NCBI RefSeq assembly: GCF_000024365.1
Contig: NC_013235.1
Span: 186,001 to 250,000, forward strand
Length of the DNA stretch: 64,000 bases
Direction of reading: 5' to 3'
From: Nakamurella multipartita DSM 44233
Lineage (GTDB): Bacteria; Actinomycetota; Actinomycetes; Mycobacteriales; Nakamurellaceae
Shown: positions 1 through 64,000 of the stretch, piece after piece
Position numbering within the stretch: the stretch's first letter is position 1
How the letters are laid out: each line of letters opens with the position of its first letter
Notes under the pieces: model-generated
Told to the model about the DNA's origin: nothing
The model's input: the letters and a program-made list of their open reading frames with translations, nothing else
Databases searched by the model: none
Translations under genes and position numbers: made by a program

Positions 1-3000
1 CCTCGACCGGCTCCCAGTCGGGCCGGAAATCATGACCGGCGCTCGCGAGCTGGTCCTGGAGCAGGGTCAGCGACGCCGCCACCCGGGTACGGCTGGACTT
101 GAGCGAACTCTCGTTGGGGCGCAGGTCTCCGGTGGCCGCCAAGACCTCCCGGAGCAGGGTCGTCACCGCGGCAGGCAGGGCGTCGATGATGTGATCGGCG
201 TCGGCCGGGAGCGCGTCGGTGGCGGTGGCGACCAACGCGGTTGGATCGGGCCATTGCTCGCGAGCGGTCGGCCAGGCGGGCGTGGTGCTCAACCGCAGGA
301 CGTCGGCGACGTCGGGCCGGCAGTAGGGCCGCAGCCGCAGGCAGTCCCGTTGGGCCTCGACGACGGCGTTGGCCAGCGAATCGACGGCGCCTTGGGCGGC
401 GCCGCGCCGCTCGCCGGCGGCGTCCCGGGCGTCGCCGTGGGCCTGCTCGGCGACGCGTTCCGCGGTCCGGGCATCGCGGTGCTCGGCGGTGGCCCGATCG
501 ATCTGCCCGTCGAGTTCGTCGACGGCGACGCCGACCGCGGCCCGCAGGGTTCTGAGCTCCTCCTCTCGAGCCCGATGACCGGTGCGGGAGAGCTCAGCCT
601 GTTCGGCGGCCTCGGCCAGCCGATCCCGCGCCCGGATCAGCTCTTCGACCGCGGTGTCCCGCGCCCGGCGGCGCTCGGTGGCGGTGGTTCGGGCCCCGCC
701 CAGCTCCGCCCCCGCCCGTCCGAAAAGGGCGACCGCGGCGGCGATGCCGTCGACCAGGTCGGGTTCGGCCGGCATCGATCGAGCGGCGGCCAGCCCGAGC
801 AGGGCATGGTGCCGGTGGTGATGGGCGGCGATGGCCTGATCGAGATCGCTTCGGGCGTTGTCCACCTCGCCGTGGACCGCCCGGGCCGCGGCCGATTCCC
901 GCTCGACCCGCCGGATGGCTGTGGTGAGCGGTCCGGTCGTCGGGAGGGCGGAGCGCGCCTGGTCGACCGCGTCGAGCATCGCCTGCAGCGCTCCGATCGC
1001 CGCCCCGGTGGCGTCGACCTGAGCGAGGACGTCGGCGATCTGCCGATCCAGGGCGGCCAATCGCTGGGCCCGGCGTCGAGACCGGGCCGTTGCACCGATG
1101 TACTCGGCGTGGGCCTTGCGGTGCGCGCCCAGCTGGAGCCCCTGTCGGAATCGTCCCAGCCGATCGATGGTCGGTGCCGCTCCTGGTCCCGATCCGGAGG
1201 GCTCGCCGACCGCGATCGAGGCGAGCACCGCCTCGATGGTCGAGATCCCTAGTGCGCCATCGGTTTCGGCAACCAACAGGGTGCCGAGCGGGGAGACGCG
1301 AGGGCGTTGCTCGGCCGGCAGCGGCAGCAGCACCGCGTCGGACTCGCCGGGATCGGCCGACCCATCCGGACCGATCCAGGCATCGAGCAGGTTGGCGGCC
1401 TCCAACGCGGCCTCGACCGCGGCCGCAGTGTCGTCATCGATCCCCGGGGCGAAATCGATCAACGCCCACAACGGGGCGCCGACCCGACCGTCCCTTCGCC
1501 CGGTGCGGGCCGCGAAGGCCGGGGGTGCCTGGTCCTGTTCTTCGGCGACCCGGGTCCGATCGGCCCGGATCGCGGCGAGCTGATCGCCCAGGAGGTTCAA
1601 GGTGTCGCCGAGCCGCCTGACCTCATCCCGGCGTGTCTGCCGGGCGTCGGCGATCTGCGCATCCAGGACGGCGGACAGCGGTGTGCTGCCGGACTCCCCG
1701 GCCCTGTCCACCGAGTCGACCAGGGCGGCGTGCACCGTGTCGGCCAGCCTGGGCGCGCCTGCCAGGCTGTCCAGTAGCGGTCCTCGCGAGCTGATCCAGT
1801 CCGCCAGCACCAGCTGGACCCGATCCCGCTCGGCGACGACGGCGGCCTGGGCCGCCATCAGGGCGGATTCGACGGCCTCCAGCCGCTCCTGGGCCCGGTC
1901 AAGGCGGCGTTGGGCCAGGTCGCGTTCGCGAGCCGCTTCGGCCACGCCGGCCATCGCGACCCGGACGGCCGCGACGTCGTCCTCTCGGGCCGTGATGCGC
2001 GCGGCCACCCGCTGGTCCAGGTGCTCGTCATCGACCTGGTCGTTGGTGTCCCAGTCGATGCCGGCGTCCCGGGCGGCCTCGGACAGCTCCGCGGCTCGCC
2101 GGCTGACTGCGGATAGCGCGTCTTCGTAGGCGGCTGCCGTGCCGGCTCGGGTCCGTTCTCGCTGCGCCGAGTCGGCCTCGGCCTGATCGCGGGCCTGGGC
2201 GTCCCGGTTGGCCGCCCGGCCCAGGTCGGCCGTGGCGTCCGCGAGCCGGTTGAGCTGCTCGCGGTCGCGGTAGGCCGATGAAGCCTTGAGCGAGTCCAGC
2301 CGGGACGTTGCTTCTTGCAGCCGATCCCGGGTCGCAGAGAGGTGCTGCTGCGCGGCGTCGCGGGCGGCGGCGGCCCGGTCTCGGGCGGCGAGCGCCGCGG
2401 TCAGGCTGACCCGAGCGGCGTCGATCGCCTCGAGCCGTACCGTCAGCCGGTCCGCCTCGGCGCGCGCGTGCGTGCGCAGGTAGGTGGTGTACCCCACCAG
2501 AAAAGCCGCCGCGGCGGCGTCGGCCTGGACCAGCCCGGACAGGGTGCGTTGGACGTTCTCCATGTCGCTGAAGGAATGGGCGGCCTCATCGACCAGGTGT
2601 TCATCCAGCGGGCGCAGACCGTCCGCCAACGCCCGGGACAGGCCTTTGGGGTCCAGATTCTTGGCCAGTTGGGGGCGGCGCAGCGTGAGCAGCAGGGTCA
2701 GCATCTGCTCGTACCGGCCGATGCCCAGGCCGAACAGCCGGGCGTCGACCGCGGTCCGATGAGCGAGCGGGCGTTCGGCCATCGTGGCCGGGAGGTGGTC
2801 CACCTCGGCCTCGAGCTGCCGTTTCGTCAGCGGCCGATCGTCCTCGCCGATCAAAGAGAAGTCGACGCCGACCTGGCCGTCGACCACGAAGTACCAGCGG
2901 GAGACCCGTTCGTGGTGACGCTGCGCCCGCAGTCCGGCGCCGATGGTCACCACTTCTCCGGCCGGATTCCCCGCTCGGCGGAACTCCATCCAGACGTACC

Positions 3001-3280
3001 CGTAGGCCGCTTCCTGGCCGCGGTAGAGCAGGTTGGCCTTCATGGTGCGCTCGTCACCGGCGAACGGGTTGAGTCGGCGCGGTTCGATTCGGCCATCCAG
3101 AACGAACGGGAACAGCACCTCAAGGGCCTTGGTCTTGCCCGATCCGTTCGGTCCGCGCAGCACCAGCCGGCCGTCGGCGAAGACGAACTCGTCGTCGCGG
3201 TAGTCCCACAGATTCACCACACCGCACCGGGTGGGCCGGAATCGGTCCGTCCTGGGCTCGGTGGCGCCGGAGTCCGTCAC
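1..3280 (-). CDS. jetC: JetC, SMC-like ATPase of a type II Wadjet system (C-terminus beyond window)
   Basis: The reading frame runs leftward from GTG at 3278-3280 and is still open at base 1, so about 1,093 N-terminal residues are visible. A Walker A motif, GPNGSGKT, lies at residues 43-50. It is followed by a long Ala/Arg/Glu/Asp-rich coiled coil from about residue 230, interrupted near residues 600-690 by a globular stretch (begins GAPLWALIDF) that fits an SMC hinge, then by more coiled coil to the edge. Walker B and the signature motif would lie outside. In this family (TIGR02680-like) JetC is the ATP-driven DNA-loop motor that, with JetA, JetB and the nuclease JetD, destroys small circular plasmids. 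It sits 29 bases after the jetB stop. No good ribosome site precedes the GTG, so the exact start is uncertain. jetD is expected to the left. Confidence 0.86.
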   Translation of the reverse strand, partial: MTDSGATEPRTDRFRPTRCGVVNLWDYRDDEFVFADGRLVLRGPNGSGKTKALEVLFPFVLDGRIEPRRLNPFAGDERTMKANLLYRGQEAAYGYVWMEFRRAGNPAGEVVTIGAGLRAQRHHERVSRWYFVVDGQVGVDFSLIGEDDRPLTKRQLEAEVDHLPATMAERPLAHRTAVDARLFGLGIGRYEQMLTLLLTLRRPQLAKNLDPKGLSRALADGLRPLDEHLVDEAAHSFSDMENVQRTLSGLVQADAAAAAFLVGYTTYLRTHARAEADRLTVRLEAIDAARVSLTAALAARDRAAAARDAAQQHLSATRDRLQEATSRLDSLKASSAYRDREQLNRLADATADLGRAANRDAQARDQAEADSAQRERTRAGTAAAYEDALSAVSRRAAELSEAARDAGIDWDTNDQVDDEHLDQRVAARITAREDDVAAVRVAMAGVAEAARERDLAQRRLDRAQERLEAVESALMAAQAAVVAERDRVQLVLADWISSRGPLLDSLAGAPRLADTVHAALVDSVDRAGESGSTPLSAVLDAQIADARQTRRDEVRRLGDTLNLLGDQLAAIRADRTRVAEEQDQAPPAFAARTGRRDGRVGAPLWALIDFAPGIDDDTAAAVEAALEAANLLDAWIGPDGSADPGESDAVLLPLPAEQRPRVSPLGTLLVAETDGALGISTIEAVLASIAVGEPSGSGPGAAPTIDRLGRFRQGLQLGAHRKAHAEYIGATARSRRRAQRLAALDRQIADVLAQVDATGAAIGALQAMLDAVDQARSALPTTGPLTTAIRRVERESAAARAVHGEVDNARSDLDQAIAAHHHRHHALLGLAAARSMPAEPDLVDGIAAAVALFGRAGAELGGARTTATERRRARDTAVEELIRARDRLAEAAEQAELSRTGHRAREEELRTLRAAVGVAVDELDGQIDRATAEHRDARTAERVAEQAHGDARDAAGERRGAAQGAVDSLANAVVEAQRDCLRLRPYCRPDVADVLRLSTTPAWPTAREQWPDPTALVATATDALPADADHIIDALPAAVTTLLREVLAATGDLRPNESSLKSSRTRVAASLTLLQDQLASAGHDFRPDWEPVE

Positions 3281-3309
3281 GCCCGATGACGGTAACAGGC
3301 CCGGCCCCG

Positions 3310-4710
3310 TCAGTCCTCCAGGTCGAACAGCCCGGCCGGGCGGTCGGTGGGCCGCACCGTGACCACGGCATTGCGGTAGCGGGCCAACAACGGCCGGGCC
3401 AGCACCCCGCCCGGCACCCGGATCACCATCTCCAACTCGGCCAGCAGCTCCAGCGCCGTTTGCAGCAGGCGATCCGGATCGGCCACAAATGCGGCCGACA
3501 GCGCCGTGCCGTAGGTGCCGATCAGGTCGCCCACGGCCGCGCGCAGCCAGCCGTCCTCCAGGAAGGGGTAGGCCGTCGGGGCCGCGTGGTCGTTCTCGTC
3601 GTCGTTGTCATCGCTCTCGACACCGTCTGGCTCCCGGTCGTCGCCGTCCTCGGCGAGCTGGGCGACCAGGTTGGCCCGGGGCAACGCCGCATCAAGGGAG
3701 TTCACCCATCGCTCGCTCCGGGCCGTATCGGCGGTCAGCTCGGTCAGCGGGGCCTGGTCCGGATCCACGACGCGGTCGGCGATTCGGTTGGCCAGTAACA
3801 GCGCCATCTGCGCTCGGGTGCCCGAACCAGGGAACCGGCGGTCCGAGAACATGCCTGAGACGTCCAACAGGGCAACGCCCTCGCTGCGTCGTTCGATGGA
3901 AAGGCCGGTCATTTCGGCTACTTCGGCGGTCGGTCCGGGGGCGCGCAACATGCCTCGATCGGCCGCGTCGAGATCGGCGTAGTAGACCACCGGTTGCTCG
4001 ACCAGCGCGCGCCGGACGCGCTGGGCCGATTCTCGGCGGCGGGTGTCCCGGCTGACCCCCTGCGGCCGGTGCAGCAATGCGCGCGCCGTGCCGATGTGCT
4101 GTAGGACGGGCGAGGGACGATACAGGGCGCGCAACACGTCGCGGTCGATGTCGTACAACGCCTCGCCGACCGAGGGATCGTCGACCCAGCGTCGAGCACT
4201 GCCGTCGGCCAGCCGGATCGCCCCACGGGCTTCGAGCCACCCGGCGGCATCGACGAACCCGGACCGGTCAGGGTGCCGATCCAACGAGAGCTCCAGGCCG
4301 TCGATCCGTTCAGCCTCGGCCGCGACCCGTTCGGCAAGTTCCGATAGTGCGATCTGGGTACCGGCGCGCCCCAGCACGGCCAGCGCCAGGCAGAGATAGG
4401 CATATCGGCGCCGATCGAACGGTCGGTCGAGCTGGGCGCCGGCCAGCGCCGGCTGGCTCGCATCGAAGGCGTCCCGCACTCGGGAAAGCCGGGCCGTCGT
4501 CGACGTCAGCTCCAGGCGGTAGCCGAACAGGTCGGCCAGTTCCGTGCGCAGCGGCACCGCCCATCGCCGAACCAACGGCAACGCTTCCGCATTCGGGTAG
4601 CTCGCCGTGATCAACGGCCAGGTCAGCAGGACCCGGGCGGCCCGTTGGTAGGCGGCGCGTTCCAGCAATGTGACCGCGGCGCCGCTCGGCTGGTCGAGCG
4701 GGCTGTTCAT
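3310..4710 (-). CDS. jetB: JetB, MukE-like subunit of type II Wadjet (TIGR02678-like)
   Basis: This 466-residue protein matches the TIGR02678/JetB family in its N-terminal helix-rich part and in its position between jetA and jetC. JetB proteins are winged-helix partners that bind the kleisin JetA and regulate the JetC motor. Its ATG overlaps the jetA stop (ATGA), which points to translational coupling and fixed stoichiometry. A very acidic low-complexity insert (rich in D and E, around residues 345-375) lies before the last conserved block and may be a flexible linker. The identification rests on order, size and general resemblance, as no catalytic motif is expected in this subunit. Confidence 0.85.
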   Translation of the reverse strand: MNSPLDQPSGAAVTLLERAAYQRAARVLLTWPLITASYPNAEALPLVRRWAVPLRTELADLFGYRLELTSTTARLSRVRDAFDASQPALAGAQLDRPFDRRRYAYLCLALAVLGRAGTQIALSELAERVAAEAERIDGLELSLDRHPDRSGFVDAAGWLEARGAIRLADGSARRWVDDPSVGEALYDIDRDVLRALYRPSPVLQHIGTARALLHRPQGVSRDTRRRESAQRVRRALVEQPVVYYADLDAADRGMLRAPGPTAEVAEMTGLSIERRSEGVALLDVSGMFSDRRFPGSGTRAQMALLLANRIADRVVDPDQAPLTELTADTARSERWVNSLDAALPRANLVAQLAEDGDDREPDGVESDDNDDENDHAAPTAYPFLEDGWLRAAVGDLIGTYGTALSAAFVADPDRLLQTALELLAELEMVIRVPGGVLARPLLARYRNAVVTVRPTDRPAGLFDLED

Positions 4711-6260
4711 CGTGATCCGACCCGATCAGGGCCGGACGCGCTGACCGTCAGGGCCATTCGATCCAGCCGCAACACCCCGCGGACGGTCTCGACCGCGGTC
4801 GACTGCTCCTGCGGGACAAGCGTGAGCCGGACCCCGAGCGTCGAACCGGTCGCCGGCACCCGCCCGGAGACTGGCACCCTGGCACCCAGGGCGACGTCGA
4901 GCAGTGAGAACAGCAGTGCAGTCTCGGGTTCGGAGAGGATCCGGCCGGCCAGCGGTGAGCTGGTCAGAGACCCCGCGGCCCCGGTGCGGGCCGACCGGTC
5001 CGCCAGCTGAGTTGCCCGCAACCGTCGGCGCCCGGCCTCGTTGCGGTCGAGCCGGGCCGGTGGCCCTGGGCTGCCCTGCTTGCCCGATTCCACCAGGGTG
5101 CGAGAGAGCTCGACCGGGTCGGCCTCCCACCAGGTGCGGCGGGTCGGAATCAGCTCGGGATCGGGGTGGACCACGCTGACGTGGCGTGGCCGGCTCAGGT
5201 CGAACGCGGCGACGAACAGCGCATGGGCGGAGGGCAGGTCGGTCGTGGCCGCGAACCAGGCGGCCAGGTGGCGGAGCTGGCTCTCCCGGTTGACCCCGCC
5301 CAGCCGGGCCTCGGTCACCCGGCGGAGCAGGGCCAGGACGGCGGCGACCGCGCTGATCGTGGCATCTTGCAACCGGTCGGCCTCGCTGCGGTGCGTTTCG
5401 CCGGGCACGGCGACGAACCAGTGCACCAGCCCGTCCCATCGCTGCCGCCAGTCCTGGAGTCGATCGGCCGGGCTGCGAAAGATCCGCTCATCGGCTTCGG
5501 CGGCCAGCTCGACCAGCCGGTCCACCCCGCTGTCCCGCACCGCCTGCACCGCGGCCGTCAACCGCGGCGCGAAGCGAGCCAGCTCGGTGGAGAACTCCCG
5601 CAGGTGGGCGATGAGCGCGTCCTTGTGGGTCAGGAACAGCTCGGCGCTGCTGTCCGTGCTCTTGGACAGATCCGAGAGCATCAGGTAGAACCGGGCGGCT
5701 CGTTCGGCCATCTCGCCCAATACCGAGTCGAGCCGGTTCAGCTTGCGATAGACCAGGTCGGCGTCACCGGCCCGATTGGCGGCGGCCAAGTCGAGCAGGT
5801 CGGTGAGCAACTCGGGCAGCACCAGGCGGGACAAGGTGGCGTCGTCCAGCCGGGCGCCCAGCACGTCCTCCACCGCTCGATAGGCGCGATAGCCGGCCTG
5901 ATTGAACTGGTAGACGTAGTGCCGGTTGCGATACTCGGCCAGCGTGGCGGCTCGGGCCCCGTCGTAGCTGCGGTCCAGGACCTGCCAGCCGTACAGCTGG
6001 TCGAGCAGGGGATTGACCTCGTCCGGGGCGAGCGCCGGGACCGCGCCGCTCGGATGGTCCTGGGCCAGCGAGGCCAACGACGCGCTCACTTCGGCGGCGT
6101 GCTGCAGCACCACGTAGTTGGCCCGGCTGCGCTCCATGGCCCGCAGCACCCACAGGTAGGAAATGCTCTTCTCCGCCGTCGTGAACGCGAACAGCCGTAA
6201 CCGCTCGCTATCGGTGAACCCGGGATTGAACGTCGCCGGGATGGCGTCGGGCTCGCTCAC
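4707..6260 (-). CDS. jetA: JetA, kleisin-like subunit of type II Wadjet (TIGR02677-like)
   Basis: A 517-residue protein starting VSEPDAIPATF at GTG 6258-6260. TIGR02677/JetA proteins have about this length and begin with the same type of segment (LFAFTTAEKSISYLWVLRAM near residues 21-40). JetA is the MukF-like kleisin that bridges the two JetC heads and recruits JetB. A -10 box, TAGGCT, ends seven bases before the GTG, so the operon probably starts as a leaderless message. That decides against a much longer in-frame extension upstream, which would run over cobU. The gene follows cobU by 29 bases in the same direction but has its own promoter. jetB overlaps its stop codon. Confidence 0.87.
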   Translation of the reverse strand: MSEPDAIPATFNPGFTDSERLRLFAFTTAEKSISYLWVLRAMERSRANYVVLQHAAEVSASLASLAQDHPSGAVPALAPDEVNPLLDQLYGWQVLDRSYDGARAATLAEYRNRHYVYQFNQAGYRAYRAVEDVLGARLDDATLSRLVLPELLTDLLDLAAANRAGDADLVYRKLNRLDSVLGEMAERAARFYLMLSDLSKSTDSSAELFLTHKDALIAHLREFSTELARFAPRLTAAVQAVRDSGVDRLVELAAEADERIFRSPADRLQDWRQRWDGLVHWFVAVPGETHRSEADRLQDATISAVAAVLALLRRVTEARLGGVNRESQLRHLAAWFAATTDLPSAHALFVAAFDLSRPRHVSVVHPDPELIPTRRTWWEADPVELSRTLVESGKQGSPGPPARLDRNEAGRRRLRATQLADRSARTGAAGSLTSSPLAGRILSEPETALLFSLLDVALGARVPVSGRVPATGSTLGVRLTLVPQEQSTAVETVRGVLRLDRMALTVSASGPDRVGSR

Positions 6261-6267
6261 CCGGCCG

Positions 6268-6273
6268 AGCCTA
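6268..6273 (-). promoter_or_regulatory. -10 box of the Wadjet operon (leaderless)
   Basis: TAGGCT on the minus strand, then seven bases, then the jetA GTG. It lies inside the 29-base gap after cobU, so the defence operon can be transcribed independently of the cobalamin gene. Confidence 0.5.
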
Positions 6274-6289
6274 CGGCTGGGTTCGGCCG

Positions 6290-6832
6290 TCACAGCCGCA
6301 GCGTCCGCCCGGCGACGACCAGCAGCACGTCGTCGCTGGCCGCCGCGATCCGCTGGTTGACCCGCCCGAGCAGGTCGCGGAAGGTGCGGCCGGACCGGTG
6401 CTCGGGCACCACGCCCCAACCGACCTCGTTGGTCACCGCGACCAACGGCCCGGGATGGGACCGCCAGGCCCGCTCGAGATCGTCGAGCTGCCGGTCGAAG
6501 TCGGGTTGCCATTCGGCCAGCCGCCGATCCCAGGTGCCGAGCTGGTCGACCACCGCGGTCACCCAGGTGCCCAGGCAGTCGATCAGCACCGCGGCCCTTT
6601 CCTGGCCGAGCGCCCGGGCCAGGTCGGTGGTCTCGACCGTTCGCCAGTGGGATGGACGCTGCGCCCGGTGGGCGTCGATCCGGTCGGCCCACTCCGGGTC
6701 GACGGATCGATCGGGGACCGGCCCGGGGGCCAGGTAACTGACGGCCGGACGATCGGCCAGCAGGTTCTCGGCCACGCGGGACTTGCCCGATCGGACGCCG
6801 CCGGTGACCAGGGTGCGGCGGGTCGAAGTCAC
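6290..6832 (-). CDS. cobU: Adenosylcobinamide kinase / guanylyltransferase
   Basis: A 180-residue protein with the P-loop GGVRSGKS at residues 11-18 and the CobU/CobP family block VTNEVGWGVVPE near residue 130. It phosphorylates adenosylcobinamide and adds GMP to give adenosylcobinamide-GDP in the late cobalamin pathway. The start is GTG at 6830-6832, six bases after a TACGGT -10 box, another leaderless arrangement. The other cobalamin genes nearby (cobD at 9460 and cobK at 12081) are in separate transcription units, so this is a scattered rather than single cob operon. Length and motifs are complete. Confidence 0.94.
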   Translation of the reverse strand: MTSTRRTLVTGGVRSGKSRVAENLLADRPAVSYLAPGPVPDRSVDPEWADRIDAHRAQRPSHWRTVETTDLARALGQERAAVLIDCLGTWVTAVVDQLGTWDRRLAEWQPDFDRQLDDLERAWRSHPGPLVAVTNEVGWGVVPEHRSGRTFRDLLGRVNQRIAAASDDVLLVVAGRTLRL

Positions 6833-6838
6833 CGCTCG

Positions 6839-6844
6839 ACCGTA
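6839..6844 (-). promoter_or_regulatory. -10 box of cobU (leaderless)
   Basis: TACGGT on the minus strand, six bases before the GTG start of cobU. No ribosome-binding site is visible between them. Confidence 0.5.
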
Positions 6845-6848
6845 CCGG

Positions 6849-8024
6849 TCACGCCGCCCACGACGGCCCGTCGGCCGGCAGTCGGTAGACCCGGCGGGCG
6901 TTGTCGGCCCCGATCATCCGGGCCACCCGGGCCGCGTCGGTCGCCGACCAGTCACCCTCGCGCACCCACCGGCCAAGTGTCCGGGCCATCCCGCGGCGCC
7001 ACAGCACGGCGCCCAACAGGTGCAGTTCCGGCGGGCCGCAGGCGTCGGAGGAGTAGAGCTGCTTGGCGAACGGGGCGAGTTCCAGTGACTCGGCGACCAA
7101 CTCGACCGAGCGGACACCGAGATGGTTGATGGCCAGACCGACATCGAGATAGACGTGGCCGAACGCCTGGGCGAGGTACCCGGCCGCCCGGTGATAGGGG
7201 TAGCAGTGCAGCAGGACGATCGGGACGGTGCGTCTTGCGTGCAGCAAGGGCACCAGGAGCAGCGGGTCGGCGGTCCGCAGGTCCAGGTCCCGGTCGCCCA
7301 GTCCGACGTGGATCTGCACGGGCAGGCCGGCGTCGGCGGCCGCGTGCACGCCGAACGCGATGATCGTGGGGTCGTCGACCCGCACCGTCGGGGAACCGGG
7401 CAACGGCGCGGCGGCCCGGCCGACCGCCGCATCGGAGGGTCGCGACCAGTCGATGTCCAGGCCGCACCGGTACGCCGCGACGGTCTTCGCGGCGACCACG
7501 GCCGGGCCGGCGGCGGCCAGCCGAGCGCGGAACTCCTGCGCCCAGGACGGTCCGGAAATTCCTTCTGCGAGCAGGGTTTCGGCCAGCGACTCCAGCCGCA
7601 GCACCTCGCCGGCGACCCCACCCGCCCAGTGCGCCAGTTGCCGGGGCGGGCACAGCCGATCGGTCCAGAAGCCGGAGTCCACCAGCCAGGTCGACACCCC
7701 GGCGGCGGGCAGCATGGCCCGGGCCAGCAGCTCTGGGGTCATGGTCGAGCGCCGATGCCAGTACTCGTCGGCGTCGACCGCGGGCGGTAGGTCGAGCTGC
7801 GGTGCACACCAGCGGCGCACGGCAAACCCGAGCTGGCTGTCGAACTGCGTCATGAACGCTGGAATCGGATCGGCCGTAGCCTCGTTCAGCGATTCCTCGA
7901 ACCCGGCCCGATCCAGCTCTCCGGTGAAGCAGCCGTGGACGTGATGGTCGATCAGGGGCTCGGCCAGCGCGGCCGCTACGTCGTCGTCGACGCCCGAAAG
8001 CCCTTCGAGGAAAGCGGCGCTCAC
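6849..8024 (-). CDS. FluG N-terminal-like amidohydrolase
   Basis: A 391-residue metal-dependent hydrolase of the amidohydrolase-2 superfamily. The N-terminal HxH metal motif is in DHHVHGCF (residues 26-33); a further candidate metal His is in IHVGLGD, another in LLHCYPYH, and the late Asp is in YSSDACGP. Its GTG start overlaps the stop of the upstream glutamine-synthetase-like gene (GTGA), so the two are coupled. In fungal FluG the same two domains are fused in one protein in the opposite order. The natural substrate is unknown; a gamma-glutamylated amine or related amide is a reasonable guess from the partner enzyme. It ends 16 bases before cobU starts. Confidence 0.78.
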   Translation of the reverse strand: MSAAFLEGLSGVDDDVAAALAEPLIDHHVHGCFTGELDRAGFEESLNEATADPIPAFMTQFDSQLGFAVRRWCAPQLDLPPAVDADEYWHRRSTMTPELLARAMLPAAGVSTWLVDSGFWTDRLCPPRQLAHWAGGVAGEVLRLESLAETLLAEGISGPSWAQEFRARLAAAGPAVVAAKTVAAYRCGLDIDWSRPSDAAVGRAAAPLPGSPTVRVDDPTIIAFGVHAAADAGLPVQIHVGLGDRDLDLRTADPLLLVPLLHARRTVPIVLLHCYPYHRAAGYLAQAFGHVYLDVGLAINHLGVRSVELVAESLELAPFAKQLYSSDACGPPELHLLGAVLWRRGMARTLGRWVREGDWSATDAARVARMIGADNARRVYRLPADGPSWAA

Positions 8025-9379
8025 CCGCTGAACGCCTGCCGGAAGGCGGCCGCGACGACGTCGGGATCGGCCCCGGAGTAGGCCTGCAGCTCGTGCCGCC
8101 GCACGGCCAGGGTGCCGTCGACGACGACGTCACCGAGCAACCGGCGGGCCAGCGACGAGCGGTCCAGGGCTGCCAGGGCGGCCGCCTGATCGGCGGCCAG
8201 GGCCAGCGCGGATCGTCGCTCGGCGGTCAGCTCGACCGGATTGACCGGCACCTCGTCCGGCAAGGCCAACTGCCGCTCGATGCCGTCCAGGGCCGACCCC
8301 AGCAGGGCCGCCGCGGCCAGGTACGGGTTGGCACTGGCGTCGACGACCTTCACCTCGACGGAGGCGCCATGCGGGTTGCCGGGGGTGGCGGCCACCAGGC
8401 GGATCGCCGCCTCCCGATTCTCCAGACCCCAGCAGGCAAAGGCGCCGGCCCAGTTGCCGGGCCGCAGCCTGGTCGAGGACACCGCCGACCCGGCCAGCAC
8501 GGCCTGCACGCCGGGCAGGCCGTCGATCAGCCCGGCGATCGCGGCCCCGCCGGCGGGGTGAAGCCCGTGCGGTCCGGCCCCGCCGGACAGCAGCGGTCCC
8601 TCGCCGTCGGTCAGGGAGAGATGCAGGTGCGCACCGTTTCCCGCCCCGCCGGCGAACGGCACCGGCGAGAACGAGACTCCGCAGCCGTGCCGGGCCGCCG
8701 CCCGCCCGATCAGCAGCCGGGCCAAGACCGTTCGATCGGCCGTGGTGAGCGGGTCGGCCGGGGGCAGCGAGATCTCGAACTGGTCGGCGCCGTACTCGGC
8801 GTGCAGCTGTTCCAACGGCATCCCGGCGCCGTCGAAGCTGTCGGTCAGATCGGTCAGCAGCGGGGCGATGTCCAGCAGGGGCCGGGCGCCGTAGCCCTGC
8901 CAGGTCGGCCCGATCCGGGCGGCCCCGTCGGGTCGGGTCAGCACGAATTCCAGTTCCGTCCCGGTCCGGGCGGCCAGGCCGGCGGCACCCAGCGCGTCGA
9001 CGACCGCGCGCAGCCGCGCCCGCGGGCAGCCCACGAACGGTGTCCCGTCCTGCTCGCAGAAGTCCGCCGGCGCCCAGGCCACCCCGGACTCCAGGACGGT
9101 GGTGGCGGCCGGGTCGATCCGCAGGCGCAGGTCGCCGACCACGCCGAACCGGGCGGTGAACGCGATGGACATGTCGACGCCGAACGCCAACCAGGACGGC
9201 GAGGCCCCCATGCCGGCCGTCACGAAGTCCGATAATCTCTCCACTGGAACACTTTTCGCGCGGATGACGCCGGCGTAGTCGACCGCGGTGCCGACCAGCA
9301 GCCGCACCGACCGGTCGTGCAGCCGGGCGGCGGTGGACGGGACGGAACCACCGACGAAACGGGTGCTCGATTCGATCAT
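8021..9379 (-). CDS. Glutamine synthetase-like ligase (FluG C-terminal / gamma-glutamyl-amine type)
   Basis: A 452-residue type I glutamine synthetase homologue. The catalytic core is recognisable: GTELEFVL (metal Glu), the ATP/ammonia block GNGAHLHLSL, and the Arg-rich block RPGNWAGAFACWGLENREAA followed by KVVDASANPYL. It is shorter and more divergent than housekeeping GlnA and lacks an obvious adenylylation loop. Together with the amidohydrolase overlap this suggests a ligase for gamma-glutamylation of an amine rather than ammonia assimilation. The ATG at 9377-9379 is chosen because GGGAG stands five bases upstream and a -10 box (TACGGT, 9412-9417) lies at a normal distance. It is transcribed divergently from cobD. 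Confidence 0.8.
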   Translation of the reverse strand: MIESSTRFVGGSVPSTAARLHDRSVRLLVGTAVDYAGVIRAKSVPVERLSDFVTAGMGASPSWLAFGVDMSIAFTARFGVVGDLRLRIDPAATTVLESGVAWAPADFCEQDGTPFVGCPRARLRAVVDALGAAGLAARTGTELEFVLTRPDGAARIGPTWQGYGARPLLDIAPLLTDLTDSFDGAGMPLEQLHAEYGADQFEISLPPADPLTTADRTVLARLLIGRAAARHGCGVSFSPVPFAGGAGNGAHLHLSLTDGEGPLLSGGAGPHGLHPAGGAAIAGLIDGLPGVQAVLAGSAVSSTRLRPGNWAGAFACWGLENREAAIRLVAATPGNPHGASVEVKVVDASANPYLAAAALLGSALDGIERQLALPDEVPVNPVELTAERRSALALAADQAAALAALDRSSLARRLLGDVVVDGTLAVRRHELQAYSGADPDVVAAAFRQAFSG

Positions 9380-9411
9380 GAGGGCTCCCAGTGTCGACCG
9401 TCGGTGATCCG

Positions 9412-9417
9412 ACCGTA
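9412..9417 (-). promoter_or_regulatory. -10 box of the glutamine synthetase-like / amidohydrolase operon
   Basis: TACGGT on the minus strand, giving a leader of roughly 25 bases that carries a GGGAG ribosome site before the ATG at 9379. It lies back to back with the cobD promoter. Confidence 0.4.
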
Positions 9418-9447
9418 GCGCTCGGCCAGCCGCCATGGGAGGCCTCC

Positions 9448-9453
9448 TATAGT
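9448..9453 (+). promoter_or_regulatory. -10 box of cobD (leaderless)
   Basis: TATAGT, six bases before the GTG start at 9460. This spacing puts the transcription start on or next to the start codon. Confidence 0.55.
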
Positions 9454-9459
9454 CGGCGG

Positions 9460-10410
9460 GTGAAGTCGACGAGCGCCCGCGCGCTGGGCCTGCTCCTCGG
9501 ATACGGCGCCGACCTGATGCTCGGGGACCCGCGCCGGGGGCACCCGGTGGCCGGGTTCGGCCGGCTGGCCGCCGCACTGGAACGGCGGACCTACCGCGAT
9601 TCCCGGGCCGCCGGGGCCGGTCATACCGCGGTGCTGGTGATCGGCACGGTGTCGGCGGGGATCGCCGCCGAGCGGGTGGCCCACCGCTCGCCGATCATCC
9701 GGGTCGCGCTGACGGCGGCCGCCACCTGGGCCGTGCTGGGCGGCCGCTCGCTGCGTCGGGAGGCGAACGCCGTCGCCACCCGCCTGGCGGCCGGGGACCT
9801 GCCCGGCGCCCGCCGGCAGATCACCCACCTGGTCGGCCGGGACCCGGCGACGTTGGACCAGGCCGGAATCGCCCGGGCCTGCGTGGAGTCGGTCGCCGAG
9901 AACACCTCCGACGCGGTGGTGGCGCCCCTGCTGTGGGGGGCGATGGCCGGGGTGCCCGGCCTGCTCGGGTACCGGGCGGTGAACACCCTGGATGCGATGA
10001 TCGGCCACCGCTCACCTCGATACGCCCGGTTCGGCTGGGCGGCCGCCCGGCTGGACGACGCCGCCAACCTGGTGCCCGCCCGGCTGTCGGCCGCCCTGGC
10101 CGCCGGGCTGGCTCCGACCGTGGGCGGCTCGGTACGGGCCGCGCGGCGGGCGGTCCGCCGGGACGCCGGCCACCACCCCAGCCCGAACGCGGGCCCGGTG
10201 GAGGCCGCGTTCGCCGGGGCGTTGGGCCGGACCCTGGGCGGGGTGAACGTCTACGGCGGCACCGTCGAGGACCGCGGCACCCTGGGTGACGGGCCCGCCC
10301 CCCGCACCACGGACATCGCCCGTGCCGTTCGGCTGTCCGCGGCCGTGGGCGCCGGCGCGCTGGCGGTCGCCGCCGGGTGGGCCTTCTCGATCGGCCCCCG
10401 GGCCCGCTGA
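9460..10410 (+). CDS. cobD: Adenosylcobinamide-phosphate synthase
   Basis: A 316-residue integral membrane protein of the CobD/CbiB family. Diagnostic blocks are LMLGDPRRGHPVAGFG near the N-terminus, CVESVAENTSDAVVAPL in the middle and AVNTLDAMIGHRSPRYARFG after it, with alternating hydrophobic membrane stretches. It attaches aminopropanol (or its phosphate) to adenosylcobyric acid to form the lower-ligand arm of cobalamin. The GTG at 9460 is preferred over an upstream in-frame start at 9391 because the TATAGT box directly precedes it and homologues begin near this point. Confidence 0.92.
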   Translation: MKSTSARALGLLLGYGADLMLGDPRRGHPVAGFGRLAAALERRTYRDSRAAGAGHTAVLVIGTVSAGIAAERVAHRSPIIRVALTAAATWAVLGGRSLRREANAVATRLAAGDLPGARRQITHLVGRDPATLDQAGIARACVESVAENTSDAVVAPLLWGAMAGVPGLLGYRAVNTLDAMIGHRSPRYARFGWAAARLDDAANLVPARLSAALAAGLAPTVGGSVRAARRAVRRDAGHHPSPNAGPVEAAFAGALGRTLGGVNVYGGTVEDRGTLGDGPAPRTTDIARAVRLSAAVGAGALAVAAGWAFSIGPRAR

Positions 10411-10423
10411 TCCGGATCGGGCC

Positions 10424-10429
10424 TATCGT
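10424..10429 (+). promoter_or_regulatory. -10 box of the DUF427 gene (near-leaderless)
   Basis: TATCGT, five bases before the ATG at 10435. Confidence 0.45.
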
Positions 10430-10434
10430 GAATC

Positions 10435-11328
10435 ATGTCGCTGACGACCGGAACCAGCCCGGTCGGACCCCGCCCGGCCGGGCGGTTCAACAAGCCGATG
10501 CCGGATTCCGCCGGCCTGTTCTACCTGGAGCCCTGCCGCCCGCGGATCCGCGGCCAGTCCGGTGACGTCATCGTGGTGGACAGCACCGCGGCGTCGCTGC
10601 TGCACGAGCACGGGCAGCTGCCGGTGCTGTACTTCCCGGTCGATGATGTCCGTACCGATCTGCTCGAGCCCAACGGCACCCGTGCGCACAGTCCGGGCAA
10701 GGGGGAGGCGACCGGGCTGCGGCTCTCCGTGGGCGACCGGGTGGTGCAGGACGCCGGTTGGCGGTTCGACCAGCCGGAGTGGGACGCCCTGGCCGGACTG
10801 ATCGCCTTCTACCTGCCCGCCATGACGCAGTGGTGGCAGGAGGACGAGCCGATGCCGGGGCATGCCCGCGATCCCTACCACCGGATCGAGGTGCTCGATA
10901 CCTCCCGTCGGGTAAGGGTTCTCGTCGAGGGACGGGTGCTCGCCGACACCACCCGAGCCCGGGCGCTGTTCGAGAGCGGGCTGCCGACCCGCTGGTACAT
11001 CCCGCCGCGGGACGTCGATGCGAGCCTGCTGGCGGACAGCGCGACCCGGACGACCTGCGCCTACAAGGGCCAAGCCAGGTACGTGAGCATGCGCGTGCGC
11101 CCGGACCAACCTGACGACAAGCAGCCCGACCTGGCCTGGATCTACGACGAACCGCTGCCCGACGCGGCGCGCGTCGCCGGGTACGTCTGCTTCTGGAACG
11201 AGCGGGTCGACCTGGAGATCGACGGTGAGCCGGTGCCGCGTCCGGTCACCGAATTCCTGGGCGGACCGACTCCGCTGCTCGGTCTGCTGCCGCCGGCCAT
11301 GCTGGAGCGCCCGCGACCGGCCGACTGA
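10435..11328 (+). CDS. DUF427 family protein, two-domain form
   Basis: A 297-residue soluble protein with two copies of the DUF427 fold. The second carries the family signature TRTTCAYKG, followed by Y-x-S and then a conserved aromatic segment (DLAWIYDEPLP). The function of DUF427 proteins is not established; they are small beta-rich domains common in actinobacteria and cyanobacteria. It stands alone between cobD and the convergent cobK, and a -10 box just ahead of its ATG implies its own promoter. Nothing in the sequence ties it to cobalamin synthesis. Confidence 0.8.
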   Translation: MSLTTGTSPVGPRPAGRFNKPMPDSAGLFYLEPCRPRIRGQSGDVIVVDSTAASLLHEHGQLPVLYFPVDDVRTDLLEPNGTRAHSPGKGEATGLRLSVGDRVVQDAGWRFDQPEWDALAGLIAFYLPAMTQWWQEDEPMPGHARDPYHRIEVLDTSRRVRVLVEGRVLADTTRARALFESGLPTRWYIPPRDVDASLLADSATRTTCAYKGQARYVSMRVRPDQPDDKQPDLAWIYDEPLPDAARVAGYVCFWNERVDLEIDGEPVPRPVTEFLGGPTPLLGLLPPAMLERPRPAD

Positions 11329-11334
11329 CCGGAA

Positions 11335-12081
11335 TCACCGGTCGATGCGGCGCCGGGCCCAGTCCACGGCCCTGGCCACGTCGTTCACGTTCGCCACCCC
11401 GGCGGGCGGGGCCGGCCGCCGGACCACGACCACCCGCGCCCCGACCCGGTCGGCGGCCACAAGTTTGGCCTGCGTCATCGCCCCACCCGAATCCTTGGTG
11501 ATGACCACTTCGATCCGGTGCTCGCGCATCAGCGCCTGCTCGCCGGCCACGGTGTACGGGCCGCGCGAGGTCACCACGGCCCATCCGGCCGGCAGCGGGC
11601 CGGTCGCCGGCTCGACCAGGCGGACGAGCACGAACGGCGCCGCCAGGTCGGCGAATGCGCGCAGGGTGGTGCGGCCGGTGGTCAGCAGCACCCGGTCGCC
11701 GCGGGCGGCGGTGGCCGCCTGCGCGTAGTCGTCCACCCACTGCCAGGTCGGGGCGAGCGGGTGGCCGGTCCACCCGGGGCGGGCCAACCGCAGTAACGGG
11801 ACCTCGGTCCGGCGGCAGGCGACCGCGGCCGAGGCCGAGATCGCTTGGGCGAAAGGGTGGGTGGCGTCGACGACGGCCCTGATGCGGTGCGCGTGCAGGT
11901 AGTCGGCCAACCCGGCGGCGCCACCGAAGCCGCCGATGCGCACCTCACCCGCCGGCAGCGCCGGGTCCCGCACCCGGCCGGCCAGCGACGACACGGCGGG
12001 CACGCCGGCCGCCAGCAATCGGGCAGCCAGGTCGCGAGCTTCTCCGGTGCCGCCGAGGATCAGAACGGCGGGGGCAGGCAC
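11335..12081 (-). CDS. cobK: Precorrin-6A reductase
   Basis: A 248-residue protein with the N-terminal motif ILGGTGEARDLA, the central DATHPFA block and the later TKDSGG segment, all typical of CobK/CbiJ. It reduces the corrin ring of precorrin-6A with NADPH during cobalamin synthesis. The GTG at 12079-12081 follows a TAGTCT -10 box by six bases. It converges with the DUF427 gene, six bases from its end. The remaining cobalamin ring-building genes are not in this window. Confidence 0.92.
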   Translation of the reverse strand: MPAPAVLILGGTGEARDLAARLLAAGVPAVSSLAGRVRDPALPAGEVRIGGFGGAAGLADYLHAHRIRAVVDATHPFAQAISASAAVACRRTEVPLLRLARPGWTGHPLAPTWQWVDDYAQAATAARGDRVLLTTGRTTLRAFADLAAPFVLVRLVEPATGPLPAGWAVVTSRGPYTVAGEQALMREHRIEVVITKDSGGAMTQAKLVAADRVGARVVVVRRPAPPAGVANVNDVARAVDWARRRIDR

Positions 12082-12087
12082 CCGGGC

Positions 12088-12093
12088 AGACTA
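12088..12093 (-). promoter_or_regulatory. -10 box of cobK (leaderless)
   Basis: TAGTCT on the minus strand, six bases before the cobK GTG, in the 16-base gap after the MATE gene. Confidence 0.5.
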
Positions 12094-12097
12094 CCGA

Positions 12098-13426
12098 TCA
12101 CCGGACGGCGCCGGTGATCAGCCAACGATCCCCGCGATACCGCCAGCCCAGGGTCACCGCCCGGGCGCCCATGAAGACGATCGAGAACGCCACCCACAGC
12201 CAGACCAGACCGGCGCTGCCGCCGGGCGCCCACATCGCGACCGCCCACGCCGCCGGCAGGTAGACGACCAGCGTGAGCACGCCGGCCCAGGCCAGGTAGA
12301 CGCCGTCGCCGGCGCCGATCAGTACCCCGTCCAGCACGAACACCCACCCGCACAACGGCTGCGAGACGGCGACCACGATCAGCGCCGCGCCGACGGCGGT
12401 GCGCACCTCGGGGTCGGGGGAGAACGCGGCCCCGGCGAAGGTGTGGATGAGCAGCACCACGATGCCGATGGCCACACCGGCCCCGACGCCCCACCGCAGC
12501 ATCACCCCGGTGAAGCGGCGCGCGGCCGCCTGGTCCCCCTCGCCGAGGGCCTTGCCGGTCAGCGCCTGCGCGGCGATGGCCAGCGCGTCCAGACCCAGGG
12601 CCAGGAAGTTCCAGATGGACATGACGACCTGCTGCGCGGCCAGCACGGTGACTCCCTGCCGGGCGGCCACGGCGGTGGTGACGATGATCGCCGCCCGCAG
12701 GGTCAGGGTGCGGACGAACAGCGGCACGCCCGCCCGTCCGGCGCCGCGGATGTGCCCGGCGTGCGGTGTCAACGCGACCCCGAGCCGCCGCGCGCCGCGG
12801 GCCACGATGACCACCAGCACGGCCGCCATTGCCGTTTGGGTCAATGCCGTGCCGATGGCCGAACCGGCCACGCCCAGCCCGATTCCGTAGACCAGCAGCA
12901 CGTTGAGCCCCATGTTGACCATGGCTCCGGCCCCGGCGACATACAGCGGGGTGCGGGTGTCCTGCAGCCCGCGCAGCACGCCGGTGGTGGCCAGCACGGC
13001 GAGCATCGCCGGCAGGCCGAGCAGGGACCAGCGCAGGAAGACGATCCCGAAGTCGGCCACCGCCGTCGTGCCGCCGAAGAGGTCGATCAGCCACGGCGCC
13101 AACGGCCAGCCGACCGCCAGCACGGCCACCCCGATGATCACGGCCAGGTACAGCCCGGCGATGCCGAAGGTCAGTGCATCGGCGGGACGGCCCGCACCCA
13201 GGGCCCGGGAAACCTGTGCGGTCGTGCCGTACGCCAGGAACACCGACAATCCGACGAGGGTGCCCAGGATGACCGAGGCGATGCCCACGCCCGCCAGCTG
13301 AGCAACTCCGAGGTGACCGACGATCGCCGCGTCGACCAGCAGGAAGATCGGCTCGGCCAGCAGCGCACCCAGCGCCGGAACCGCCAGCCGCAGGATTTGC
13401 CGGTTGAGCCCGGACTCGCGCGCCAT
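12098..13426 (-). CDS. MATE family efflux transporter (DinF-like)
   Basis: A 442-residue protein with about twelve hydrophobic segments in two repeats. It begins NRQILRLAVPALGALLAEP, a typical DinF-branch start with the VPALGALLAEP motif in helix 1, and has the FLVDAAIVGHLG segment. MATE proteins export cationic drugs or metabolites using a sodium or proton gradient. It lies 16 bases after the decarboxylase gene and 16 bases before cobK on the same strand, so the three could be co-transcribed, although cobK has its own -10 box. The substrate cannot be inferred. Confidence 0.88.
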   Translation of the reverse strand: MARESGLNRQILRLAVPALGALLAEPIFLLVDAAIVGHLGVAQLAGVGIASVILGTLVGLSVFLAYGTTAQVSRALGAGRPADALTFGIAGLYLAVIIGVAVLAVGWPLAPWLIDLFGGTTAVADFGIVFLRWSLLGLPAMLAVLATTGVLRGLQDTRTPLYVAGAGAMVNMGLNVLLVYGIGLGVAGSAIGTALTQTAMAAVLVVIVARGARRLGVALTPHAGHIRGAGRAGVPLFVRTLTLRAAIIVTTAVAARQGVTVLAAQQVVMSIWNFLALGLDALAIAAQALTGKALGEGDQAAARRFTGVMLRWGVGAGVAIGIVVLLIHTFAGAAFSPDPEVRTAVGAALIVVAVSQPLCGWVFVLDGVLIGAGDGVYLAWAGVLTLVVYLPAAWAVAMWAPGGSAGLVWLWVAFSIVFMGARAVTLGWRYRGDRWLITGAVR

Positions 13427-13442
13427 CGAGGTCCCGGGCCGC

Positions 13443-14831
13443 TCAGAGCCCGGCGGCCAGGCGCAGGACGGCCGCGACGCTGCGGTCGATGTCGTCCTCG
13501 GTGGTGGAGTGGTTCGACACGGAGATGCGCATCAACCGTCGCCCACGCCAGGTGGTCCCGCCCAGCCAGCAGGTGCCCTCCCGTTGCACGGCGTCGATCA
13601 CCGCGTCGGTGCGCTCGTCGGAGCCGAAGTCGGCCAGCACCTGGTTGAGCACGACGTCGTTGACGATCTCGACCCCGCCGGCGGCCAGCCCGTCGGCGAA
13701 CCGGCGGGCCAGCGCGCAGCACCGGGCGACCAGGTCGGCCACCCCGGTCTCACCCAGCTCGCGCAGGGCCGCCCACACCGCGAAACCCCGGGCTCGGCGC
13801 GAGGATTCGAGCACGTAGTCGGACGGCGACCCGGCCGTGCCGGCCCCGGTCAGGTAGGCCGCCGAGTACGATGCGGCCGCGACGTGCGCCGACGGATCGG
13901 CGCAGAAGACCAGGCCGCAGTCGTAGGGCACGTTGAGCCACTTGTGCGCGTCGGTGCACCACGAGTCGGCCAGCTCGATGCCGTCGGTCAGTGCGCGGGT
14001 CTGCGGGCAGGCCGCTGCCCAGAGACCGAAGGCGCCGTCGACGTGCACCCAGCTGTGCTCGACCGTGCGGGCCAGCCCGATCGCGGCTCGCAGGTCGTCG
14101 CAGGCGCCGGTGTTGACGTTGCCCGTCTGCAGCACGACGATCGTCGGCATGGTCGGCTCGTCGGCCAGAACCTTTGCCAGGTCATTGATGTCGATGGCCC
14201 CCTGCGGGCCGGCGGCGACCGGTCGAACGCTGGCGTTGCCCAGGCCGAGCAGCCGCAACGACCGGTCCACCGTGGCGTGCCGCTCCACTGACGCGACCAC
14301 CCGCACCCGGGGCGACCCGGCCAGACCGTCTCGCTCGACGTCCCACCCGGCGGCGGCCAGTACCTGGTGCCGGGCGGTCGCCAGCCCGACGGTGTTGGCC
14401 GACTGCGCGCCGGTGCCGAAGCCGACGGACGCCGACGCCGGGATTCCGAGCAGCTGCTTGCACCAGCCGCCGGCCACCTCCTCCACCACACTCGCGGCGG
14501 GGGAGGAGATCGCGTTGAACGCCACCTGGTCCCACCCGACGGCCAGGATGTCCGCCGCCGTGGCCGCCGGCAGGGACCCGCCGATCACGAACCCGAAGAA
14601 CCGCGGGCCGGCCGTGGCCACCAGGCCGGGATCGGCGGCGACGACGAGGTCGTCGATCACCCGGTCCGGCGACGTCGGCCCGGCCGGCAGCGGCCCACCG
14701 AGGGCGGCCAGCAGGGCCGCCCGATCGGCCGGGCCGGCGACCGGGCGGTGCGGCAGCCCGGCCCGGTAGTCGATGACGGCCTCGGCGGCCGTACGGATCA
14801 GGTCGGCGACGGATCCCGGTTCGTCGGTCAT
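13443..14831 (-). CDS. PLP-dependent group II decarboxylase family protein
   Basis: A 462-residue fold-type I PLP enzyme of the glutamate/tyrosine/DOPA decarboxylase-like family. The PLP-binding lysine is in DAHKWLNVPYDCG, preceded by the VHVDGAFG aspartate block, and the FGFVIGG segment near residue 80 is typical of this branch. Possible reactions are decarboxylation of an aromatic or acidic amino acid; the substrate is not readable from the motifs. The ATG at 14829-14831 is used because TAGCGT lies eight bases upstream. The MATE transporter directly downstream could export an amine product, which is only an inference from position. Confidence 0.82.
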   Translation of the reverse strand: MTDEPGSVADLIRTAAEAVIDYRAGLPHRPVAGPADRAALLAALGGPLPAGPTSPDRVIDDLVVAADPGLVATAGPRFFGFVIGGSLPAATAADILAVGWDQVAFNAISSPAASVVEEVAGGWCKQLLGIPASASVGFGTGAQSANTVGLATARHQVLAAAGWDVERDGLAGSPRVRVVASVERHATVDRSLRLLGLGNASVRPVAAGPQGAIDINDLAKVLADEPTMPTIVVLQTGNVNTGACDDLRAAIGLARTVEHSWVHVDGAFGLWAAACPQTRALTDGIELADSWCTDAHKWLNVPYDCGLVFCADPSAHVAAASYSAAYLTGAGTAGSPSDYVLESSRRARGFAVWAALRELGETGVADLVARCCALARRFADGLAAGGVEIVNDVVLNQVLADFGSDERTDAVIDAVQREGTCWLGGTTWRGRRLMRISVSNHSTTEDDIDRSVAAVLRLAAGL

Positions 14832-14839
14832 GCCCGGGG

Positions 14840-14845
14840 ACGCTA
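14840..14845 (-). promoter_or_regulatory. -10 box of the PLP decarboxylase gene
   Basis: TAGCGT on the minus strand, eight bases before the ATG at 14831. Confidence 0.35.
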
Positions 14846-14874
14846 CGCCCCCGGGCATGACCGGCCCGCGCGGC

Positions 14875-15324
14875 TCAGCTCGCGGCGACGGCCTGGGGCT
14901 CGACGACGGTGCGGTCGCCCCCGGTCCGGATCTGCACCCGCCGCGGCTTGGCCTTGTCGGCCACGGGAATAGTCACGGTGAGCACGCCGTTCTCGTAGCT
15001 CGCGCTGATGCCGTCCGTGTCGATCCCGTCGCCCAGCGACAGCTGGCGCAGGAAGCTGCCGGTGAACCGTTCGCTGGCGATCCACTGCACGCTGTCCTCC
15101 GAGCGAGCGGTGCGCTCGGCCTTGATGGTGAGAGTGTTGTTGTCGATACCGATGTCGATCGACCCCGGGTCGACGCCGGGCAGATCGGCGGTCAAGATGT
15201 AGTGATCCCCGGCCCGGAACAGATCCATCGGCATGAACGCCGGGGTCCGGCCGTTGGGCACGGGCAGATTGGACAGTCGCGACGCGAGCCGGTCCATGTC
15301 ACGGAACGGATCGAAGCCAAGCAC
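14875..15324 (-). CDS. Hsp20 / alpha-crystallin small heat shock protein
   Basis: A 149-residue protein beginning VLGFDPFRDMDRL, with a central alpha-crystallin domain (ADLPGVDPGSIDI, then NNTLTIKAER) and the conserved GVLTVTIP block followed by the K-P-R-R ending. Small heat shock proteins hold unfolding proteins in a refoldable state. Three GTG codons are possible starts; 15322-15324 has AGGAGG at the right distance (eight bases), whereas the one at 15333 overlaps that site. Upstream lies a CIRCE element that overlaps the promoter, so HrcA-type heat-shock control is expected. It is not near groEL or dnaK here. Confidence 0.93.
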   Translation of the reverse strand: MLGFDPFRDMDRLASRLSNLPVPNGRTPAFMPMDLFRAGDHYILTADLPGVDPGSIDIGIDNNTLTIKAERTARSEDSVQWIASERFTGSFLRQLSLGDGIDTDGISASYENGVLTVTIPVADKAKPRRVQIRTGGDRTVVEPQAVAAS

Positions 15325-15392
15325 AGCGACCACCTCCTGGACATCCTGGGCGACCCGCCACCCTGGCGATCGCCATCAGCTGTGCACCTCCA

Positions 15393-15422
15393 TTATTAGC
15401 ACTCGACGACCGAGAGTGCCAA
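15393..15422 (-). promoter_or_regulatory. hsp20 promoter (-35 TTGGCA, -10 TAATAA)
   Basis: On the minus strand TTGGCA (15422-15417) and TAATAA (15398-15393) are separated by 18 bases. The CIRCE inverted repeat fills this span exactly, so bound repressor would block both promoter boxes. Confidence 0.6.
15396..15422. promoter_or_regulatory. CIRCE element (HrcA operator)
   Basis: TTAGCACTC, nine bases, GAGTGCCAA. This matches the CIRCE consensus TTAGCACTC-N9-GAGTGCTAA with one mismatch. HrcA binds CIRCE and represses chaperone genes until heat shock. Confidence 0.88.
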
Positions 15423-15444
15423 CCGTTCGGCACCTGGACTTGCA

Positions 15445-15505
15445 GTTGATCATGGGCGAAAGGTCGTTATCGGGGCCGGATATCGGCACTCTTCCCATGA
15501 TCAAC
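15445..15505. repeat. Palindromic intergenic element (12-base arms)
   Basis: GTTGATCATGGG at 15445-15456 and its exact reverse complement CCCATGATCAAC at 15494-15505 enclose 37 bases. The flanks are nearly symmetric too (CTTGCAG on the left against CCTGCTG on the right, read inward). It lies between hsp20 and the ROK gene, outside any gene. It resembles a dispersed palindromic repeat or miniature element; no second copy was noticed in this window. Confidence 0.6.
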
Positions 15506-15507
15506 AG

Positions 15508-15560
15508 CAGGGGCGGGGGCAGGGCAGGGGCAAGGCGGGGCGGGGGCAGGGCAGGAGGGT
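15508..15560 (+). repeat. G-rich low-complexity tract
   Basis: Repeated GGGGC / GGGGGCAGGGCA units run from the edge of the palindromic element to the end of the ROK gene. The regular G runs could form a quadruplex on this strand. Confidence 0.5.
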
Positions 15561-15563
15561 GAG

Positions 15564-16778
15564 CTACTGGTGCATCCAGCCGCTGGGGTGGTCAATCACC
15601 TGGCTGAGCACCGCGGACGCCGCTCCGGTCACCGCCGCGGCCTCCCGGACCACCGCGGCCCGCACCCGCATGGGCGACCAGGGCGCGGCCAGCACCCGTT
15701 CCTGCAGCACCTGCTCGATACCGCTGACCAGCTGGTCGTAGAGCCCGGCGTACAGCCCGCCGAGCACGACGGTCTCGACGTCGACCAGGTTGACCGCATT
15801 GGCGATCGCGGTGCCCAGGGTCCGCGATCCCATGGCGAACGCGGCCACCGCGGCCGGATCGCCGGCGGCGGCCGCCAGCTGCAGCTGCTCGATCGGCAGG
15901 CTCACGTCCAGGCCGGCGGCCCGCATCAGCGCGTCCTTGCCGGCGTACTGCTCCAGGCATCCGGTGGCCCCGCACCGGCACCGCGGGCCGTCGGGATCGA
16001 TTACGGTGTGGCCGATCTCGCCGCTCCATCCGTGTCGCCCGCCGAAGACCGAGCCGTCCAGGACCAGCGCCCCGCCGATGCCGACCTCGCCCGAGAGATA
16101 CAGGAAGGTGTGCGGGCCGTGGGCGCGCAACGCGTCCGACTCGGCCCGGGCGGCCAACGTCGCCTCGTTGTCCAGCACCATGGCCAGCTGCGCAGCCCCC
16201 AGCTCGGCTCGAAACACCTTGGCCACGTCCACGTCTCGCCAGCCCAGGTTGGGCGCCAGGCGCACCGGGCCGGTCGGCCGATCGACCAGGCCGGGGATGG
16301 CCAGCCCGGCCCCGGCGATCTGCACGCCCGGGTCGACCGCTCCGGTCGCCGTCCGGAACAGACCGACCAGCTCGGGGATGACGGTGGCCGGGTCGCTGTG
16401 CCGGAAGTTGGCCGCCCGGACCTGCTGGTGCAGCACGCGGCCGGCCAGGTCGATCACCCGCACGCTGAGGTAGTCGACGTTGATCTCCATGCCGACCGCG
16501 GCCAGCGTGCCGGCCGCAGCGACCAGCGGAACGGCGGGCCGGCCGGCTCGCTGGGACATCACCGGCGGCAGTTCGGTGACCAGGCCGGCCTCGATCAGGG
16601 CATCGGCCAGCGAGCTGACGGTGGCTCGGGTCAGCCCGGTGGTGGCCGCGATGTCGGCGCGCGACGGCGGGGTCGAGGCGTCGACGATGATGCGCAGGAC
16701 CAGTCCTAGATTGTGCTCGCGCAGGTTGGACTGGCGGATCGCCAGGGCGCCGCGCGCGGTGGGCGAACGAGGTGCCAT
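15564..16778 (-). CDS. ROK family transcriptional repressor (XylR-like)
   Basis: A 404-residue protein with an N-terminal winged helix (ADIAATTGLTRATVSSLADAL, residues ~41-61) and a C-terminal ROK kinase-like sugar-binding domain. The latter contains the zinc-site block CRCGATGCLEQY and the preceding GEIGHTVIDPDG. It is divergent from xylA with only 71 bases between the starts, the classical arrangement of the xylose repressor XylR, which releases DNA on binding xylose. The ATG at 16776-16778 follows a TAAGGT box by seven bases, so it is probably leaderless. A longer in-frame start at 16814 would overlap the operator region. Confidence 0.86.
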   Translation of the reverse strand: MAPRSPTARGALAIRQSNLREHNLGLVLRIIVDASTPPSRADIAATTGLTRATVSSLADALIEAGLVTELPPVMSQRAGRPAVPLVAAAGTLAAVGMEINVDYLSVRVIDLAGRVLHQQVRAANFRHSDPATVIPELVGLFRTATGAVDPGVQIAGAGLAIPGLVDRPTGPVRLAPNLGWRDVDVAKVFRAELGAAQLAMVLDNEATLAARAESDALRAHGPHTFLYLSGEVGIGGALVLDGSVFGGRHGWSGEIGHTVIDPDGPRCRCGATGCLEQYAGKDALMRAAGLDVSLPIEQLQLAAAAGDPAAVAAFAMGSRTLGTAIANAVNLVDVETVVLGGLYAGLYDQLVSGIEQVLQERVLAAPWSPMRVRAAVVREAAAVTGAASAVLSQVIDHPSGWMHQ

Positions 16779-16785
16779 GGGGTTG

Positions 16786-16791
16786 ACCTTA
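16786..16791 (-). promoter_or_regulatory. -10 box of the ROK repressor gene (leaderless)
   Basis: TAAGGT on the minus strand, seven bases before the ATG at 16778. Confidence 0.45.
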
Positions 16792-16796
16792 GCGGG

Positions 16797-16826
16797 TTTG
16801 TCAGATAAGTTCATTCAAAGAACAAA
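16797..16826. promoter_or_regulatory. Candidate XylR operator between the ROK gene and xylA
   Basis: This is the only AT-rich stretch of the divergent gap. It contains GTTC (16809-16812), seven bases, GAAC (16820-16823), and wider arms TTTGT (16797-16801) and ACAAA (16822-16826). The position fits joint control of both genes; the exact site is inferred. Confidence 0.45.
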
Positions 16827-16849
16827 ACGGCGCGACGAAGGAGTCTCCC

Positions 16850-18043
16850 ATGGTCCGTGCGGCAACCCCCGACGATCGTTTCTCGTTCGGCCTGTGGACG
16901 GTGTCCTGGCAGGCCCGCGACCCCTTCGGTGACGCCACCCGGCCGGCGCTTGACCCGGTGGAGGCGATCGGCAAGCTGGCCGAGGCCGGCGCGTGGGGCG
17001 TCACCTTCCATGACGACGACGTGGTGCCGTTCGGCTCCGACGACGCGACCCGCGACCGGCTGATCACCGCCTTCCGGGATGCCTGCACCGAGCACGACGT
17101 GACCATCGAGATGGTCACCACCAACCTGTTCACCCACCCCGTCTTCAAGGACGGCGGCTTCACCTCCAACGACCGTTCGGTCCGCCGGTTCGCGCTGCGC
17201 AAGGTGCTGCGCAACATCGACCTGACCGCCGAGCTGGGGGCCAAGACGTTCGTCATGTGGGGCGGCCGGGAAGGCAGCGAGTACGACGGGTCCAAGGACG
17301 TCAACGCCGCGCTCGACCGGTACGCCGAGGGCGTGGACACGGTGGCCGCCTACATCAAGAGCCGCGGCTACGACATCAAGATCGCCCTGGAGCCCAAGCC
17401 GAACGAGCCCCGGGGTGACATCTTCCTGCCGACCATCGGGCACGCGCTTGGCTTTATCGCCAAGCTCGAGCACGGCGACATCGTCGGGCTGAACCCCGAG
17501 GTCGGGCACGAGCAGATGGCCGGGCTCAACTTCACCCAGGGCATCGGGCAGGCGCTGTGGGCCGGCAAGCTGTTCCACATCGATCTCAACGGCCAGCGGT
17601 CCATCAAGTACGACCAGGACCTGGTGTTCGGTCACGGCGACCTGCTGTCCGCGTTCTTCACCGTGGACCTGCTCGAGAACGGCTTCCCCAACGGCGGTCC
17701 CCGCTACGACGGTCCGCGGCACTTCGACTACAAGCCCTCGCGCACGGACGGCTTCGACGGCGTGTGGGCCTCCGCCCGGGCCAACATCGCCACCTACCTG
17801 CTGCTCAAGGAGCGGGCGCTGGCCTTCCGGGCCGATCCGGAGGTGCAGGCCGCGCTCGAGGCGTCGGGTCTGTCCGAACTGGCCGTCCCGACCCTCGCCG
17901 CCGGCGAGAGCATCGAGGACCTGCTGGCCGACGAATCCGCGTTCGAGAGCTACGACGCCGACAAGGCGGCCGAGCACTCCTACGCCTTCGTGCACCTGAA
18001 CCAGCTCGCGGTCGAGCACGCCCTGGGTGCCCGGCTGAGCTGA
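16850..18043 (+). CDS. xylA: Xylose isomerase
   Basis: A 397-residue enzyme that converts D-xylose to D-xylulose (and glucose to fructose in vitro). Visible family blocks are GVTFHDDD with the catalytic His near residue 54, [12 protein letters not shown], the metal and substrate segment [25 protein letters not shown], and [11 protein letters not shown]. It starts at ATG 16850-16852 with GAAGGAG six bases upstream. It is transcribed away from the ROK repressor and ends in a strong hairpin. No xylulokinase gene is present nearby, so the next step of xylose use must be encoded elsewhere. Confidence 0.96.
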
Positions 18044-18063
18044 CGCCGGCCGCGATCACTCGT

Positions 18064-18100
18064 GCGCACGTCGCGCCGGCCCAGCCGGCGCGGCGTGCGC
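18064..18100 (+). terminator. Hairpin terminator after xylA
   Basis: Seventeen-base arms (18064-18080 and 18084-18100) around a CCA loop, with one G-T pair in the stem, beginning 21 bases after the xylA stop. Only a short T-containing tail follows, as usual in high-GC actinobacteria. Confidence 0.75.
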
Positions 18101-18168
18101 ATTCTGCGGCTCCCGGCGGAATGGAAATTCCCGAGAACCGTTTGCTGATGCCCCCCCGTACCCCTTGG

Positions 18169-18200
18169 CAAGCCGGCTTGTCCCGGGCGCCGCAAGCGCC
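18169..18200 (+). other. Structured leader of the 133-residue protein gene
   Basis: A perfect 12-base palindrome CAAGCCGGCTTG (18169-18180) is followed by a five-base stem with five-base loop (GGCGC 18186-18190, GCGCC 18196-18200). Both lie between the xylA terminator and the start at 18229. They may be an operator and a leader hairpin; the role is unknown. Confidence 0.35.
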
Positions 18201-18228
18201 GACATCCCAACCAAGGGGGAACCTTTCG

Positions 18229-18630
18229 ATGGCAACCGCCAGCAACGTCAACCTGACTCTCCTGCGCAACGTGGCCAACGCCAACGCCACGGTGACGTAC
18301 ACGGTCAACTGGAGCGCGTTCGACCAGGCGTCGAACCTGCAGTACGTCGAGAGCGTCCGCTTCATCGGCGACGACACCGGCCAGGACGGCGACACCGGTC
18401 CGGTCGGCGACGACCCGATCAGCATCGGGCTGAACTTCTCCACCCTGCTCAGCGCCAACGGCCAGGCGACCACGTCCCGGACGCGGTCGTTCACCTTCCC
18501 GTGGGCGAACCTGAACGAGGACGACGTCCCCATCCTGGGCAACACCGACGACGAGATCCGGGCCGTGGTGACGCTGATGCCACAGTTGCCGGTGACTGTC
18601 ACCACCGAGAGCAACCTGGTGACCGTCTGA
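18229..18630 (+). CDS. Unknown small beta-rich protein (133 residues)
   Basis: I do not recognise this family. The protein begins MATASNVNLTLLRNV, has no signal peptide, no membrane segment and no Cys, and is rich in V, T, N and D with alternating hydrophobic residues, which suggests an all-beta fold. An acidic glycine-rich turn (DDTGQDGDTGPVGDD, residues ~45-59) could bind calcium or be a surface loop. The ATG at 18229 follows AAGGGGG by about nine bases. The gene is insulated by hairpin terminators on both sides, so it is a single-gene unit within the sugar locus. Composition matches its neighbours, so nothing marks it as recently acquired. Confidence 0.7.
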   Translation: MATASNVNLTLLRNVANANATVTYTVNWSAFDQASNLQYVESVRFIGDDTGQDGDTGPVGDDPISIGLNFSTLLSANGQATTSRTRSFTFPWANLNEDDVPILGNTDDEIRAVVTLMPQLPVTVTTESNLVTV

Positions 18631-18651
18631 TCAACCGCCTCGGGCACGACC

Positions 18652-18684
18652 GGGCCGCCGCTCCCGCCACGGGAGCGGCGGCCC
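18652..18684 (+). terminator. Strong hairpin terminator after the 133-residue protein gene
   Basis: Perfect 15-base arms (18652-18666 and 18670-18684) around a CCA loop, 21 bases after the stop codon. Confidence 0.85.
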
Positions 18685-18734
18685 CGTCGTCGGCGGGGCC
18701 GGTGCTGCTTTACCAATCCGTGACAAATTGGGTC

Positions 18735-18764
18735 TTGACTCGATTGGTTTGTTTGCCCAATACT
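18735..18764 (+). promoter_or_regulatory. Promoter of the LacI regulator unit
   Basis: TTGACT and AATACT with an 18-base spacer. The expected start (about 18771) falls at the edge of the first operator, so repressor binding would block initiation. Confidence 0.55.
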
Positions 18765-18772
18765 CAAATCTA

Positions 18773-18786
18773 TCGAAGCGCTTCGA
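18773..18786. promoter_or_regulatory. LacI-type operator O1
   Basis: Perfect palindrome TCGAAGCGCTTCGA with the central CG step typical of LacI/GalR-family sites, located just downstream of the promoter. Confidence 0.8.
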
Positions 18787-18881
18787 CAACCGGAGCCGAT
18801 CGGTGACGAATCGAAGCCCACGTGGTTCGGTTCACCCGGTGAATCCCGCCCGCACGTTCGGCGGTACGGTCAGCGGCGTCG

Positions 18882-18895
18882 TCGAAGCGCTTCGA
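18882..18895. promoter_or_regulatory. LacI-type operator O2
   Basis: A second perfect TCGAAGCGCTTCGA, 109 bases from O1 and 48 bases before the regulator's ATG. Two identical sites make autoregulation, possibly by looping, likely. Confidence 0.8.
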
Positions 18896-18943
18896 TAGCG
18901 AGATCGGACAGGACCGGTCACCGACAAGGAGGCGGGAGGTCGC

Positions 18944-19978
18944 ATGGCCACAATGCAGGACGTCGCGAACCTCGCCCAGTGCTCGCTGAGCACCGTGTCC
19001 TACGCGATCAACAACACCCGCCCGATCTCGGCGGCCACCCGTCAGCGCATCGAACAGGCCATGCGCGAGTTGGACTTCCGGCCGAACCAGATCGCCCGCA
19101 GCCTGGCCAGCCGGCGCAGCAACATCCTGGCCTTGACCTTCCCCGGAACTGAGAACACCCTGGGCAGCACCATCATGGAGTTCGTCACCGGCGCGGCCCA
19201 GGCCGCTCGGGAGCGCGGATTCCACCTGGTGGTCTGGCCCTACGCCCCGGCGCAGGCCGACGAGATGCTGCAGATGAGCCGCCAGGGCCTGGCCGACGGG
19301 ATCATCGTGATGGAGGTCCGCCGGGACGATCCGCGGGTCCGCCTGCTCGACGAGCACCAGTTCCCGTTGACGATGATCGGCCGTGCCGAAGACGGAACCG
19401 ACAGCCGTTGTGTCGATGTTGATTTCGAGCAGACGGCGGAAGCCGCCGTGGCCCACCTGGCCGAGCTGGGGCACACCGACATCGTCCTGCTCAACCACTC
19501 GGCGGACAGCCGGGACCACGGCTACGGGCCCACGCTGCGGATCGCCGAAGGGTTCCACCGGGTGATGGGCCGGCGTGGTCTGACCGGCCAGGTCCTGTGG
19601 TGTGACGAGACGCCCGCGGCCGGCCGGCGGGCTATCGACGAACTGACCGGCCGTTGGCCGGCGGTCACGGCCATGGTGGCGATGAACGAGCACGCCGTGA
19701 TCGGGGCGGTGGGCGGGCTCGCCGGCCGCGGAATCGCCGTGCCCCAAACGTTCTCGGTGCTGTCCATCGTGACCAGCCCGCTGATGGCCCAGATGGCCGA
19801 GCCGGCCCTGACCATCCTGCACTCACCCGGTGCCGACCTCGGCCGGCTCGGTGTGCAGAACCTGCTCGACCAGCTCGACGGGCGCCGGCCCGCCCCCGCA
19901 CCCACGCTGTTGCCCTGTCGATGGGAGGCGGGCCGCAGTACCGGGCCCGTCCCGCCGGTCATCCACCGGCCTCGCTGA
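18944..19978 (+). CDS. LacI family transcriptional regulator
   Basis: A 344-residue regulator. The N-terminal helix-turn-helix is at residues ~4-24 (MQDVANLAQCSLSTVSYAIN), followed by the hinge (RPNQIARSLASRRSN) and a periplasmic-binding-protein-like effector domain. The ATG at 18944 has AAGGAGG upstream. Two identical operators stand just before the gene, so it most likely represses itself and perhaps the downstream importer and glycosidases. The third site with the same GAAGCGCTTC core, before the GH1 gene, would place that gene in the same regulon. The inducer is probably a xyloglucan-derived sugar, inferred from neighbours. Confidence 0.9.
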   Translation: MATMQDVANLAQCSLSTVSYAINNTRPISAATRQRIEQAMRELDFRPNQIARSLASRRSNILALTFPGTENTLGSTIMEFVTGAAQAARERGFHLVVWPYAPAQADEMLQMSRQGLADGIIVMEVRRDDPRVRLLDEHQFPLTMIGRAEDGTDSRCVDVDFEQTAEAAVAHLAELGHTDIVLLNHSADSRDHGYGPTLRIAEGFHRVMGRRGLTGQVLWCDETPAAGRRAIDELTGRWPAVTAMVAMNEHAVIGAVGGLAGRGIAVPQTFSVLSIVTSPLMAQMAEPALTILHSPGADLGRLGVQNLLDQLDGRRPAPAPTLLPCRWEAGRSTGPVPPVIHRPR

Positions 19979-20124
19979 CCACATTCCGTCCCGACCACTT
20001 CGCTCGTCGCACCGTCTCGACCCGTACGGCTTTCCGCATTTGCCTTGCCCACTCGGTCCTTGTACGGCCCTGCACCCACGGCGATGGCGCATGCCCTCGA
20101 CCGCCCAACCCCACTGGAGGACAG

Positions 20125-21477
20125 ATGTTCCGTCGCCGAAGCCGGACGACCACGATCGCGGCGGCCGCCGCGGCGGTGGCCGTGTCGCTCACCCTCGCCG
20201 CCTGCAGCGGCTCCAGCTCGTCCGGATCCGGATCGAGCCCGGAGGCCGGGTCGGGGTCGGCCGCCGCCGAGACCGGCACGCTCAAGCTCTGGCACTACGA
20301 GAGTGCCAACGGGGCAATGGGTATCGCCTGGGACAAGGCGATCGAGATCTTCAAGACCGAGCACCCGAACGTCCAGGTCGACTTCGAACGTAAGGCGTTC
20401 GAGCAGATCCAGCAGAACGCGGGCATGATCCTGAGCTCCGACGAAGGCCCGGACATCATGGAGTACAACAAGGGCAACGCCACCGCGGGCCTGCTGGCCT
20501 CGCAGGGCCTGCTCACTGACCTGACCGAGCAGGCGCAGAGCCGCGGCTGGGCCGACAAGCTCGCGCCCAGCCTGCAGACCACCGCCCGCTATGACGAGCG
20601 GGGCGTGATGGGGTCCGGCAACTGGTACGGCGTGCCCAACTACGGCGAGTACGTGATGGTCTATTACAACAAGGACGCCTTCTCGGCCAACAACATCGCC
20701 GTGCCGACCACGATGGACGAGTTCACCGCGGCCATGGACACCTTCGTCGCCGCCGGCACCACCCCGATCTGTATGGCCGGCGCCGAGTACCCAGCCGGTC
20801 AGCTGTGGTACCAGCTGGCGCTGACCCAGGCCGACCGATCCTTCGTCGACGACTACCAGCTGTACAAGAACCCGGTGGACTTCCAGAACGGCCCGACCGC
20901 CAAGGGCGCCGAGCTGTTCGACCAGTGGGTGCAGAAGGGCTACCTCGCCAAGGATTCCGCGTCGCTGAAGGCCGAGGACATGGGCACCGCGTTCATCGGC
21001 GGCAAGTGCCCGATCATGATCTCGGGCAGCTGGTGGTTCGGCCGGCTCAAGGACGAGATCAAGACCTTCGACTGGGGCACCTTCCTGTTCCCAGGGGCGA
21101 AGCTGAGCCTGGGCTCGTCGGGCAACCTGTGGGTGGTCCCGCAGGCCAGCCAGAACAAGGACCTGGCCTACGACTTCATCGACATCACCATGCGGCCCGA
21201 GGTGCAGAACCTGCTCGGCAACTCCGGTGGCATTCCGGTGGCCGCCGACCCGTCCGCCATCACCGATCCGCAAAGCGCCGAGTTGATCAAGAACTTCAAC
21301 ACGCTGGCCGGCAATGACGGCCTGGCGTTCTACCCCGACTGGCCGGTGCCCGGCTTCTACGACGTGCTGGTCTCGGCCTTCCAGTCGGCGATCAACCAGT
21401 CCAAGACCCCCGCCGAGGTGATGACGGCCATCGAGGGTCCGTACACCGAGGGCGTCGCGAGCGTCCAGGCCGGCTGA
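20125..21477 (+). CDS. Sugar ABC transporter substrate-binding lipoprotein
   Basis: A 450-residue family 1 (MalE/UgpB-like) solute-binding protein. It has a twin-basic start (MFRRRSRT), a hydrophobic signal segment and the lipobox LAAC, with acylation expected at the Cys near residue 28, then a Ser/Gly-rich linker. The mature part begins TLKLWHYESANG, typical of oligosaccharide binders. It captures the sugar outside the membrane for the two permeases that follow. The ATG at 20125 follows GGAGG by five bases. A stable hairpin follows its stop codon, which may keep its mRNA more abundant than that of the permeases. Confidence 0.92.
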   Translation: MFRRRSRTTTIAAAAAAVAVSLTLAACSGSSSSGSGSSPEAGSGSAAAETGTLKLWHYESANGAMGIAWDKAIEIFKTEHPNVQVDFERKAFEQIQQNAGMILSSDEGPDIMEYNKGNATAGLLASQGLLTDLTEQAQSRGWADKLAPSLQTTARYDERGVMGSGNWYGVPNYGEYVMVYYNKDAFSANNIAVPTTMDEFTAAMDTFVAAGTTPICMAGAEYPAGQLWYQLALTQADRSFVDDYQLYKNPVDFQNGPTAKGAELFDQWVQKGYLAKDSASLKAEDMGTAFIGGKCPIMISGSWWFGRLKDEIKTFDWGTFLFPGAKLSLGSSGNLWVVPQASQNKDLAYDFIDITMRPEVQNLLGNSGGIPVAADPSAITDPQSAELIKNFNTLAGNDGLAFYPDWPVPGFYDVLVSAFQSAINQSKTPAEVMTAIEGPYTEGVASVQAG

Positions 21478-21488
21478 CCGTGACCCGG

Positions 21489-21576
21489 CCCCGCGCGGAT
21501 GAACTCGTCAACTCCGGTCCCACCAGTCACATTGCGCGCGAGTTCATCCGCGCCGGCGAAGTTGATCCGCGCGGGG
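21489..21576 (+). other. Intercistronic stem-loops with alternative pairings
   Basis: GCGCGGATGAACTCG (21493-21507) can pair perfectly with 21539-21553 (15 bases). The overlapping CCCCGCGCGGAT (21489-21500) can instead pair perfectly with ATCCGCGCGGGG (21565-21576). The two folds are mutually exclusive. The structure lies between the binding-protein gene and the first permease. Confidence 0.65.
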
Positions 21577-21605
21577 ACCGGGGGATCGTGGAGAGGAGAT
21601 CGACC

Positions 21606-22553
21606 GTGACCGACCTCGCGGCACACGACGCCGATTCGCCGAGGACGCCCGCGCCGGCCCGGCAACGGCGGGGCGGCTACTGGTGGTACCTGGTGCCCGG
21701 CGCGATCGGCTTCGTCGCCGTCATTCTCGGGCCGCTGGTCTACAACGTGTACCTGTCGCTGACCAAGTGGTCCGGCGTCGGCAGCCCGCGCTTCATCGGG
21801 TTGACCAACTACATCCGGCTGATGGGCGACAGCGTCTTTTGGACCTCGTTCAAGAACTCGGTCGCGATGATCATCGCGATGGTGGTGATCCCCACCCTGA
21901 TCGGGCTGATCCTGGCCTCGGTGCTGTTCGACTACCTCGGAAAGCGTTTCGGCGCGGCCAGTATCAGCGTGCTGCGGGCGGTGTTCTACCTGCCGCAGGT
22001 GCTGCCGGTGGTGGTCGCCGGGATCGTCTGGGGATGGATCCTGCGGCCGGACGGCGCGTTCAACGCGATGCTGGACGCGGTCGGCCTGTCCGGGTTCACC
22101 CGGGACTGGCTCGGCGACCCGAACACCGCCCTGCCGATGGTCATGCTGGTCATGGTCTGGGTGCAGATCGGCTATCCCGTCGTCATCTTCATGTCGGCGC
22201 TGGGCCGGGTCGACCCGGAGATCTACGAGGCGGCCGAGATCGACGGGGCCGGCTACTGGGCCCGGTTCACCGCGATCACCCTGCCGCAGATCCGTCCGGA
22301 GACCTTCGTGGTCGCCCTGACCTGCACCATTGCCGCGCTCAAGGTGTTCGGCCCGATCTACGCCCTGACCCGCGGCGGGCCGGAGAACGCGACCAACGTG
22401 CCGTCGTACTTCGCCTACTACACGTTCTTCAAGAAGCTCGACGTCGGCTACGGCGCGGCCATCGCCACCGTGCTGACGATCATCATCGTGCTCGTCGCGG
22501 TCGGCATCATGCGCTGGCAGGCGCACAGCGAGAAGAAGGAGTTGAGCGCATGA
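21606..22553 (+). CDS. Sugar ABC transporter permease (MalF/UgpA-like)
   Basis: A 315-residue inner-membrane protein with six predicted helices and the permease EAA loop EIYEAAEIDGAGYWARF near residue 205. This loop contacts the ATPase. The GTG at 21606 is preferred because GAGAGGAG lies just upstream, while the longer in-frame start at 21480 would run through the intercistronic hairpin. Its stop overlaps the start of the second permease (ATGA). No ATPase gene accompanies this transporter, so a shared MsmK-type ATPase encoded elsewhere must drive it, as is usual for actinobacterial sugar importers of this class. Confidence 0.93.
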   Translation: MTDLAAHDADSPRTPAPARQRRGGYWWYLVPGAIGFVAVILGPLVYNVYLSLTKWSGVGSPRFIGLTNYIRLMGDSVFWTSFKNSVAMIIAMVVIPTLIGLILASVLFDYLGKRFGAASISVLRAVFYLPQVLPVVVAGIVWGWILRPDGAFNAMLDAVGLSGFTRDWLGDPNTALPMVMLVMVWVQIGYPVVIFMSALGRVDPEIYEAAEIDGAGYWARFTAITLPQIRPETFVVALTCTIAALKVFGPIYALTRGGPENATNVPSYFAYYTFFKKLDVGYGAAIATVLTIIIVLVAVGIMRWQAHSEKKELSA

Positions 22554-23464
22554 GCGTGCCCGTTCTCGCCCGGGCCGGCGACACCGTCTCGGCCGGGCAG
22601 CGGCAGGCCGACCGGCGCGCGGTCCGCGCCCGGGACCGGTTCCATCGCGGACCGGGCCGCTGGATCGTGCTGGCGATCATCGTCGCCGGCGCCGCGCTGA
22701 TGCTGGTGCCGTTCGCGCTGATGCTGCTCAACGCGTTCAAGTCGCCGGCCGACTACTCGACCAACGGCCCGCTGAGCTGGCCGACCGAGTTCTACACCAA
22801 GGGCCTGACCACCTACTGGACCGAGTCGGACTACCCGCTCAAGCTGTGGAACTCGACCCTGATCGCCGGCACGGTGGCCGTGGCCGCGGTGCTCATCTCG
22901 CTGCTCAACGCCTACGCGATCGGCGTCGGGCGGGTCAAGGGCCGGCTGTGGATCGTCGCGTTGTTCCTGCTGGGCAACATGATCCCGCAGGAGGCGCTGG
23001 TCTACCCGCTGTACTTCCTGGCCAAGGAGGTCGGCCTCTACAACACCAAACTCGTCGTCATCATCATCTTCACGGTCATCCAGAGTGCTTTTGGCACTTA
23101 CCTTCTCGCCTCGGTGCTGGGCACCTTCCCGAAGGCCCTGCTGGAGGCGGCTGCCCTGGACGGGGCGAGCCGCTGGCAGATCCTGTGGAAGGTCGTCTTC
23201 CCGATCGTGCGGCCCACCCTGTCGGTGTTGCTGATCTTCTTCTTCATCTGGACCTGGAACGAGTTCTTCATCCCTCTGGTCATGCTCATCGACAACGCCA
23301 CCCAGACGGTGCCCGTCGCGCTGGCCTCGCTCCAGGGTGACCGGCTGATGGACGCACCGACCACCAACGCCGGAGCCCTGATCAGCCTGATCCCGGCGGT
23401 CATCTTCTTCCTGATCTTCCAGCGCACGCTGACCCGCGGGGTCACCGCCGGCGCGATCAAGTAA
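22550..23464 (+). CDS. Sugar ABC transporter permease (MalG/UgpE-like)
   Basis: A 304-residue inner-membrane protein with six helices and the EAA motif LLEAAALDGASRWQILWKVVFP near residue 200. It forms the translocation pore with the preceding permease. Its ATG overlaps the previous stop codon, so the two are translationally coupled and probably made one to one. The GH31 gene follows after 15 bases, which puts uptake and hydrolysis in one operon. Confidence 0.93.
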   Translation: MSVPVLARAGDTVSAGQRQADRRAVRARDRFHRGPGRWIVLAIIVAGAALMLVPFALMLLNAFKSPADYSTNGPLSWPTEFYTKGLTTYWTESDYPLKLWNSTLIAGTVAVAAVLISLLNAYAIGVGRVKGRLWIVALFLLGNMIPQEALVYPLYFLAKEVGLYNTKLVVIIIFTVIQSAFGTYLLASVLGTFPKALLEAAALDGASRWQILWKVVFPIVRPTLSVLLIFFFIWTWNEFFIPLVMLIDNATQTVPVALASLQGDRLMDAPTTNAGALISLIPAVIFFLIFQRTLTRGVTAGAIK

Positions 23465-23479
23465 CCCGAGGACACGATC

Positions 23480-25807
23480 ATGAGATTCAGCGACGGCTAC
23501 TGGATGGTGCGCGAGGGCTTCCAGGTCCGCACCGCCCGCCAGGTCCGCGACGTCGAGGCGACCCCCACCGAGCTGTCGGTGCTGGCCGCGACCCGGACGA
23601 TCAACAGCCGGGGCGACACCCTGAACACCCCGACGGCGACCATCACCCTGTCCACCCCGGCCGAGGGGGTGATCCGGGTGCGCATCGAACACCACGCCGG
23701 CGCGCGGGACCCGGGCCCGGAGTTCGCCCTGCCGGGTGCCACCGAGCGCCGGCCGCAGATCCGGATCGAGGCCGATCACGCGAGCCTGGACGCGGGCGGC
23801 CTGACCGCCCGGATCCGGCGCGACGGTCCGCTGCGGCTGGACTTCGAGGCCGGCGGCCGGGTGCTCACCGGCGCCGACGCGACCAGTGTCGGCCTGGCCA
23901 CCGGACCCGACGGCACGCCCTACGTATTCGCCCAGTTGGGCCTGGACGTCGGCGAGGTGGTCTACGGGCTCGGTGAACGCTTCGGCCCGTTGGCCAAGAA
24001 CGGCCAGAGCGTGGACATCTGGAACGCCGACGGGGGAACCAGCAGCGAGCAGGCCTACAAGAACGTGCCGTTCTTCTGGACGAACCGGGGTTACGGCGTC
24101 CTGGTCAACCACCCCGAGCTGGTCTCGTTCGAGATCGGGTCCGAAGTGGTGTCCCGTACCCAGTTCTCGGTCACCGGCGAGCATCTGGAGTACCTGGTCA
24201 TCCTCGGTCCGACGCCCAAGGAGATCCTGCGCCGCTACACCGCGCTGACCGGCCGCGCCCCCCGAGTCCCGGAGTGGACCTTCGGCCTGTGGCTGAGCAC
24301 CTCGTTCACCACCGCCTACGACGAGCGGACCGTGAGCTCGTTCATCGACGGCATGGCCGAGCGCGAGATCCCGCTGAGCGTCTTTCACTTCGACTGCTTC
24401 TGGATGCGCGAGTTCCGCTGGTGCGACTTCGAGTGGGACCCGCGAACCTTCCCCGAACCGGAGGCGATGCTGGCCCGGCTCAAGGCCCGCGGGCTGCGGG
24501 TCTGCGTGTGGATCAACCCGTACATCGCGCAACGGTCGGCCCTGTTCGAGGAGGGTCGGGCCAAGGGGTACCTGGTCACCCGGGCCGACGGCAGCCTGTG
24601 GCAGTGGGACCTGTGGCAGGCCGGCATGGCCCTGGTCGACTTCACCAACCCGGCCGCCGCGCAGTGGTATGCCGGGCATCTGGAGCGGCTGCTCGATCAG
24701 GGGGTGGACGCGTTCAAGACCGACTTCGGCGAGCGCATCCCCACCGATGTGGTCTGGTTCGACGGCTCGGACCCGGACCGGATGCACAACTACTACACCC
24801 ACCTGTACAACCGCACCGTCTTCGAATTGCTGGAGCGGCGTCGGGGCCGGGGCGAGGCGGTCCTGTTTGCCCGGTCGGCCACCGTCGGCGGCCAGCAGTA
24901 CCCGGTGCACTGGGGTGGGGACTGCGATTCCACCTATGCCTCGATGGCCGAGACGCTGCGCGGTGGTCTGTCCCTGGCCGCCTCCGGGTTCGGCTACTGG
25001 TCGCACGACATCGGTGGGTTCGAGGGCACCCCCGACGCCGGGGTATTCAAGCGGTGGCTGGCGTTCGGGCTGCTGTCCAGCCACAGCCGGCTGCACGGCT
25101 CGGATTCCTACCGGGTGCCCTGGGCGTTCGACGAGGAGGCCGTCCAGGTCGCGCGCCGGTTCACCCGGCTGAAGATGACGCTAATGCCGTACCTGCTCGG
25201 CGCGGCCCGCCAGGTCACCGAGGAGGGAACCCCGATGATCCGGCCGATGGTCATGGAGTTCCCCGACGACCCGGCCACCGAGTACCTGAGCACCCAGTAC
25301 ATGCTCGGCGACGCGTTGCTGGTCGCCCCCGTGTTCCACCCCGACGGCGACGTGCGCTACTACGTGCCCGCGGGTACCTGGACCGGTCTGCTGGACGGGC
25401 GCACCGTGGTCGGCCCGCGCTGGGTGCACGAGCGGCACGGCTTCGACAGCCTTCCCCTGCTGGTCCGGCCGGGTTCGGTGATTCCGATCGGCGCGCGGTC
25501 CGACGGTCCGGAGTACGACTACGCCGACGGCGTCGCGCTGCACCTGTTCGACCCGGCGGCGCTGACCGACCGCACCGTCCGGGTGCCCACCGCCGGCGGG
25601 GCCGCGGTGGAGTTCCGGATCCGCCGGGAGGGTCGCCAGCTGACCGTCTTCGGCCCGGATCCGGCCGAACACTCGTGGTCGGTGGTGTGTGCGGCGGCCG
25701 AAAAGGCCGATGGAAGCGCTTCCACAAGGGCAGCGGAGTCGGCTAGCGTCTGCATGACGCTGCCCGGCCCGGTGGCCGAGCCACTGCCGCCTCGGAAGGA
25801 TTCCTGA
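23480..25807 (+). CDS. GH31 alpha-xylosidase (YicI-like)
   Basis: A 775-residue glycoside hydrolase family 31 enzyme close in layout to E. coli YicI. The likely nucleophile is Asp415 in KTDFGE and the acid/base Asp481 in GGDCDST, positions that match YicI (416 and 482) almost exactly. The [16 protein letters not shown] block and WINPYIAQ are typical of the alpha-xylosidase branch. It should remove alpha-1,6-linked xylose from isoprimeverose and other xyloglucan fragments in the cytoplasm; there is no signal peptide. The last ~35 codons (A/S/P-rich, after the fold ends) also contain a LacI-type operator and promoter for the next gene. Its stop overlaps the GH1 start (ATGA). Confidence 0.92.
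25711..25724. promoter_or_regulatory. LacI-type operator inside the GH31 3' end
   Basis: Perfect palindrome TGGAAGCGCTTCCA sharing the ten-base core GAAGCGCTTC with O1 and O2. It overlaps the -35 region of the internal promoter before GH1. Confidence 0.7.
25721..25749 (+). promoter_or_regulatory. Internal promoter for the GH1 gene
   Basis: -35 TCCACA (25721-25726), 17 bases, -10 TAGCGT (25744-25749). The predicted start, near 25757, gives a ~50-base leader before the GH1 ATG. Confidence 0.5.
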
Positions 25808-27225
25808 TGACCAGTACGCCGCGCACATTCCCCGAGGACTTCTTGTGGGGGTCGGCGACCGCGTCGTACCAGATCGAGGGAGCGGTCACCGAGGACGGCC
25901 GCGGGCCGTCGATCTGGGACACCTTCAGCCACACCCCCGGCAAGACGATGAACGGCGACACCGGTGACGTCGCCGACGATCACTACCACCGGTGGTCCGC
26001 CGACCTGGACCTGATCAAGGGGCTGGGCCTGCAGGCCTACCGGTTCTCGCTGGCCTGGCCGCGGATCCAGCCGACCGGGTCCGGGGCGGTCAACGCCAAG
26101 GGCGTCGACTTCTACTCGCGGCTGGTCGACGGTTTGCTCGAGCGCGGGGTCAAGCCCGTCGTCACGCTGTACCACTGGGACCTGCCGCAGGCCCTGGAGG
26201 ACGAGGGCGGCTGGACGAACCGGGACACCGCGTTGCGGTTCGCCGACTACGCCGCGCATGTCGCCGGAGCGCTCGGGGACCGGGTGGAGATGTGGACGAC
26301 CCTGAACGAGCCATGGTGCTCGGCGTTCCTGGGCTATGCCTCGGGCGTGCACGCGCCGGGCCGCACCGATGGGGAGGCGGCGCTGCGGGCGGCGCACCAC
26401 CTGAACCTGGGCCACGGGCTGGCCGGCCGGGCGGTGCGCGAGGTACTCGGGGCCGACACCAAGTTGTCGGTGACGCTGAACCTGCACGTGACCCGGCCGG
26501 TCGACCCGGACTCGGCCGCCGACCGGGACGCGATCCGGCAGCTGGACGCGGTCGGCAACCGGGTCTTCCTGGGTCCGATGCTGGACGGCGCCTACCCGGC
26601 CGACCTGCTGGCCGACACCGCGTCGGTCACCGACTGGTCGTTCGTGCGGGACGGCGACGAGGCCGCCTGCGCGGTCCCGATCGACGTGCTGGGCATCAAC
26701 TACTACTCGACCTCCCGGGCTCGCCGGCACACCGGCGACGGGCCGATGGAGCACGCCGACGGGCACGGGGACACCGGCTTCAGCCCGTGGGTGGGGGCGG
26801 ACGACATCGAGTTCCTGCGCCAGCCCGGGCCGTACACCGCGATGGGCTGGAACATCGACCCGTCCGGCATGCTCGAGCTGCTCACCGACATCAGCACCCG
26901 CTACCCGAGCGTGCCGCTGATGGTCACCGAGAACGGCGCGGCCTTCTACGACACGGTGAGCGAGGACGGCCACGTGCACGACGCCGACCGGGTCGCCTAC
27001 CTACACGGGCACATCGACGCGGTCGGCCAGGCCATCGACGCCGGGGCCGACGTGCGCGGCTACTTCCTGTGGTCGCTGCTGGACAACTTCGAATGGGCCT
27101 GGGGCTACGACCGCCGCTTCGGGATCATCCGCGTCGACTACGACACCCAGGAGCGCACCGTCAAGGACTCGGCCACGTGGTACTCCCGGCTGATCGCCAC
27201 CCGCGAGCTGCCGCCGGTCGACTGA
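25807..27225 (+). CDS. GH1 beta-glucosidase
   Basis: A 472-residue family 1 glycoside hydrolase. The acid/base Glu168 is in TLNEPW and the nucleophile Glu375 in VTENGA, and the start [19 protein letters not shown] is the family signature. It has no signal peptide, so it acts on imported oligosaccharides and would release glucose from the beta-1,4-glucan backbone once the xylose side chains are gone. Its ATG overlaps the GH31 stop, and it can also be transcribed from the operator-controlled promoter embedded in the GH31 end. Aryl or other beta-glycosides are also possible substrates. Confidence 0.94.
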
Positions 27226-27264
27226 CCGGGCCCCGGCCGGGTGCGGGGTGGGGGCGCGGGCGAA

Positions 27265-28209
27265 TCAGTTCGCGCCGAGGAAGCCCGCCGCCGCGACGCC
27301 CAGGATGCCGGTCCACGACCCCAATACCGCCGAGCTGCCCGGGGCGGCCCGCACGGTCCACCCGGGCAGGTCGGCGGCGAAGTCCTGGACCGCGGCCAGG
27401 GTGGTGCCGGACTCGTGCTTGCCGTGCCAGGCCTCGACGGGCACCCGGATCGCGCCCGGGTCCAGCACCCACGCGGGTGAGGTCACGGACCGGGCCGGGG
27501 CGGTCCAGTCGGGATTGATCTGGGCGGCATCGGCGGCGACGGAATCGCGGAAGTCGGACTCCATCCACCGGTCGCCCAGCACCTCGGCGGCCTTCGGGTC
27601 GAGCCGGTCGAGCATCCGGCGCCACGTCGATTCCAGGGTCAGGTCGGCGTCCTTGCCGGCGGTCCGGACCCAGCAGGCCAGCGGACCGGCCCAGCTCTGG
27701 CCGGTCCGGCCCCGCGGGTGCAGCAGCGACCGGCGGCGCGACTGCCGGCCGGGCAGCCGGACCGAGACCGCCGAGACCGACGTCACCAGGGTGGGGTAGC
27801 GGGCCGCGAAGGCCAACGCGTCGTCGGCGCCGCGCCCGATGCCGATGACGGCGACGCGGCCGACGGCCAGCGTCTCGACCAGTCGCCGCAGATCCTCGGC
27901 CGGCTGCTCGGTGCCGCCGAACCCGATCGGGTCGGACGCGCCGATGCCGGGGCGATCGATGGCCAGCAGCCGGATGGCCGCGGGCAGCGCGCTGTCGTGC
28001 AGCAGCCAACCGGGGGCCAGCCGGGACGAGCCGGTGTCCGGGACCAGCACGCACGGCAACCCCCGGGGGCTGCCGTACTCCGCCCAGGCCATCGCTCGCC
28101 CGTCGGGCAACCGCAGCGCGGCGTGCGGAGCATGGTCAAGGAGCGGAAGCAGAATGTCGTCGTCGTCGTAGACGTCCGGCTGCAACCGGCCCTCGTGCAG
28201 TGCCGTCAT
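27265..28209 (-). CDS. Alpha/beta-hydrolase-fold protein lacking the nucleophile
   Basis: A 314-residue protein with the alpha/beta-hydrolase layout: a GLPCVLVPDTGSSRL oxyanion-type segment, the DRPGIGASDP strand-loop, then the elbow region. At the elbow the usual G-x-S-x-G reads GIGRG (residues 123-127), so the nucleophile position 125 is Gly. Near the C-terminus, where the catalytic His is normally found, the text reads APGSSAVLGSW with no His. The protein is therefore probably not a serine hydrolase. It may be a pseudoenzyme, binding protein or cofactor-free enzyme of another kind. The leader upstream folds into a strong hairpin. It converges with the GH1 gene. Confidence 0.75.
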   Translation of the reverse strand: MTALHEGRLQPDVYDDDDILLPLLDHAPHAALRLPDGRAMAWAEYGSPRGLPCVLVPDTGSSRLAPGWLLHDSALPAAIRLLAIDRPGIGASDPIGFGGTEQPAEDLRRLVETLAVGRVAVIGIGRGADDALAFAARYPTLVTSVSAVSVRLPGRQSRRRSLLHPRGRTGQSWAGPLACWVRTAGKDADLTLESTWRRMLDRLDPKAAEVLGDRWMESDFRDSVAADAAQINPDWTAPARSVTSPAWVLDPGAIRVPVEAWHGKHESGTTLAAVQDFAADLPGWTVRAAPGSSAVLGSWTGILGVAAAGFLGAN

Positions 28210-28244
28210 GATGTGTTGATCCCCTCGCCCCGTCGTCGGTCGAC

Positions 28245-28279
28245 GGGCAGTCGCCTACCCCGTGGAACCGCGACTGCCC
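28245..28279 (-). other. Hairpin in the leader of the hydrolase-fold gene
   Basis: Perfect ten-base arms (28245-28254 and 28270-28279) with a 15-base loop, located 36-70 bases before the ATG. A possible -10 box (TATAAA, minus strand 28341-28336) lies further upstream, which would put the hairpin in the mRNA leader. Confidence 0.55.
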
Positions 28280-28440
28280 CCCGAACGACAACCCCTGTGG
28301 AGTGCGGCTCGCAGGCGCGCACGGCTCACGCTGCCTTTATATGCGCTCCGGAGGGCATTGGTACCCGTTTCGATACCGATCTGTGACGTGACAATTCGGT
28401 GAACGTGACCTGGACGGCCCGGTGGCGAGCGGCCAGTTGA

Positions 28441-29235
28441 TCACTGTCCGCGGTCGGCGTTGCGTGAATCGCGCCACTTGACCCATTCGGGGATGACGCT
28501 GAGGTCATAGTCGGGTCCGGACACACCGATGGTGAACAAGGTGACCCCCAGGTCGAGCAGAGCCTGCGCGTCCGGACTACCCCATCGAGGAGCGGCCGTG
28601 GATCGCTCGATCTCATTCGGGTCGCGGCCGACGACGGCACAGTGCTCGGCCAGGATCGCGGCCTTACGGGCCTGGGTGTCGGGGCCACCGAACGCGTGCC
28701 AGATGTGGGCGTAGCGGGCGACGTGCCGCAGGGTCTTGCGCTCACCACCGCCACCGATCAGCACCGGGATGGGGCGGACCGGCGGCGGGTTGAGCCGCTC
28801 CCACCGCGCGGTGATCCGGGCCAGGCCGTCGCCGAGCAGGCTGAGCCGGCTGCCGGGCGTGCCGAAGTCGTAGCCGTACTCGTCGTAGTCCTTTTCGAAC
28901 CAGCCGCCGCCGATGCCGAAGATCAGCCGGCCCCCCGAGATGTGGTCGACGGTGCGGGCCATGTCGGCCAGCAGATCCGGATTGCGGTAGCCGCCACCGG
29001 TGACCAGGGCGCCGATCTCGACCCGCTCGGTCTGCTCGGCCCAGGCCCCCAGCATCGTCCAGCATTCGAAGTGCTTGCCGTCGGGGTCGCCGGTGAGCGG
29101 GAAGAAGTGGTCCCAGTTGAACACGATGTCCACGCCGAGGTCCTCGGCCCGCAGCAGCGCGTCGCGCAGCTGGGCGTAGTCGGCATGCTGGGGCTGGAGC
29201 TGGATCCCGATGCGGATCGGCCTGGTGATCGTCAT
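28441..29235 (-). CDS. Luciferase-like (LLM class) F420-dependent oxidoreductase
   Basis: A 264-residue TIM-barrel monooxygenase of the bacterial luciferase superfamily. It begins IRIGIQLQPQHADYAQLRDA and has FNWDHFFPL near residue 40, the loop GALVTGGGYRNPDLLADMA near 80-98 and GRLIFGIGGGWFEKDYDEYG near 105-124, all typical of actinobacterial F420-binding members. The substrate is unknown. ATG 29233-29235 is used; another ATG three codons upstream at 29244 is equally possible, since AGG abuts it. It stands as a single gene 73 bases from the FAD dehydrogenase on the same strand. Confidence 0.85.
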   Translation of the reverse strand: MTITRPIRIGIQLQPQHADYAQLRDALLRAEDLGVDIVFNWDHFFPLTGDPDGKHFECWTMLGAWAEQTERVEIGALVTGGGYRNPDLLADMARTVDHISGGRLIFGIGGGWFEKDYDEYGYDFGTPGSRLSLLGDGLARITARWERLNPPPVRPIPVLIGGGGERKTLRHVARYAHIWHAFGGPDTQARKAAILAEHCAVVGRDPNEIERSTAAPRWGSPDAQALLDLGVTLFTIGVSGPDYDLSVIPEWVKWRDSRNADRGQ

Positions 29236-29308
29236 GCGGACCATCCTGCCCGCGGCCCGGTGCGGGCGGTGCGGTTAGACGGGGGCAGTGCGGTCGGGTC
29301 GGCGTCGG

Positions 29309-30961
29309 TCAGACGGCACCGGCGGCGGCCCGGCCGGCGATGCGGCCGGAGAACAGGCAGCCACCCAGGAAGCTGCCCTCCAGGGCCCGGTAGCCGTGCA
29401 TGCCGCCGCCGCCGAACCCGGCGGCCTCGCCGGCCGCGTACAGCCCGGGCACCACCTGCCCGTCGGGCGCCAGCACCCGGGCCGACAGGTCGGTCTCCAA
29501 CCCGCCCAGGGTCTTGCGGGTGATCACCGTGAGCCGCACCGCGATCAGCGGACCGTGTCCGTCGGCCAGCAGCTCGTGCGGGGGCGCCACCCGCATCTTG
29601 CGGTCACCGAGATAACGGCGGGCGCCGGCCACGGCGACGAGCTGAGGATCCTTGCCCAGGCCGGTGCGCACCTGGTGATCGCGCAGCCGGATGAGCCGCT
29701 CCACCTCGTCGGCGTCCACCAGATCGGCCCCGACCAGCGCATTCATCTTGGCCACCAGCTCGGGCACGGTCGGCGCGGTGAGGAAGTCGACGCCCCGGTC
29801 CAGGAAGGCGCGCACGGGCGGGGTGATCTTGCCGCCGGCCCGGGTGGTCAGCAGCAGCTTGAGCGACCGCTGGGCGAAGTCCGGGTTCTGCTCGGAGCCG
29901 GAGAGCCCGAACTCCGGTCCGATCGTGTCCAGATCGAGGATGAACCACGAGTGCGAATGCCCGGTGCCGACGATGTGCCGCAGGGCGCCCAGGGCGTCGA
30001 AGCCGGGGAACAGCGGGGCCGGCAGCCGCCGGCCGAAGGCGTCCAGCCACAGCGGGCTCGGCCCGGACAGGATCCGGATGCCGTGCCCGGACCACACCGG
30101 AGCATGGTTGTGCACACCCTCCGGGTAGTGCCACATCCGATCGCGGTTGATGACCCGGCCGCCGGCCCGCTCGGCCACGTCCAGCATCAGGCCGTCGGTC
30201 GAGTCGGGCACCCCGGAGAGCATCTGGGCCGGGGCCGCGTCCGGGCCGCCGGGCCAGTACCGGCGGACCAGGTCGTGGTTGGCGCCGATCCCGCCGGAGC
30301 AGACGATGACCGCGGACGCGGTCACCGCGAAGTCGCCCACCACCGCCCGCGACGAGGGTGCCCCGCGCTCGGCGGTGGTCGGCTCCAGGATCTCCCCGGA
30401 CACCCCGATCACCCGGCCGCCGTCGACGATCAGCTCGGTGACCCGGTGCCGGTAGCGCAACCGGATCCGCCCGTCGCGCACGTGGGCCAGCACCCGGTTG
30501 ACGAAGGGGTCGACGACGCCGGGTCCCGAACCCCAGGTGAGATGGAAGCGCGGCACAGAATTGCCGTGCCCGCCGACCTCGTACCCGCCGCGCTCGGCCC
30601 ATTGGACCACCGGGAACAGGCCGATGCCCTGCGCCTTGAGCCAGGATCGCTTCTCGCCCGCCGCGAACTCGACGTAGGCCCGGGCCCACTCGCGGGGCCA
30701 GTGATCCTCCGGACGGTCGAAGCCGGCCGATCCCGACCAATCCTCCCAGGCCAATTGAAACGAATCCTTGATGCGCAACCGGCGCTGCTCGCGCGAGTTG
30801 ACCAGGAACAGCCCGCCGAGCGACCACCAGGCCTGGCCGCCCAATGCGGCCGAGCCTTCCTGATCCAGCACGACGACCGACCGGCCGGCGTCGGCCGCCT
30901 CGGCCGCGGCCACCAGGCCGGCCAGACCCGCTCCGACGACAACCAGATCCGCGTCCGCCAT
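29309..30961 (-). CDS. FAD-binding dehydrogenase (KstD / fumarate reductase-like flavoprotein)
   Basis: A 550-residue flavoprotein. The N-terminal dinucleotide fold reads DLVVVGAGLAGLVAAAEAA with the adenine-ribose acid in VVVLDQE, and the C-terminal FAD block reads VPGLYAAGEAAGFGGGGMHG. The overall layout matches the predicted FAD dehydrogenases related to 3-ketosteroid delta1-dehydrogenase and fumarate reductase. The substrate cannot be named. The ATG at 30959-30961 is preferred over an upstream in-frame start at 31006, because homologues begin right at the dinucleotide fold and CAGGGT stands six bases before the ATG. Confidence 0.85.
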   Translation of the reverse strand: MADADLVVVGAGLAGLVAAAEAADAGRSVVVLDQEGSAALGGQAWWSLGGLFLVNSREQRRLRIKDSFQLAWEDWSGSAGFDRPEDHWPREWARAYVEFAAGEKRSWLKAQGIGLFPVVQWAERGGYEVGGHGNSVPRFHLTWGSGPGVVDPFVNRVLAHVRDGRIRLRYRHRVTELIVDGGRVIGVSGEILEPTTAERGAPSSRAVVGDFAVTASAVIVCSGGIGANHDLVRRYWPGGPDAAPAQMLSGVPDSTDGLMLDVAERAGGRVINRDRMWHYPEGVHNHAPVWSGHGIRILSGPSPLWLDAFGRRLPAPLFPGFDALGALRHIVGTGHSHSWFILDLDTIGPEFGLSGSEQNPDFAQRSLKLLLTTRAGGKITPPVRAFLDRGVDFLTAPTVPELVAKMNALVGADLVDADEVERLIRLRDHQVRTGLGKDPQLVAVAGARRYLGDRKMRVAPPHELLADGHGPLIAVRLTVITRKTLGGLETDLSARVLAPDGQVVPGLYAAGEAAGFGGGGMHGYRALEGSFLGGCLFSGRIAGRAAAGAV

Positions 30962-31266
30962 GCCGAAACCCTGCCACACCGGGCCGGACGGCGGGTCGGG
31001 TATCACGGCCGCCGGAATCTACTCCCACGGAGGGAACGCACCTCCCGATCGGCGCCCGCCCGGCCGCACGGTTTCGCGGCCTGGCCACCCGGGCCCCACG
31101 CAACGAAACCAGAGTCAGGCAAAAGAGTGATGAGACCGCGTGTCGCAACGAGCAGGACGGACCCTGCGTGATGGAGAAGGGCTCTGCTCACCCGCGCGAG
31201 TCATCGCCGCCCGCGATCGGACGAGTACGATCTGTGGTCGAGCCCTTGGGGAGGGGTGAGGGGATC
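30962..31266. other. 305-base gap between divergent genes
   Basis: No gene seen. It contains a possible -10 box TACGAT (31226-31231) reading toward the first diguanylate cyclase and a purine-rich GAGGGG ribosome site just before 31267. The rest shows no repeat or hairpin that stands out. Confidence 0.5.
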
Positions 31267-32706
31267 TTGAGTCGAGCAACACCCGCCATCGCCTGGGCTC
31301 CGCTGCGAGCCACTCCGGTGCGCTTTCGCGCCTTGCTCGCCCTCGGGGCCGCCGTGGTGGTGGTCGGGTACGTCGTGGTGTTGCTCCGGCCCACCGATCC
31401 GGACCTACCGCAGGTGCTCGTCGAACCCGGTTTCCTCATGCTCGCCGCGCTCGTGCTGCTGGCCGATCTGTACCCGCTGGTCCCGTCCATGCGGGACGTC
31501 CGGTCGAAAGTGACCTACTCGTGGTCGGCGGCGCTGTCGTTGGCCGCGGTGCTGGCCTTCGGTCCGGTCGCGGCGGTGCTGTTCCTACTTTCCGGCTGCA
31601 CGGCCGCGCTCTCGCGCGGGCGCGCCCGCTGGTGGTTGGTCGCCCTGAACACGGTGGCCATGGGGCTGATCGGGCTGACCATGGCCGCGCTGTCCCGCTT
31701 CGCCGACACCTTCGATCCGCTGATGCCGCCCGGGGCCTGGCCGCTGGCCTGCTGGGGCCTGCTGATGGGCGCACTCGTGGTGGGCATGGCCGCCGGCATG
31801 ACCGGATGGGCGCAGTTCGAGCTGGGCGTGCACGAGTGGCGGGCTCAGCGGGCCTGGTTCAACAAGAGCGTGCGCATCTGGGGCGTCAGTCTGATCGCCG
31901 CGCCTCTGCTGGCCTCGCTCGCCCTGTACGGCTGGTGGGCCCTGCCCTCGATGGCCGTCGTGATCATCTCGCTGAACCGGCTGTCCAGCACGATGTACCG
32001 CAGCACCGCCGCCTCGCGGACCGACCCGCTGACCGGCCTGGCCAACCGGCTTCGGCTCACCCGGGTGCTGTCCGGTCGGATCGCCGACCTCGGGCCGGGT
32101 GAAGAGGTTGCCCTGCTGCTCGTCGACCTCGACGGGTTCAAGCAGGTCAACGACACCCACGGCCACCTGGTCGGCGATCAGGTGCTGGGCACCGTCGCCG
32201 CCCGGCTGCAGGCCGCGGCCGGGCCGGTCGACCTGGTCGCCCGCTACGGCGGTGACGAGTTCGCGATCGTGCTGGCCCCGGGGCTGACGACCGAGCGGAT
32301 CGGTCGGGCCGCCCAGGAGTACCGGGACGCGCTGGCCGAACCCATCGTCGTCGGCGACCTGACGATCCGGATCGGCGGATCGGTGGGCATCGCGACGACC
32401 GCGGACCCGGCGACGGACGTGCTCGGCCTGCTGGCCAAGGCCGACCTGGACATGTACCGGATGAAGCGGGATCACGGCCGGCGGGTCGAGCGTCGAGGAC
32501 AGGGCCGGGTCGAACCGGCCGCGCCGGACATCGAGACGGCGGCGGCGGCCCCCGCCGCGGCGCCGCCGGTCCGCCCGCCGATGTGGTCGGTGAGCGTGCA
32601 GGGCGGCGCCTCGGCTCCGGTCGACGGCTGGCCGGGGGTCCGCTGGTCGTCGTCCTCGGGAGGGGTCGCGCTGGCCCCGGGTCAGCGGGCGCGTACGGCG
32701 GTATGA
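31267..32706 (+). CDS. Membrane-bound diguanylate cyclase (GGDEF), degenerate I-site
   Basis: A 479-residue protein with about six membrane helices (residues ~15-240) followed by a GGDEF domain. It has DPLTGLANR at the domain start, the metal/substrate block LLVDLDGFKQVND, and the active-site loop RYGGDEF. The inhibitory I-site, RxxD five residues before GGDEF, is GPVD here, so product inhibition is probably lost. It should make cyclic di-GMP at the membrane. A Pro/Ala-rich tail ends with a WSVSVQ motif that recurs in its neighbour. The start is uncertain: TTG 31267 has GAGGGG just upstream, while GTG 31234 lies only two bases after a -10-like box. The stop overlaps the next gene's ATG. Confidence 0.85.
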   Translation: MSRATPAIAWAPLRATPVRFRALLALGAAVVVVGYVVVLLRPTDPDLPQVLVEPGFLMLAALVLLADLYPLVPSMRDVRSKVTYSWSAALSLAAVLAFGPVAAVLFLLSGCTAALSRGRARWWLVALNTVAMGLIGLTMAALSRFADTFDPLMPPGAWPLACWGLLMGALVVGMAAGMTGWAQFELGVHEWRAQRAWFNKSVRIWGVSLIAAPLLASLALYGWWALPSMAVVIISLNRLSSTMYRSTAASRTDPLTGLANRLRLTRVLSGRIADLGPGEEVALLLVDLDGFKQVNDTHGHLVGDQVLGTVAARLQAAAGPVDLVARYGGDEFAIVLAPGLTTERIGRAAQEYRDALAEPIVVGDLTIRIGGSVGIATTADPATDVLGLLAKADLDMYRMKRDHGRRVERRGQGRVEPAAPDIETAAAAPAAAPPVRPPMWSVSVQGGASAPVDGWPGVRWSSSSGGVALAPGQRARTAV

Positions 32707-34055
32707 CCGAGCACAATCCGATGACGGCGCCGCTGCGCCGGATACCGGTCCGTTTCCGCTGGTGGTTGGCCGGCTGCCTGGTCGCGCTGGTCGCGGCGTT
32801 CTCCTTGCTGCACGCCTTCGCCCCCGGACCGGATGTCCCGGAGATCATGCGCCAACCCGGGGCGCTGCTGCTGCTGGCCCTGATCGTGCTGGCCGACCTG
32901 CATCCTGCGCTGCCGTGGATGCGGTCCACCAACCCGTTCGACGAGTTCATCTTCTCCACTCCGCTGGCCATCGCCGCGCTGCTGGTGTTCGGGCCGCACG
33001 CCGCGATCATGTTCGTGATCGCCGGGTTCGCCATGACCGTGGCCCTGGGCATGCGTTGGTGGCGGGTGGTGCTCAACGCGGCGCTCTGGGGAGTGCAGGG
33101 CGCCGCGGCCGCCGGCGTCCTGGCCGTGGTGTGGGCCGCCGCGGGCTGGGACAACGAGGTGCCGGCCGAGGCGATGATCCCGATGACGATCGTGCTGGCC
33201 GTGATCATCGAGGGGCTCAACATCGCCCTGGTGATGACCTCGCAGTGCCTGGCCGGGGCGACCACGCCCCGGGCGTACCTGGCCGACTGGCGCAGCCAGG
33301 TCGCCATCGGCACGCTGGATCTCACGGCGCCCATTCCCGCGGCGCTGGCGGCCGCTCAGCCGGCCCTGCTGCCGCTGCTGGCGGTGGCCATGGTGGCCGC
33401 GCAGGCGGGCCTGAGCGCGGTGACGTCGCGGACGGCCCAGGCCGGCACCGACCCATTGACCTCGGTGCCCAACCGCGCCTACCTGCTGGCCCGGATCAAG
33501 TCCCGGCTGGCCGGGACCGAGGATGCCCGCGACCCGGTCACCGTGCTGCTCGTCGACTTGGACCGGTTCAAGCAGATCAACGACGAGCTCGGCCACCTGG
33601 TCGGTGACCGGGTCCTGGTCGAGGTCGCCCGCCGGCTGGAGGAGTCCACCCGGTCCAGCGACGTCGTCGCCCGGTTCGGCGGCGACGAGTTCGCGGTGCT
33701 GCTCTCCGGCGGGTCCGGGCAGCGCAACGCGCAGGAGGTGGCGGCGCGGATCCGGACCGCGGTCGCCCGGCCGATCCACCTCGACGGGCGGTCGGTCCAG
33801 GTCGGAGTCACCATCGGCTGGGCGCTGGCCGAGGGGCACGACACCGATCCGTTGGCACTGCTGCACCGGGCCGACGCCCGCCTGTACGCGGCGAAGGCGG
33901 CTCGCAGTCCCGCGCCGGCACCGCTCGCCGAGCCGCTCCCGGCCCGCCCTGAGGCGTCGCCGGTCACCGACTTCCGTGGACCGATCTGGTCCGGTACATC
34001 GGTGCGCTCGTCCCAGGCGCATGATGGGGATGCGTCGGCGGCCACCGCTTCGTGA
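32703..34055 (+). CDS. Membrane-bound diguanylate cyclase (GGDEF), intact I-site
   Basis: A 450-residue paralogue of the preceding protein, with the same membrane-region pattern (PDVPEIMRQPGALLLLALIVLADLHP here against PDLPQVLVEPGFLMLAALVLLADLYP upstream). The GGDEF domain is complete: DPLTSVPNR, LLVDLDRFKQIND and RFGGDEF, with a proper RSSD I-site before it, so feedback inhibition is expected. The ATGA overlap couples its translation to the first cyclase. The two look like a tandem duplication in which only one copy kept the inhibitory site. The tail again carries an IWSGTSVR-type motif after a Pro-rich linker. Confidence 0.88.
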   Translation: MTEHNPMTAPLRRIPVRFRWWLAGCLVALVAAFSLLHAFAPGPDVPEIMRQPGALLLLALIVLADLHPALPWMRSTNPFDEFIFSTPLAIAALLVFGPHAAIMFVIAGFAMTVALGMRWWRVVLNAALWGVQGAAAAGVLAVVWAAAGWDNEVPAEAMIPMTIVLAVIIEGLNIALVMTSQCLAGATTPRAYLADWRSQVAIGTLDLTAPIPAALAAAQPALLPLLAVAMVAAQAGLSAVTSRTAQAGTDPLTSVPNRAYLLARIKSRLAGTEDARDPVTVLLVDLDRFKQINDELGHLVGDRVLVEVARRLEESTRSSDVVARFGGDEFAVLLSGGSGQRNAQEVAARIRTAVARPIHLDGRSVQVGVTIGWALAEGHDTDPLALLHRADARLYAAKAARSPAPAPLAEPLPARPEASPVTDFRGPIWSGTSVRSSQAHDGDASAATAS

Positions 34056-34143
34056 CCCTCGACGAGCAAAACGCCACGGATGTGTCACGATTCCAGCGGC
34101 CGCGACAGCGGGTCGCGACACCATTTGTTCAGAAGGGGTCGGG

Positions 34144-34485
34144 ATGTCCGATCAGAGCACCCAGGATCTGGCCAACCTCGAGCCCCTCGGGGCCGGGCCG
34201 ACGCGGACCCGGGAGATCGAGCACCTCAAGTCCCACGGACGGTTCGCGTTGATGATCGACGGCCGCGAGGTGGCCGTGGTCGATTACCGCCGGCTGCCCG
34301 GCAAGTGGAACATCGTGCACACCTATACCGAGCCCGCCTCCCGCGGGTATGGGGTGGCTTCCGACCTGATCCGCGAGGTCCTCAATGCGGCCCGCGAGGA
34401 AGGCGTCACGGTAATCCCGACCTGCCCGTACGTGGCCTGGTGGATCGGCGAGCATCGCGACTACGAAGATCTTGTCGCCACCTGA
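34144..34485 (+). CDS. Small GNAT-fold N-acetyltransferase (Acetyltransf_CG type)
   Basis: A 113-residue protein of the short GNAT family (PF14542-like). It has a central strand FALMIDGREVAVVDYR, the acetyl-CoA loop RGYGVASDLIREVL, and the family ending CPYVAWWIGEH-x-YEDLV. Members of this family are predicted acetyltransferases with unknown targets. The ATG at 34144 has AAGGGG upstream. Its stop codon overlaps the start of the AI-2E-type transporter (TGATG), so the two are co-translated. Confidence 0.85.
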   Translation: MSDQSTQDLANLEPLGAGPTRTREIEHLKSHGRFALMIDGREVAVVDYRRLPGKWNIVHTYTEPASRGYGVASDLIREVLNAAREEGVTVIPTCPYVAWWIGEHRDYEDLVAT

Positions 34486-35945
34486 TGCCGTCGCGGGGGT
34501 CGGAGGACAGGTCGGGGCCTGAGCAGGCGCCCGACGACGGGGCTGGCGCCGACGCCACGAACGGGCTCGGATCGGAAGCGGCGCTGGACGCTGCCATCGA
34601 CGACGCCCTCGCCGAACTGCACGGCACCGCCGGGCACGACGCGGCCGGTCGAGACGGCGCCGGCCGGCCGGTCGCCGCTTCGCCGTCGGCGGCCGCGGGC
34701 GATGCCTCCGAGGTCCTGGGTTCCGGGCCCGACGGGCACGCCGCCGACGGATCGGGCGACCCGACGCAGACCGAACGTCGGCGTCGCAGCCGGGCCGGGC
34801 TGCGCACGGCGGTGCAGACGCTGACGGCCCGCATGGTCTCCGAGCGCGCGGTACAGGCGGCCGCGGCCGCCTCGGCCAGTGCCGAGGCGGCCCAGGCCGC
34901 GGTCGAGCAGGGACGCGGGCGGGACCGGCCCTCGCCGTTCCAGTGGGGTTTCTTCGGCGGGCTGGGCGTGCTCATCGCCTATATCACGTTCCTGGTGCTG
35001 GACAGCATCCGGGACACCCTGGTGATGATCGCGATCGCCACCCTGCTGGCGATCGGGCTCGACCCGCTGGTGTCCGCGATGACCAAGCGGGGGCTGCGCC
35101 GCGGCGCCGGCGTGGCCGTGGTGTTCCTGGGCCTGCTGCTGGTGATCGCTGCCGCGATCTACGCGATCATCCCGCCGATCATCAACGAGGTCGGATCGTT
35201 CGTCGCTACGGTGCCCACGCTGATCAACGATCTGCAGACCAACGACACCGTGCAGGGCCTGGATCAGCGGTTCGGCCTGCTGGAGGCCCTGCGCAACTCC
35301 AACATCGTGCAGAGCCTGGGCAGCGGTGCGGCCGGCGGGATCCTCTCGGCCAGCTTCACCGTCGCCACCGTGTTCGCCGACCTGCTGATCGTGCTGATCC
35401 TGACCCTGTATTTCCTGGCCGGGTTCCCGCGGATCAAGGCGGCGGGCTACCGGCTGGTGCCGGCCTCGCGCCGGGTCCGGGTCAGCGACCTGGGTGACCG
35501 CATCCTCAAGCAGATGGGCGGGTACCTGTCCGGGGCCACGATCATCGCCATCCAGGCGGGTCTGGTCGCCGGCATCTTCTCCTCCATCATCGGCCTGCCC
35601 TATCCGTGGGCGATCGGCCTGGGCGCGGCGGTGCTGGACTTCATCCCGGTGGTCGGCCCGATCATCGTCGGCGTGTCGATCACCCTGATCGGCTTCACCC
35701 AGGGCCTGGGGATCGGCATCATCTCGGGCGTGTTCTACCTGTGCCAGCATCTGTTCGAGGCGTACTGGTTGTATCCCCGGGTGATGCGACGCACGGTCAA
35801 CATCTCCACCGGCGGGGTCGTCGTGGCGATCCTGATCGGCGCGTCGCTGCTCGGGGTCACGGGCGCGATCCTGGCCGTGCCGGTCGCCGCCGCCATCATG
35901 CTCATCGTCCGGGAAGTGATCATGCCGATGCAGGAGAGGTCGTGA
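34485..35945 (+). CDS. AI-2E family transporter (PerM/YdiK-like)
   Basis: A 486-residue protein. The first ~145 residues are a hydrophilic, Ala/Gly/Asp-rich, probably disordered cytoplasmic extension ending in a basic RRRRSR patch and an Ala-rich helix. The following region has about eight hydrophobic segments typical of PF01594 transporters, including GLPYPWAIGLGAAVLDFIPVVGP. Family members have been linked to autoinducer or ion transport and none of the motifs gives the substrate. The long extension is unusual and could bind a partner. It overlaps the GNAT gene before it and the SDR gene after it (GTGA). Confidence 0.86.
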   Translation: MPSRGSEDRSGPEQAPDDGAGADATNGLGSEAALDAAIDDALAELHGTAGHDAAGRDGAGRPVAASPSAAAGDASEVLGSGPDGHAADGSGDPTQTERRRRSRAGLRTAVQTLTARMVSERAVQAAAAASASAEAAQAAVEQGRGRDRPSPFQWGFFGGLGVLIAYITFLVLDSIRDTLVMIAIATLLAIGLDPLVSAMTKRGLRRGAGVAVVFLGLLLVIAAAIYAIIPPIINEVGSFVATVPTLINDLQTNDTVQGLDQRFGLLEALRNSNIVQSLGSGAAGGILSASFTVATVFADLLIVLILTLYFLAGFPRIKAAGYRLVPASRRVRVSDLGDRILKQMGGYLSGATIIAIQAGLVAGIFSSIIGLPYPWAIGLGAAVLDFIPVVGPIIVGVSITLIGFTQGLGIGIISGVFYLCQHLFEAYWLYPRVMRRTVNISTGGVVVAILIGASLLGVTGAILAVPVAAAIMLIVREVIMPMQERS

Positions 35946-36895
35946 ACCAGAAGGGGACGCCGGGGGGCGGCGGCGCGGCGAATCGCTGGCGCAGCATCGG
36001 CCTGCCGGACCAGATCGGCCGGCGGGCCATCGTCACCGGGGCCAACACGGGGCTGGGCTTCGCCGCCGCGAAGGCGCTCGCCGGGGCCGGCGCGGACGTC
36101 GTGCTGGCGGTGCGCGACCTGGACCGCGGGGTGGCGGCCGCCCAGCGGATCCGGGATGCGCTGGACGAGGCCAAGGTCCGCGTCGTGCACCTGGACCTGG
36201 CCAGACTGGCCTCGGTCGCCGATTTCGCGGCCACCCAGTGCGCGCAGGGTCCGGTCGACATCCTGATCAACAACGCCGGGCTGATGCTGGTGCCGCGCCG
36301 CGAATTCACCGCGGACGGGTTCGAGGCCCAGATGGGCGTCAATCACCTGGGCCACTACGCGCTGGTCGCCGGGCTGCTGCCGGCGCTGGAGCAGGCCCCG
36401 GCGGCGCGGATCGTCGGAGTCACCTCGCTGGCCGCGCGCCGCGCCCGGCGGCTGGACCAGCGGCTCGGTCTGGATGGCGACTACCGCCCGATGGGGGCCT
36501 ACAGCCAGTCGAAGCTGGCCGTCGGGCTGTTCGCCGTGGAACTGGACCGGCGACTTCAGGCGGCCGGTTCCCGGGCACGCTCGCTGCTGGCCCACCCCGG
36601 CTGGTCGGCCACCGCGGTGGCCCAGCCCGAGGACGGAGCCGGCCGGAAGGTCGTGTTCTCCCGGCGGGCCACGGCGCTGTTGGGCAGCTCGCCGGCCTCC
36701 GGTGCCCGGTCCGAAGTGGCCGCGGCGACCTTCCCGGATCTGCCGGGCGGTTCGCTGGTCGGGCCCCACTTCCTGGTCCGCGGCGCGCCCAGGGCGCGTC
36801 CGGCACCCAAAGCGATGACCGATCCGGCTCAGGCCGGCTGGCTGTGGTCGCGGTCGGCCGAGCTGACCGGGGTGGAACCGCTCCCCGGCTCCTGA
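35942..36895 (+). CDS. Short-chain dehydrogenase (retinol dehydrogenase-like)
   Basis: A 317-residue classical SDR. The cofactor motif TGANTGLG is near residues 33-40, NNAG near 107, the catalytic Ser in GVTSLAA, and YSQSK provides the Tyr and Lys. The sequence resembles the retinol dehydrogenase/WWOX-like branch that uses NADP(H). The substrate is unknown. Its GTG start overlaps the stop of the transporter gene, making a run of three coupled genes (GNAT, transporter, SDR). A palindrome, CCGCCCGGGCGG, lies immediately after its stop codon, where it meets the convergent CopC-like gene. Confidence 0.86.
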   Translation: MNQKGTPGGGGAANRWRSIGLPDQIGRRAIVTGANTGLGFAAAKALAGAGADVVLAVRDLDRGVAAAQRIRDALDEAKVRVVHLDLARLASVADFAATQCAQGPVDILINNAGLMLVPRREFTADGFEAQMGVNHLGHYALVAGLLPALEQAPAARIVGVTSLAARRARRLDQRLGLDGDYRPMGAYSQSKLAVGLFAVELDRRLQAAGSRARSLLAHPGWSATAVAQPEDGAGRKVVFSRRATALLGSSPASGARSEVAAATFPDLPGGSLVGPHFLVRGAPRARPAPKAMTDPAQAGWLWSRSAELTGVEPLPGS

Positions 36896-36914
36896 CCGCC
36901 CGGGCGGCCGACGC

Positions 36915-37649
36915 TCAGTTGCGCTCGCCGGAGCGGGCGCGGGCCGAGGCCTCCATCCGACGCCGCACCACCAGCGTGGCCAGGAAGGCCAGCGCGACGA
37001 ACAGCACGACCAGCAGCCACTGCCACGCCGACCATCCGGTGGACGAGTTCCCGGCCGGCGCGACCGAGTCGGTGGAGGTCGTGCCCGCTGTGCTGGACAC
37101 CGCACTGGCCGCTGTGCTGGACACCGTGCTGGTCGCGGCACTGCTCGGCGTGGTGGCGCCGGCCGCTGTGCTCGATCCCGCGGCCGGGGACGTGCCGGTG
37201 GACGTGGCCGGGGCGGGCGCCGGGGCGATGGCCTGGGCGGCCAGGGTGAAGCTCAAGGTGCCCTCGACCGGGTGGCCGTCGTCGGACACCACGCGGTAGG
37301 CGACGGTGTACGTGCCGGCGACCGGCAGGGCGTTGACCGCATTGCTCAGCCGCGTGCCGTCGACGGTGGGCGAACCGGACTGGTAGGTGACGCCGTCCGG
37401 ACCGGTCACGGTGAGCACCGGTTCGAAGTCGGCCAGCGGGTCGTCGAAGGTGAGGGTGACCGTGGTCGGGGCCGCGGTCAGCACCGCACCGTCGGCCGGG
37501 TCGCTGCCAATCAGCGTGGTGTGGGCCAGCGCAGGGCCGGCCAGGCCCACCGTGACCAGCGTGGACACCACCAGGAGCAGGAGCACCCGCCGGAACAGGC
37601 GGGCGGGGCCTGACCCGATCACGCCGGCGCCGGCAACAGGGAACGACAT
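36915..37649 (-). CDS. CopC-domain copper-binding membrane-anchored protein
   Basis: A 244-residue exported protein. A signal peptide ends at PALA, and the mature N-terminus starts with His (HTTLIGSDPADGA), the ligand that binds copper in CopC. The CopC beta-domain continues to VVSDDGHPVEGTLSF, which holds a second His ligand. A Ser/Thr/Ala-rich linker with SSTA-type repeats then leads to one C-terminal membrane helix and a basic tail. It would present a copper-binding domain outside the membrane. No CopD/YcnJ partner is adjacent, so whether it works in uptake or buffering is unclear. Confidence 0.85.
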   Translation of the reverse strand: MSFPVAGAGVIGSGPARLFRRVLLLLVVSTLVTVGLAGPALAHTTLIGSDPADGAVLTAAPTTVTLTFDDPLADFEPVLTVTGPDGVTYQSGSPTVDGTRLSNAVNALPVAGTYTVAYRVVSDDGHPVEGTLSFTLAAQAIAPAPAPATSTGTSPAAGSSTAAGATTPSSAATSTVSSTAASAVSSTAGTTSTDSVAPAGNSSTGWSAWQWLLVVLFVALAFLATLVVRRRMEASARARSGERN

Positions 37650-37692
37650 CGGATCCTCAAGGTTCGGGCCGGGCGACGGGCCGGCGCGGAAG

Positions 37693-38244
37693 TCAGGCGG
37701 CCCGCGGTCCGACCAGGTGGGCCATCAGCTGGGCGTCGACATCGTCCAGATCGGCCGCCACGGCGCGCAGGGCCGAGCGCCGGGTCGTCGACGGCATGGA
37801 CGCGGTCGCCGTGGTCGCCGCGGACAGCTCACCCAGCCGGGCGGTCGTCCGGTCCACGAACCGGGCCACTGCCGGGTCCGTGCCCCGCCGCGACCGCAGG
37901 TCGTTCAGGGCGGTGCGCAGACCGACGATCCGGGCCTGCACGGTGCCCGCGGGGCCCCGGTAGATGGCCACGTCCTCGACCGGCACCCCGAGCTGACGGG
38001 CCCGCCGTTCGTCCAGCACGCCGCGCACCCCGGTCGAGGCTCGCAAGGTGCCGGCCGCCACCGCGGGTCCGACGATCTTGGCGGCGAGCAGCATCCGGCG
38101 CAGCGCCTTGGGGTCGCTCAGGACCCCGACCAGGCCGGCCGAGCCGGCCGCCCGCCGACCCCGGCTGCTGGTGCCCGACTTCGCCGCGGACGTGCCGGTG
38201 GACCCACTCGCGGCCTTCTTGCCGGACTTGCGACGCAGCGCCAC
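37693..38244 (-). CDS. Conserved actinobacterial protein (DUF6474-like)
   Basis: A 183-residue protein with a very basic, low-complexity N-terminus (K/R/S/G-rich, residues 1-33) followed by a helical domain containing the VLSDPKALRRMLLAAKIVGPAVAAG and RARQLGVPVEDVAIYRGP segments. I recognise it as a conserved actinobacterial family of unknown function. The basic tail could bind nucleic acid or the membrane surface. A clear GAGGAGGGAG ribosome site precedes the GTG at 38244. It lies 43 bases before the CopC-like gene on the same strand. Confidence 0.72.
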   Translation of the reverse strand: MALRRKSGKKAASGSTGTSAAKSGTSSRGRRAAGSAGLVGVLSDPKALRRMLLAAKIVGPAVAAGTLRASTGVRGVLDERRARQLGVPVEDVAIYRGPAGTVQARIVGLRTALNDLRSRRGTDPAVARFVDRTTARLGELSAATTATASMPSTTRRSALRAVAADLDDVDAQLMAHLVGPRAA

Positions 38245-38322
38245 GCCTGCTCCCTCCTCGCGCCGGCGACGCCGGCGTTTTCCTCAGCCTAGCGTCGGCC
38301 CGCCCGGGCGTCCCGCCGCCGG

Positions 38323-39084
38323 TCAGCGCGGCGGCATGCGCAGCGCCCCGTCCAGCCGGATCACCTCGCCGTTGAGGTAGTCCAACCCGGCGATGGCCAG
38401 GACGAGCTGGGCGTACTCGTCAGGTCGACCCAGCCGCGACGGGTGCGGCACGCCGGCCGACAGGGTCGCCCGGAACTCCGGGGTGATCCCGGCCAGCATC
38501 GGGGTGTCGATGATGCCGGGAGCGATGGTGACCACTCGGATGCCGTACTGGGCGAGGTCGCGGGCGGCCGGCAGGGTCAATCCGACGACGCCGCCCTTGG
38601 ACGAGGCGTAGGCGGCCTGGCCGATCTGACCGTCGAACGCGGCGACCGACGCGGTGTTCACGATCAGTCCTCGCTGCCCGTCCGCGTCGAGCGGGTCGGT
38701 GTCGGCCATCGCCGCGGCGGCCAGCCGGAGCACGTTGAAGGTGCCGACCAGGTTGACCTGGATCACCCGGGCGAACATGTCCAGCTCGTGCACCCCGGAC
38801 CGGGACAGGATCCGGCCGGCGGTGCCCAGGCCCGCACAGTTCACCGCGACCCGCAGCGGGCCGTCGCGGCCGGCCCGCTCGACGGCGGTCTGCACCTGCT
38901 CGGGTGCGGTGACGTCGCCGGGGAGCGCGATGACCCCGGCCGGCGGGGCCGGTGCCCGGTCCCAGGCAACGGCCAGATCCAGGCCGACCACCGCGGCCCC
39001 GGCGCCGGCCAGCGCCGCCGCGGTGGCCGCGCCGAGCCCGGAGGCGGCCCCGGTGACCAGGGCGGACGAACCGGTCAGCTCCAT
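38323..39084 (-). CDS. Short-chain dehydrogenase (3-hydroxyacyl-CoA dehydrogenase type)
   Basis: A 253-residue classical SDR. It has TGAASGLGAATA at residues 11-22, an acid at the end of strand 2 favouring NAD, NCAG in place of NNAG, and catalytic YASSKGG. The early GVHELDMFARVIQVNLVGTFNVLRL block and the final LDGALRMPPR match the 3-hydroxy-2-methylbutyryl-CoA dehydrogenase/HSD17B10 branch, so a role in branched-chain acyl-CoA or fatty-acid breakdown is likely. ATG 39082-39084 has AAGGGA upstream. It is divergent from the small membrane protein at 39145. Confidence 0.88.
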   Translation of the reverse strand: MELTGSSALVTGAASGLGAATAAALAGAGAAVVGLDLAVAWDRAPAPPAGVIALPGDVTAPEQVQTAVERAGRDGPLRVAVNCAGLGTAGRILSRSGVHELDMFARVIQVNLVGTFNVLRLAAAAMADTDPLDADGQRGLIVNTASVAAFDGQIGQAAYASSKGGVVGLTLPAARDLAQYGIRVVTIAPGIIDTPMLAGITPEFRATLSAGVPHPSRLGRPDEYAQLVLAIAGLDYLNGEVIRLDGALRMPPR

Positions 39085-39131
39085 CGGCGTTCCCTTCGGG
39101 AAAGTTTCAGTGGGCCTTGAGCACCCGTTCC

Positions 39132-39137
39132 TAGGTT
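39132..39137 (+). promoter_or_regulatory. -10 box of the small membrane protein gene (leaderless)
   Basis: TAGGTT, seven bases before the GTG at 39145. Confidence 0.45.
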
Positions 39138-39144
39138 GATCGCT

Positions 39145-39654
39145 GTGAACACGGACAGCAACCCGGACCAGACCGAGCACCGTCATGCGCGCCGGCTGGC
39201 GGTCCTGGAGGCCAGAGTCGACGAGCTGGACGCGGCCGCCCGCCGGGCCCGATCACTCGGGCCGATCCTCCTGCTGGTGCTGGCCAACGTGACGCCCCTG
39301 ATCGTCGCGACGCCGCGCAACGACCCCGGCGAGGGATTCACGCTGTTCCAGGTGCTGCGCGGAGCACTCGACGGCGGCGGCCCGGCGAGCCTGTGGTTCG
39401 TGCTATTGACGATCGCCGGCCTGGCCTCGGCCGTCGCCGCCGCCCGGCTGGGCGGCGCAGCGCCGAGCCGGGGGACCCGGTGGTTCGCCCAGGGGGTGGC
39501 CGCCGTCCTGCTCGTCGGCCTGCTCGTGGTGACGATCCTGGCCGCGTCCGCGGGATCGCGGTCGGCGTCGTTCACCGCCGTGAGCCCGGCCGCCGTGCTC
39601 GCCGCCGCGGCCGCCGTCTGGCTGATCATCGGCGCGCGCAGCACCCGACCCTGA
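39145..39654 (+). CDS. Small membrane protein of unknown function
   Basis: A 169-residue protein that I cannot assign to a family. An N-terminal hydrophilic helix with heptad-like leucines (ARRLAVLEARVDELDAAARR, residues ~15-34) may form a short coiled coil. It is followed by four hydrophobic segments. The start is placed at GTG 39145 because the TAGGTT box overlaps the alternative TTG at 39136. It is a single-gene unit between an SDR and the proline catabolism pair. Confidence 0.65.
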   Translation: MNTDSNPDQTEHRHARRLAVLEARVDELDAAARRARSLGPILLLVLANVTPLIVATPRNDPGEGFTLFQVLRGALDGGGPASLWFVLLTIAGLASAVAAARLGGAAPSRGTRWFAQGVAAVLLVGLLVVTILAASAGSRSASFTAVSPAAVLAAAAAVWLIIGARSTRP

Positions 39655-39774
39655 GCCTGCCCCGGCCGTGACGCGCGCGGTCGCCGTCCGTGCTTCGATG
39701 GTGACCAGGCCGGGGTTCCGGATCCGGTCAGCCGGGTCGCGCGGATGGCACCGGCCGGGCGGCGGAGGGTGAAC

Positions 39775-40728
39775 ATGTTCCTGTTGCGCAAGCCGATCCT
39801 GGCCCTGTCCGGCAACACCGCGGTGCGGGACGCCCTGACCAGCACCTCGCTGACGGCTTCGGTGGTGGACCGGTTCATCGCCGGGGAGACCACCGCGGAC
39901 GCGGTGGCCGCGGTCAGCCGGCTCCGTCCCGACGGGCTGCAGGTCAGCCTCGATCATCTGGGCGAGGACACCACCGACCGGGCGACGGCGGATGCCACCG
40001 TCGAGGCGTACCTGCAGCTCATCGAGGCGCTGGCCGCGGCCGGTCAGGTGGCCGGAGCCGAGTTGTCGGTCAAGCTCTCGGCCGTCGGGCAGGCCCTGAT
40101 CGCCTCCCCGGACCTGCCGGCCGGTGGGAACGCCTACGCCCTGGCCGGGGCCAGGCGGATCACCGACGCCGCCTACGCCGCCGGTGCCCGGGTGAACCTG
40201 GACATGGAGGACCACACCACGGTCGACCAGACCCTGGAGGTGCTCTTCGAACTTCGCCGGGCCCACCCCGACGTGGGTGTCGCCATCCAGGCGATGCTCC
40301 TGCGCACCCCGAAGGATCTGGCCGAGCTGACCGGGCCCGGATCGCGGGTCCGCCTGGTCAAGGGGGCCTACCACGAGCCGGCCGAGGTCGCCTACACCGA
40401 TCCGGCGCAGATCGACCTGGCCTACGTGCGGGCGATGAAGCTGCTCATGCACGGCAAGGGTTACCCGATGATCGCCTCCCACGACCCCCGGCTGGTGGCG
40501 ATCGCCGACCGGTTGGCCGCCGACGCCGGCCGGAGTCCGGACCGTTGGGAGCACCAGATGCTCTATGGGATCCGGCCGGACGAGCAACGCCGGCTGGTCG
40601 CCGCCGGCAAGCAGGTGCGGGTGTACGTGCCCTACGGCTCGGACTGGTACGGCTACTTCACCCGGCGGCTGGCCGAGCGCCCGGCCAACCTGCTGTTCTT
40701 CCTGCGCTCGTTGACCTCCAAGGGTTGA
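39775..40728 (+). CDS. Proline dehydrogenase
   Basis: A 317-residue FAD-dependent TIM-barrel enzyme of the monofunctional proline dehydrogenase type that oxidises proline to pyrroline-5-carboxylate. Typical segments are ELSVKLSAVGQAL, VNLDMEDHTTVDQTLEV, RLVKGAYHEPAEVAY, the IASHDPRL strand, and the C-terminal YVPYGSDWYGYFTRRLAERP, which closes over the substrate. ATG 39775 follows GGAGGG. The next gene encodes the second enzyme of the same pathway, 58 bases downstream. Confidence 0.95.
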   Translation: MFLLRKPILALSGNTAVRDALTSTSLTASVVDRFIAGETTADAVAAVSRLRPDGLQVSLDHLGEDTTDRATADATVEAYLQLIEALAAAGQVAGAELSVKLSAVGQALIASPDLPAGGNAYALAGARRITDAAYAAGARVNLDMEDHTTVDQTLEVLFELRRAHPDVGVAIQAMLLRTPKDLAELTGPGSRVRLVKGAYHEPAEVAYTDPAQIDLAYVRAMKLLMHGKGYPMIASHDPRLVAIADRLAADAGRSPDRWEHQMLYGIRPDEQRRLVAAGKQVRVYVPYGSDWYGYFTRRLAERPANLLFFLRSLTSKG

Positions 40729-40786
40729 CCCGGACCCCTGGCCTCGGATCGGCCGCTCTGCTCTCCCGCCCGTCGAAAGGACCGTC

Positions 40787-42415
40787 ATGGACGCCGTGAC
40801 CCACCCGCCGCTCCCGGTGAACGAACCGGTCCTGAACTACGCGCCGGGGTCGCCGGAACGGGCCACCCTGCTGGAGGCGTTGGCCGGCTTCACCGGGCCG
40901 ATGGAGCTGGGTGCAGTCATCGACGGGGCCGTCCGGGAACCGGGCGGGGCCCCCTTCACGGTGGTGGCGCCGTTCGACCACGGCCGGGTGCTGGGCACCT
41001 CGGCGCATGCGGTGCAGGACGACGCCCGGGCCGCGGTCGCCGCGGCGCTGGCCGCCGCGGCCGACTGGCGGGCGATGGACTTCGACTCGCGCGCGGCGAT
41101 CCTGCTGCGGGCGGCGGACCTGCTGGTCGGACCGTGGCGCGCCCGGATCAACGCGGCCACCATGCTCGGGCAGGCCAAGACCGCCTACCAGGCGGAGATC
41201 GACTCGGCCTGCGAGCTGGCCGACTTCTGGCGGTTCAACGTGCACTTCGCCCGGCAGATCCTGGCCGAGCAGCCGATCGCCAACGCGGCCGGGATCTGGA
41301 ACCGCACCGACCATCGGCCGTTGGAGGGCTTCGTCTACGCGGTGACGCCCTTCAACTTCACCGCGATCGCCGGCAACCTGCCGACCGCTCCCGCGCTGAT
41401 GGGCAACGTGGTGGTGTGGAAGCCGTCGACCACCCAGCAGCTGGCCGCCTCGCTCACCATGCAACTGCTGATCGAGGCCGGCCTGCCGCCGGGCGTGATC
41501 AACATGCTGCCGGGTACCGGGCCGGAGATCTCGGAGGTGGTGCTGGCCCATCCCGAGCTGGCCGGTATCCATTTCACCGGGTCGACCCGGGTGTTCCAGC
41601 AGCTCTGGTCGGCGGTCGGGGCGAACATCGGCGGGTACCGCTCCTACCCCCGGCTGGTCGGGGAGACCGGGGGCAAGGACTTCGTGGTCGCCCACCCGTC
41701 CGCCGACGTGGACGTGCTGCGCACCGCACTGGTCCGGGGCGCCTTCGAGTACTCCGGCCAGAAGTGCTCGGCCGCGTCCCGCGCGTACCTGCCCGCCTCG
41801 CTGTGGCCGGCGCTCAAAGACGGCCTGATCGAGCAGACCGAGGCGCTGACCGTGGGCTCGGTGGAGGACCTGACCAACTTCACCAGCGCCGTCATCGACG
41901 ACCGGTCCTTCGGCCGGCTCAAGGCGGCCATCGACCGGGCGCACGCGACCGACTCGGTCACCGTGCTGGCCGGCGGCCGCTACGACGACGCCCAGGGGTA
42001 CTTCGTCCGCCCGACCCTGCTGCTGGGCACCGACCCGCGGGACGAGGCCTTCTGCACCGAGTACTTCGGCCCGATCCTGTCGCTGTACGTCTACCCGGAC
42101 GCCGAGTTCGACGCCGTGCTGCGCGAGGTGGACCAGGCCTCGCCGTACGCCCTGACCGGCTCGATCATCGCCCGGGACCGCGCCGCCGTGGCCCGGGCCA
42201 GCGCGGCCCTGCGGTACACCGCCGGCAACTTCTACATCAACGACAAGCCCACCGGGGCGGTCGTCGGGCAGCAACCGTTCGGCGGCGCCCGCGCGTCGGG
42301 GACCAACGACAAGGCCGGGTCGGCCGCGAACCTGCTGCGCTGGACCTCGCCCCGCTCGATCAAGGAGACGTTCGTCGCGCCCACCGCGGTGGGCTACCCG
42401 CACCAGGCACAGTGA
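40787..42415 (+). CDS. pruA: 1-pyrroline-5-carboxylate dehydrogenase
   Basis: A 542-residue aldehyde dehydrogenase that turns glutamate semialdehyde into glutamate with NAD. The catalytic Cys327 is in SGQKCSAASR, the general base lies in LVGETGGKDF, and the N-terminal region (LGQAKTAYQAEIDSACELADFWRFN) is specific for P5C dehydrogenases. Together with the preceding proline dehydrogenase it lets the cell use proline as carbon, nitrogen and energy source. It converges with the GAF-GGDEF-EAL gene, with 68 bases between the two ends. Confidence 0.96.
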   Translation: MDAVTHPPLPVNEPVLNYAPGSPERATLLEALAGFTGPMELGAVIDGAVREPGGAPFTVVAPFDHGRVLGTSAHAVQDDARAAVAAALAAAADWRAMDFDSRAAILLRAADLLVGPWRARINAATMLGQAKTAYQAEIDSACELADFWRFNVHFARQILAEQPIANAAGIWNRTDHRPLEGFVYAVTPFNFTAIAGNLPTAPALMGNVVVWKPSTTQQLAASLTMQLLIEAGLPPGVINMLPGTGPEISEVVLAHPELAGIHFTGSTRVFQQLWSAVGANIGGYRSYPRLVGETGGKDFVVAHPSADVDVLRTALVRGAFEYSGQKCSAASRAYLPASLWPALKDGLIEQTEALTVGSVEDLTNFTSAVIDDRSFGRLKAAIDRAHATDSVTVLAGGRYDDAQGYFVRPTLLLGTDPRDEAFCTEYFGPILSLYVYPDAEFDAVLREVDQASPYALTGSIIARDRAAVARASAALRYTAGNFYINDKPTGAVVGQQPFGGARASGTNDKAGSAANLLRWTSPRSIKETFVAPTAVGYPHQAQ

Positions 42416-42483
42416 CCTGCCGTCCCCCGCTGTGACCCCGAAGCCGACCCTGCCATGACCCCGCAATGATCCGGCAGTGACCC

Positions 42484-44463
42484 TCAGCCGCCGCCTGGCG
42501 GGTGGAAGCGGCGGGCGGCGGTGGTCGGCGCCGCCGGGCCGTCGAACCCGGCCGCCGGCCGCAGCACCCGCAGGGCCGCGGTCTCCACGGTGTCTCCACT
42601 GTCCAGATCGACCATCGGCGGGCACACGCCGGTCTGGATCATCTGCTCGATCTCCGCGGGCGGGCGCGGACCGGCGAACAGGAAGCCCTGGGCCCGCGTA
42701 CAGCCCAGGTCGACCAGGGTGGATGCGGCGATCTCGGTCTCCACACCTTCGGCGACCAGGTCCAGGCCCAGGGAGCGGGCCAGACCGATGATCGACTGCA
42801 CGATCGCCAGGTCGTCGAAGTCGGTGCCCAGATCCCGGACGAAGCCGCGATCGATCTTCAGGACGTCCGCCGGCAGCGACTTGAGCTGGGCGAAGGAGCT
42901 GTAACCGGTGCCGAAGTCGTCGATGGCGATCTTCACGCCGATCCGCTGCAGGCCGCGCAGGGTGGCCAGCGCCTGGTCGGTGTCCCGGACCAGCGCCTGC
43001 TCGGTGATCTCCAGGGTCAGCCACTGACCGTCGAGTTCGTGGTCGGCCAGGGTCTTGGCGACCGTGGCGACGAAATCCAAGGTGATCAGCTGAGCGGGCG
43101 AGACGTTCACGCTCATGCCCAGCCGCCGCTCGGGATAGTGCAACTGCCACTCGCGCAGCTGCCGGCAGGCCTGCCCGAGCACCCACCGGCCCAGCTCACC
43201 GGCCAGGTTGGTGGCCTCCACGACGTCGATGAACGCGCCCGGCTGCAGCAGTCCCAGCGTGGGGTTGGGCCAGCGGACCAACGCCTCCACGCCCAGGATC
43301 CGGCCGTCCCGCAGGTCGACCTCGGGCTGGTAGTGCAGGACCAGCGCGCCGTGCCGGATCGCGGTGCCGATGTGCAGCTCGATGTCGGTGCGGATCTCGT
43401 TGGCCCGGCGCATCTGGGCCGAGAAGACGCCGATCTCGTTGCCGCCGCGGCTCTTGGCCTCCAGCATCGCCTGGTCGGCCTGGTTCATCAGCTCGGAGGC
43501 CGACGTCTGGCCAGGCTGGCCGAGGGCGACGCCGATGCTCACGGCCCGGCTGACCTCCTCGCCGCCGACCAGGATGGGCTGGTTGGCCACCTGACGCAGC
43601 TTCTCGGCCAGGGCCCGGGCGGTCGCCTCGTCGGTGGGCCCGCCCATGATCACCACGAACTCGTCGCCGCCGAGCCGCGCCACCATGTGCCGGGCGCTGA
43701 TCCGCTCGCGCAGCCGGCCGGCCAGGATCTGCAGGTATTGATCGCCGGCCGCGTGTCCGAAGAAGCTGTTCAGCGCCTTGAGCCGATCGACATCCATGAA
43801 GATCAGCCCGACCGGATCGCCGGTGCCGGGCTCTAGCCGCTGGGTGATCTCCTCGACCAGGAACCGGCGGTTGGCCAGGTCGGTCAGCTCGTCGTGGAAG
43901 GCCTGGTGACGCAGGCGTTCCTCGGCGTCCACCCGGGCCTGCAGCTGGGCCAGCAGTCCGGCGACGGCCCGCAGCGCATTGATCTCGGCGTCGGTCCATT
44001 CCCGGTCGCCGTACTTGACGAAGCCCAGGACGCCCATGGTGTCGTGAGTGCCCAGCATGGGCACGACGGCCAGGGAGACGCCGATCTGCACGCCGGACGC
44101 GCGGCGGACCAGCTCCTGGTAGTCGGAATCGTCGACCTCGGCGCCGAACAGTTCGCCGGGTCGGGTGATCGTCACGTGCGAGAGGGTTTCCGAGGCCGCG
44201 AACGTGGGATCGGCCCCCTCGAAGTAGACCAGGGCGAGCGGATCGGGGTCGGGGACGTCGATGCGGGGCGGCCACTCGGCGACCAGCAGGCTGGCGTGGA
44301 TCTGGTGGTCGTTGCGACGCAGGAAGCTGGTGTCGACGCCGAAGTAGTCGACCAGTTCCCGCAGCAGATTCTGGGTCGCGCCGCGCAAGGACACCGCAGT
44401 GACACCCATGAGGTCGGTGGCCGCCTGCGTGACCAATTCCTCGAGGCTCTGCTTGGATGGCAT
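42484..44463 (-). CDS. GAF-GGDEF-EAL cyclic di-GMP enzyme (Rv1354c-like)
   Basis: A 659-residue soluble protein. An N-terminal GAF-like sensor (residues ~20-180) is followed by a GGDEF domain (DELTDLANR, LIFMDVDRLKALN, RLGGDEF) and an EAL domain (GVEALVRW, then the metal residues in TEQALV, IDDFGTGYSS and KIDRGF, and AEGVET). Both catalytic sites look intact, so it may both make and degrade cyclic di-GMP; the I-site is SARH rather than RxxD. The domain order and the gene next to it match M. tuberculosis Rv1354c next to Rv1355c. It begins 20 bases after the E1/nitroreductase gene and is probably the last gene of a three-gene operon. Confidence 0.9.
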   Translation of the reverse strand: MPSKQSLEELVTQAATDLMGVTAVSLRGATQNLLRELVDYFGVDTSFLRRNDHQIHASLLVAEWPPRIDVPDPDPLALVYFEGADPTFAASETLSHVTITRPGELFGAEVDDSDYQELVRRASGVQIGVSLAVVPMLGTHDTMGVLGFVKYGDREWTDAEINALRAVAGLLAQLQARVDAEERLRHQAFHDELTDLANRRFLVEEITQRLEPGTGDPVGLIFMDVDRLKALNSFFGHAAGDQYLQILAGRLRERISARHMVARLGGDEFVVIMGGPTDEATARALAEKLRQVANQPILVGGEEVSRAVSIGVALGQPGQTSASELMNQADQAMLEAKSRGGNEIGVFSAQMRRANEIRTDIELHIGTAIRHGALVLHYQPEVDLRDGRILGVEALVRWPNPTLGLLQPGAFIDVVEATNLAGELGRWVLGQACRQLREWQLHYPERRLGMSVNVSPAQLITLDFVATVAKTLADHELDGQWLTLEITEQALVRDTDQALATLRGLQRIGVKIAIDDFGTGYSSFAQLKSLPADVLKIDRGFVRDLGTDFDDLAIVQSIIGLARSLGLDLVAEGVETEIAASTLVDLGCTRAQGFLFAGPRPPAEIEQMIQTGVCPPMVDLDSGDTVETAALRVLRPAAGFDGPAAPTTAARRFHPPGGG

Positions 44464-44483
44464 CCTGGCGGTCCGTTCTGGCG

Positions 44484-46643
44484 TCAGTTGGTCCCGACAG
44501 TATTCTCCGATGAAATCACGACTTCCGACAGGGGTCGACGTAGGCTCCGCGGCGCTTCCTGCGGATCGTGCACGAAGCGCATGATCAGCACGGGAGCCTG
44601 GCTTTCCGCAATGCCGACGATCTCGTTCATTCTGCCCTGCAAATCCGCCAACTCGCCGGTTGAATCCGGCGCCAGGGTGGCCAGGTCAGCGGGGGTGCGG
44701 GCGTACAGGAAGGCCGGGCTCAGCGGCACCACGCCCAGACCCGCGGTGGTCGCGGCGATCCAGACGCGCTCCATCGCCGCGCCCCCGCGCACGTAGTCCT
44801 CGACCCGATCGCCGTCGATGACGACCACGCCGACGGCCGAGGCCGAGGTCACTCGGGCAGCGGTCATGTCACGGAACATCGACCCACCGGACAGGCTGCG
44901 CAGGGTCTGCATCACCGGCGGGCGGGCGACCAGGTCGAGCAGGCTGGTCGCCGCGCCCAGGCCCAGGGTCCGGACGTCGATACCGATGTCGGGGCGGTCG
45001 AGTCCGGGCCGGCTGAGCTCGTCGAGCATGTCCTGCCGCAGACCGCCGCTGAGGAAACGGATCCGGTCGGCCTCGCCGAGTACCTCGCCGAGCGCGCGTA
45101 GGCGCGGCAGATCACTGATCAACCGCAGGACGGCGCCCTCGGCGGCGGCCGCAGCCGTGAGCGCGGCGACCACCGGGGCCGCCAGCTCGCGCCGCCGGCC
45201 CGGGCTGCGATTCGCCGTCCGGGCCACCATGGGCTGGTACAGCGCCGCCAGGTCGGGATCGAAACCGCCTTCAGTCAAATCGATCTCGACGTTGACGGGC
45301 GACTGGTCGGCGTGAATGTGCCACGGTCCCAGGGTGCCTCGCGCGGCCGCCGCGACCCGGGCGTTGAAGGCGGCGGCGCCGGCCGCGACCAGGCTGCCGC
45401 GGCCGGCAACGTCCATCCGGCTGGGGGTCGGGGCCGGCTCGATGATCAGGCGCGCCGCGCCGGCCCGGAATCGCCAGGGCTGGGTGTTGCCGCCGGACGG
45501 GGCCCGGCTCGCCGCATGCAGGATCGTGGTCAGCGGATCGGCATCGGGCCGAAGCTCCGCCGGCGCGGCCGGACCGGGCGGCACCGGATCGGGCGTGGGT
45601 TCGGCCAGCAGCGCCAGCAGATCATCGGGGTCGGTGCGCAGCCGGCCGGACGGGAGCGGCCGGCCCAGGCCGATCCGGCGGGCCACCGCGGCCACCATCG
45701 CTGCGCCGAACAGGGTCTCGCTGCCCAGCTGCGGCCATTGCCCGACGGTCCGTCCGAGCTCGATGAGCGAGGCCGCGCCGCGATCGGACATCTGCCGGGC
45801 ATCGATGATCTTGAGCAGCAACGGTGTCTTCTGCTCGGGGGTCAACTCGGCCACGTCGGTCAGCGCATCCACGTCGACCAGTCCGTGAAAGAGCGGGCGG
45901 TCCGGCTCGAGATCGAAACGCTCGACATCGAGCAGTCCGCGATCGTTGGTCTGCATCACGACCGGGACCCGTTGTCGGCGCGCCGAGTCCCGTAGCACGA
46001 CTTTCATGTCAAATGAATCACACTGCTCCAGGAGCATATCGAGTCCGTCGATGAATTCATCGGCGTTGGTGGCCGTGACACCGTCGGTCAGCACTTCCAG
46101 GGACAGGTACGGATCGAGTTCGGAAATCCGGCGGGCGGCGGCCACGGCCTTGTTCACGCCCACTTCGAAAAGCCCGAGCGGGACGCGATTGAGATTGGAC
46201 AGCTCGAGGGTGTCGAAGTCGGCCAACCGCAAGTGGCCACACAATCCCTCGAGGACCAGCGCCAGCGCGATCGAATAGCCCGAACTCAGCCCGGCGATCC
46301 CGATGCGCCGCGAGGACAACCGCTCCTGCTCGTCACCGGTGATCTTGATCCGGTTGCGGTCCAACCGAACTCGCCGGTACAGCCCGGGTCCGAGGATCCG
46401 CACGATCGAGTGTTGCCAGGCAAAGTAGGCCCACCGCGGCGGCTCGTCGAGCTCGTCGTCGGTGAGCGCAGGCCGGAGCCGGCGAAGATCATCGGTCGGG
46501 ACCACCGCGTCACGCAGGGTGATGCCGGAGGCGATGAGCCGGTCGATCTCCTGCGATTGCGCCGGATCCCGGCGATCGAAAATGACGGCCGAGAATGCCG
46601 GCGATTCGGGGATGGGCATGGGCTGCGGGCGCCGGCTGGTCAA
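44484..46643 (-). CDS. E1-like (ThiF/MoeB) and nitroreductase fusion, Rv1355c-like
   Basis: A 719-residue two-part protein. Residues ~105-370 form an E1-like Rossmann domain: IGIAGLSSGYSIALAL takes the place of the usual GxGGLGS, and LADFDTLELSNLNR is the ATP-binding block. Residues ~385-690 form a nitroreductase domain with the FMN-type motif RAPSGGNTQPW and the late WIAATTAGLGV helix. E1-like enzymes adenylate carboxylates, and nitroreductases do flavin-dependent redox chemistry. The joint reaction is not known. It matches the protein annotated in mycobacteria as MoeY (Rv1355c). The first possible start is TTG at 46643, overlapping the previous stop; ATG 46619 is an alternative. No CxxC zinc pairs are seen. 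Confidence 0.82.
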   Translation of the reverse strand: MTSRRPQPMPIPESPAFSAVIFDRRDPAQSQEIDRLIASGITLRDAVVPTDDLRRLRPALTDDELDEPPRWAYFAWQHSIVRILGPGLYRRVRLDRNRIKITGDEQERLSSRRIGIAGLSSGYSIALALVLEGLCGHLRLADFDTLELSNLNRVPLGLFEVGVNKAVAAARRISELDPYLSLEVLTDGVTATNADEFIDGLDMLLEQCDSFDMKVVLRDSARRQRVPVVMQTNDRGLLDVERFDLEPDRPLFHGLVDVDALTDVAELTPEQKTPLLLKIIDARQMSDRGAASLIELGRTVGQWPQLGSETLFGAAMVAAVARRIGLGRPLPSGRLRTDPDDLLALLAEPTPDPVPPGPAAPAELRPDADPLTTILHAASRAPSGGNTQPWRFRAGAARLIIEPAPTPSRMDVAGRGSLVAAGAAAFNARVAAAARGTLGPWHIHADQSPVNVEIDLTEGGFDPDLAALYQPMVARTANRSPGRRRELAAPVVAALTAAAAAEGAVLRLISDLPRLRALGEVLGEADRIRFLSGGLRQDMLDELSRPGLDRPDIGIDVRTLGLGAATSLLDLVARPPVMQTLRSLSGGSMFRDMTAARVTSASAVGVVVIDGDRVEDYVRGGAAMERVWIAATTAGLGVVPLSPAFLYARTPADLATLAPDSTGELADLQGRMNEIVGIAESQAPVLIMRFVHDPQEAPRSLRRPLSEVVISSENTVGTN

Positions 46644-47404
46644 GCCGCGGCGGGTGTCCCTGGTCGCACGTCCGGATTCAGCGACAGCTCGAACATTTCC
46701 TGTTCGTGGGCGAGCAACAGCAGATGTGATGCATCGGATGCTGCGAGCATGGTCTCCCTATCCCACCAGATCGGCACGGTGCGGTACCGCGGGTCAGGGT
46801 ACGCGACGGGAGCGACGTCCTGACCGATCTGGGCGCCCGAGGACTGCCAGCGGCGAACGGCGTGGTCGGCGACCGTACACAAGGCGTAACGGACCCCGAT
46901 CAACCGGAAGATGTGGAAGACGGTGCGGGCCAGGGCGGGTGTCAGCGCGTGCCGGTCGGGCGAATCCGCACTGACCCAGCCGGCCTTGAGCTCGAGCAGG
47001 CCCTCGTCGATGCGTGCGGAGATGCCCTCGCGCAGTGCGGCGGTGCCCGGCCGGCCCGCCCACTCCATCAGGGCGTGGGCGTCGTCGACATCGGTGTACG
47101 GACCCTGGGCGCGGACGCCGGCGACGACCTGACCGGAGCGGTCCAGCACCGCCACGAACAACGTGGTGCCCGCACCGGTCCGGATGTCGTCGTATTCCAG
47201 GACGTGCTCCACGCCGAACCGGCGGTAGTTCTCCGCCGCCCCGTCGAGATAGGCATTCCACAGTTCGGGCTGGTCTTCGGGCCGGGCATAAACGAACCGG
47301 GCGCCTGAGGCGGGGTCCAGATAATGGCCGAGCACGCCGCCCTGACGCATGCGGGCGGTAGTCACGACGGCACTCGCGCTGGCATGTGGGTGGCTGGTGC
47401 TCAC
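46640..47404 (-). CDS. GNAT-fold protein coupled to the E1/nitroreductase gene
   Basis: A 254-residue protein. Its strands TTLFVAVLDRSGQVVAGVRAQGPY and the following helix resemble the core of GNAT/autoinducer-synthase-like acyltransferases, with an acid-rich FGVEHVLEYDDI segment just before. I am not certain of the family and no acyl-CoA loop of the usual R/Q-x-x-G-x-G/A type is clear. GTG 47402-47404 is chosen because a TACTAT -10 box ends six bases upstream. Its stop overlaps the start of the E1/nitroreductase gene, so the two are translated together. A role as the acyl-transferring or substrate-binding partner of that enzyme is an inference from position. Confidence 0.6.
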   Translation of the reverse strand: MSTSHPHASASAVVTTARMRQGGVLGHYLDPASGARFVYARPEDQPELWNAYLDGAAENYRRFGVEHVLEYDDIRTGAGTTLFVAVLDRSGQVVAGVRAQGPYTDVDDAHALMEWAGRPGTAALREGISARIDEGLLELKAGWVSADSPDRHALTPALARTVFHIFRLIGVRYALCTVADHAVRRWQSSGAQIGQDVAPVAYPDPRYRTVPIWWDRETMLAASDASHLLLLAHEQEMFELSLNPDVRPGTPAAA

Positions 47405-47410
47405 ATGTTG

Positions 47411-47416
47411 ATAGTA
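47411..47416 (-). promoter_or_regulatory. -10 box of the GNAT / E1-nitroreductase / c-di-GMP operon (leaderless)
   Basis: TACTAT on the minus strand, six bases before the GTG start. Confidence 0.6.
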
Positions 47417-47429
47417 GTCGCAGAAATGA

Positions 47430-47444
47430 ACAATGCTCCATTGT
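47430..47444. promoter_or_regulatory. Candidate operator upstream of the GNAT-fold gene
   Basis: Perfect palindrome ACAATG-CTC-CATTGT. It lies 13 bases upstream of the -10 box, in the -35 region of the leaderless promoter, where a repressor or activator would act. The regulator is unknown. Confidence 0.55.
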
Positions 47445-47737
47445 CGGCCGAAAATCGCCCATGCAGGAGAGCGTCACTGCGGGCGGTGAGAACGCTCCCG
47501 GTCATACGCCCGTTTCATGGGTAAATGTACGTATTCTGCGCTCAAAGGAGTACGTGTCCCAACGCTGAGTAGCCAGGGTCGGCTGTCACTGGGCGTGGTG
47601 ACCCTGTACGGCATCCGCGTGGTTGGCGTCCACGACGGGGCGGTGCGGCGAACGGGTCCCCAACGGCAAGCGAATGCGCAGGTCCGGGGACCCGCCGGCC
47701 CGGGCCCTTCGACTCTGCCGAGTGTCCGCGTGGCCGT

Positions 47738-47743
47738 TACAGT
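47738..47743 (+). promoter_or_regulatory. -10 box of lactate dehydrogenase (leaderless)
   Basis: TACAGT, seven bases before the ATG at 47751. Confidence 0.5.
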
Positions 47744-47750
47744 TCCAGTC

Positions 47751-48710
47751 ATGACGGACATCTCGCTACGCCGGAACAAGGTCGCCATCGTCGGGGCCGG
47801 ATCGGTGGGAGCCACCCTTGCCTATGCGTCGCTGATCCGCGGCGTCGCCCACGACGTCGTGCTCTACGACATGGCCAAGGCCAAGGTCGAGGCCGAGGTG
47901 CTCGACCTGCGGCACGGGCTGCAGTTTTGCCCGCCGGCCGACGTCGACGGCTCCGACGACGTCGCCATCTGCGCGAACGCCGACGTGATCGCCATCACCG
48001 CGGGGGCCAAGCAGAAGCCCGGCCAGACCCGGCTCGAGCTGGCCGGCATCAACGTCGACATCTGCCGCAAACTGATCCCCGCCCTGCTGGACGTCGCGCC
48101 GGACGCGGTCATCGTGATGGTCACCAACCCGGTCGACGTGCTGACCTACGCCGCGCTGAAGTTCTCCGGCCTGCCCAAGAACCGGGTGCTGGGCAGCGGC
48201 ACCGTGCTGGACTCGGCCCGGCTGCGCCAGGTCATCGCCCGCAAGCTCAACGTCGCCTCGCAGAGCGTGCATGCCTTCATCGCCGGCGAGCACGGCGACT
48301 CGGAGTTCCCGTTGTGGAGCAGCGCGAGCATCGGCACCGTGCCCGTGCTCGACTTCGCCGCCCCCGACGGGACCACCCTGGACGAGGAGCAGGAAGCCCA
48401 GATCGCCCACGACGTGGTCAACGCGGCCTACTCGATCATCCTGGGCAAGGGCGCCACCAACTACGCGGTCGGCCTGGCCGGCGCCCGGGTGCTCGAGGCG
48501 ATCCTGCGCGACGAGAACGGCGTCCTGCCGGTGTCCTCCCTGCTGGACGGGTTCCACGGGATCACCGATGTGTGTTTGTCCCTGCCCTCGCTGGTGAACA
48601 AGTCGGGCGTTGCGTCGATGCTCGACGTCCCGCTGTCCGACCGCGAGGTCGAGCAGCTCAAGGCGTCGGCGGCCGAGGTCAAGTCGGTGCAGGCGTCCCT
48701 GGGTCTGTGA
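47751..48710 (+). CDS. ldh: L-lactate dehydrogenase
   Basis: A 319-residue NAD-dependent 2-hydroxyacid dehydrogenase. The cofactor motif is VAIVGAGSVGATLAY, the substrate Arg and its Gln lie in AKQKPGQTRLEL (Gln at the specificity position favours pyruvate/lactate over malate), and the catalytic His is in AGEHGDSEFPLW. It interconverts pyruvate and L-lactate. ATG 47751 is used because the TACAGT box stands right before it and homologues begin here; an in-frame start at 47517 would add ~78 residues unlike any LDH. A seven-base-stem hairpin begins right after the stop. Confidence 0.93.
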   Translation: MTDISLRRNKVAIVGAGSVGATLAYASLIRGVAHDVVLYDMAKAKVEAEVLDLRHGLQFCPPADVDGSDDVAICANADVIAITAGAKQKPGQTRLELAGINVDICRKLIPALLDVAPDAVIVMVTNPVDVLTYAALKFSGLPKNRVLGSGTVLDSARLRQVIARKLNVASQSVHAFIAGEHGDSEFPLWSSASIGTVPVLDFAAPDGTTLDEEQEAQIAHDVVNAAYSIILGKGATNYAVGLAGARVLEAILRDENGVLPVSSLLDGFHGITDVCLSLPSLVNKSGVASMLDVPLSDREVEQLKASAAEVKSVQASLGL

Positions 48711-48730
48711 GCCGGGTGCACTGACCCGGC
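48711..48730 (+). terminator. Hairpin after lactate dehydrogenase
   Basis: GCCGGGT (48711-48717) and ACCCGGC (48724-48730) around six bases, directly after the stop codon. No T run follows. Confidence 0.5.
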
Positions 48731-48963
48731 GGTCGTCATCCGATCGGCCCTGCGGGCTGGTACATCGGTCGCGCGGCCGAGCCCTCGGCTGCGCGCGGAG
48801 TGCCGGAGGAAGCCGATCGATGAGAATAGGCGCGACCCGGCCCCCACCGATCCGCAGGACGGACGGCACCGAATCTCCTGTGTCGGTGGGGTCGAGCCGG
48901 TCACCTCGGTGTCCGGTCTCCGCCTGGACCCGACCGACCGACCTATGAGGGAGTAGCGCGTAC

Positions 48964-50292
48964 ATGGCTCTGTTGACCCCAACTCGCCGGCACCCCACGC
49001 CGTGGCCGGCCGCCGGCGTGTGGCCGGGGCTGTTCGACGTGCCGAAGGTGCCGGTGCATGCGGCGATCGCCCGCCGGCTGGCCGCCGCGGCGGTGCGGAC
49101 CTTGCCGATGTCGCTGGAGTTCCCGGACGGCAGCCGCTGGGGTGCCGGCGGGCCGGCGTTGCAGCTCGTCCGGCCGGACAACTTCTTCGCCCGGCTGGGC
49201 GCGGACGGCCTGATCGGCTTCGGTGAGGCCTGGATGACCGGCGACATGACCACCGGCGGCTGGCGCGTGTCCGCCGATCGCCAGGACCCGGCCGGCGCGC
49301 TGGATCCGGCGGCCGCGAACGCGGCGACCGACGAGCTGGCCGCCGTCCTGGAGGTGCTGGCCCACCGCATGTCGGTGCTGGTGCCGCGACCGCTGCAGGC
49401 CCTGCGGCACACCTGGCAGAGTCGCCCGCCGCGCCCGGAGGAGAACACCCCGACCGGCGCGCGGGAGAACATCCACCGGCACTACGACCTGTCCAACGAC
49501 CTGTTCGAGCTGTTCCTGGACCCGAGCCTGACCTACTCTTCGGCCTGGTTCGAACCCGGCGACGACCTGGACACCGCCCAGGTGCGCAAGATCGATGCCA
49601 TTTTGGACCTGGCCCGGATGCGCCCGGGCATGCGCGTGCTGGAGATCGGATCCGGGTGGGGCGCGCTGGCCATGCGGGCCGCGCGGACCCGGGACGTGCA
49701 CGTCACCACGCTGACCCTGTCCGAGGCCCAGCGGGAGCTGGCCCTGCGCCGGATCGCCGACGCCGGCCTGTCCCAGCGGATCGACGTGCTGCTGGAGGAC
49801 TACCGCGTGCACGCGGCCCGCGAGGCCGGCAGCTACGACGCGGTGGTCAGCGTGGAGATGATCGAGGCCGTCGGCGAGCGGTACTGGCCCGACTACTTCG
49901 GCGCGATCGACCGGATGCTCGCCGAGGGGGGCCGGCTCAGCCTGCAGGCGATCACCATGGCCCACGAGCGGCTGCTGGCCACCCGCAACGGATACACCTG
50001 GGTGCACAAGTACGTGTTCCCGGGCGGGGCGCTGCCGTCGATGACCGCGATCGACCAGGTCGTCACCGAGCACACCCGGCTGCGCATCCAGGAGACCCGC
50101 CGGTTGGGCCACTCCTACGTGCCCACCCTGGAGCAGTGGCGGCACCGCTTCAACGACCGGTTGCCGCAGGTCCAGGCCCTCGGCTTCGACGAGACGTTCA
50201 TCCGGATGTGGAACTTCTACCTGGCCTACTCCCAGGCCGGGTTCGCCGCCGACTACCTGGACGACCTGCAGATCGGCTTCGCCCGCCAGTAG
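48964..50292 (+). CDS. Cyclopropane-fatty-acyl-phospholipid synthase-like methyltransferase
   Basis: A 442-residue enzyme. An N-terminal lipid-binding-like domain is followed by a SAM-dependent methyltransferase domain with ENIHRHYDLSNDLFELFLDP, the glycine-rich VLEIGSGWGALAMRAA, VSVEMIEAVGERYWPDYF and the C-terminal WRHRFNDRLPQVQALGF block. It adds a methylene bridge (or a methyl group) to unsaturated acyl chains of membrane lipids; cyclopropane or tuberculostearate-type products are both possible. ATG 48964 follows AGGGAG by ten bases. In the leader a nine-base inverted repeat (48842-48850 with 48883-48891) could form a hairpin. Confidence 0.9.
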   Translation: MALLTPTRRHPTPWPAAGVWPGLFDVPKVPVHAAIARRLAAAAVRTLPMSLEFPDGSRWGAGGPALQLVRPDNFFARLGADGLIGFGEAWMTGDMTTGGWRVSADRQDPAGALDPAAANAATDELAAVLEVLAHRMSVLVPRPLQALRHTWQSRPPRPEENTPTGARENIHRHYDLSNDLFELFLDPSLTYSSAWFEPGDDLDTAQVRKIDAILDLARMRPGMRVLEIGSGWGALAMRAARTRDVHVTTLTLSEAQRELALRRIADAGLSQRIDVLLEDYRVHAAREAGSYDAVVSVEMIEAVGERYWPDYFGAIDRMLAEGGRLSLQAITMAHERLLATRNGYTWVHKYVFPGGALPSMTAIDQVVTEHTRLRIQETRRLGHSYVPTLEQWRHRFNDRLPQVQALGFDETFIRMWNFYLAYSQAGFAADYLDDLQIGFARQ

Positions 50293-50326
50293 CGGCGACT
50301 CCGGCCGCCGGGGCCGCGGCGCGGGC

Positions 50327-51358
50327 TCACCAGCCCGCGCCGTGCACCTCGTGGCCGGGCGCCTCGTTGAGCAGCCCGCGGTAGGCCCGCTCGGGGGTGG
50401 AGCCGTGGTTGACCACGGCGTCCACCTCACGGGCGATGGGCATGTCCACGCCGTACTCGGCGGCCATCTCCATCACCACCGACGCGGTCTTGACCCCTTC
50501 GGCGACCTGCTTCATCCCGGCCAGGATCTGCGGCACCGGAACACCGCGACCGATCTCCTCGCCGACGTGCCGGTTGCGGCTGAACTTGCTGGTGCAGGTG
50601 ACGACCAGATCGCCCATGCCGGCCAGCCCGGTCATCGTCTCGCTCTGCCCGCCTACGGCGGTGCCCAGTTTGGTCATCTCCCGCAGCGACCGGGTGATCA
50701 CCATCGCGCGGGTGTTGTCGCCGCTGCCGACGCCGTCGCCCATGCCGACGGCGATCGCGAACACGTTCTTGAGCGAGCCGGCGATCTCCACGCCGGTCAC
50801 GTCGGAGGACGAATAGATGCGGAAGTACTTGGTCCGGAACAGCTCGCCCAGTTGCGCGGCCAGGTGCTGGTCGGGCATCGCGATCACCGCCGCGGCGGCA
50901 TACCCGGCGGCCACTTCGCGGGCGATGTTCGGGCCGGCCAGCACGCCGGCCGGGTGCCCGGGCAGCACCTCGTCGACGATCTCGGTCATCCGCTTGCGGC
51001 TGCCCTGCTCCAGGCCCTTGACCAGGCTGACCACCGGCGCCCAGGGGCGCAGGAACGGGGCCAGGTCGTCCAGCGCGCCGCGGAAGCCGTGCGAGGGCAC
51101 CGCCATGATCAAGATGTCGGCCGGCTCGACCGCCCGGGCCAGGTCGGTGGTCGCGGTCAGCGACGGGGTGAGCGCGTAGCCGGGCAGGTAGCGCTCGTTG
51201 GTGTGACCGGTGTTGATCTGGTCGACCACCTCGGCCGACCGGCCCCAGATCACCGTCGGCGAGTGCCGGGCGATGATCGAGGCCACACTGGTGCCCCAGG
51301 AGCCGGAGCCGATCACCGCCACCTTCGGCTGCCGGCGCAGCGCCCGGACGGCGGTCAT
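50327..51358 (-). CDS. gpsA: Glycerol-3-phosphate dehydrogenase [NAD(P)+]
   Basis: A 343-residue enzyme that reduces dihydroxyacetone phosphate to sn-glycerol-3-phosphate for phospholipid synthesis. Visible blocks are VAVIGSGSWGTSVA (cofactor), SLVKGLEQGSRKRM, AGPNIAREVAAG, and the catalytic-lysine segment EIAGSLKNVFAIAVGMGDG, with GLAGMGDLVVTCTSKFSRNRHVG later. ATG 51356-51358 is chosen at the family's usual N-terminus; a longer reading from 51451 has unrelated residues. It converges with the cyclopropane synthase gene, 34 bases apart, and both act on membrane lipids. Confidence 0.94.
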   Translation of the reverse strand: MTAVRALRRQPKVAVIGSGSWGTSVASIIARHSPTVIWGRSAEVVDQINTGHTNERYLPGYALTPSLTATTDLARAVEPADILIMAVPSHGFRGALDDLAPFLRPWAPVVSLVKGLEQGSRKRMTEIVDEVLPGHPAGVLAGPNIAREVAAGYAAAAVIAMPDQHLAAQLGELFRTKYFRIYSSSDVTGVEIAGSLKNVFAIAVGMGDGVGSGDNTRAMVITRSLREMTKLGTAVGGQSETMTGLAGMGDLVVTCTSKFSRNRHVGEEIGRGVPVPQILAGMKQVAEGVKTASVVMEMAAEYGVDMPIAREVDAVVNHGSTPERAYRGLLNEAPGHEVHGAGW

Positions 51359-51596
51359 CGGAAGGCCCTGGTCGGGCGGAGCGCGGTCGCCATCCGAGCA
51401 GTCTGTAGCAGCGCGCCGTGCCGCGCACCTCACAGATCCGGCCCGGCGCAACGGCTGGTTCGCCGCCCCGGCCGTGCGAGGCTGAACGGATCATCCGACG
51501 GGTCCGGCGACGGTCCGGCGACGGTCCAGGCCGATTGAGCGACCGGTGCACGGGTACCTCCCTGGGGCCGCCGGCTGACAGGAAGGCACACCTCTC

Positions 51597-52625
51597 ATGA
51601 CGTTCTTTCGGCTGGGTACCCGCCGGGTCGAGGGATCGGTCGGCGAGCAGGGCAGTGCTCCAGGTCTGATCGATCCGCCGGCGCAGCGGGGTCAGGCCCA
51701 GGGTCAGCGCGAACGCCGCACCTTCACCGGCCCGGACGGGTCCCGCGCCTACAGCCTGTACGTCCCCCCGGCCTTAGGGGCATCAGCGGCATCAGCGGCG
51801 GCGGCATCAGCGGCGGCGGCAGCGGCCCGAGCCGGCGGCCCGTGGCCGCTGGTGGTCATGCTGCACGGCGGCGCGCAGACCGCCGCCGATTTCGCGGTCG
51901 GCACGGACATGGATTGCCTGGCCGACCACTACGGCTTCGTGGTGGCCTACCCGGAGCAGTCCACGCAGGCGAACCCGGGCGGCTACTGGAACTGGTTCCG
52001 GCCGCAGGACCAGCAGGCCGGGGCCGGCGAACCGGGGATCCTGGCCGGCATCGTCGCCGAGGTGATGGCGCAGCTGCCGATCGATCCGGGCGCGGTGTTC
52101 GTCGCCGGATTGTCGGCCGGCGGAGCCATGGCGGCCGTGATGGCCGCGGCGCATCCGGAGCTGTTCACCGCGGTCGGCGTGCACTCGGAGGTGGGTTACC
52201 GGGCCGCGGCCGATGCCGGGTCCGCGTTCGGCGTGATGCAGAGCGGGGGCGCTCCGGACACCCACGGCCCCGTCCCGATGATCGTGTTCCACGGCACCCG
52301 GGACAGCACCGTGGCCGCGGTCAACGCGCACCAGGTGGTGCAGGCCGCGCTGGCCGGCGACCACACCGGGTTGCAGGAGACGATCGACGTCGTCCCCGCC
52401 GAGGACGGGCGCCGCGGGTACACCCGGACCGTCCATCGGGATGCCGCCGGTCGCACCATGGTCGAGTCCTGGCTGGTGGAAGGTGGTGGTCACGCCTGGT
52501 TCGGTGGCCAACCGGCCGGCAGCTACACCGATCCGGCCGGGCCGGACGCCTCGGTGGAGCTGGTCCGGTTCTTCCTGAGCCACCGAGACCGTCATCGGGC
52601 CGGTCACCGCGGGGCCGGTTCCTGA
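51597..52625 (+). CDS. PHB depolymerase / LpqC-like esterase
   Basis: A 342-residue serine esterase. It has an oxyanion segment [16 protein letters not shown], the nucleophile elbow GLSAGGAMA, the acid in FHGTRDSTV and the catalytic His in GGGHAWFGG, the layout of polyhydroxybutyrate depolymerase-type and feruloyl-type esterases. There is no signal peptide. Between the first strand (YSLYVPPAL) and the oxyanion strand a run of about 20 Ala/Ser residues is encoded by a nine-base repeat (51779-51822). That run is absent from ordinary family members and probably forms a surface helix or linker. The substrate is not known. Confidence 0.85.
51779..51822 (+). repeat. In-frame GCATCAGCG microrepeat in the esterase gene
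   Basis: Copies of a nine-base unit GCATCAGCG mixed with GCG triplets code for an Ala/Ser run. Copy number could change by slippage without breaking the frame. Confidence 0.7.
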
Positions 52626-52645
52626 CCGGCCGGATTCCGGCCGGT
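52625..52645 (+). terminator. Hairpin between the esterase and Fpg-like genes
   Basis: ACCGGCCGG (52625-52633), ATT, CCGGCCGGT (52637-52645), starting at the stop codon of the esterase. No T run follows. Confidence 0.5.
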
Positions 52646-52679
52646 GGAGGGTTCGGTCGACCTCTGGCAGGCTGAACCG

Positions 52680-53564
52680 ATGCCCGAGCTCCCGGAGGTC
52701 ACCGCGCTGGCCGCGTTCCTGACCGAGCACGCCGGCGGGCAGCGCATCACCGCGGTGAGCGTGGCCGCACTCAACGTGCTCACCACCTACGACCCGCCCG
52801 CGTCCGCCCTGGTCGGCCGGACCGTGACCGGGGCCGGCCGGCACGGCAAGTTCCTGGACCTGGTCACCGCCCCGGGCCCGGACGCGTCGCCGGGGACCCC
52901 GGACGCGCTGCACCTGATCCTGCACCTGGCCCGGGCCGGGTGGCTGCGCTGGTCGGACGCCATCTCGCCGCGGCCGCCGAAGATGGGTGGGCCGATCGCC
53001 CTGCGGGTCGCCCTCAGCGGCGGCGGCGGGTTCGACGTGACCGAGGCCGGCACCAAGAAGTCGGTGACGGCGGCGGTGGTGACCGACCCGCGAGCGGTCC
53101 CCGGGGTGGCCCGGCTCGGCCCGGACGCGCTGGACCTGGACCGCGCGGCGCTCGCGCAGGTGCTGGCCACCCAGACCGGCCGGATCAAGAACGTGCTCAC
53201 CGACCAGCGGGTGATCGCCGGCGTCGGCAACGCTTACTCGGACGAGATCCTGCACACCGCGCGGCTCTCGCCGTTCGCGACGGCGGCCAAGCTGTCCCCG
53301 GACGAGCTCGATCGGCTCTACGACGCGCTGGCCACCGTGCTCACCGACGCCGTGCTGCGCTCGGTCGGCGGTCAGGCCGCCCGGCTCAAGGGGGAAAAGC
53401 GCACCGGGCTGCGGGTGCATGCGCGCACCGGCCTGCCCTGCCCGGTCTGCGGGGACGTCGTCGCCGAGGTCTCGTTCGCCGACCGGTCCTTCCAGTACTG
53501 CCCGACGTGCCAGACCGGCGGCAAGAAGCTGGCCGACCGCCGGCTGTCCCGGCTGGTCAAGTAA
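52680..53564 (+). CDS. Fpg/Nei family DNA glycosylase
   Basis: A 294-residue bifunctional base-excision repair enzyme. It starts with the catalytic N-terminus PELPEVT (Pro2 and Glu3 after Met removal), has the lysine in GRHGKFL near residue 58, and the helix-two-turn-helix KNVLTDQRVIAGVGNAYSDE. It ends with a complete zinc finger, CPVC...CPTC. It removes oxidised bases such as 8-oxoguanine or formamidopyrimidines and nicks the site. A CAGGCT box six bases before the ATG at 52680-52682 suggests a leaderless message. It is one of the divergent Fpg-like paralogues common in actinobacteria rather than necessarily MutM itself. Confidence 0.93.
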   Translation: MPELPEVTALAAFLTEHAGGQRITAVSVAALNVLTTYDPPASALVGRTVTGAGRHGKFLDLVTAPGPDASPGTPDALHLILHLARAGWLRWSDAISPRPPKMGGPIALRVALSGGGGFDVTEAGTKKSVTAAVVTDPRAVPGVARLGPDALDLDRAALAQVLATQTGRIKNVLTDQRVIAGVGNAYSDEILHTARLSPFATAAKLSPDELDRLYDALATVLTDAVLRSVGGQAARLKGEKRTGLRVHARTGLPCPVCGDVVAEVSFADRSFQYCPTCQTGGKKLADRRLSRLVK

Positions 53565-53573
53565 CCGGCGCGG

Positions 53574-54158
53574 TCAGCTCAGCGGCCGCAGGATCCGGGT
53601 GATCGCGTCCTGCAGCCGGTCGGCGCAGAGCTCGAAATCGGCCAGCGAACCGCCCATCGGATCCGGCAGGTCCTCCTGCTCGCCGGGCACCGGCTGCAGG
53701 GACGAGCGGGCCAGCTTGGCCTCGGTGACCAGCCGGCGGCCCGGGTCCCCGGGGTCGGCCCGATCCACGTCCGCGCCGCCGGTGCTCAGCGGCGGCACCG
53801 CGTCGCAGAGCCGGGCGAACTGCCGGATGGTGAAGGTCCGGCCGATCGCCGAGGGCACCGTCTTGACCACCTCGCCGCGGTGCCGGCGGGAGGCGGTCAG
53901 GATCAGATCCGCCGCGGTGATCGCGGCCGCGCTCAACGGCTGCGAGGTGTGCGGCTGCACCGCCGGCAGCCGGGCGGCCAGCACCGTCGCCGCGTGCGGG
54001 TGCAGGGGCCACGGACCGGGGATGTGCGTGCCGGCCGAGCCGACCGACCAGACGCCCTCGCCGACCCGGCGGGCCGCCGCGTCCCGGAGCATTTGCTCGG
54101 CCATCGGGGACCGGCAGTGGTTGGCGGTGCACACCATGAGCACCCGGAACCCGGTCAC
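53574..54158 (-). CDS. Low-molecular-weight protein-tyrosine phosphatase family protein
   Basis: A 194-residue protein with the P-loop CTANHCRSP (C-x5-R) at residues ~10-18 and the general-acid aspartate in LPDPMGG near residue 165. This is the low-molecular-weight phosphatase layout, with a longer C-terminal half than the classical enzymes. Targets could be phosphotyrosine proteins; arsenate reductase activity is another possibility in this fold. GTG 54156-54158 is used because GGAGG stands five bases upstream, while the two GTGs before it overlap that site. A TAGGGT box (54191-54196) lies at a normal distance. Confidence 0.86.
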   Translation of the reverse strand: MTGFRVLMVCTANHCRSPMAEQMLRDAAARRVGEGVWSVGSAGTHIPGPWPLHPHAATVLAARLPAVQPHTSQPLSAAAITAADLILTASRRHRGEVVKTVPSAIGRTFTIRQFARLCDAVPPLSTGGADVDRADPGDPGRRLVTEAKLARSSLQPVPGEQEDLPDPMGGSLADFELCADRLQDAITRILRPLS

Positions 54159-54190
54159 CGCCACCTCCGTACGCCCGTCGGACGGGGCCG

Positions 54191-54196
54191 ACCCTA
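54191..54196 (-). promoter_or_regulatory. -10 box of the phosphatase gene
   Basis: TAGGGT on the minus strand, giving a ~25-base leader that holds the GGAGG ribosome site. Confidence 0.4.
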
Positions 54197-54225
54197 CCGG
54201 GCGGCCCGGTGTCCGGAGACGAGCG

Positions 54226-55656
54226 CTATTCCGGCAGCGGCCGGTAAACCCCGGTCTGGGTGACCTTGGCGATGGCCCGCATCTTGTTCACCGCGTCCAG
54301 GGCGGCCACCTTGTAGGACTCGGCCAGGGTCGGGTAGTTGAAGACCGCGTCGACCAGGTAGTCCACGGTGCCGCCGCAGCCCATCACCGTCTGGCCGATG
54401 TGCACCAGCTCGGTGGCGTTGGTGCCGAAGACGTGCACGCCCAGCAGCTCTCGCGATTCGGCGTGCACGAGGATCTTGAGCATGCCGTAGGAGTCGCCCA
54501 GGATCGCCCCCCGGGCCAGCTCGCGGTAGCGGGCCACCCCCACCTCGAACGGCACCCTCTCGGCGGTCAGCTGGCCCTCGGTGCGCCCGACGAAGCTGAT
54601 CTCGGGGATCGAGTAGATGCCGATGGGCTGCAGGTCGCCGAGCTTGCCGACCGGCTCGTCGAACGCGTGGTACGCGGCCCGCCGGCCCTGCTCCATGGCG
54701 GTGGCGGCCAGGGCGGGGAACCCGATGACGTCACCGACCGCGTAGATGTGTTCGACCTCGGTCTGGAAGTTCTCGTTGACCTCGACCTTGCCCCGGTTGG
54801 ACGCCGGCACGCCGGCCGCCTGCACGTTCAGCTCGTCGGTGACGCCCTGCCTTCCGGCCGAGTACAGCACCGTGTCGGCCGGGATCTTCTTGCCCGACTG
54901 CAGCACCGTGAGCGTGCCGGCCGGGTGTTTCTGCACCTCCAGCACGGTCTCGGAGAAGCGGAAGGTCACCGCGAGCGAACGCAGGTGGTACTTGAGGGCC
55001 TCGATGATCTCGTCGTCGCAGAACGGCAGCATGGTGGCGCGGGACTCCACGACGGTGACCTTGGTACCCAGCGCGGCGAACATCGAGGCGTATTCGATGC
55101 CGATGACGCCGGCGCCGACGACCACCATGGACGCCGGGACCTTGTCGATGCTCAGGATCTGGTCGGAATCGACGATGGTCTCCCCGTCGAAGTCCACCGA
55201 GTCGGGCCGGGCCGGCTTGGTGCCCGCCGCGATGACGATCTTCTCGCCGCGCAGCAGCCGGCTGGTGCCGTCGGCGGCCGCGACCCGGATCGTGTGCGGG
55301 TCGACGAAGGTCGCCGTGCCCGGGAGGACGACGACGTGGTTGCGGGTCAGCTGGTTGCGCACCACGTCGACCTCGCGATTGACCACGTGCGCGATCCGGC
55401 TGGCGACGTCACCGATCGTGATGTCCTCCTTGACCCGGTAGGCCTCGCCGTACAGCTCGCGCTGGCTCAGCCCGGTCAGGTACAGCACCGCCTCGCGCAG
55501 GGTCTTGGACGGGATGGTGCCGGTGTTGATGCAGACGCCACCCATCATGTGGCCACGGTCGACGACGGCGGCCCGGTGGCCCAGTTTGGCCGCGGCGATC
55601 GCCGCCTTCTGCCCGGCCGGCCCGGAGCCGATGACGACCAGATCGAAGCTGTCCAT
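54226..55656 (-). CDS. sthA: Soluble pyridine nucleotide transhydrogenase
   Basis: A 476-residue flavoprotein of the disulfide reductase superfamily. FAD is bound at [14 protein letters not shown] and NAD at [16 protein letters not shown]. The active-site helix [15 protein letters not shown] has one Cys where true disulfide reductases have C-x4-C, which marks it as a SthA-type transhydrogenase, as does the REAVLYLTG continuation. It balances NADPH and NADH pools in the cytoplasm. ATG 55654-55656 follows GAGGGA by eight bases. It is divergent from the rhodanese gene. Confidence 0.93.
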
Positions 55657-55826
55657 GTGTTGTCCCTCGTTGCTGGCAGGTCGAGCCGCACCGGGCCGTG
55701 CCGTGCGGCCCGGTCCCAGTGTGGTCATGCTGCGCGCTGCAGATGGATCAGGTGGAACGGCCGTGTTAACTCTGGCCCGGCCGAGTCCGGGCCACGCCCC
55801 GATCGTGCCGGTGCCATCATGGGGCC

Positions 55827-56156
55827 GTGAGCACACCCATCCCCGAAGTCACTGTCGACCAGGTTCCCGCCGACGCCGTCCTGCTGGACGTGCGCGAGGA
55901 CGACGAGTGGGCCGCCGGCCATGCTCCCGGCGCGGTCCACGTGCCGATGACCCAGCTGGCCGACCGCCTGGACGACCTGCCCGACGGCAACCCGGTCTAC
56001 GTCATCTGCCGCTCCGGTGGCCGCTCCGCGCGGGCCACGGCGTATCTGAACCAGCAGGGCTGGGACACGGTCAACGTGGCCGGCGGGATGGGCAGCTGGG
56101 CCCGGGCGGGCCGGCCGCTGGAGGCCGACGGCGACGCCGCCCCCGAGGTCATCTGA
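55827..56156 (+). CDS. Rhodanese-domain sulfurtransferase
   Basis: A 109-residue single-domain rhodanese. It has [22 protein letters not shown], the active-site loop with the persulfide Cys in ICRSGGRSA, and [13 protein letters not shown] at the end. It carries sulfur or protects thiols; the acceptor is unknown. GTG 55827 is preceded at six bases by CATCAT, a weak relative of the leaderless -10 boxes seen elsewhere in the window. It is followed by an unrelated membrane protein gene 33 bases downstream. Confidence 0.92.
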
Positions 56157-56189
56157 CCGCGTGGACCGGAAGGTGAGCAGGTCGTTCGG

Positions 56190-57146
56190 ATGAGCGTGGA
56201 CCGCCCCGGCGCCCCGCCGGTCGGGCGGGCGACGGTGTGCCCGCGGTGCCGGGTCCGGCAGCCGGACAACGGTGGGGACCGCTGCGCCCACTGCGGGTAC
56301 CTGCGGCACCGGTGGGTCGCGCATCCGCCGCCCGGCGGCCCGCCCCGCCGGTCGGCACCGCCGGCCCGGCCCCCGTACGCAGGTCCCCCGAGCTACCGGG
56401 GCCGGCCGCCGCGCTGGGCGTTCCCGCCGGTCGTCTGGCAGGACGCCGATCCCGGCCCGGCCGCCCCGCCCCGGCGCGACCCGTCCGGTGGGCTGCGGTT
56501 GGCGGCCGGACTGGCCGCCGCCACCGCCGCGCTCGGGCTGATCGCCGCGGCCGCCGAGTTCTGGCGGTTCACCCTGCTGCTGCAGGGTCGCACCATGGTG
56601 CTGTCCGGGGCCACCGTCCGGGCCAGCGACCTGTTCGTCGCGGCCGCCGGGGCCGGCGTGGTCGTATTCGGGCTGGCCGCGCTGCTCGCGGCGGCGGTCG
56701 CGGTGACCCGCACCTATCCCGTCGCCGCGCGGCGGCTGGGGATGGCGCCAGCCCGATCGAGCACCGCGGTGCTGGCCCGGCTGCTGGTTCCCGGGTGGAA
56801 CCTGTACGGCGCCGGGCAGATCGTCACCGAGGTCGATCGGATGCTGCGGGCCAAGGACGCCCCGGCCGACCGGCCGTGGCGGGCATCCCGGCTGACCATC
56901 GGCTGGTGGGTCAGCTGGGTGGTATCGGCGGCCCTGATGCTGACCGCGCTGGCCCGCGGACTGGGCGGCAGCCTGCAGGCCATCGCCGACACCGTCGAGC
57001 TGCACATCCTGGTCGACCTGGCCGGGGCGGTGACCGCCGGCCTCGGAGCGGCCATGCTGCTGCGGTTCGCCGGGCGGCTGCGCCGGCGGCCGCCGATCCC
57101 CACCGGCTGGATCGTGCAGGCTCCGGCGCCGACCCGGGGCCGCTGA
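56190..57146 (+). CDS. DUF4328 membrane protein with N-terminal zinc ribbon
   Basis: A 318-residue protein. A zinc ribbon (CPRC...CAHC, residues 17-35) is followed by a ~60-residue Pro/Arg-rich disordered stretch and then the DUF4328 region with about five membrane helices. This region includes VPGWNLYGAGQIVTEVDRM and the WWVSWVVSAAL segment typical of the family. The function of DUF4328 proteins is unknown. It could share a transcript with the rhodanese gene upstream. Confidence 0.8.
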   Translation: MSVDRPGAPPVGRATVCPRCRVRQPDNGGDRCAHCGYLRHRWVAHPPPGGPPRRSAPPARPPYAGPPSYRGRPPRWAFPPVVWQDADPGPAAPPRRDPSGGLRLAAGLAAATAALGLIAAAAEFWRFTLLLQGRTMVLSGATVRASDLFVAAAGAGVVVFGLAALLAAAVAVTRTYPVAARRLGMAPARSSTAVLARLLVPGWNLYGAGQIVTEVDRMLRAKDAPADRPWRASRLTIGWWVSWVVSAALMLTALARGLGGSLQAIADTVELHILVDLAGAVTAGLGAAMLLRFAGRLRRRPPIPTGWIVQAPAPTRGR

Positions 57147-57174
57147 CCCGCACCGGTCCGACCCGGGCGTCGGC

Positions 57175-57180
57175 TACCGT
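57175..57180 (+). promoter_or_regulatory. -10 box of the SEC-C protein gene (leaderless)
   Basis: TACCGT, six bases before the GTG at 57187. Confidence 0.5.
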
Positions 57181-57186
57181 GACCGG

Positions 57187-58143
57187 GTGTCCAAGAAGAA
57201 CCGCCGCGCCGGGGGAACCGCGCTCGCCGAGAACGGTGCCCAGGAAAGCTCGCCAGAGAATCCGCGCCGCCCCTGCCCCTGTGGGTCCGGCCGCCGCTAC
57301 AAGGCCTGCCACGGGTCGGCCGACGCCGCCGACCTGATCGTGACCCGGCCCTTCGCCGGGCTGGCCGCGGAGACCGAGCTGATCGCGCTGCGCGAGTTCC
57401 TGCCGGCGGCCAGCGCGCCGCTGACCCTGATCGAGCCGCGCGCGGACATCCCGTCGGTGACGGTGGCCAGCGTGCTGCCCGGCGCCGCGGCCGCGTTGAC
57501 CCGGTCGGACCGCTCGATCCTGCTGGGCATGCAGGTGCAGACGCACACCGGCGACCTGTCTCGGGACCTGGCCGCGGCGCTGGAATGGGCCCTGGCCGCC
57601 GAGCCGTCGTCGGTGCTCTCGGTCATCGGCCGGGCCACCGTCGGCAACCGGTACGGCGACCTGATCGTCGACGAGCCGCTGGACGTCACCGTCTACGACG
57701 ACTTCTCCTGGTGGCTGGAGGAGGAGATCGTGCCCGGCAGCGAGGTCGCGCTGTCCCTGGAGCGGGCCAACGCGGCAATCATGCCGACCGCGCGGGTGGC
57801 CGATCTGCCCGGCGCCTACTGGGTGGACGCCGGGGAACGCGCCCACCTGCGCTGGGTGCGGCCCGAGGACGAGCCGCCGCTGATGGCCGCGCTGGCCCGG
57901 CTGCACGTCGCCGACCAACTCGATCTGGGCAGCGGCTCGCGGTACGTGGGCTCGTTCCGGGCGCACGGCCGGCTGGTGCCGGTATGGGATCTGGACCGGG
58001 ACGCCCATCCGAGCGAGTGGGACGAACCGGCGCGGGCCTTCGCGGACCGGCTGGCCGCCGCCCTGGCCGTGGACGAGCCGCTGACCGACGCCGAGCGGCG
58101 CGCCCGCGACGGCATCCTGGGCCGGCAGTTCACCCTCCGGTAG
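57187..58143 (+). CDS. SEC-C motif protein (DUF5926-like)
   Basis: A 318-residue soluble protein. The N-terminus carries a SEC-C zinc motif (PCPCGSGRRYKACHG, residues 29-43, as at the end of SecA). The rest matches the conserved actinobacterial family DUF5926: LIVTRPFAGLAAETELIALREFLPAA, a GNRYGDLIVDEPLD block and an acidic YDDFSWWLEEEI segment. The role is unknown; SEC-C motifs bind zinc and are often linked to ribosome or SecB contact. It stands alone behind its own leaderless promoter and converges with the CPBP protease gene. Confidence 0.8.
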   Translation: MSKKNRRAGGTALAENGAQESSPENPRRPCPCGSGRRYKACHGSADAADLIVTRPFAGLAAETELIALREFLPAASAPLTLIEPRADIPSVTVASVLPGAAAALTRSDRSILLGMQVQTHTGDLSRDLAAALEWALAAEPSSVLSVIGRATVGNRYGDLIVDEPLDVTVYDDFSWWLEEEIVPGSEVALSLERANAAIMPTARVADLPGAYWVDAGERAHLRWVRPEDEPPLMAALARLHVADQLDLGSGSRYVGSFRAHGRLVPVWDLDRDAHPSEWDEPARAFADRLAAALAVDEPLTDAERRARDGILGRQFTLR

Positions 58144-58162
58144 GGCGCGGCCCGGCCGGCGG

Positions 58163-58996
58163 TCAGGGTAGCCAGCTCACGCTGCCCTTGAGCAGGGCGT
58201 AACCGGCGAAGGAGAAGATGTCCAGCAGCGAGTGGGCGATGATCAGCGGCCACAGCCGTCGGGTGCGGCGGAACCACCAGGCGAACACCACACCCATCAC
58301 CGCATTGCCCAGGAATCCGCCGAACCCCTGGTAGAGGTGGTACGACCCGCGCAGACCCGCGGAGATGCCGATCGCCGCCCAGCCCGGCAGCTTGAGTTGT
58401 TCCAGCCGGGTGATCAGGTAGCCGACGACGAGAACCTCTTCCAGGAAGCCGTTCTCGATGGCCGCGCCGATCAGCACGGGCAGCCGCCACCAGACGTCGT
58501 TGAGCGTCGAGGGGGCGACGGTCAGATTGATGCCGATGGCCACCGCCGACAGGTACAACGCGATGCCGGGGATGCCGATCACCGCGGTCAGCACCACCCC
58601 GACGCCCAGGTCCGACCAGGGTCGACGCAGGTCCAGGCCCAGCCGCGCACGCAGGTTCACCCCGCTGCGCCACAGCAGGTACAGGCCCAGCCCGCCCCAG
58701 GCGAAGCCGCGGACGATCAGGATCACCTGCCGGGCCAGGTCCAGCAGGGACGCCTGCGCCTGCGGCACCACGATGGCCACGCTCTGTGAGGACAGCGGCG
58801 CCGCGGCCAGCAGCGAATCGATCAGGCTGACCAACGAGGACAGCCCGCTGGTGCCCAGCGTGATCAGGAACACGACGACCAGTTCCACCCACAGGGAGCG
58901 GGCGGTGTACGGTCGGGCTGCGAGGAATCCGTCCGGGTCCGACCCGGGCGGTATCGATGCAGGTGGGGGCGGGTTCGGCGGGGCTCCGCTGGTCAT
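58163..58996 (-). CDS. CPBP family intramembrane metalloprotease
   Basis: A 277-residue membrane protein with a Pro-rich cytoplasmic start and about seven helices. The CPBP/CAAX-protease motifs are present: EEVLVVGYL (the paired Glu, with Gly instead of the common Arg five residues on), GSYHLYQGF with the first His and IIAHSLLDIF with the second. Family members cleave prenylated or bacteriocin-related peptides, and the target here is unknown. ATG 58994-58996 is preferred because TATGCT stands eight bases upstream; a reading from 59065 is unlike the family. Confidence 0.85.
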   Translation of the reverse strand: MTSGAPPNPPPPASIPPGSDPDGFLAARPYTARSLWVELVVVFLITLGTSGLSSLVSLIDSLLAAAPLSSQSVAIVVPQAQASLLDLARQVILIVRGFAWGGLGLYLLWRSGVNLRARLGLDLRRPWSDLGVGVVLTAVIGIPGIALYLSAVAIGINLTVAPSTLNDVWWRLPVLIGAAIENGFLEEVLVVGYLITRLEQLKLPGWAAIGISAGLRGSYHLYQGFGGFLGNAVMGVVFAWWFRRTRRLWPLIIAHSLLDIFSFAGYALLKGSVSWLP

Positions 58997-59004
58997 GACG
59001 GGCC

Positions 59005-59010
59005 AGCATA
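59005..59010 (-). promoter_or_regulatory. -10 box of the CPBP protease gene
   Basis: TATGCT on the minus strand, eight bases before the ATG. Confidence 0.4.
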
Positions 59011-59156
59011 GGCCGCGCCGGGTTGGGCGCCGACGGCGCACGCGACCCGCGCGCCCGGCCTTCACCGTGATCGCACGCCTGGCAGCGGACAGTAGCCTCA
59101 GAATTCGTGTGCCCGGCTATGGGTCAGCCGTGCAGGGACTGTGAAAGCGGGGATTC

Positions 59157-60437
59157 ATGCGGGTGGGACATCGGCGAGTGGGCCGGCACAAGGCACTGGT
59201 GGCGGCGACCGGAGTGCTGGCGCTGGTGCTGACCGCCTGCGGCAGTTCCAACGCCGCCGATGACGTCACCGTCACCAGCTTCGTCACGGGCAGCCCGGAG
59301 TCGTCCGCGGTCGCCTCCGAGCCGGCCACCTCCAGTGCCGCGGCCTCGACGTCCGAGTCGGCCAGCGCGTCGACCTCGGCCAGCCCCACCGCCACCCAGT
59401 CCGGTGACGGGACGGTGCAGGAGGGCGTGGCCATGCCGTCCGGCTTCGTGCCGACCAAGCTCAAGGACGGCGAGAAGCCGCCGCAGTTCATCGTGGTCAG
59501 CTTCGACGGCGTCGGCTGGCACGAGAAGTGGCAGCACTGGTTCGACGTCGGCAAGCAGGTGCCGTTCCACTTCACCGGCTTCCTGTCCGGCACCTACATG
59601 CTCTCGGACCAGACCAAGATGGCCTACCAGGGGCCGGGTCACAGCCCGGGCAACTCGTCGATCAGCTGGAACAGCCCGGCCGACCTGCCGGTGGAGATCC
59701 AGGACCTGAACCAGGCCATCGACGAGGGCAACGAGATCGGCACCCACTTCAACGGCCACTTCTGCGCGGGCGCCGAGCCCAGCGGCAACCAGTGGACGAC
59801 GGCCGACTGGAACAGCGAGCTGGACTCGTTCTTCTCGTTGGTCAAGAACGTCAAGGCGAACAACCCCGGCGTGCAGATGGACGACCTCAAGCTGACCCCG
59901 GACATGGTCAAGGGCGAGCGCACCCCCTGCCTGGAGGGCAAGGCCGAGGAGCTGTTCCCCGCGCTGATCGCGCACAACATGAGCTACGACTCCTCGTTCA
60001 CCGAGACCGGCATCTCGTGGCCGAAGAAGTCGCCGCAGTACGGCATCTGGCGCCTGGGGATGGCCACCTTCCCGATCAACGGCACGGGCAAGCGGCAGAT
60101 CACCATGGACTACAACTTCTATTACACGCAGCGCAACGCGGACAGTAAGGGCGTGACCCCGGAGGAGTCGGCGGGCGACCAGGCGCAGGTGCTGGCCACG
60201 TACAACGACATGTACAACGCCACCTACAACGGCAACCGCGCCCCGCTGATCCTGGGCAACCACTTCAACGAGTGGAACAACAGCGCCTACGCCAACGCGC
60301 TGACCGACTTCGTGGTGAGCAAGTGCGGGCAGCCCGACACCTACTGCGTTCCGTTCCGCGACCTGATCGCCTGGATGGACGTGCAGGATCCGGCGGTGCT
60401 CGCGCAGCTGCAGGCGTTGCCGGCCGAGGGCGCCTGA
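59157..60437 (+). CDS. Lipoprotein with a polysaccharide deacetylase-like (NodB) fold
   Basis: A 426-residue exported protein. It has a basic start, a hydrophobic signal and the lipobox LTAC (acylated Cys near residue 24), then a ~50-residue Ser/Thr/Ala linker typical of cell-wall-spanning lipoproteins. The following domain resembles the NodB fold: FIVVSFDGVGW in place of the TFDD motif, THFNGHF as the H-x3-H zinc pair, and RTPCLEG in place of the RxPxG motif. The first Asp pair is only partly kept, so the activity may differ from ordinary deacetylases. It probably acts on cell-wall glycans. ATG 59157 is weakly supported by GGGG. A short Cys-rich frame overlaps its start. Confidence 0.75.
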   Translation: MRVGHRRVGRHKALVAATGVLALVLTACGSSNAADDVTVTSFVTGSPESSAVASEPATSSAAASTSESASASTSASPTATQSGDGTVQEGVAMPSGFVPTKLKDGEKPPQFIVVSFDGVGWHEKWQHWFDVGKQVPFHFTGFLSGTYMLSDQTKMAYQGPGHSPGNSSISWNSPADLPVEIQDLNQAIDEGNEIGTHFNGHFCAGAEPSGNQWTTADWNSELDSFFSLVKNVKANNPGVQMDDLKLTPDMVKGERTPCLEGKAEELFPALIAHNMSYDSSFTETGISWPKKSPQYGIWRLGMATFPINGTGKRQITMDYNFYYTQRNADSKGVTPEESAGDQAQVLATYNDMYNATYNGNRAPLILGNHFNEWNNSAYANALTDFVVSKCGQPDTYCVPFRDLIAWMDVQDPAVLAQLQALPAEGA

Positions 60438-60482
60438 CGGCCCGGCCGTGACGGTGCGGCGCCCGGCCGGTTCGCCACTGGC

Positions 60483-60488
60483 TAGGGT
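60483..60488 (+). promoter_or_regulatory. -10 box of pheA (leaderless)
   Basis: TAGGGT, six bases before the GTG at 60495. Confidence 0.5.
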
Positions 60489-60494
60489 GAAGGC

Positions 60495-61439
60495 GTGGGG
60501 CAGCGGGAGTCAACGGGGCGGCAACGCTGGGCCTATCTGGGTCCGGAAGGCACGTTCACCGAACAGGCTTCCCGCGCGCTGGCCGAGCGGCTGACCGGCC
60601 CGATCGACCTGGCGCCGGCCGGGTCGGTGTCGCTGGCCCTGGACGAGGTCCGGACCGGCCGGGCGGACGCCGCCTGCGTGGCGATGGAGAGCTCGGTCGA
60701 GGGCGCCGTCCCGGTCACCCAGGATGAGCTCACCCACGGCGAGCCGCTGCTGATCACCGCCGAGGCCTACGTCCCGGTCACCTTCGACCTGCTGGTCCGG
60801 CCGGGCACGGACCGGTCGGCCATCCGGACGGTGGGGGCGCACCCGCACGGGCATGCCCAGATCCGCGGCTGGCTGGCCGCCGAACTCCCGGCCGCCGAGG
60901 CCGTGATGACCGCCTCGAACGCGGCGGCCGCGGCTGCCGTGGCCGCCGGTGAGCTGGATGCGGCCGCCGCGGCGCCGGTCGCCGGATCGCGGTATGGCCT
61001 GCAGACCCTGGTCGCCGATGTCGGCGAGGTCCGGGACGCGGTGACCCGGTTCGTGCTGTTGCGACGGCCGGACCGGCCACCCGCGCCGACCGGCAACGAC
61101 CGCACCTCCCTGGTGCTCTCAGTGGGCAACCACCCGGGGTCGCTGCTTACCGTGCTCGGCGAGTTCGCCTCGCGCGGCATCAACCTGACCCGCCTGGAGT
61201 CGCGGCCCACCCGGTCCCGGATGGGTGTCTACTACTTTCTCGTCGACGCCGACGGGCATCTGAACGACCCGGCGATGGCCGACGTGGTGGCCGCGCTGAT
61301 CCGCCGGCAGGCCCTGCTGCGCTGGCTCGGCTCGTACCCTCGGGCGGCCGGCGTCAACGAGGTCACCGCCGACTTCGCCACCCCCGACGCCTACCGGCAG
61401 GCCGACGATCAGGTCCGGCGCTGGCAGCGGGGCGGCTGA
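60495..61439 (+). CDS. pheA: Prephenate dehydratase
   Basis: A 314-residue monofunctional enzyme that turns prephenate into phenylpyruvate in phenylalanine synthesis. The catalytic domain has YLGPEGTFTEQA, VAMESSVEGAV and the TRF motif (DAVTRFVLL). A C-terminal ACT domain contains NHPGSLLTVLGEFASRGINLTRLESRPT, the phenylalanine-sensing segment, so feedback inhibition is expected. The GTG start is leaderless. The histidine-phosphatase gene follows one base after the stop, the same arrangement as in mycobacteria (Rv3838c-Rv3837c). Confidence 0.96.
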   Translation: MGQRESTGRQRWAYLGPEGTFTEQASRALAERLTGPIDLAPAGSVSLALDEVRTGRADAACVAMESSVEGAVPVTQDELTHGEPLLITAEAYVPVTFDLLVRPGTDRSAIRTVGAHPHGHAQIRGWLAAELPAAEAVMTASNAAAAAAVAAGELDAAAAAPVAGSRYGLQTLVADVGEVRDAVTRFVLLRRPDRPPAPTGNDRTSLVLSVGNHPGSLLTVLGEFASRGINLTRLESRPTRSRMGVYYFLVDADGHLNDPAMADVVAALIRRQALLRWLGSYPRAAGVNEVTADFATPDAYRQADDQVRRWQRGG

Positions 61440-61440
61440 C

Positions 61441-62157
61441 GTGCGGCTGTTGTTGATCCGGCACGGCCAGACGCCCTCCAACGTGCTCGGCCTGCTGGAC
61501 ACCGCTCCACCCGGGCCTGGCCTGACCGACCTGGGCGTGGCCCAGGCGGCCGCGCTGCCGGCCACCCTGGCCGGCGAGCGGATCGACCTGATCGCCGCGT
61601 CCACCCAGCCGCGGGCCCAGCTCACCGCCGCCCCGCTGGCCGCCGAACGTGGGTTGACGGTGCTGGTTCGGGACGGGCTGTGCGAGGTGCCGGCCGGCGA
61701 GCTGGAGATGCGCGGCGACGAGCCCGCGGTCCGGACCTACCTGACGACCGTCCGCGAGTGGATGAGCGGCAACCTGGACGTGCCGATGCCGGGCGGGCCG
61801 TCCGGGCATCAGGTGCTCTCCCGATTCGACGCCGTCGTGCAGGAGGTCACCGCGGTCGTCGCGGACCGGGTCGGCGACGACGGCACCGTGGCCCTGTTCG
61901 CCCACGGGGCGATGCTGCGGACCTGGGCGACCGCCCGCGGCACCGACGCGCAGCAGCGGCAGGACCTGCTCGCCCGGTTCCAGCCGCTGCACAACACCGG
62001 GATGATCGTGGTCAACGGCTCGGCCGACGGCTGGCGGATCCAGACCTGGGCCGGGCAGGCGCTGGGCGGGCCCAGGTTGGACGACGCGCCGGCGGACGGC
62101 CCGGCCGGTGGTGACCCGACCGGGTCCGGCATCCCCTCGGACTACTCGCCGCGCTGA
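61441..62157 (+). CDS. Histidine phosphatase family protein (phosphoglycerate mutase-like)
   Basis: A 238-residue protein with the phosphohistidine motif LIRHGQT at residues 5-11 and the second catalytic His in ALFAHGAML. It lacks features of true glycolytic phosphoglycerate mutase, so it is probably a small-molecule phosphatase of unknown substrate. GTG 61441 begins one base after the pheA stop, so translation is coupled. The constant neighbour pheA suggests a link to aromatic amino acid metabolism, but the sequence does not show it. The last ~25 residues are Gly/Asp/Pro-rich and probably disordered. Confidence 0.88.
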   Translation: MRLLLIRHGQTPSNVLGLLDTAPPGPGLTDLGVAQAAALPATLAGERIDLIAASTQPRAQLTAAPLAAERGLTVLVRDGLCEVPAGELEMRGDEPAVRTYLTTVREWMSGNLDVPMPGGPSGHQVLSRFDAVVQEVTAVVADRVGDDGTVALFAHGAMLRTWATARGTDAQQRQDLLARFQPLHNTGMIVVNGSADGWRIQTWAGQALGGPRLDDAPADGPAGGDPTGSGIPSDYSPR

Positions 62158-62158
62158 C

Positions 62159-62164
62159 TATCCT
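62159..62164 (+). promoter_or_regulatory. -10 box of the DUF1707 gene (leaderless)
   Basis: TATCCT, seven bases before the GTG at 62172, overlapping the end of the preceding gene's stop region. Confidence 0.45.
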
Positions 62165-62171
62165 GGGCCTC

Positions 62172-62825
62172 GTGTCCGGTCCAGCCATCGATCCGCGCGA
62201 CCTGCGGGTCTCCGACGACGAGCGCGCGCACGTGCTGAGCCTGCTGGAAAAGGCCACCGGCCGCGGCCTGATCGACATCGACGAGTACACCGAGCGCAGC
62301 GGGAAGGTGATTGCCGCCCGCACCCGCCGCGACCTGAACGCGGTGCTGGTCGACCTGCCCGGGCTGCAGATCGGCGGCCGCTCGGTCGGCGACGCGGTCG
62401 CCGCCACCACGCCCCGGACGCAGCCGAGTCCGGGGTACTCGGGCGCGGTGCCGCACCCGACCGGGGCGCTGGAGCTGCTGGGCTGGGGCTCGCGCACGTT
62501 CAAGGGCTACTGGTCGGTGCCGCCGCTGATCGTCATCGGCGGGACCGGGGCGAGCACCCGGCTCGACTTCACCCAGGCCCAGCTGGCCTCGTCCACCGTG
62601 ACCGTCGAGTTCCGGTCCAACTACGGCGGGGCCGCGGAGTTCATCGTCCCGGTCGGCAGCACCGTCCGGGTCGAGAGCCTGCAGATGCGCGGCGGCCACG
62701 TGCACAACAAGGTGGACCCGCGGACCGGCGGTCGCGGCATGACGCTGGTGCTCACCGGGGTCAAGAAGTCCGGCTCGGTCAGCGTCCGGCACCCCAAGGG
62801 CAAGCTGCGCGACTGGCTGTCCTGA
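62172..62825 (+). CDS. DUF1707 domain protein with C-terminal beta-domain
   Basis: A 217-residue protein. Residues ~8-60 are a DUF1707 (SHOCT-like) domain: PRDLRVSDDERAHVLSLLEKA, then GLIDIDEYTERSGKV and ARTRRDL. A short linker leads to a beta-rich domain (LIVIGGTGASTRLDF, VTVEFRSNYGGAAEF) that resembles the cell-wall-active/LiaF-type C-terminal domain. DUF1707 proteins are common actinobacterial proteins of unknown role, often membrane-bound; this one has no membrane helix. The IS110 element begins somewhere in the 234 bases after it and does not disrupt it. Confidence 0.82.
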   Translation: MSGPAIDPRDLRVSDDERAHVLSLLEKATGRGLIDIDEYTERSGKVIAARTRRDLNAVLVDLPGLQIGGRSVGDAVAATTPRTQPSPGYSGAVPHPTGALELLGWGSRTFKGYWSVPPLIVIGGTGASTRLDFTQAQLASSTVTVEFRSNYGGAAEFIVPVGSTVRVESLQMRGGHVHNKVDPRTGGRGMTLVLTGVKKSGSVSVRHPKGKLRDWLS

Positions 62826-63059
62826 CAGTGAGGATGTAGGGGTGGATCGCCGTCGAGCTTCGGCTTGACTCGTGCCCTGACTGACCGTGGTGTCCTGAAC
62901 GGGATGTGTCGGCCGGGGTTCGGCGGCGATCTCGGCACCTGCCGGACGGGCGTCGTGACCTTATAGGAGCCTGGCCAGAGGCCCCGTCACTGTCTTGTCC
63001 GCCCGCCCGACCGGCGCGTGCCGCCCTTCCCGGTTCAGCGACAGGACGGCAGGTCAACG
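62826..63059 (+). ncRNA. Left end of the IS110 element with candidate bridge-RNA region
   Basis: 234 non-coding bases ahead of the transposase. They contain a stem-loop with arms GTGAC (62955-62959) and GTCAC (62986-62990) enclosing an inner GGAGCCT / AGAGGCCCC stem and an internal TTATA bulge. In IS110-type elements the non-coding segment upstream of the transposase encodes the bridge RNA that pairs with donor and target DNA. The exact element boundary and RNA ends cannot be set by eye. Confidence 0.45.
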
Positions 63060-64000
63060 ATGACAGCAGTACAAGCGGAGCGACAAGCAGACTCATCGGC
63101 GGTCGAGGTGGTCGGCGGTGTGGACACCCATAAGGACACCCACACCGCGGCAGCGGTGGACACCGCGGGGCGGGTGTTGGGCTCGGCCCAGTTCCCCACC
63201 GACGCCGCCGGCTACCGGGCGTTGCTACGGTGGCTGCGCGGGTTCGGGACGCTGCTGCTGGTCGGTGTCGAGGGCACCGGTGTCTACGGGGCCGGCCTGG
63301 CCCGATTGCTGGCCGCCCAGGGCGTGGCCATGGTCGAGGTCGACCGGCCCGACCGCAAGGCCCGCCGGTGGCAGGGCAAATCCGATCCCGTCGATGCCGA
63401 GGCTGCGGCCCGGGCCGCGTTGGCCCGGGTGCGCACCGGGCTGCCCAAGCAGCGAGACGGTCGTGTCGAGGCGCTGCGGGCATTGCGGGTGGCGCGCCGT
63501 TCGGCCGTCGGGCACCGCGCTGACGTGCAGCGACAGATCAAGGCGCTGATCGTCACCGCACCGGAATCGCTGCGCGCCCAGCTGCGGGCGTTGCCCGACC
63601 GAGAACTGATCAAGGTCTGCGCCGACCAGCGGCCGGACCGTGCCGGTGCCGGCGATCCGGGCACGGCCACCAAGATCGCGCTGCGCTCTCTTGCTCGGCG
63701 CCACCGGGCGCTCAGCGTCGAGATCGCCGATCTCGACGAGCTGCTCGGTCCGCTCGTGGCCCAGATCAACCCCGGGCTGCTCGCACTCAAAGGCATCGGT
63801 CCCGACGTGGCCGGGCAGATGCTCGTCACGGCCGGCGAGAATGCCGACCGCCTCACCAACGAGGCCGCCTTCGCGATGCTGTGCGGCGTGGCGCCCTTGC
63901 CTGCTTCGTCGGGCAGGACGACCCGGCACCGGCTCAACCGCGGCGGAGACCGAGCCGCCAATAGCGCACTCTGGCGCATCGTCATCACCCGCATGGCCAC
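63060..64000 (+). CDS. IS110 family transposase (C-terminus beyond window)
   Basis: The frame is open from ATG 63060 to the right edge, 313 codons, without a stop. The N-terminal RuvC-like domain shows the DEDD-type residues: GVDTHKDTH, VEGTGVYG and SDPVDAEAAARA. The C-terminal Transposase_20 domain has ALKGIGPDVAGQML and SSGRTTRHRLNRGGDRAANSALW, with the serine that IS110 recombinases use. It lacks DDE transposase features. The protein looks intact so far, so the element may be active. Only the last few dozen residues should be missing. Confidence 0.92.
   Translation, partial: MTAVQAERQADSSAVEVVGGVDTHKDTHTAAAVDTAGRVLGSAQFPTDAAGYRALLRWLRGFGTLLLVGVEGTGVYGAGLARLLAAQGVAMVEVDRPDRKARRWQGKSDPVDAEAAARAALARVRTGLPKQRDGRVEALRALRVARRSAVGHRADVQRQIKALIVTAPESLRAQLRALPDRELIKVCADQRPDRAGAGDPGTATKIALRSLARRHRALSVEIADLDELLGPLVAQINPGLLALKGIGPDVAGQMLVTAGENADRLTNEAAFAMLCGVAPLPASSGRTTRHRLNRGGDRAANSALWRIVITRMA
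63060..64000 (+). mobile_element. IS110 family insertion sequence (right end beyond window)
   Basis: Defined by the transposase; the non-coding left part (from somewhere after 62826) also belongs to it. These elements usually lack terminal inverted repeats and target duplications, and none was seen. Confidence 0.8.

Follow-up and report, generated by a model that had tools for sequence, protein, structure and literature searches.

The MukBEF and MksBEF condensins combine a kleisin, a KITE, and an SMC subunit and do without a nuclease subunit. In the Wadjet systems, JetABC is reported to extrude DNA loops until small circles block its motors, whereupon the DNA is cut by JetD (PMC10586767, PMC12287153). 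According to the same two sources, loss of EptABCD in Mycobacterium smegmatis raises plasmid transformation. EptABCD is, like the operon analyzed here, an actinobacterial JetABCD, a likeness that we draw by description. Some form of Wadjet is given for about 42% of actinobacterial genomes (PMC10482375).

We analyzed an operon that crosses the left end of the window, the whole 64,000-nucleotide stretch of DNA under study (G000:C1:186001-250000). We interpret it with high confidence as a complete type II Wadjet (JetABCD) located in the junction between cobU and cobS, which was most likely gained horizontally and in which jetA most likely has a leaderless start. The operon shares with type II Wadjet the four protein families, the gene order, the ATPase motifs, and the DUF3323-DUF2399 architecture of JetD. 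Nothing essential differs, while the cobU-cobS location and the probable leaderless start count as local detail. In contrast to MukBEF and MksBEF, it also has a nuclease gene, jetD.

Composition of the operon

The earlier note on this DNA had described jetA, jetB, and jetC and predicted a jetD directly past jetC, to the left of position 1. The first three genes indeed lie on the minus strand where they had been placed (Table 1). The window contains the N-terminal 1093 of the 1409 amino acids of JetC, whose gene ends at G000:C1:185051. The predicted jetD follows after a spacing of 8 bases, completing the order A-B-C-D. The jetA stop and the jetB start overlap by 4 bases, whereas the gaps between cobU and jetA and between jetB and jetC are 29 bases each. 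The genes upstream of jetA are tightly packed and all run on the same strand with it.

Table 1. Positions of the operon, its flanking gene, and the candidate start signals (window coordinates unless a contig is given)
Feature	Description	Position	Strand
jetA	kleisin-type (DUF2397 / TIGR02677), 517 aa, GTG start 6260	4707..6260	-
jetB	KITE-type (DUF2398 / TIGR02678), 466 aa	3310..4710	-
jetC	SMC ATPase (TIGR02680), GTG 3280, runs off the left window end	1..3280	-
jetD	419 aa, ATG start, outside the window (left)	G000:C1:185042-183783	
cobU	host gene bounding the insertion on the jetA side	6290..6832	-
TAGGCT	-10-like TANNNT, spacing of 7 to the GTG of jetA; putative leaderless promoter	6268..6273	-
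TACCGT	TANNNT, spacing of 8 to the GTG of jetC; weaker candidate for a leaderless start inside the operon	3289..3294	-
JetB acidic linker	approximately residues 352-378	3577..3657	-

All four proteins scored above the curated cut-offs of the respective families: JetA reached 216 bits against TIGR02677 (cut-off 165.85), JetB 136 bits against TIGR02678 (124.65), JetC 709 bits against TIGR02680 (462.85), and JetD 231 bits against TIGR02679 (196). The Pfam assignments were DUF2397 for JetA (E=1.6e-131), DUF2398 for JetB, SbcC_Walker_B for JetC, and DUF3323 together with DUF2399 for JetD, while PADLOC matched its type II models JetA2, JetB2, JetC2, and JetD2 (the last with 407 bits). Together with the gene order and the adjoining jetD, these matches bear out the assignment to type II Wadjet. 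The two outcomes that the earlier note had named as speaking against it, a missing jetD or a best match to MukBEF or another SMC family, did not occur; the latter was ruled out because the NCBIfam matches include no MukB or MukF family.

The ATPase motifs of JetC are a Walker A motif GPNGSGKT from residue 43, a signature motif LSGGEQ from residue 1270, and a Walker B motif LLALDEAF from residue 1301. JetD carries VCENP from residue 281 (E283) and GDFDWTG from residue 328 (D329 and D331). The acidic glutamate and the DFD are conserved across all 10 aligned JetD homologues, and by analogy with the family these residues are predicted to be the Toprim metal ligands. Among known structures, the JetC chain of PDB 9qe0/9qe1 matched our JetC (E=1.1e-74, 255 bits) and the JetA chain matched our JetA (E=6.9e-11, 45 bits), making them distant sequence homologues of the two proteins; JetB and JetD gave no significant PDB sequence match.

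JetB contains an acidic stretch that had been called unusual. We found this linker at the matching place in the five closest aligned JetB proteins (L062, L073, L076, L078, and L079), while it was absent from four aligned JetBs of other lineages (L071, L072, L080, and L082). The most acidic 30 residues carry a net charge of -12 in our protein and of -7 to -11 in the five linker-bearing relatives. In the four JetBs that lack the linker, other parts of the protein attain -6 to -8; thus, only the position of the linker and the extreme value of ours are notable. Our linker is the most acidic of the set, but the presence of a linker at this place in the five closest relatives does not fit with an insert peculiar to this protein.

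The cobU-cobS junction and the origin of the operon

In its own genome, the jet operon fills the junction where cobU meets the convergent cobS-cobT genes. On the cobS side, jetD and cobS overlap tail to tail by 11 bases; the terminator-like hairpin of cobS (L002:7780-7796) is complementary to the final codons of jetD. The operon thus occupies the junction exactly. The terminator scan yielded 5 sites compared to 1.4 expected, and the four besides the cobS hairpin are located inside jetC.

We compared the junction in 8 of the 16 genus-mates, which were picked for the closest cobT match. The convergent junction is empty in three of them (G012, G013, and G015; loci L063, L064, and L067), where the matched ends of cobU and cobS-cobT lie about 40-100 bases apart. 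Other genes lie between in L065 (~4.2 kb, 4667-8848) and L066 (~2.6 kb, 6101-8720); judged by eye, this cargo is apparently metabolic. The cob genes are arranged differently in L069 and L070, and L068 had no cobU match within its 20 kb. Counting our own, three of the six convergent cobU/cobS junctions seen hold different cargo. The junction is a repeated insertion point within the genus. None of the features that we looked for accounts for the entry of the operon. The 19.9 kb around the insertion contain no tRNA, and the flanking genes put through the family search include no integrase; repeats at the insertion edges, each edge being searched separately, were limited to short ones inside either edge.

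Within 20 kb of cobU, jetA was found exclusively in our own genome, both among the 23 cobU-bearing genomes of a first set (1 of 23) and, with 0 of 68, in a second set, where the nearest copy lay ~62 kb away (G447); these distances were read by eye, and many of the genomes are drafts with the genes on separate contigs, in which closeness is possible. The second set comprised 70 genomes of the class above the TIGR02677 cut-off outside the first set, with 17 weaker-match genomes left out. As ours is the only one of the compared genomes with jetA near cobU, we rejected a conserved Wadjet-cobU linkage.

A TIGR02677 match was present in two genus-mates (G005 and G013). Their JetA proteins share 26-29% identity with ours, as compared to 56-61% for those of L062, L073, L076, L078, and L079. 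In a JetA tree of 21 rows, rooted by midpoint only, our protein falls into a 13-row clade (support 100/99) apart from both genus-mates. A lone horizontal gain, rather than conserved linkage, is likeliest on these sequence comparisons because JetA of the genus-mates belongs to another clade. With a GC content of 0.70-0.74, the jet genes do not differ noticeably from the genome, for which 20 stretches gave 0.711 (sd 0.02), and composition is therefore uninformative on recent transfer. The contig scan with JetA returned one locus, L062, which is the nearest relative by identity. In L062:12899-15830, the jetC match is limited to the C-terminal part (query 983-1397).

The start of jetA

The earlier note had proposed a separate TAGGCT-GTG start inside the 29-base gap behind cobU. 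A scan of 474,000 bases from this genome (213 genes kept by a codon-position GC filter) revealed TANNNT at a spacing of 6-7 before 18 of 628 candidate starts, possibly including jetA itself, compared to 2 of 4170 internal in-frame ATG or GTG codons. Every other spacing from 0 to 30 accounted for 0 to 3 of the 628 candidate starts. With its spacing of 7, the TAGGCT of jetA falls inside this peak. An E. coli-type two-hexamer promoter scan of the region returned no site.

We then turned to 74 jetA loci including our own, 60 of them newly fetched and chosen by eye, chiefly for matches from the first profile positions, and 14 from earlier work. TANNNT at a spacing of 5-8 preceded an in-frame start in 15 loci; 10 of these came from the newly fetched loci, related genomes included, while the other five (our own, L074, L077, L078, and L079) had already been seen before the test, and the matches are not all independent because several share one genus or family. 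An SD-like pentamer without such a TANNNT was found in 14 of the other loci and neither signal in 45. Across 192 candidate jetA starts, TANNNT occurred 14 times at a spacing of 6-7 and 22 times in total at the 31 spacings between 9 and 39, or ~0.7 at each. Published estimates put predicted leaderless genes at ~19% in Actinobacteria (PMC3160421) and at 26% of the genes with a primary transcription start site in M. tuberculosis (PMC3898074); the leaderless-type share among jetA loci is therefore ordinary. Both the peak at 6-7 nt in the genome and the other jetA loci thus back the proposed start, and jetA transcription probably begins at its own GTG from the small TAGGCT promoter.

The accompanying claim, that the defense genes do not rely on cobU, fared less well. 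The terminator scan of the 29-base gap revealed no terminator-like site, and the genes upstream are closely packed in the same orientation. A degree of read-through from this gene row, of which cobU is the last member, is likely. In addition, an in-frame GTG at 6293, 11 codons upstream of GTG 6260, overlaps the cobU stop (GTGA). The shared strand, the short gap, the tight packing, and this GTGA overlap would also suit an arrangement that we consider unlikely, in which jetA lacks a separate promoter, shares the cobU transcript, and is translated from GTG 6293 by GTGA coupling. In the nearest relative, L062, the tested range contains a single in-frame jetA start, and it precedes our GTG 6260 by ~12 codons, which weighs toward this rival start. 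However, jetA starts close to the position of GTG 6260 in L073, L076, and L078, and gap-free extrapolation places the beginning of the PADLOC JetA2 match at about residue 4 of the protein read from GTG 6260. GTG 6293 arises from the CTG-TGA with which cobU ends; as the insert-free genus-mate L063 shares this ending, it may be fortuitous, whereas the TAGGCT-N7-GTG at 6260 matches the leaderless peak of the genome. Thus, we favor the leaderless start at GTG 6260.

A similar candidate in front of jetC did not extend to other genomes. We compared TACCGT-N8-GTG with the 13 other loci in which the N-terminal part of jetC was matched (one of them lacking any candidate start) and saw no counterpart; a conserved internal promoter upstream of jetC was rejected.

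Predicted function and JetD-less relatives

By homology to the described systems, the kleisin JetA, the KITE protein JetB, and the SMC ATPase JetC would assemble into a loop-extruding motor that is dimeric. Where the DNA is a small circle, these motors would finish extrusion, stall, and pass a bent segment to JetD, a Toprim nuclease, which would cut it. Transcription would start from the jetA GTG itself through TAGGCT, without a leader, as the comparative signal suggests, and jetB would be translated through coupling to jetA. By the same analogy, the operon is predicted to cut small circular plasmids; since several loci in our JetA clade occur without a genomic JetD, clade membership alone is no guarantee of such activity.

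We consider it very improbable that the complex is an MksBEF-like condensin that organizes the chromosome and plays no part in plasmid defense. The kleisin-KITE-SMC composition and the same-clade JetA relatives in genomes without JetD would agree with such a role, but here an adjoining jetD of full length is present in which the conserved acidic residues are retained. Moreover, 14 of the 16 genus-mates have no TIGR02677 match, so the operon is no housekeeping gene of the genus.

A JetA match without a DUF2399 match was found in 7 of 13 genomes of a set partly chosen for JetD absence and in 15 of the 73 jetA-bearing genomes of a larger set that includes some drafts. Matches to jetA, jetB, and jetC without jetD were detected in L078, L079, and L082, as well as in seven of eight additional loci (L164-L170), which were chosen partly for missing JetD. 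The eighth locus, L163 (G310), has a type II JetA-like gene with no detectable jetB, jetC, or jetD beside it. The JetC ATPase motifs are legible in L078 and L079, and the genes downstream of jetC in the listed JetD-less loci include none that is jetD-like. Within our 13-row JetA clade, jetD accompanies the genes in our own genome, L062, L073, and L076 and is absent in nine rows, namely L078, L079, L165, and six f31-family loci. This count is not a frequency because all but L078 and L079 of the nine were fetched for missing JetD. It is possible that the JetD-less jetABC loci represent nuclease-less Wadjets; a review regards MksBEF of P. aeruginosa as a likely case of JetD loss (PMC10586767). 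As to neighboring genes, a metH-like gene lies upstream of the jetABC block in L079 and L078, and the next gene in L079 and L165, both of family f7, is an mshC-like ligase, named by eye, on the opposite strand; this shared setting suggests that the JetD-less block of family f7 was inherited vertically at one place.

Two cobalamin riboswitches lie to the left of the window, one at L002:4810-4939 (+), ~1 kb upstream of cobT and on the same strand, and the other at L003:8136-8271 (+). None was found at the gathering score ahead of the cobU-jet genes (window positions 5000-25000), and a B12 riboswitch in front of them was rejected; the two riboswitches are on the other side and on the plus strand. 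The jetABCD genes run head-on into cobT-cobS, and it is highly unlikely that this layout ties plasmid defense to the vitamin B12 state; if it did, scarce B12 would lead to strong cobTS transcription antisense into jetD and jetC and the defense would be lowered.

The locus is a further well-formed example of type II Wadjet and shows that a convergent metabolic gene pair took up different cargo inside one genus. It further indicates that a leaderless-type start occurs in some type II jetA genes. The fair number of jetA-bearing genomes without any JetD could be the more useful lead.
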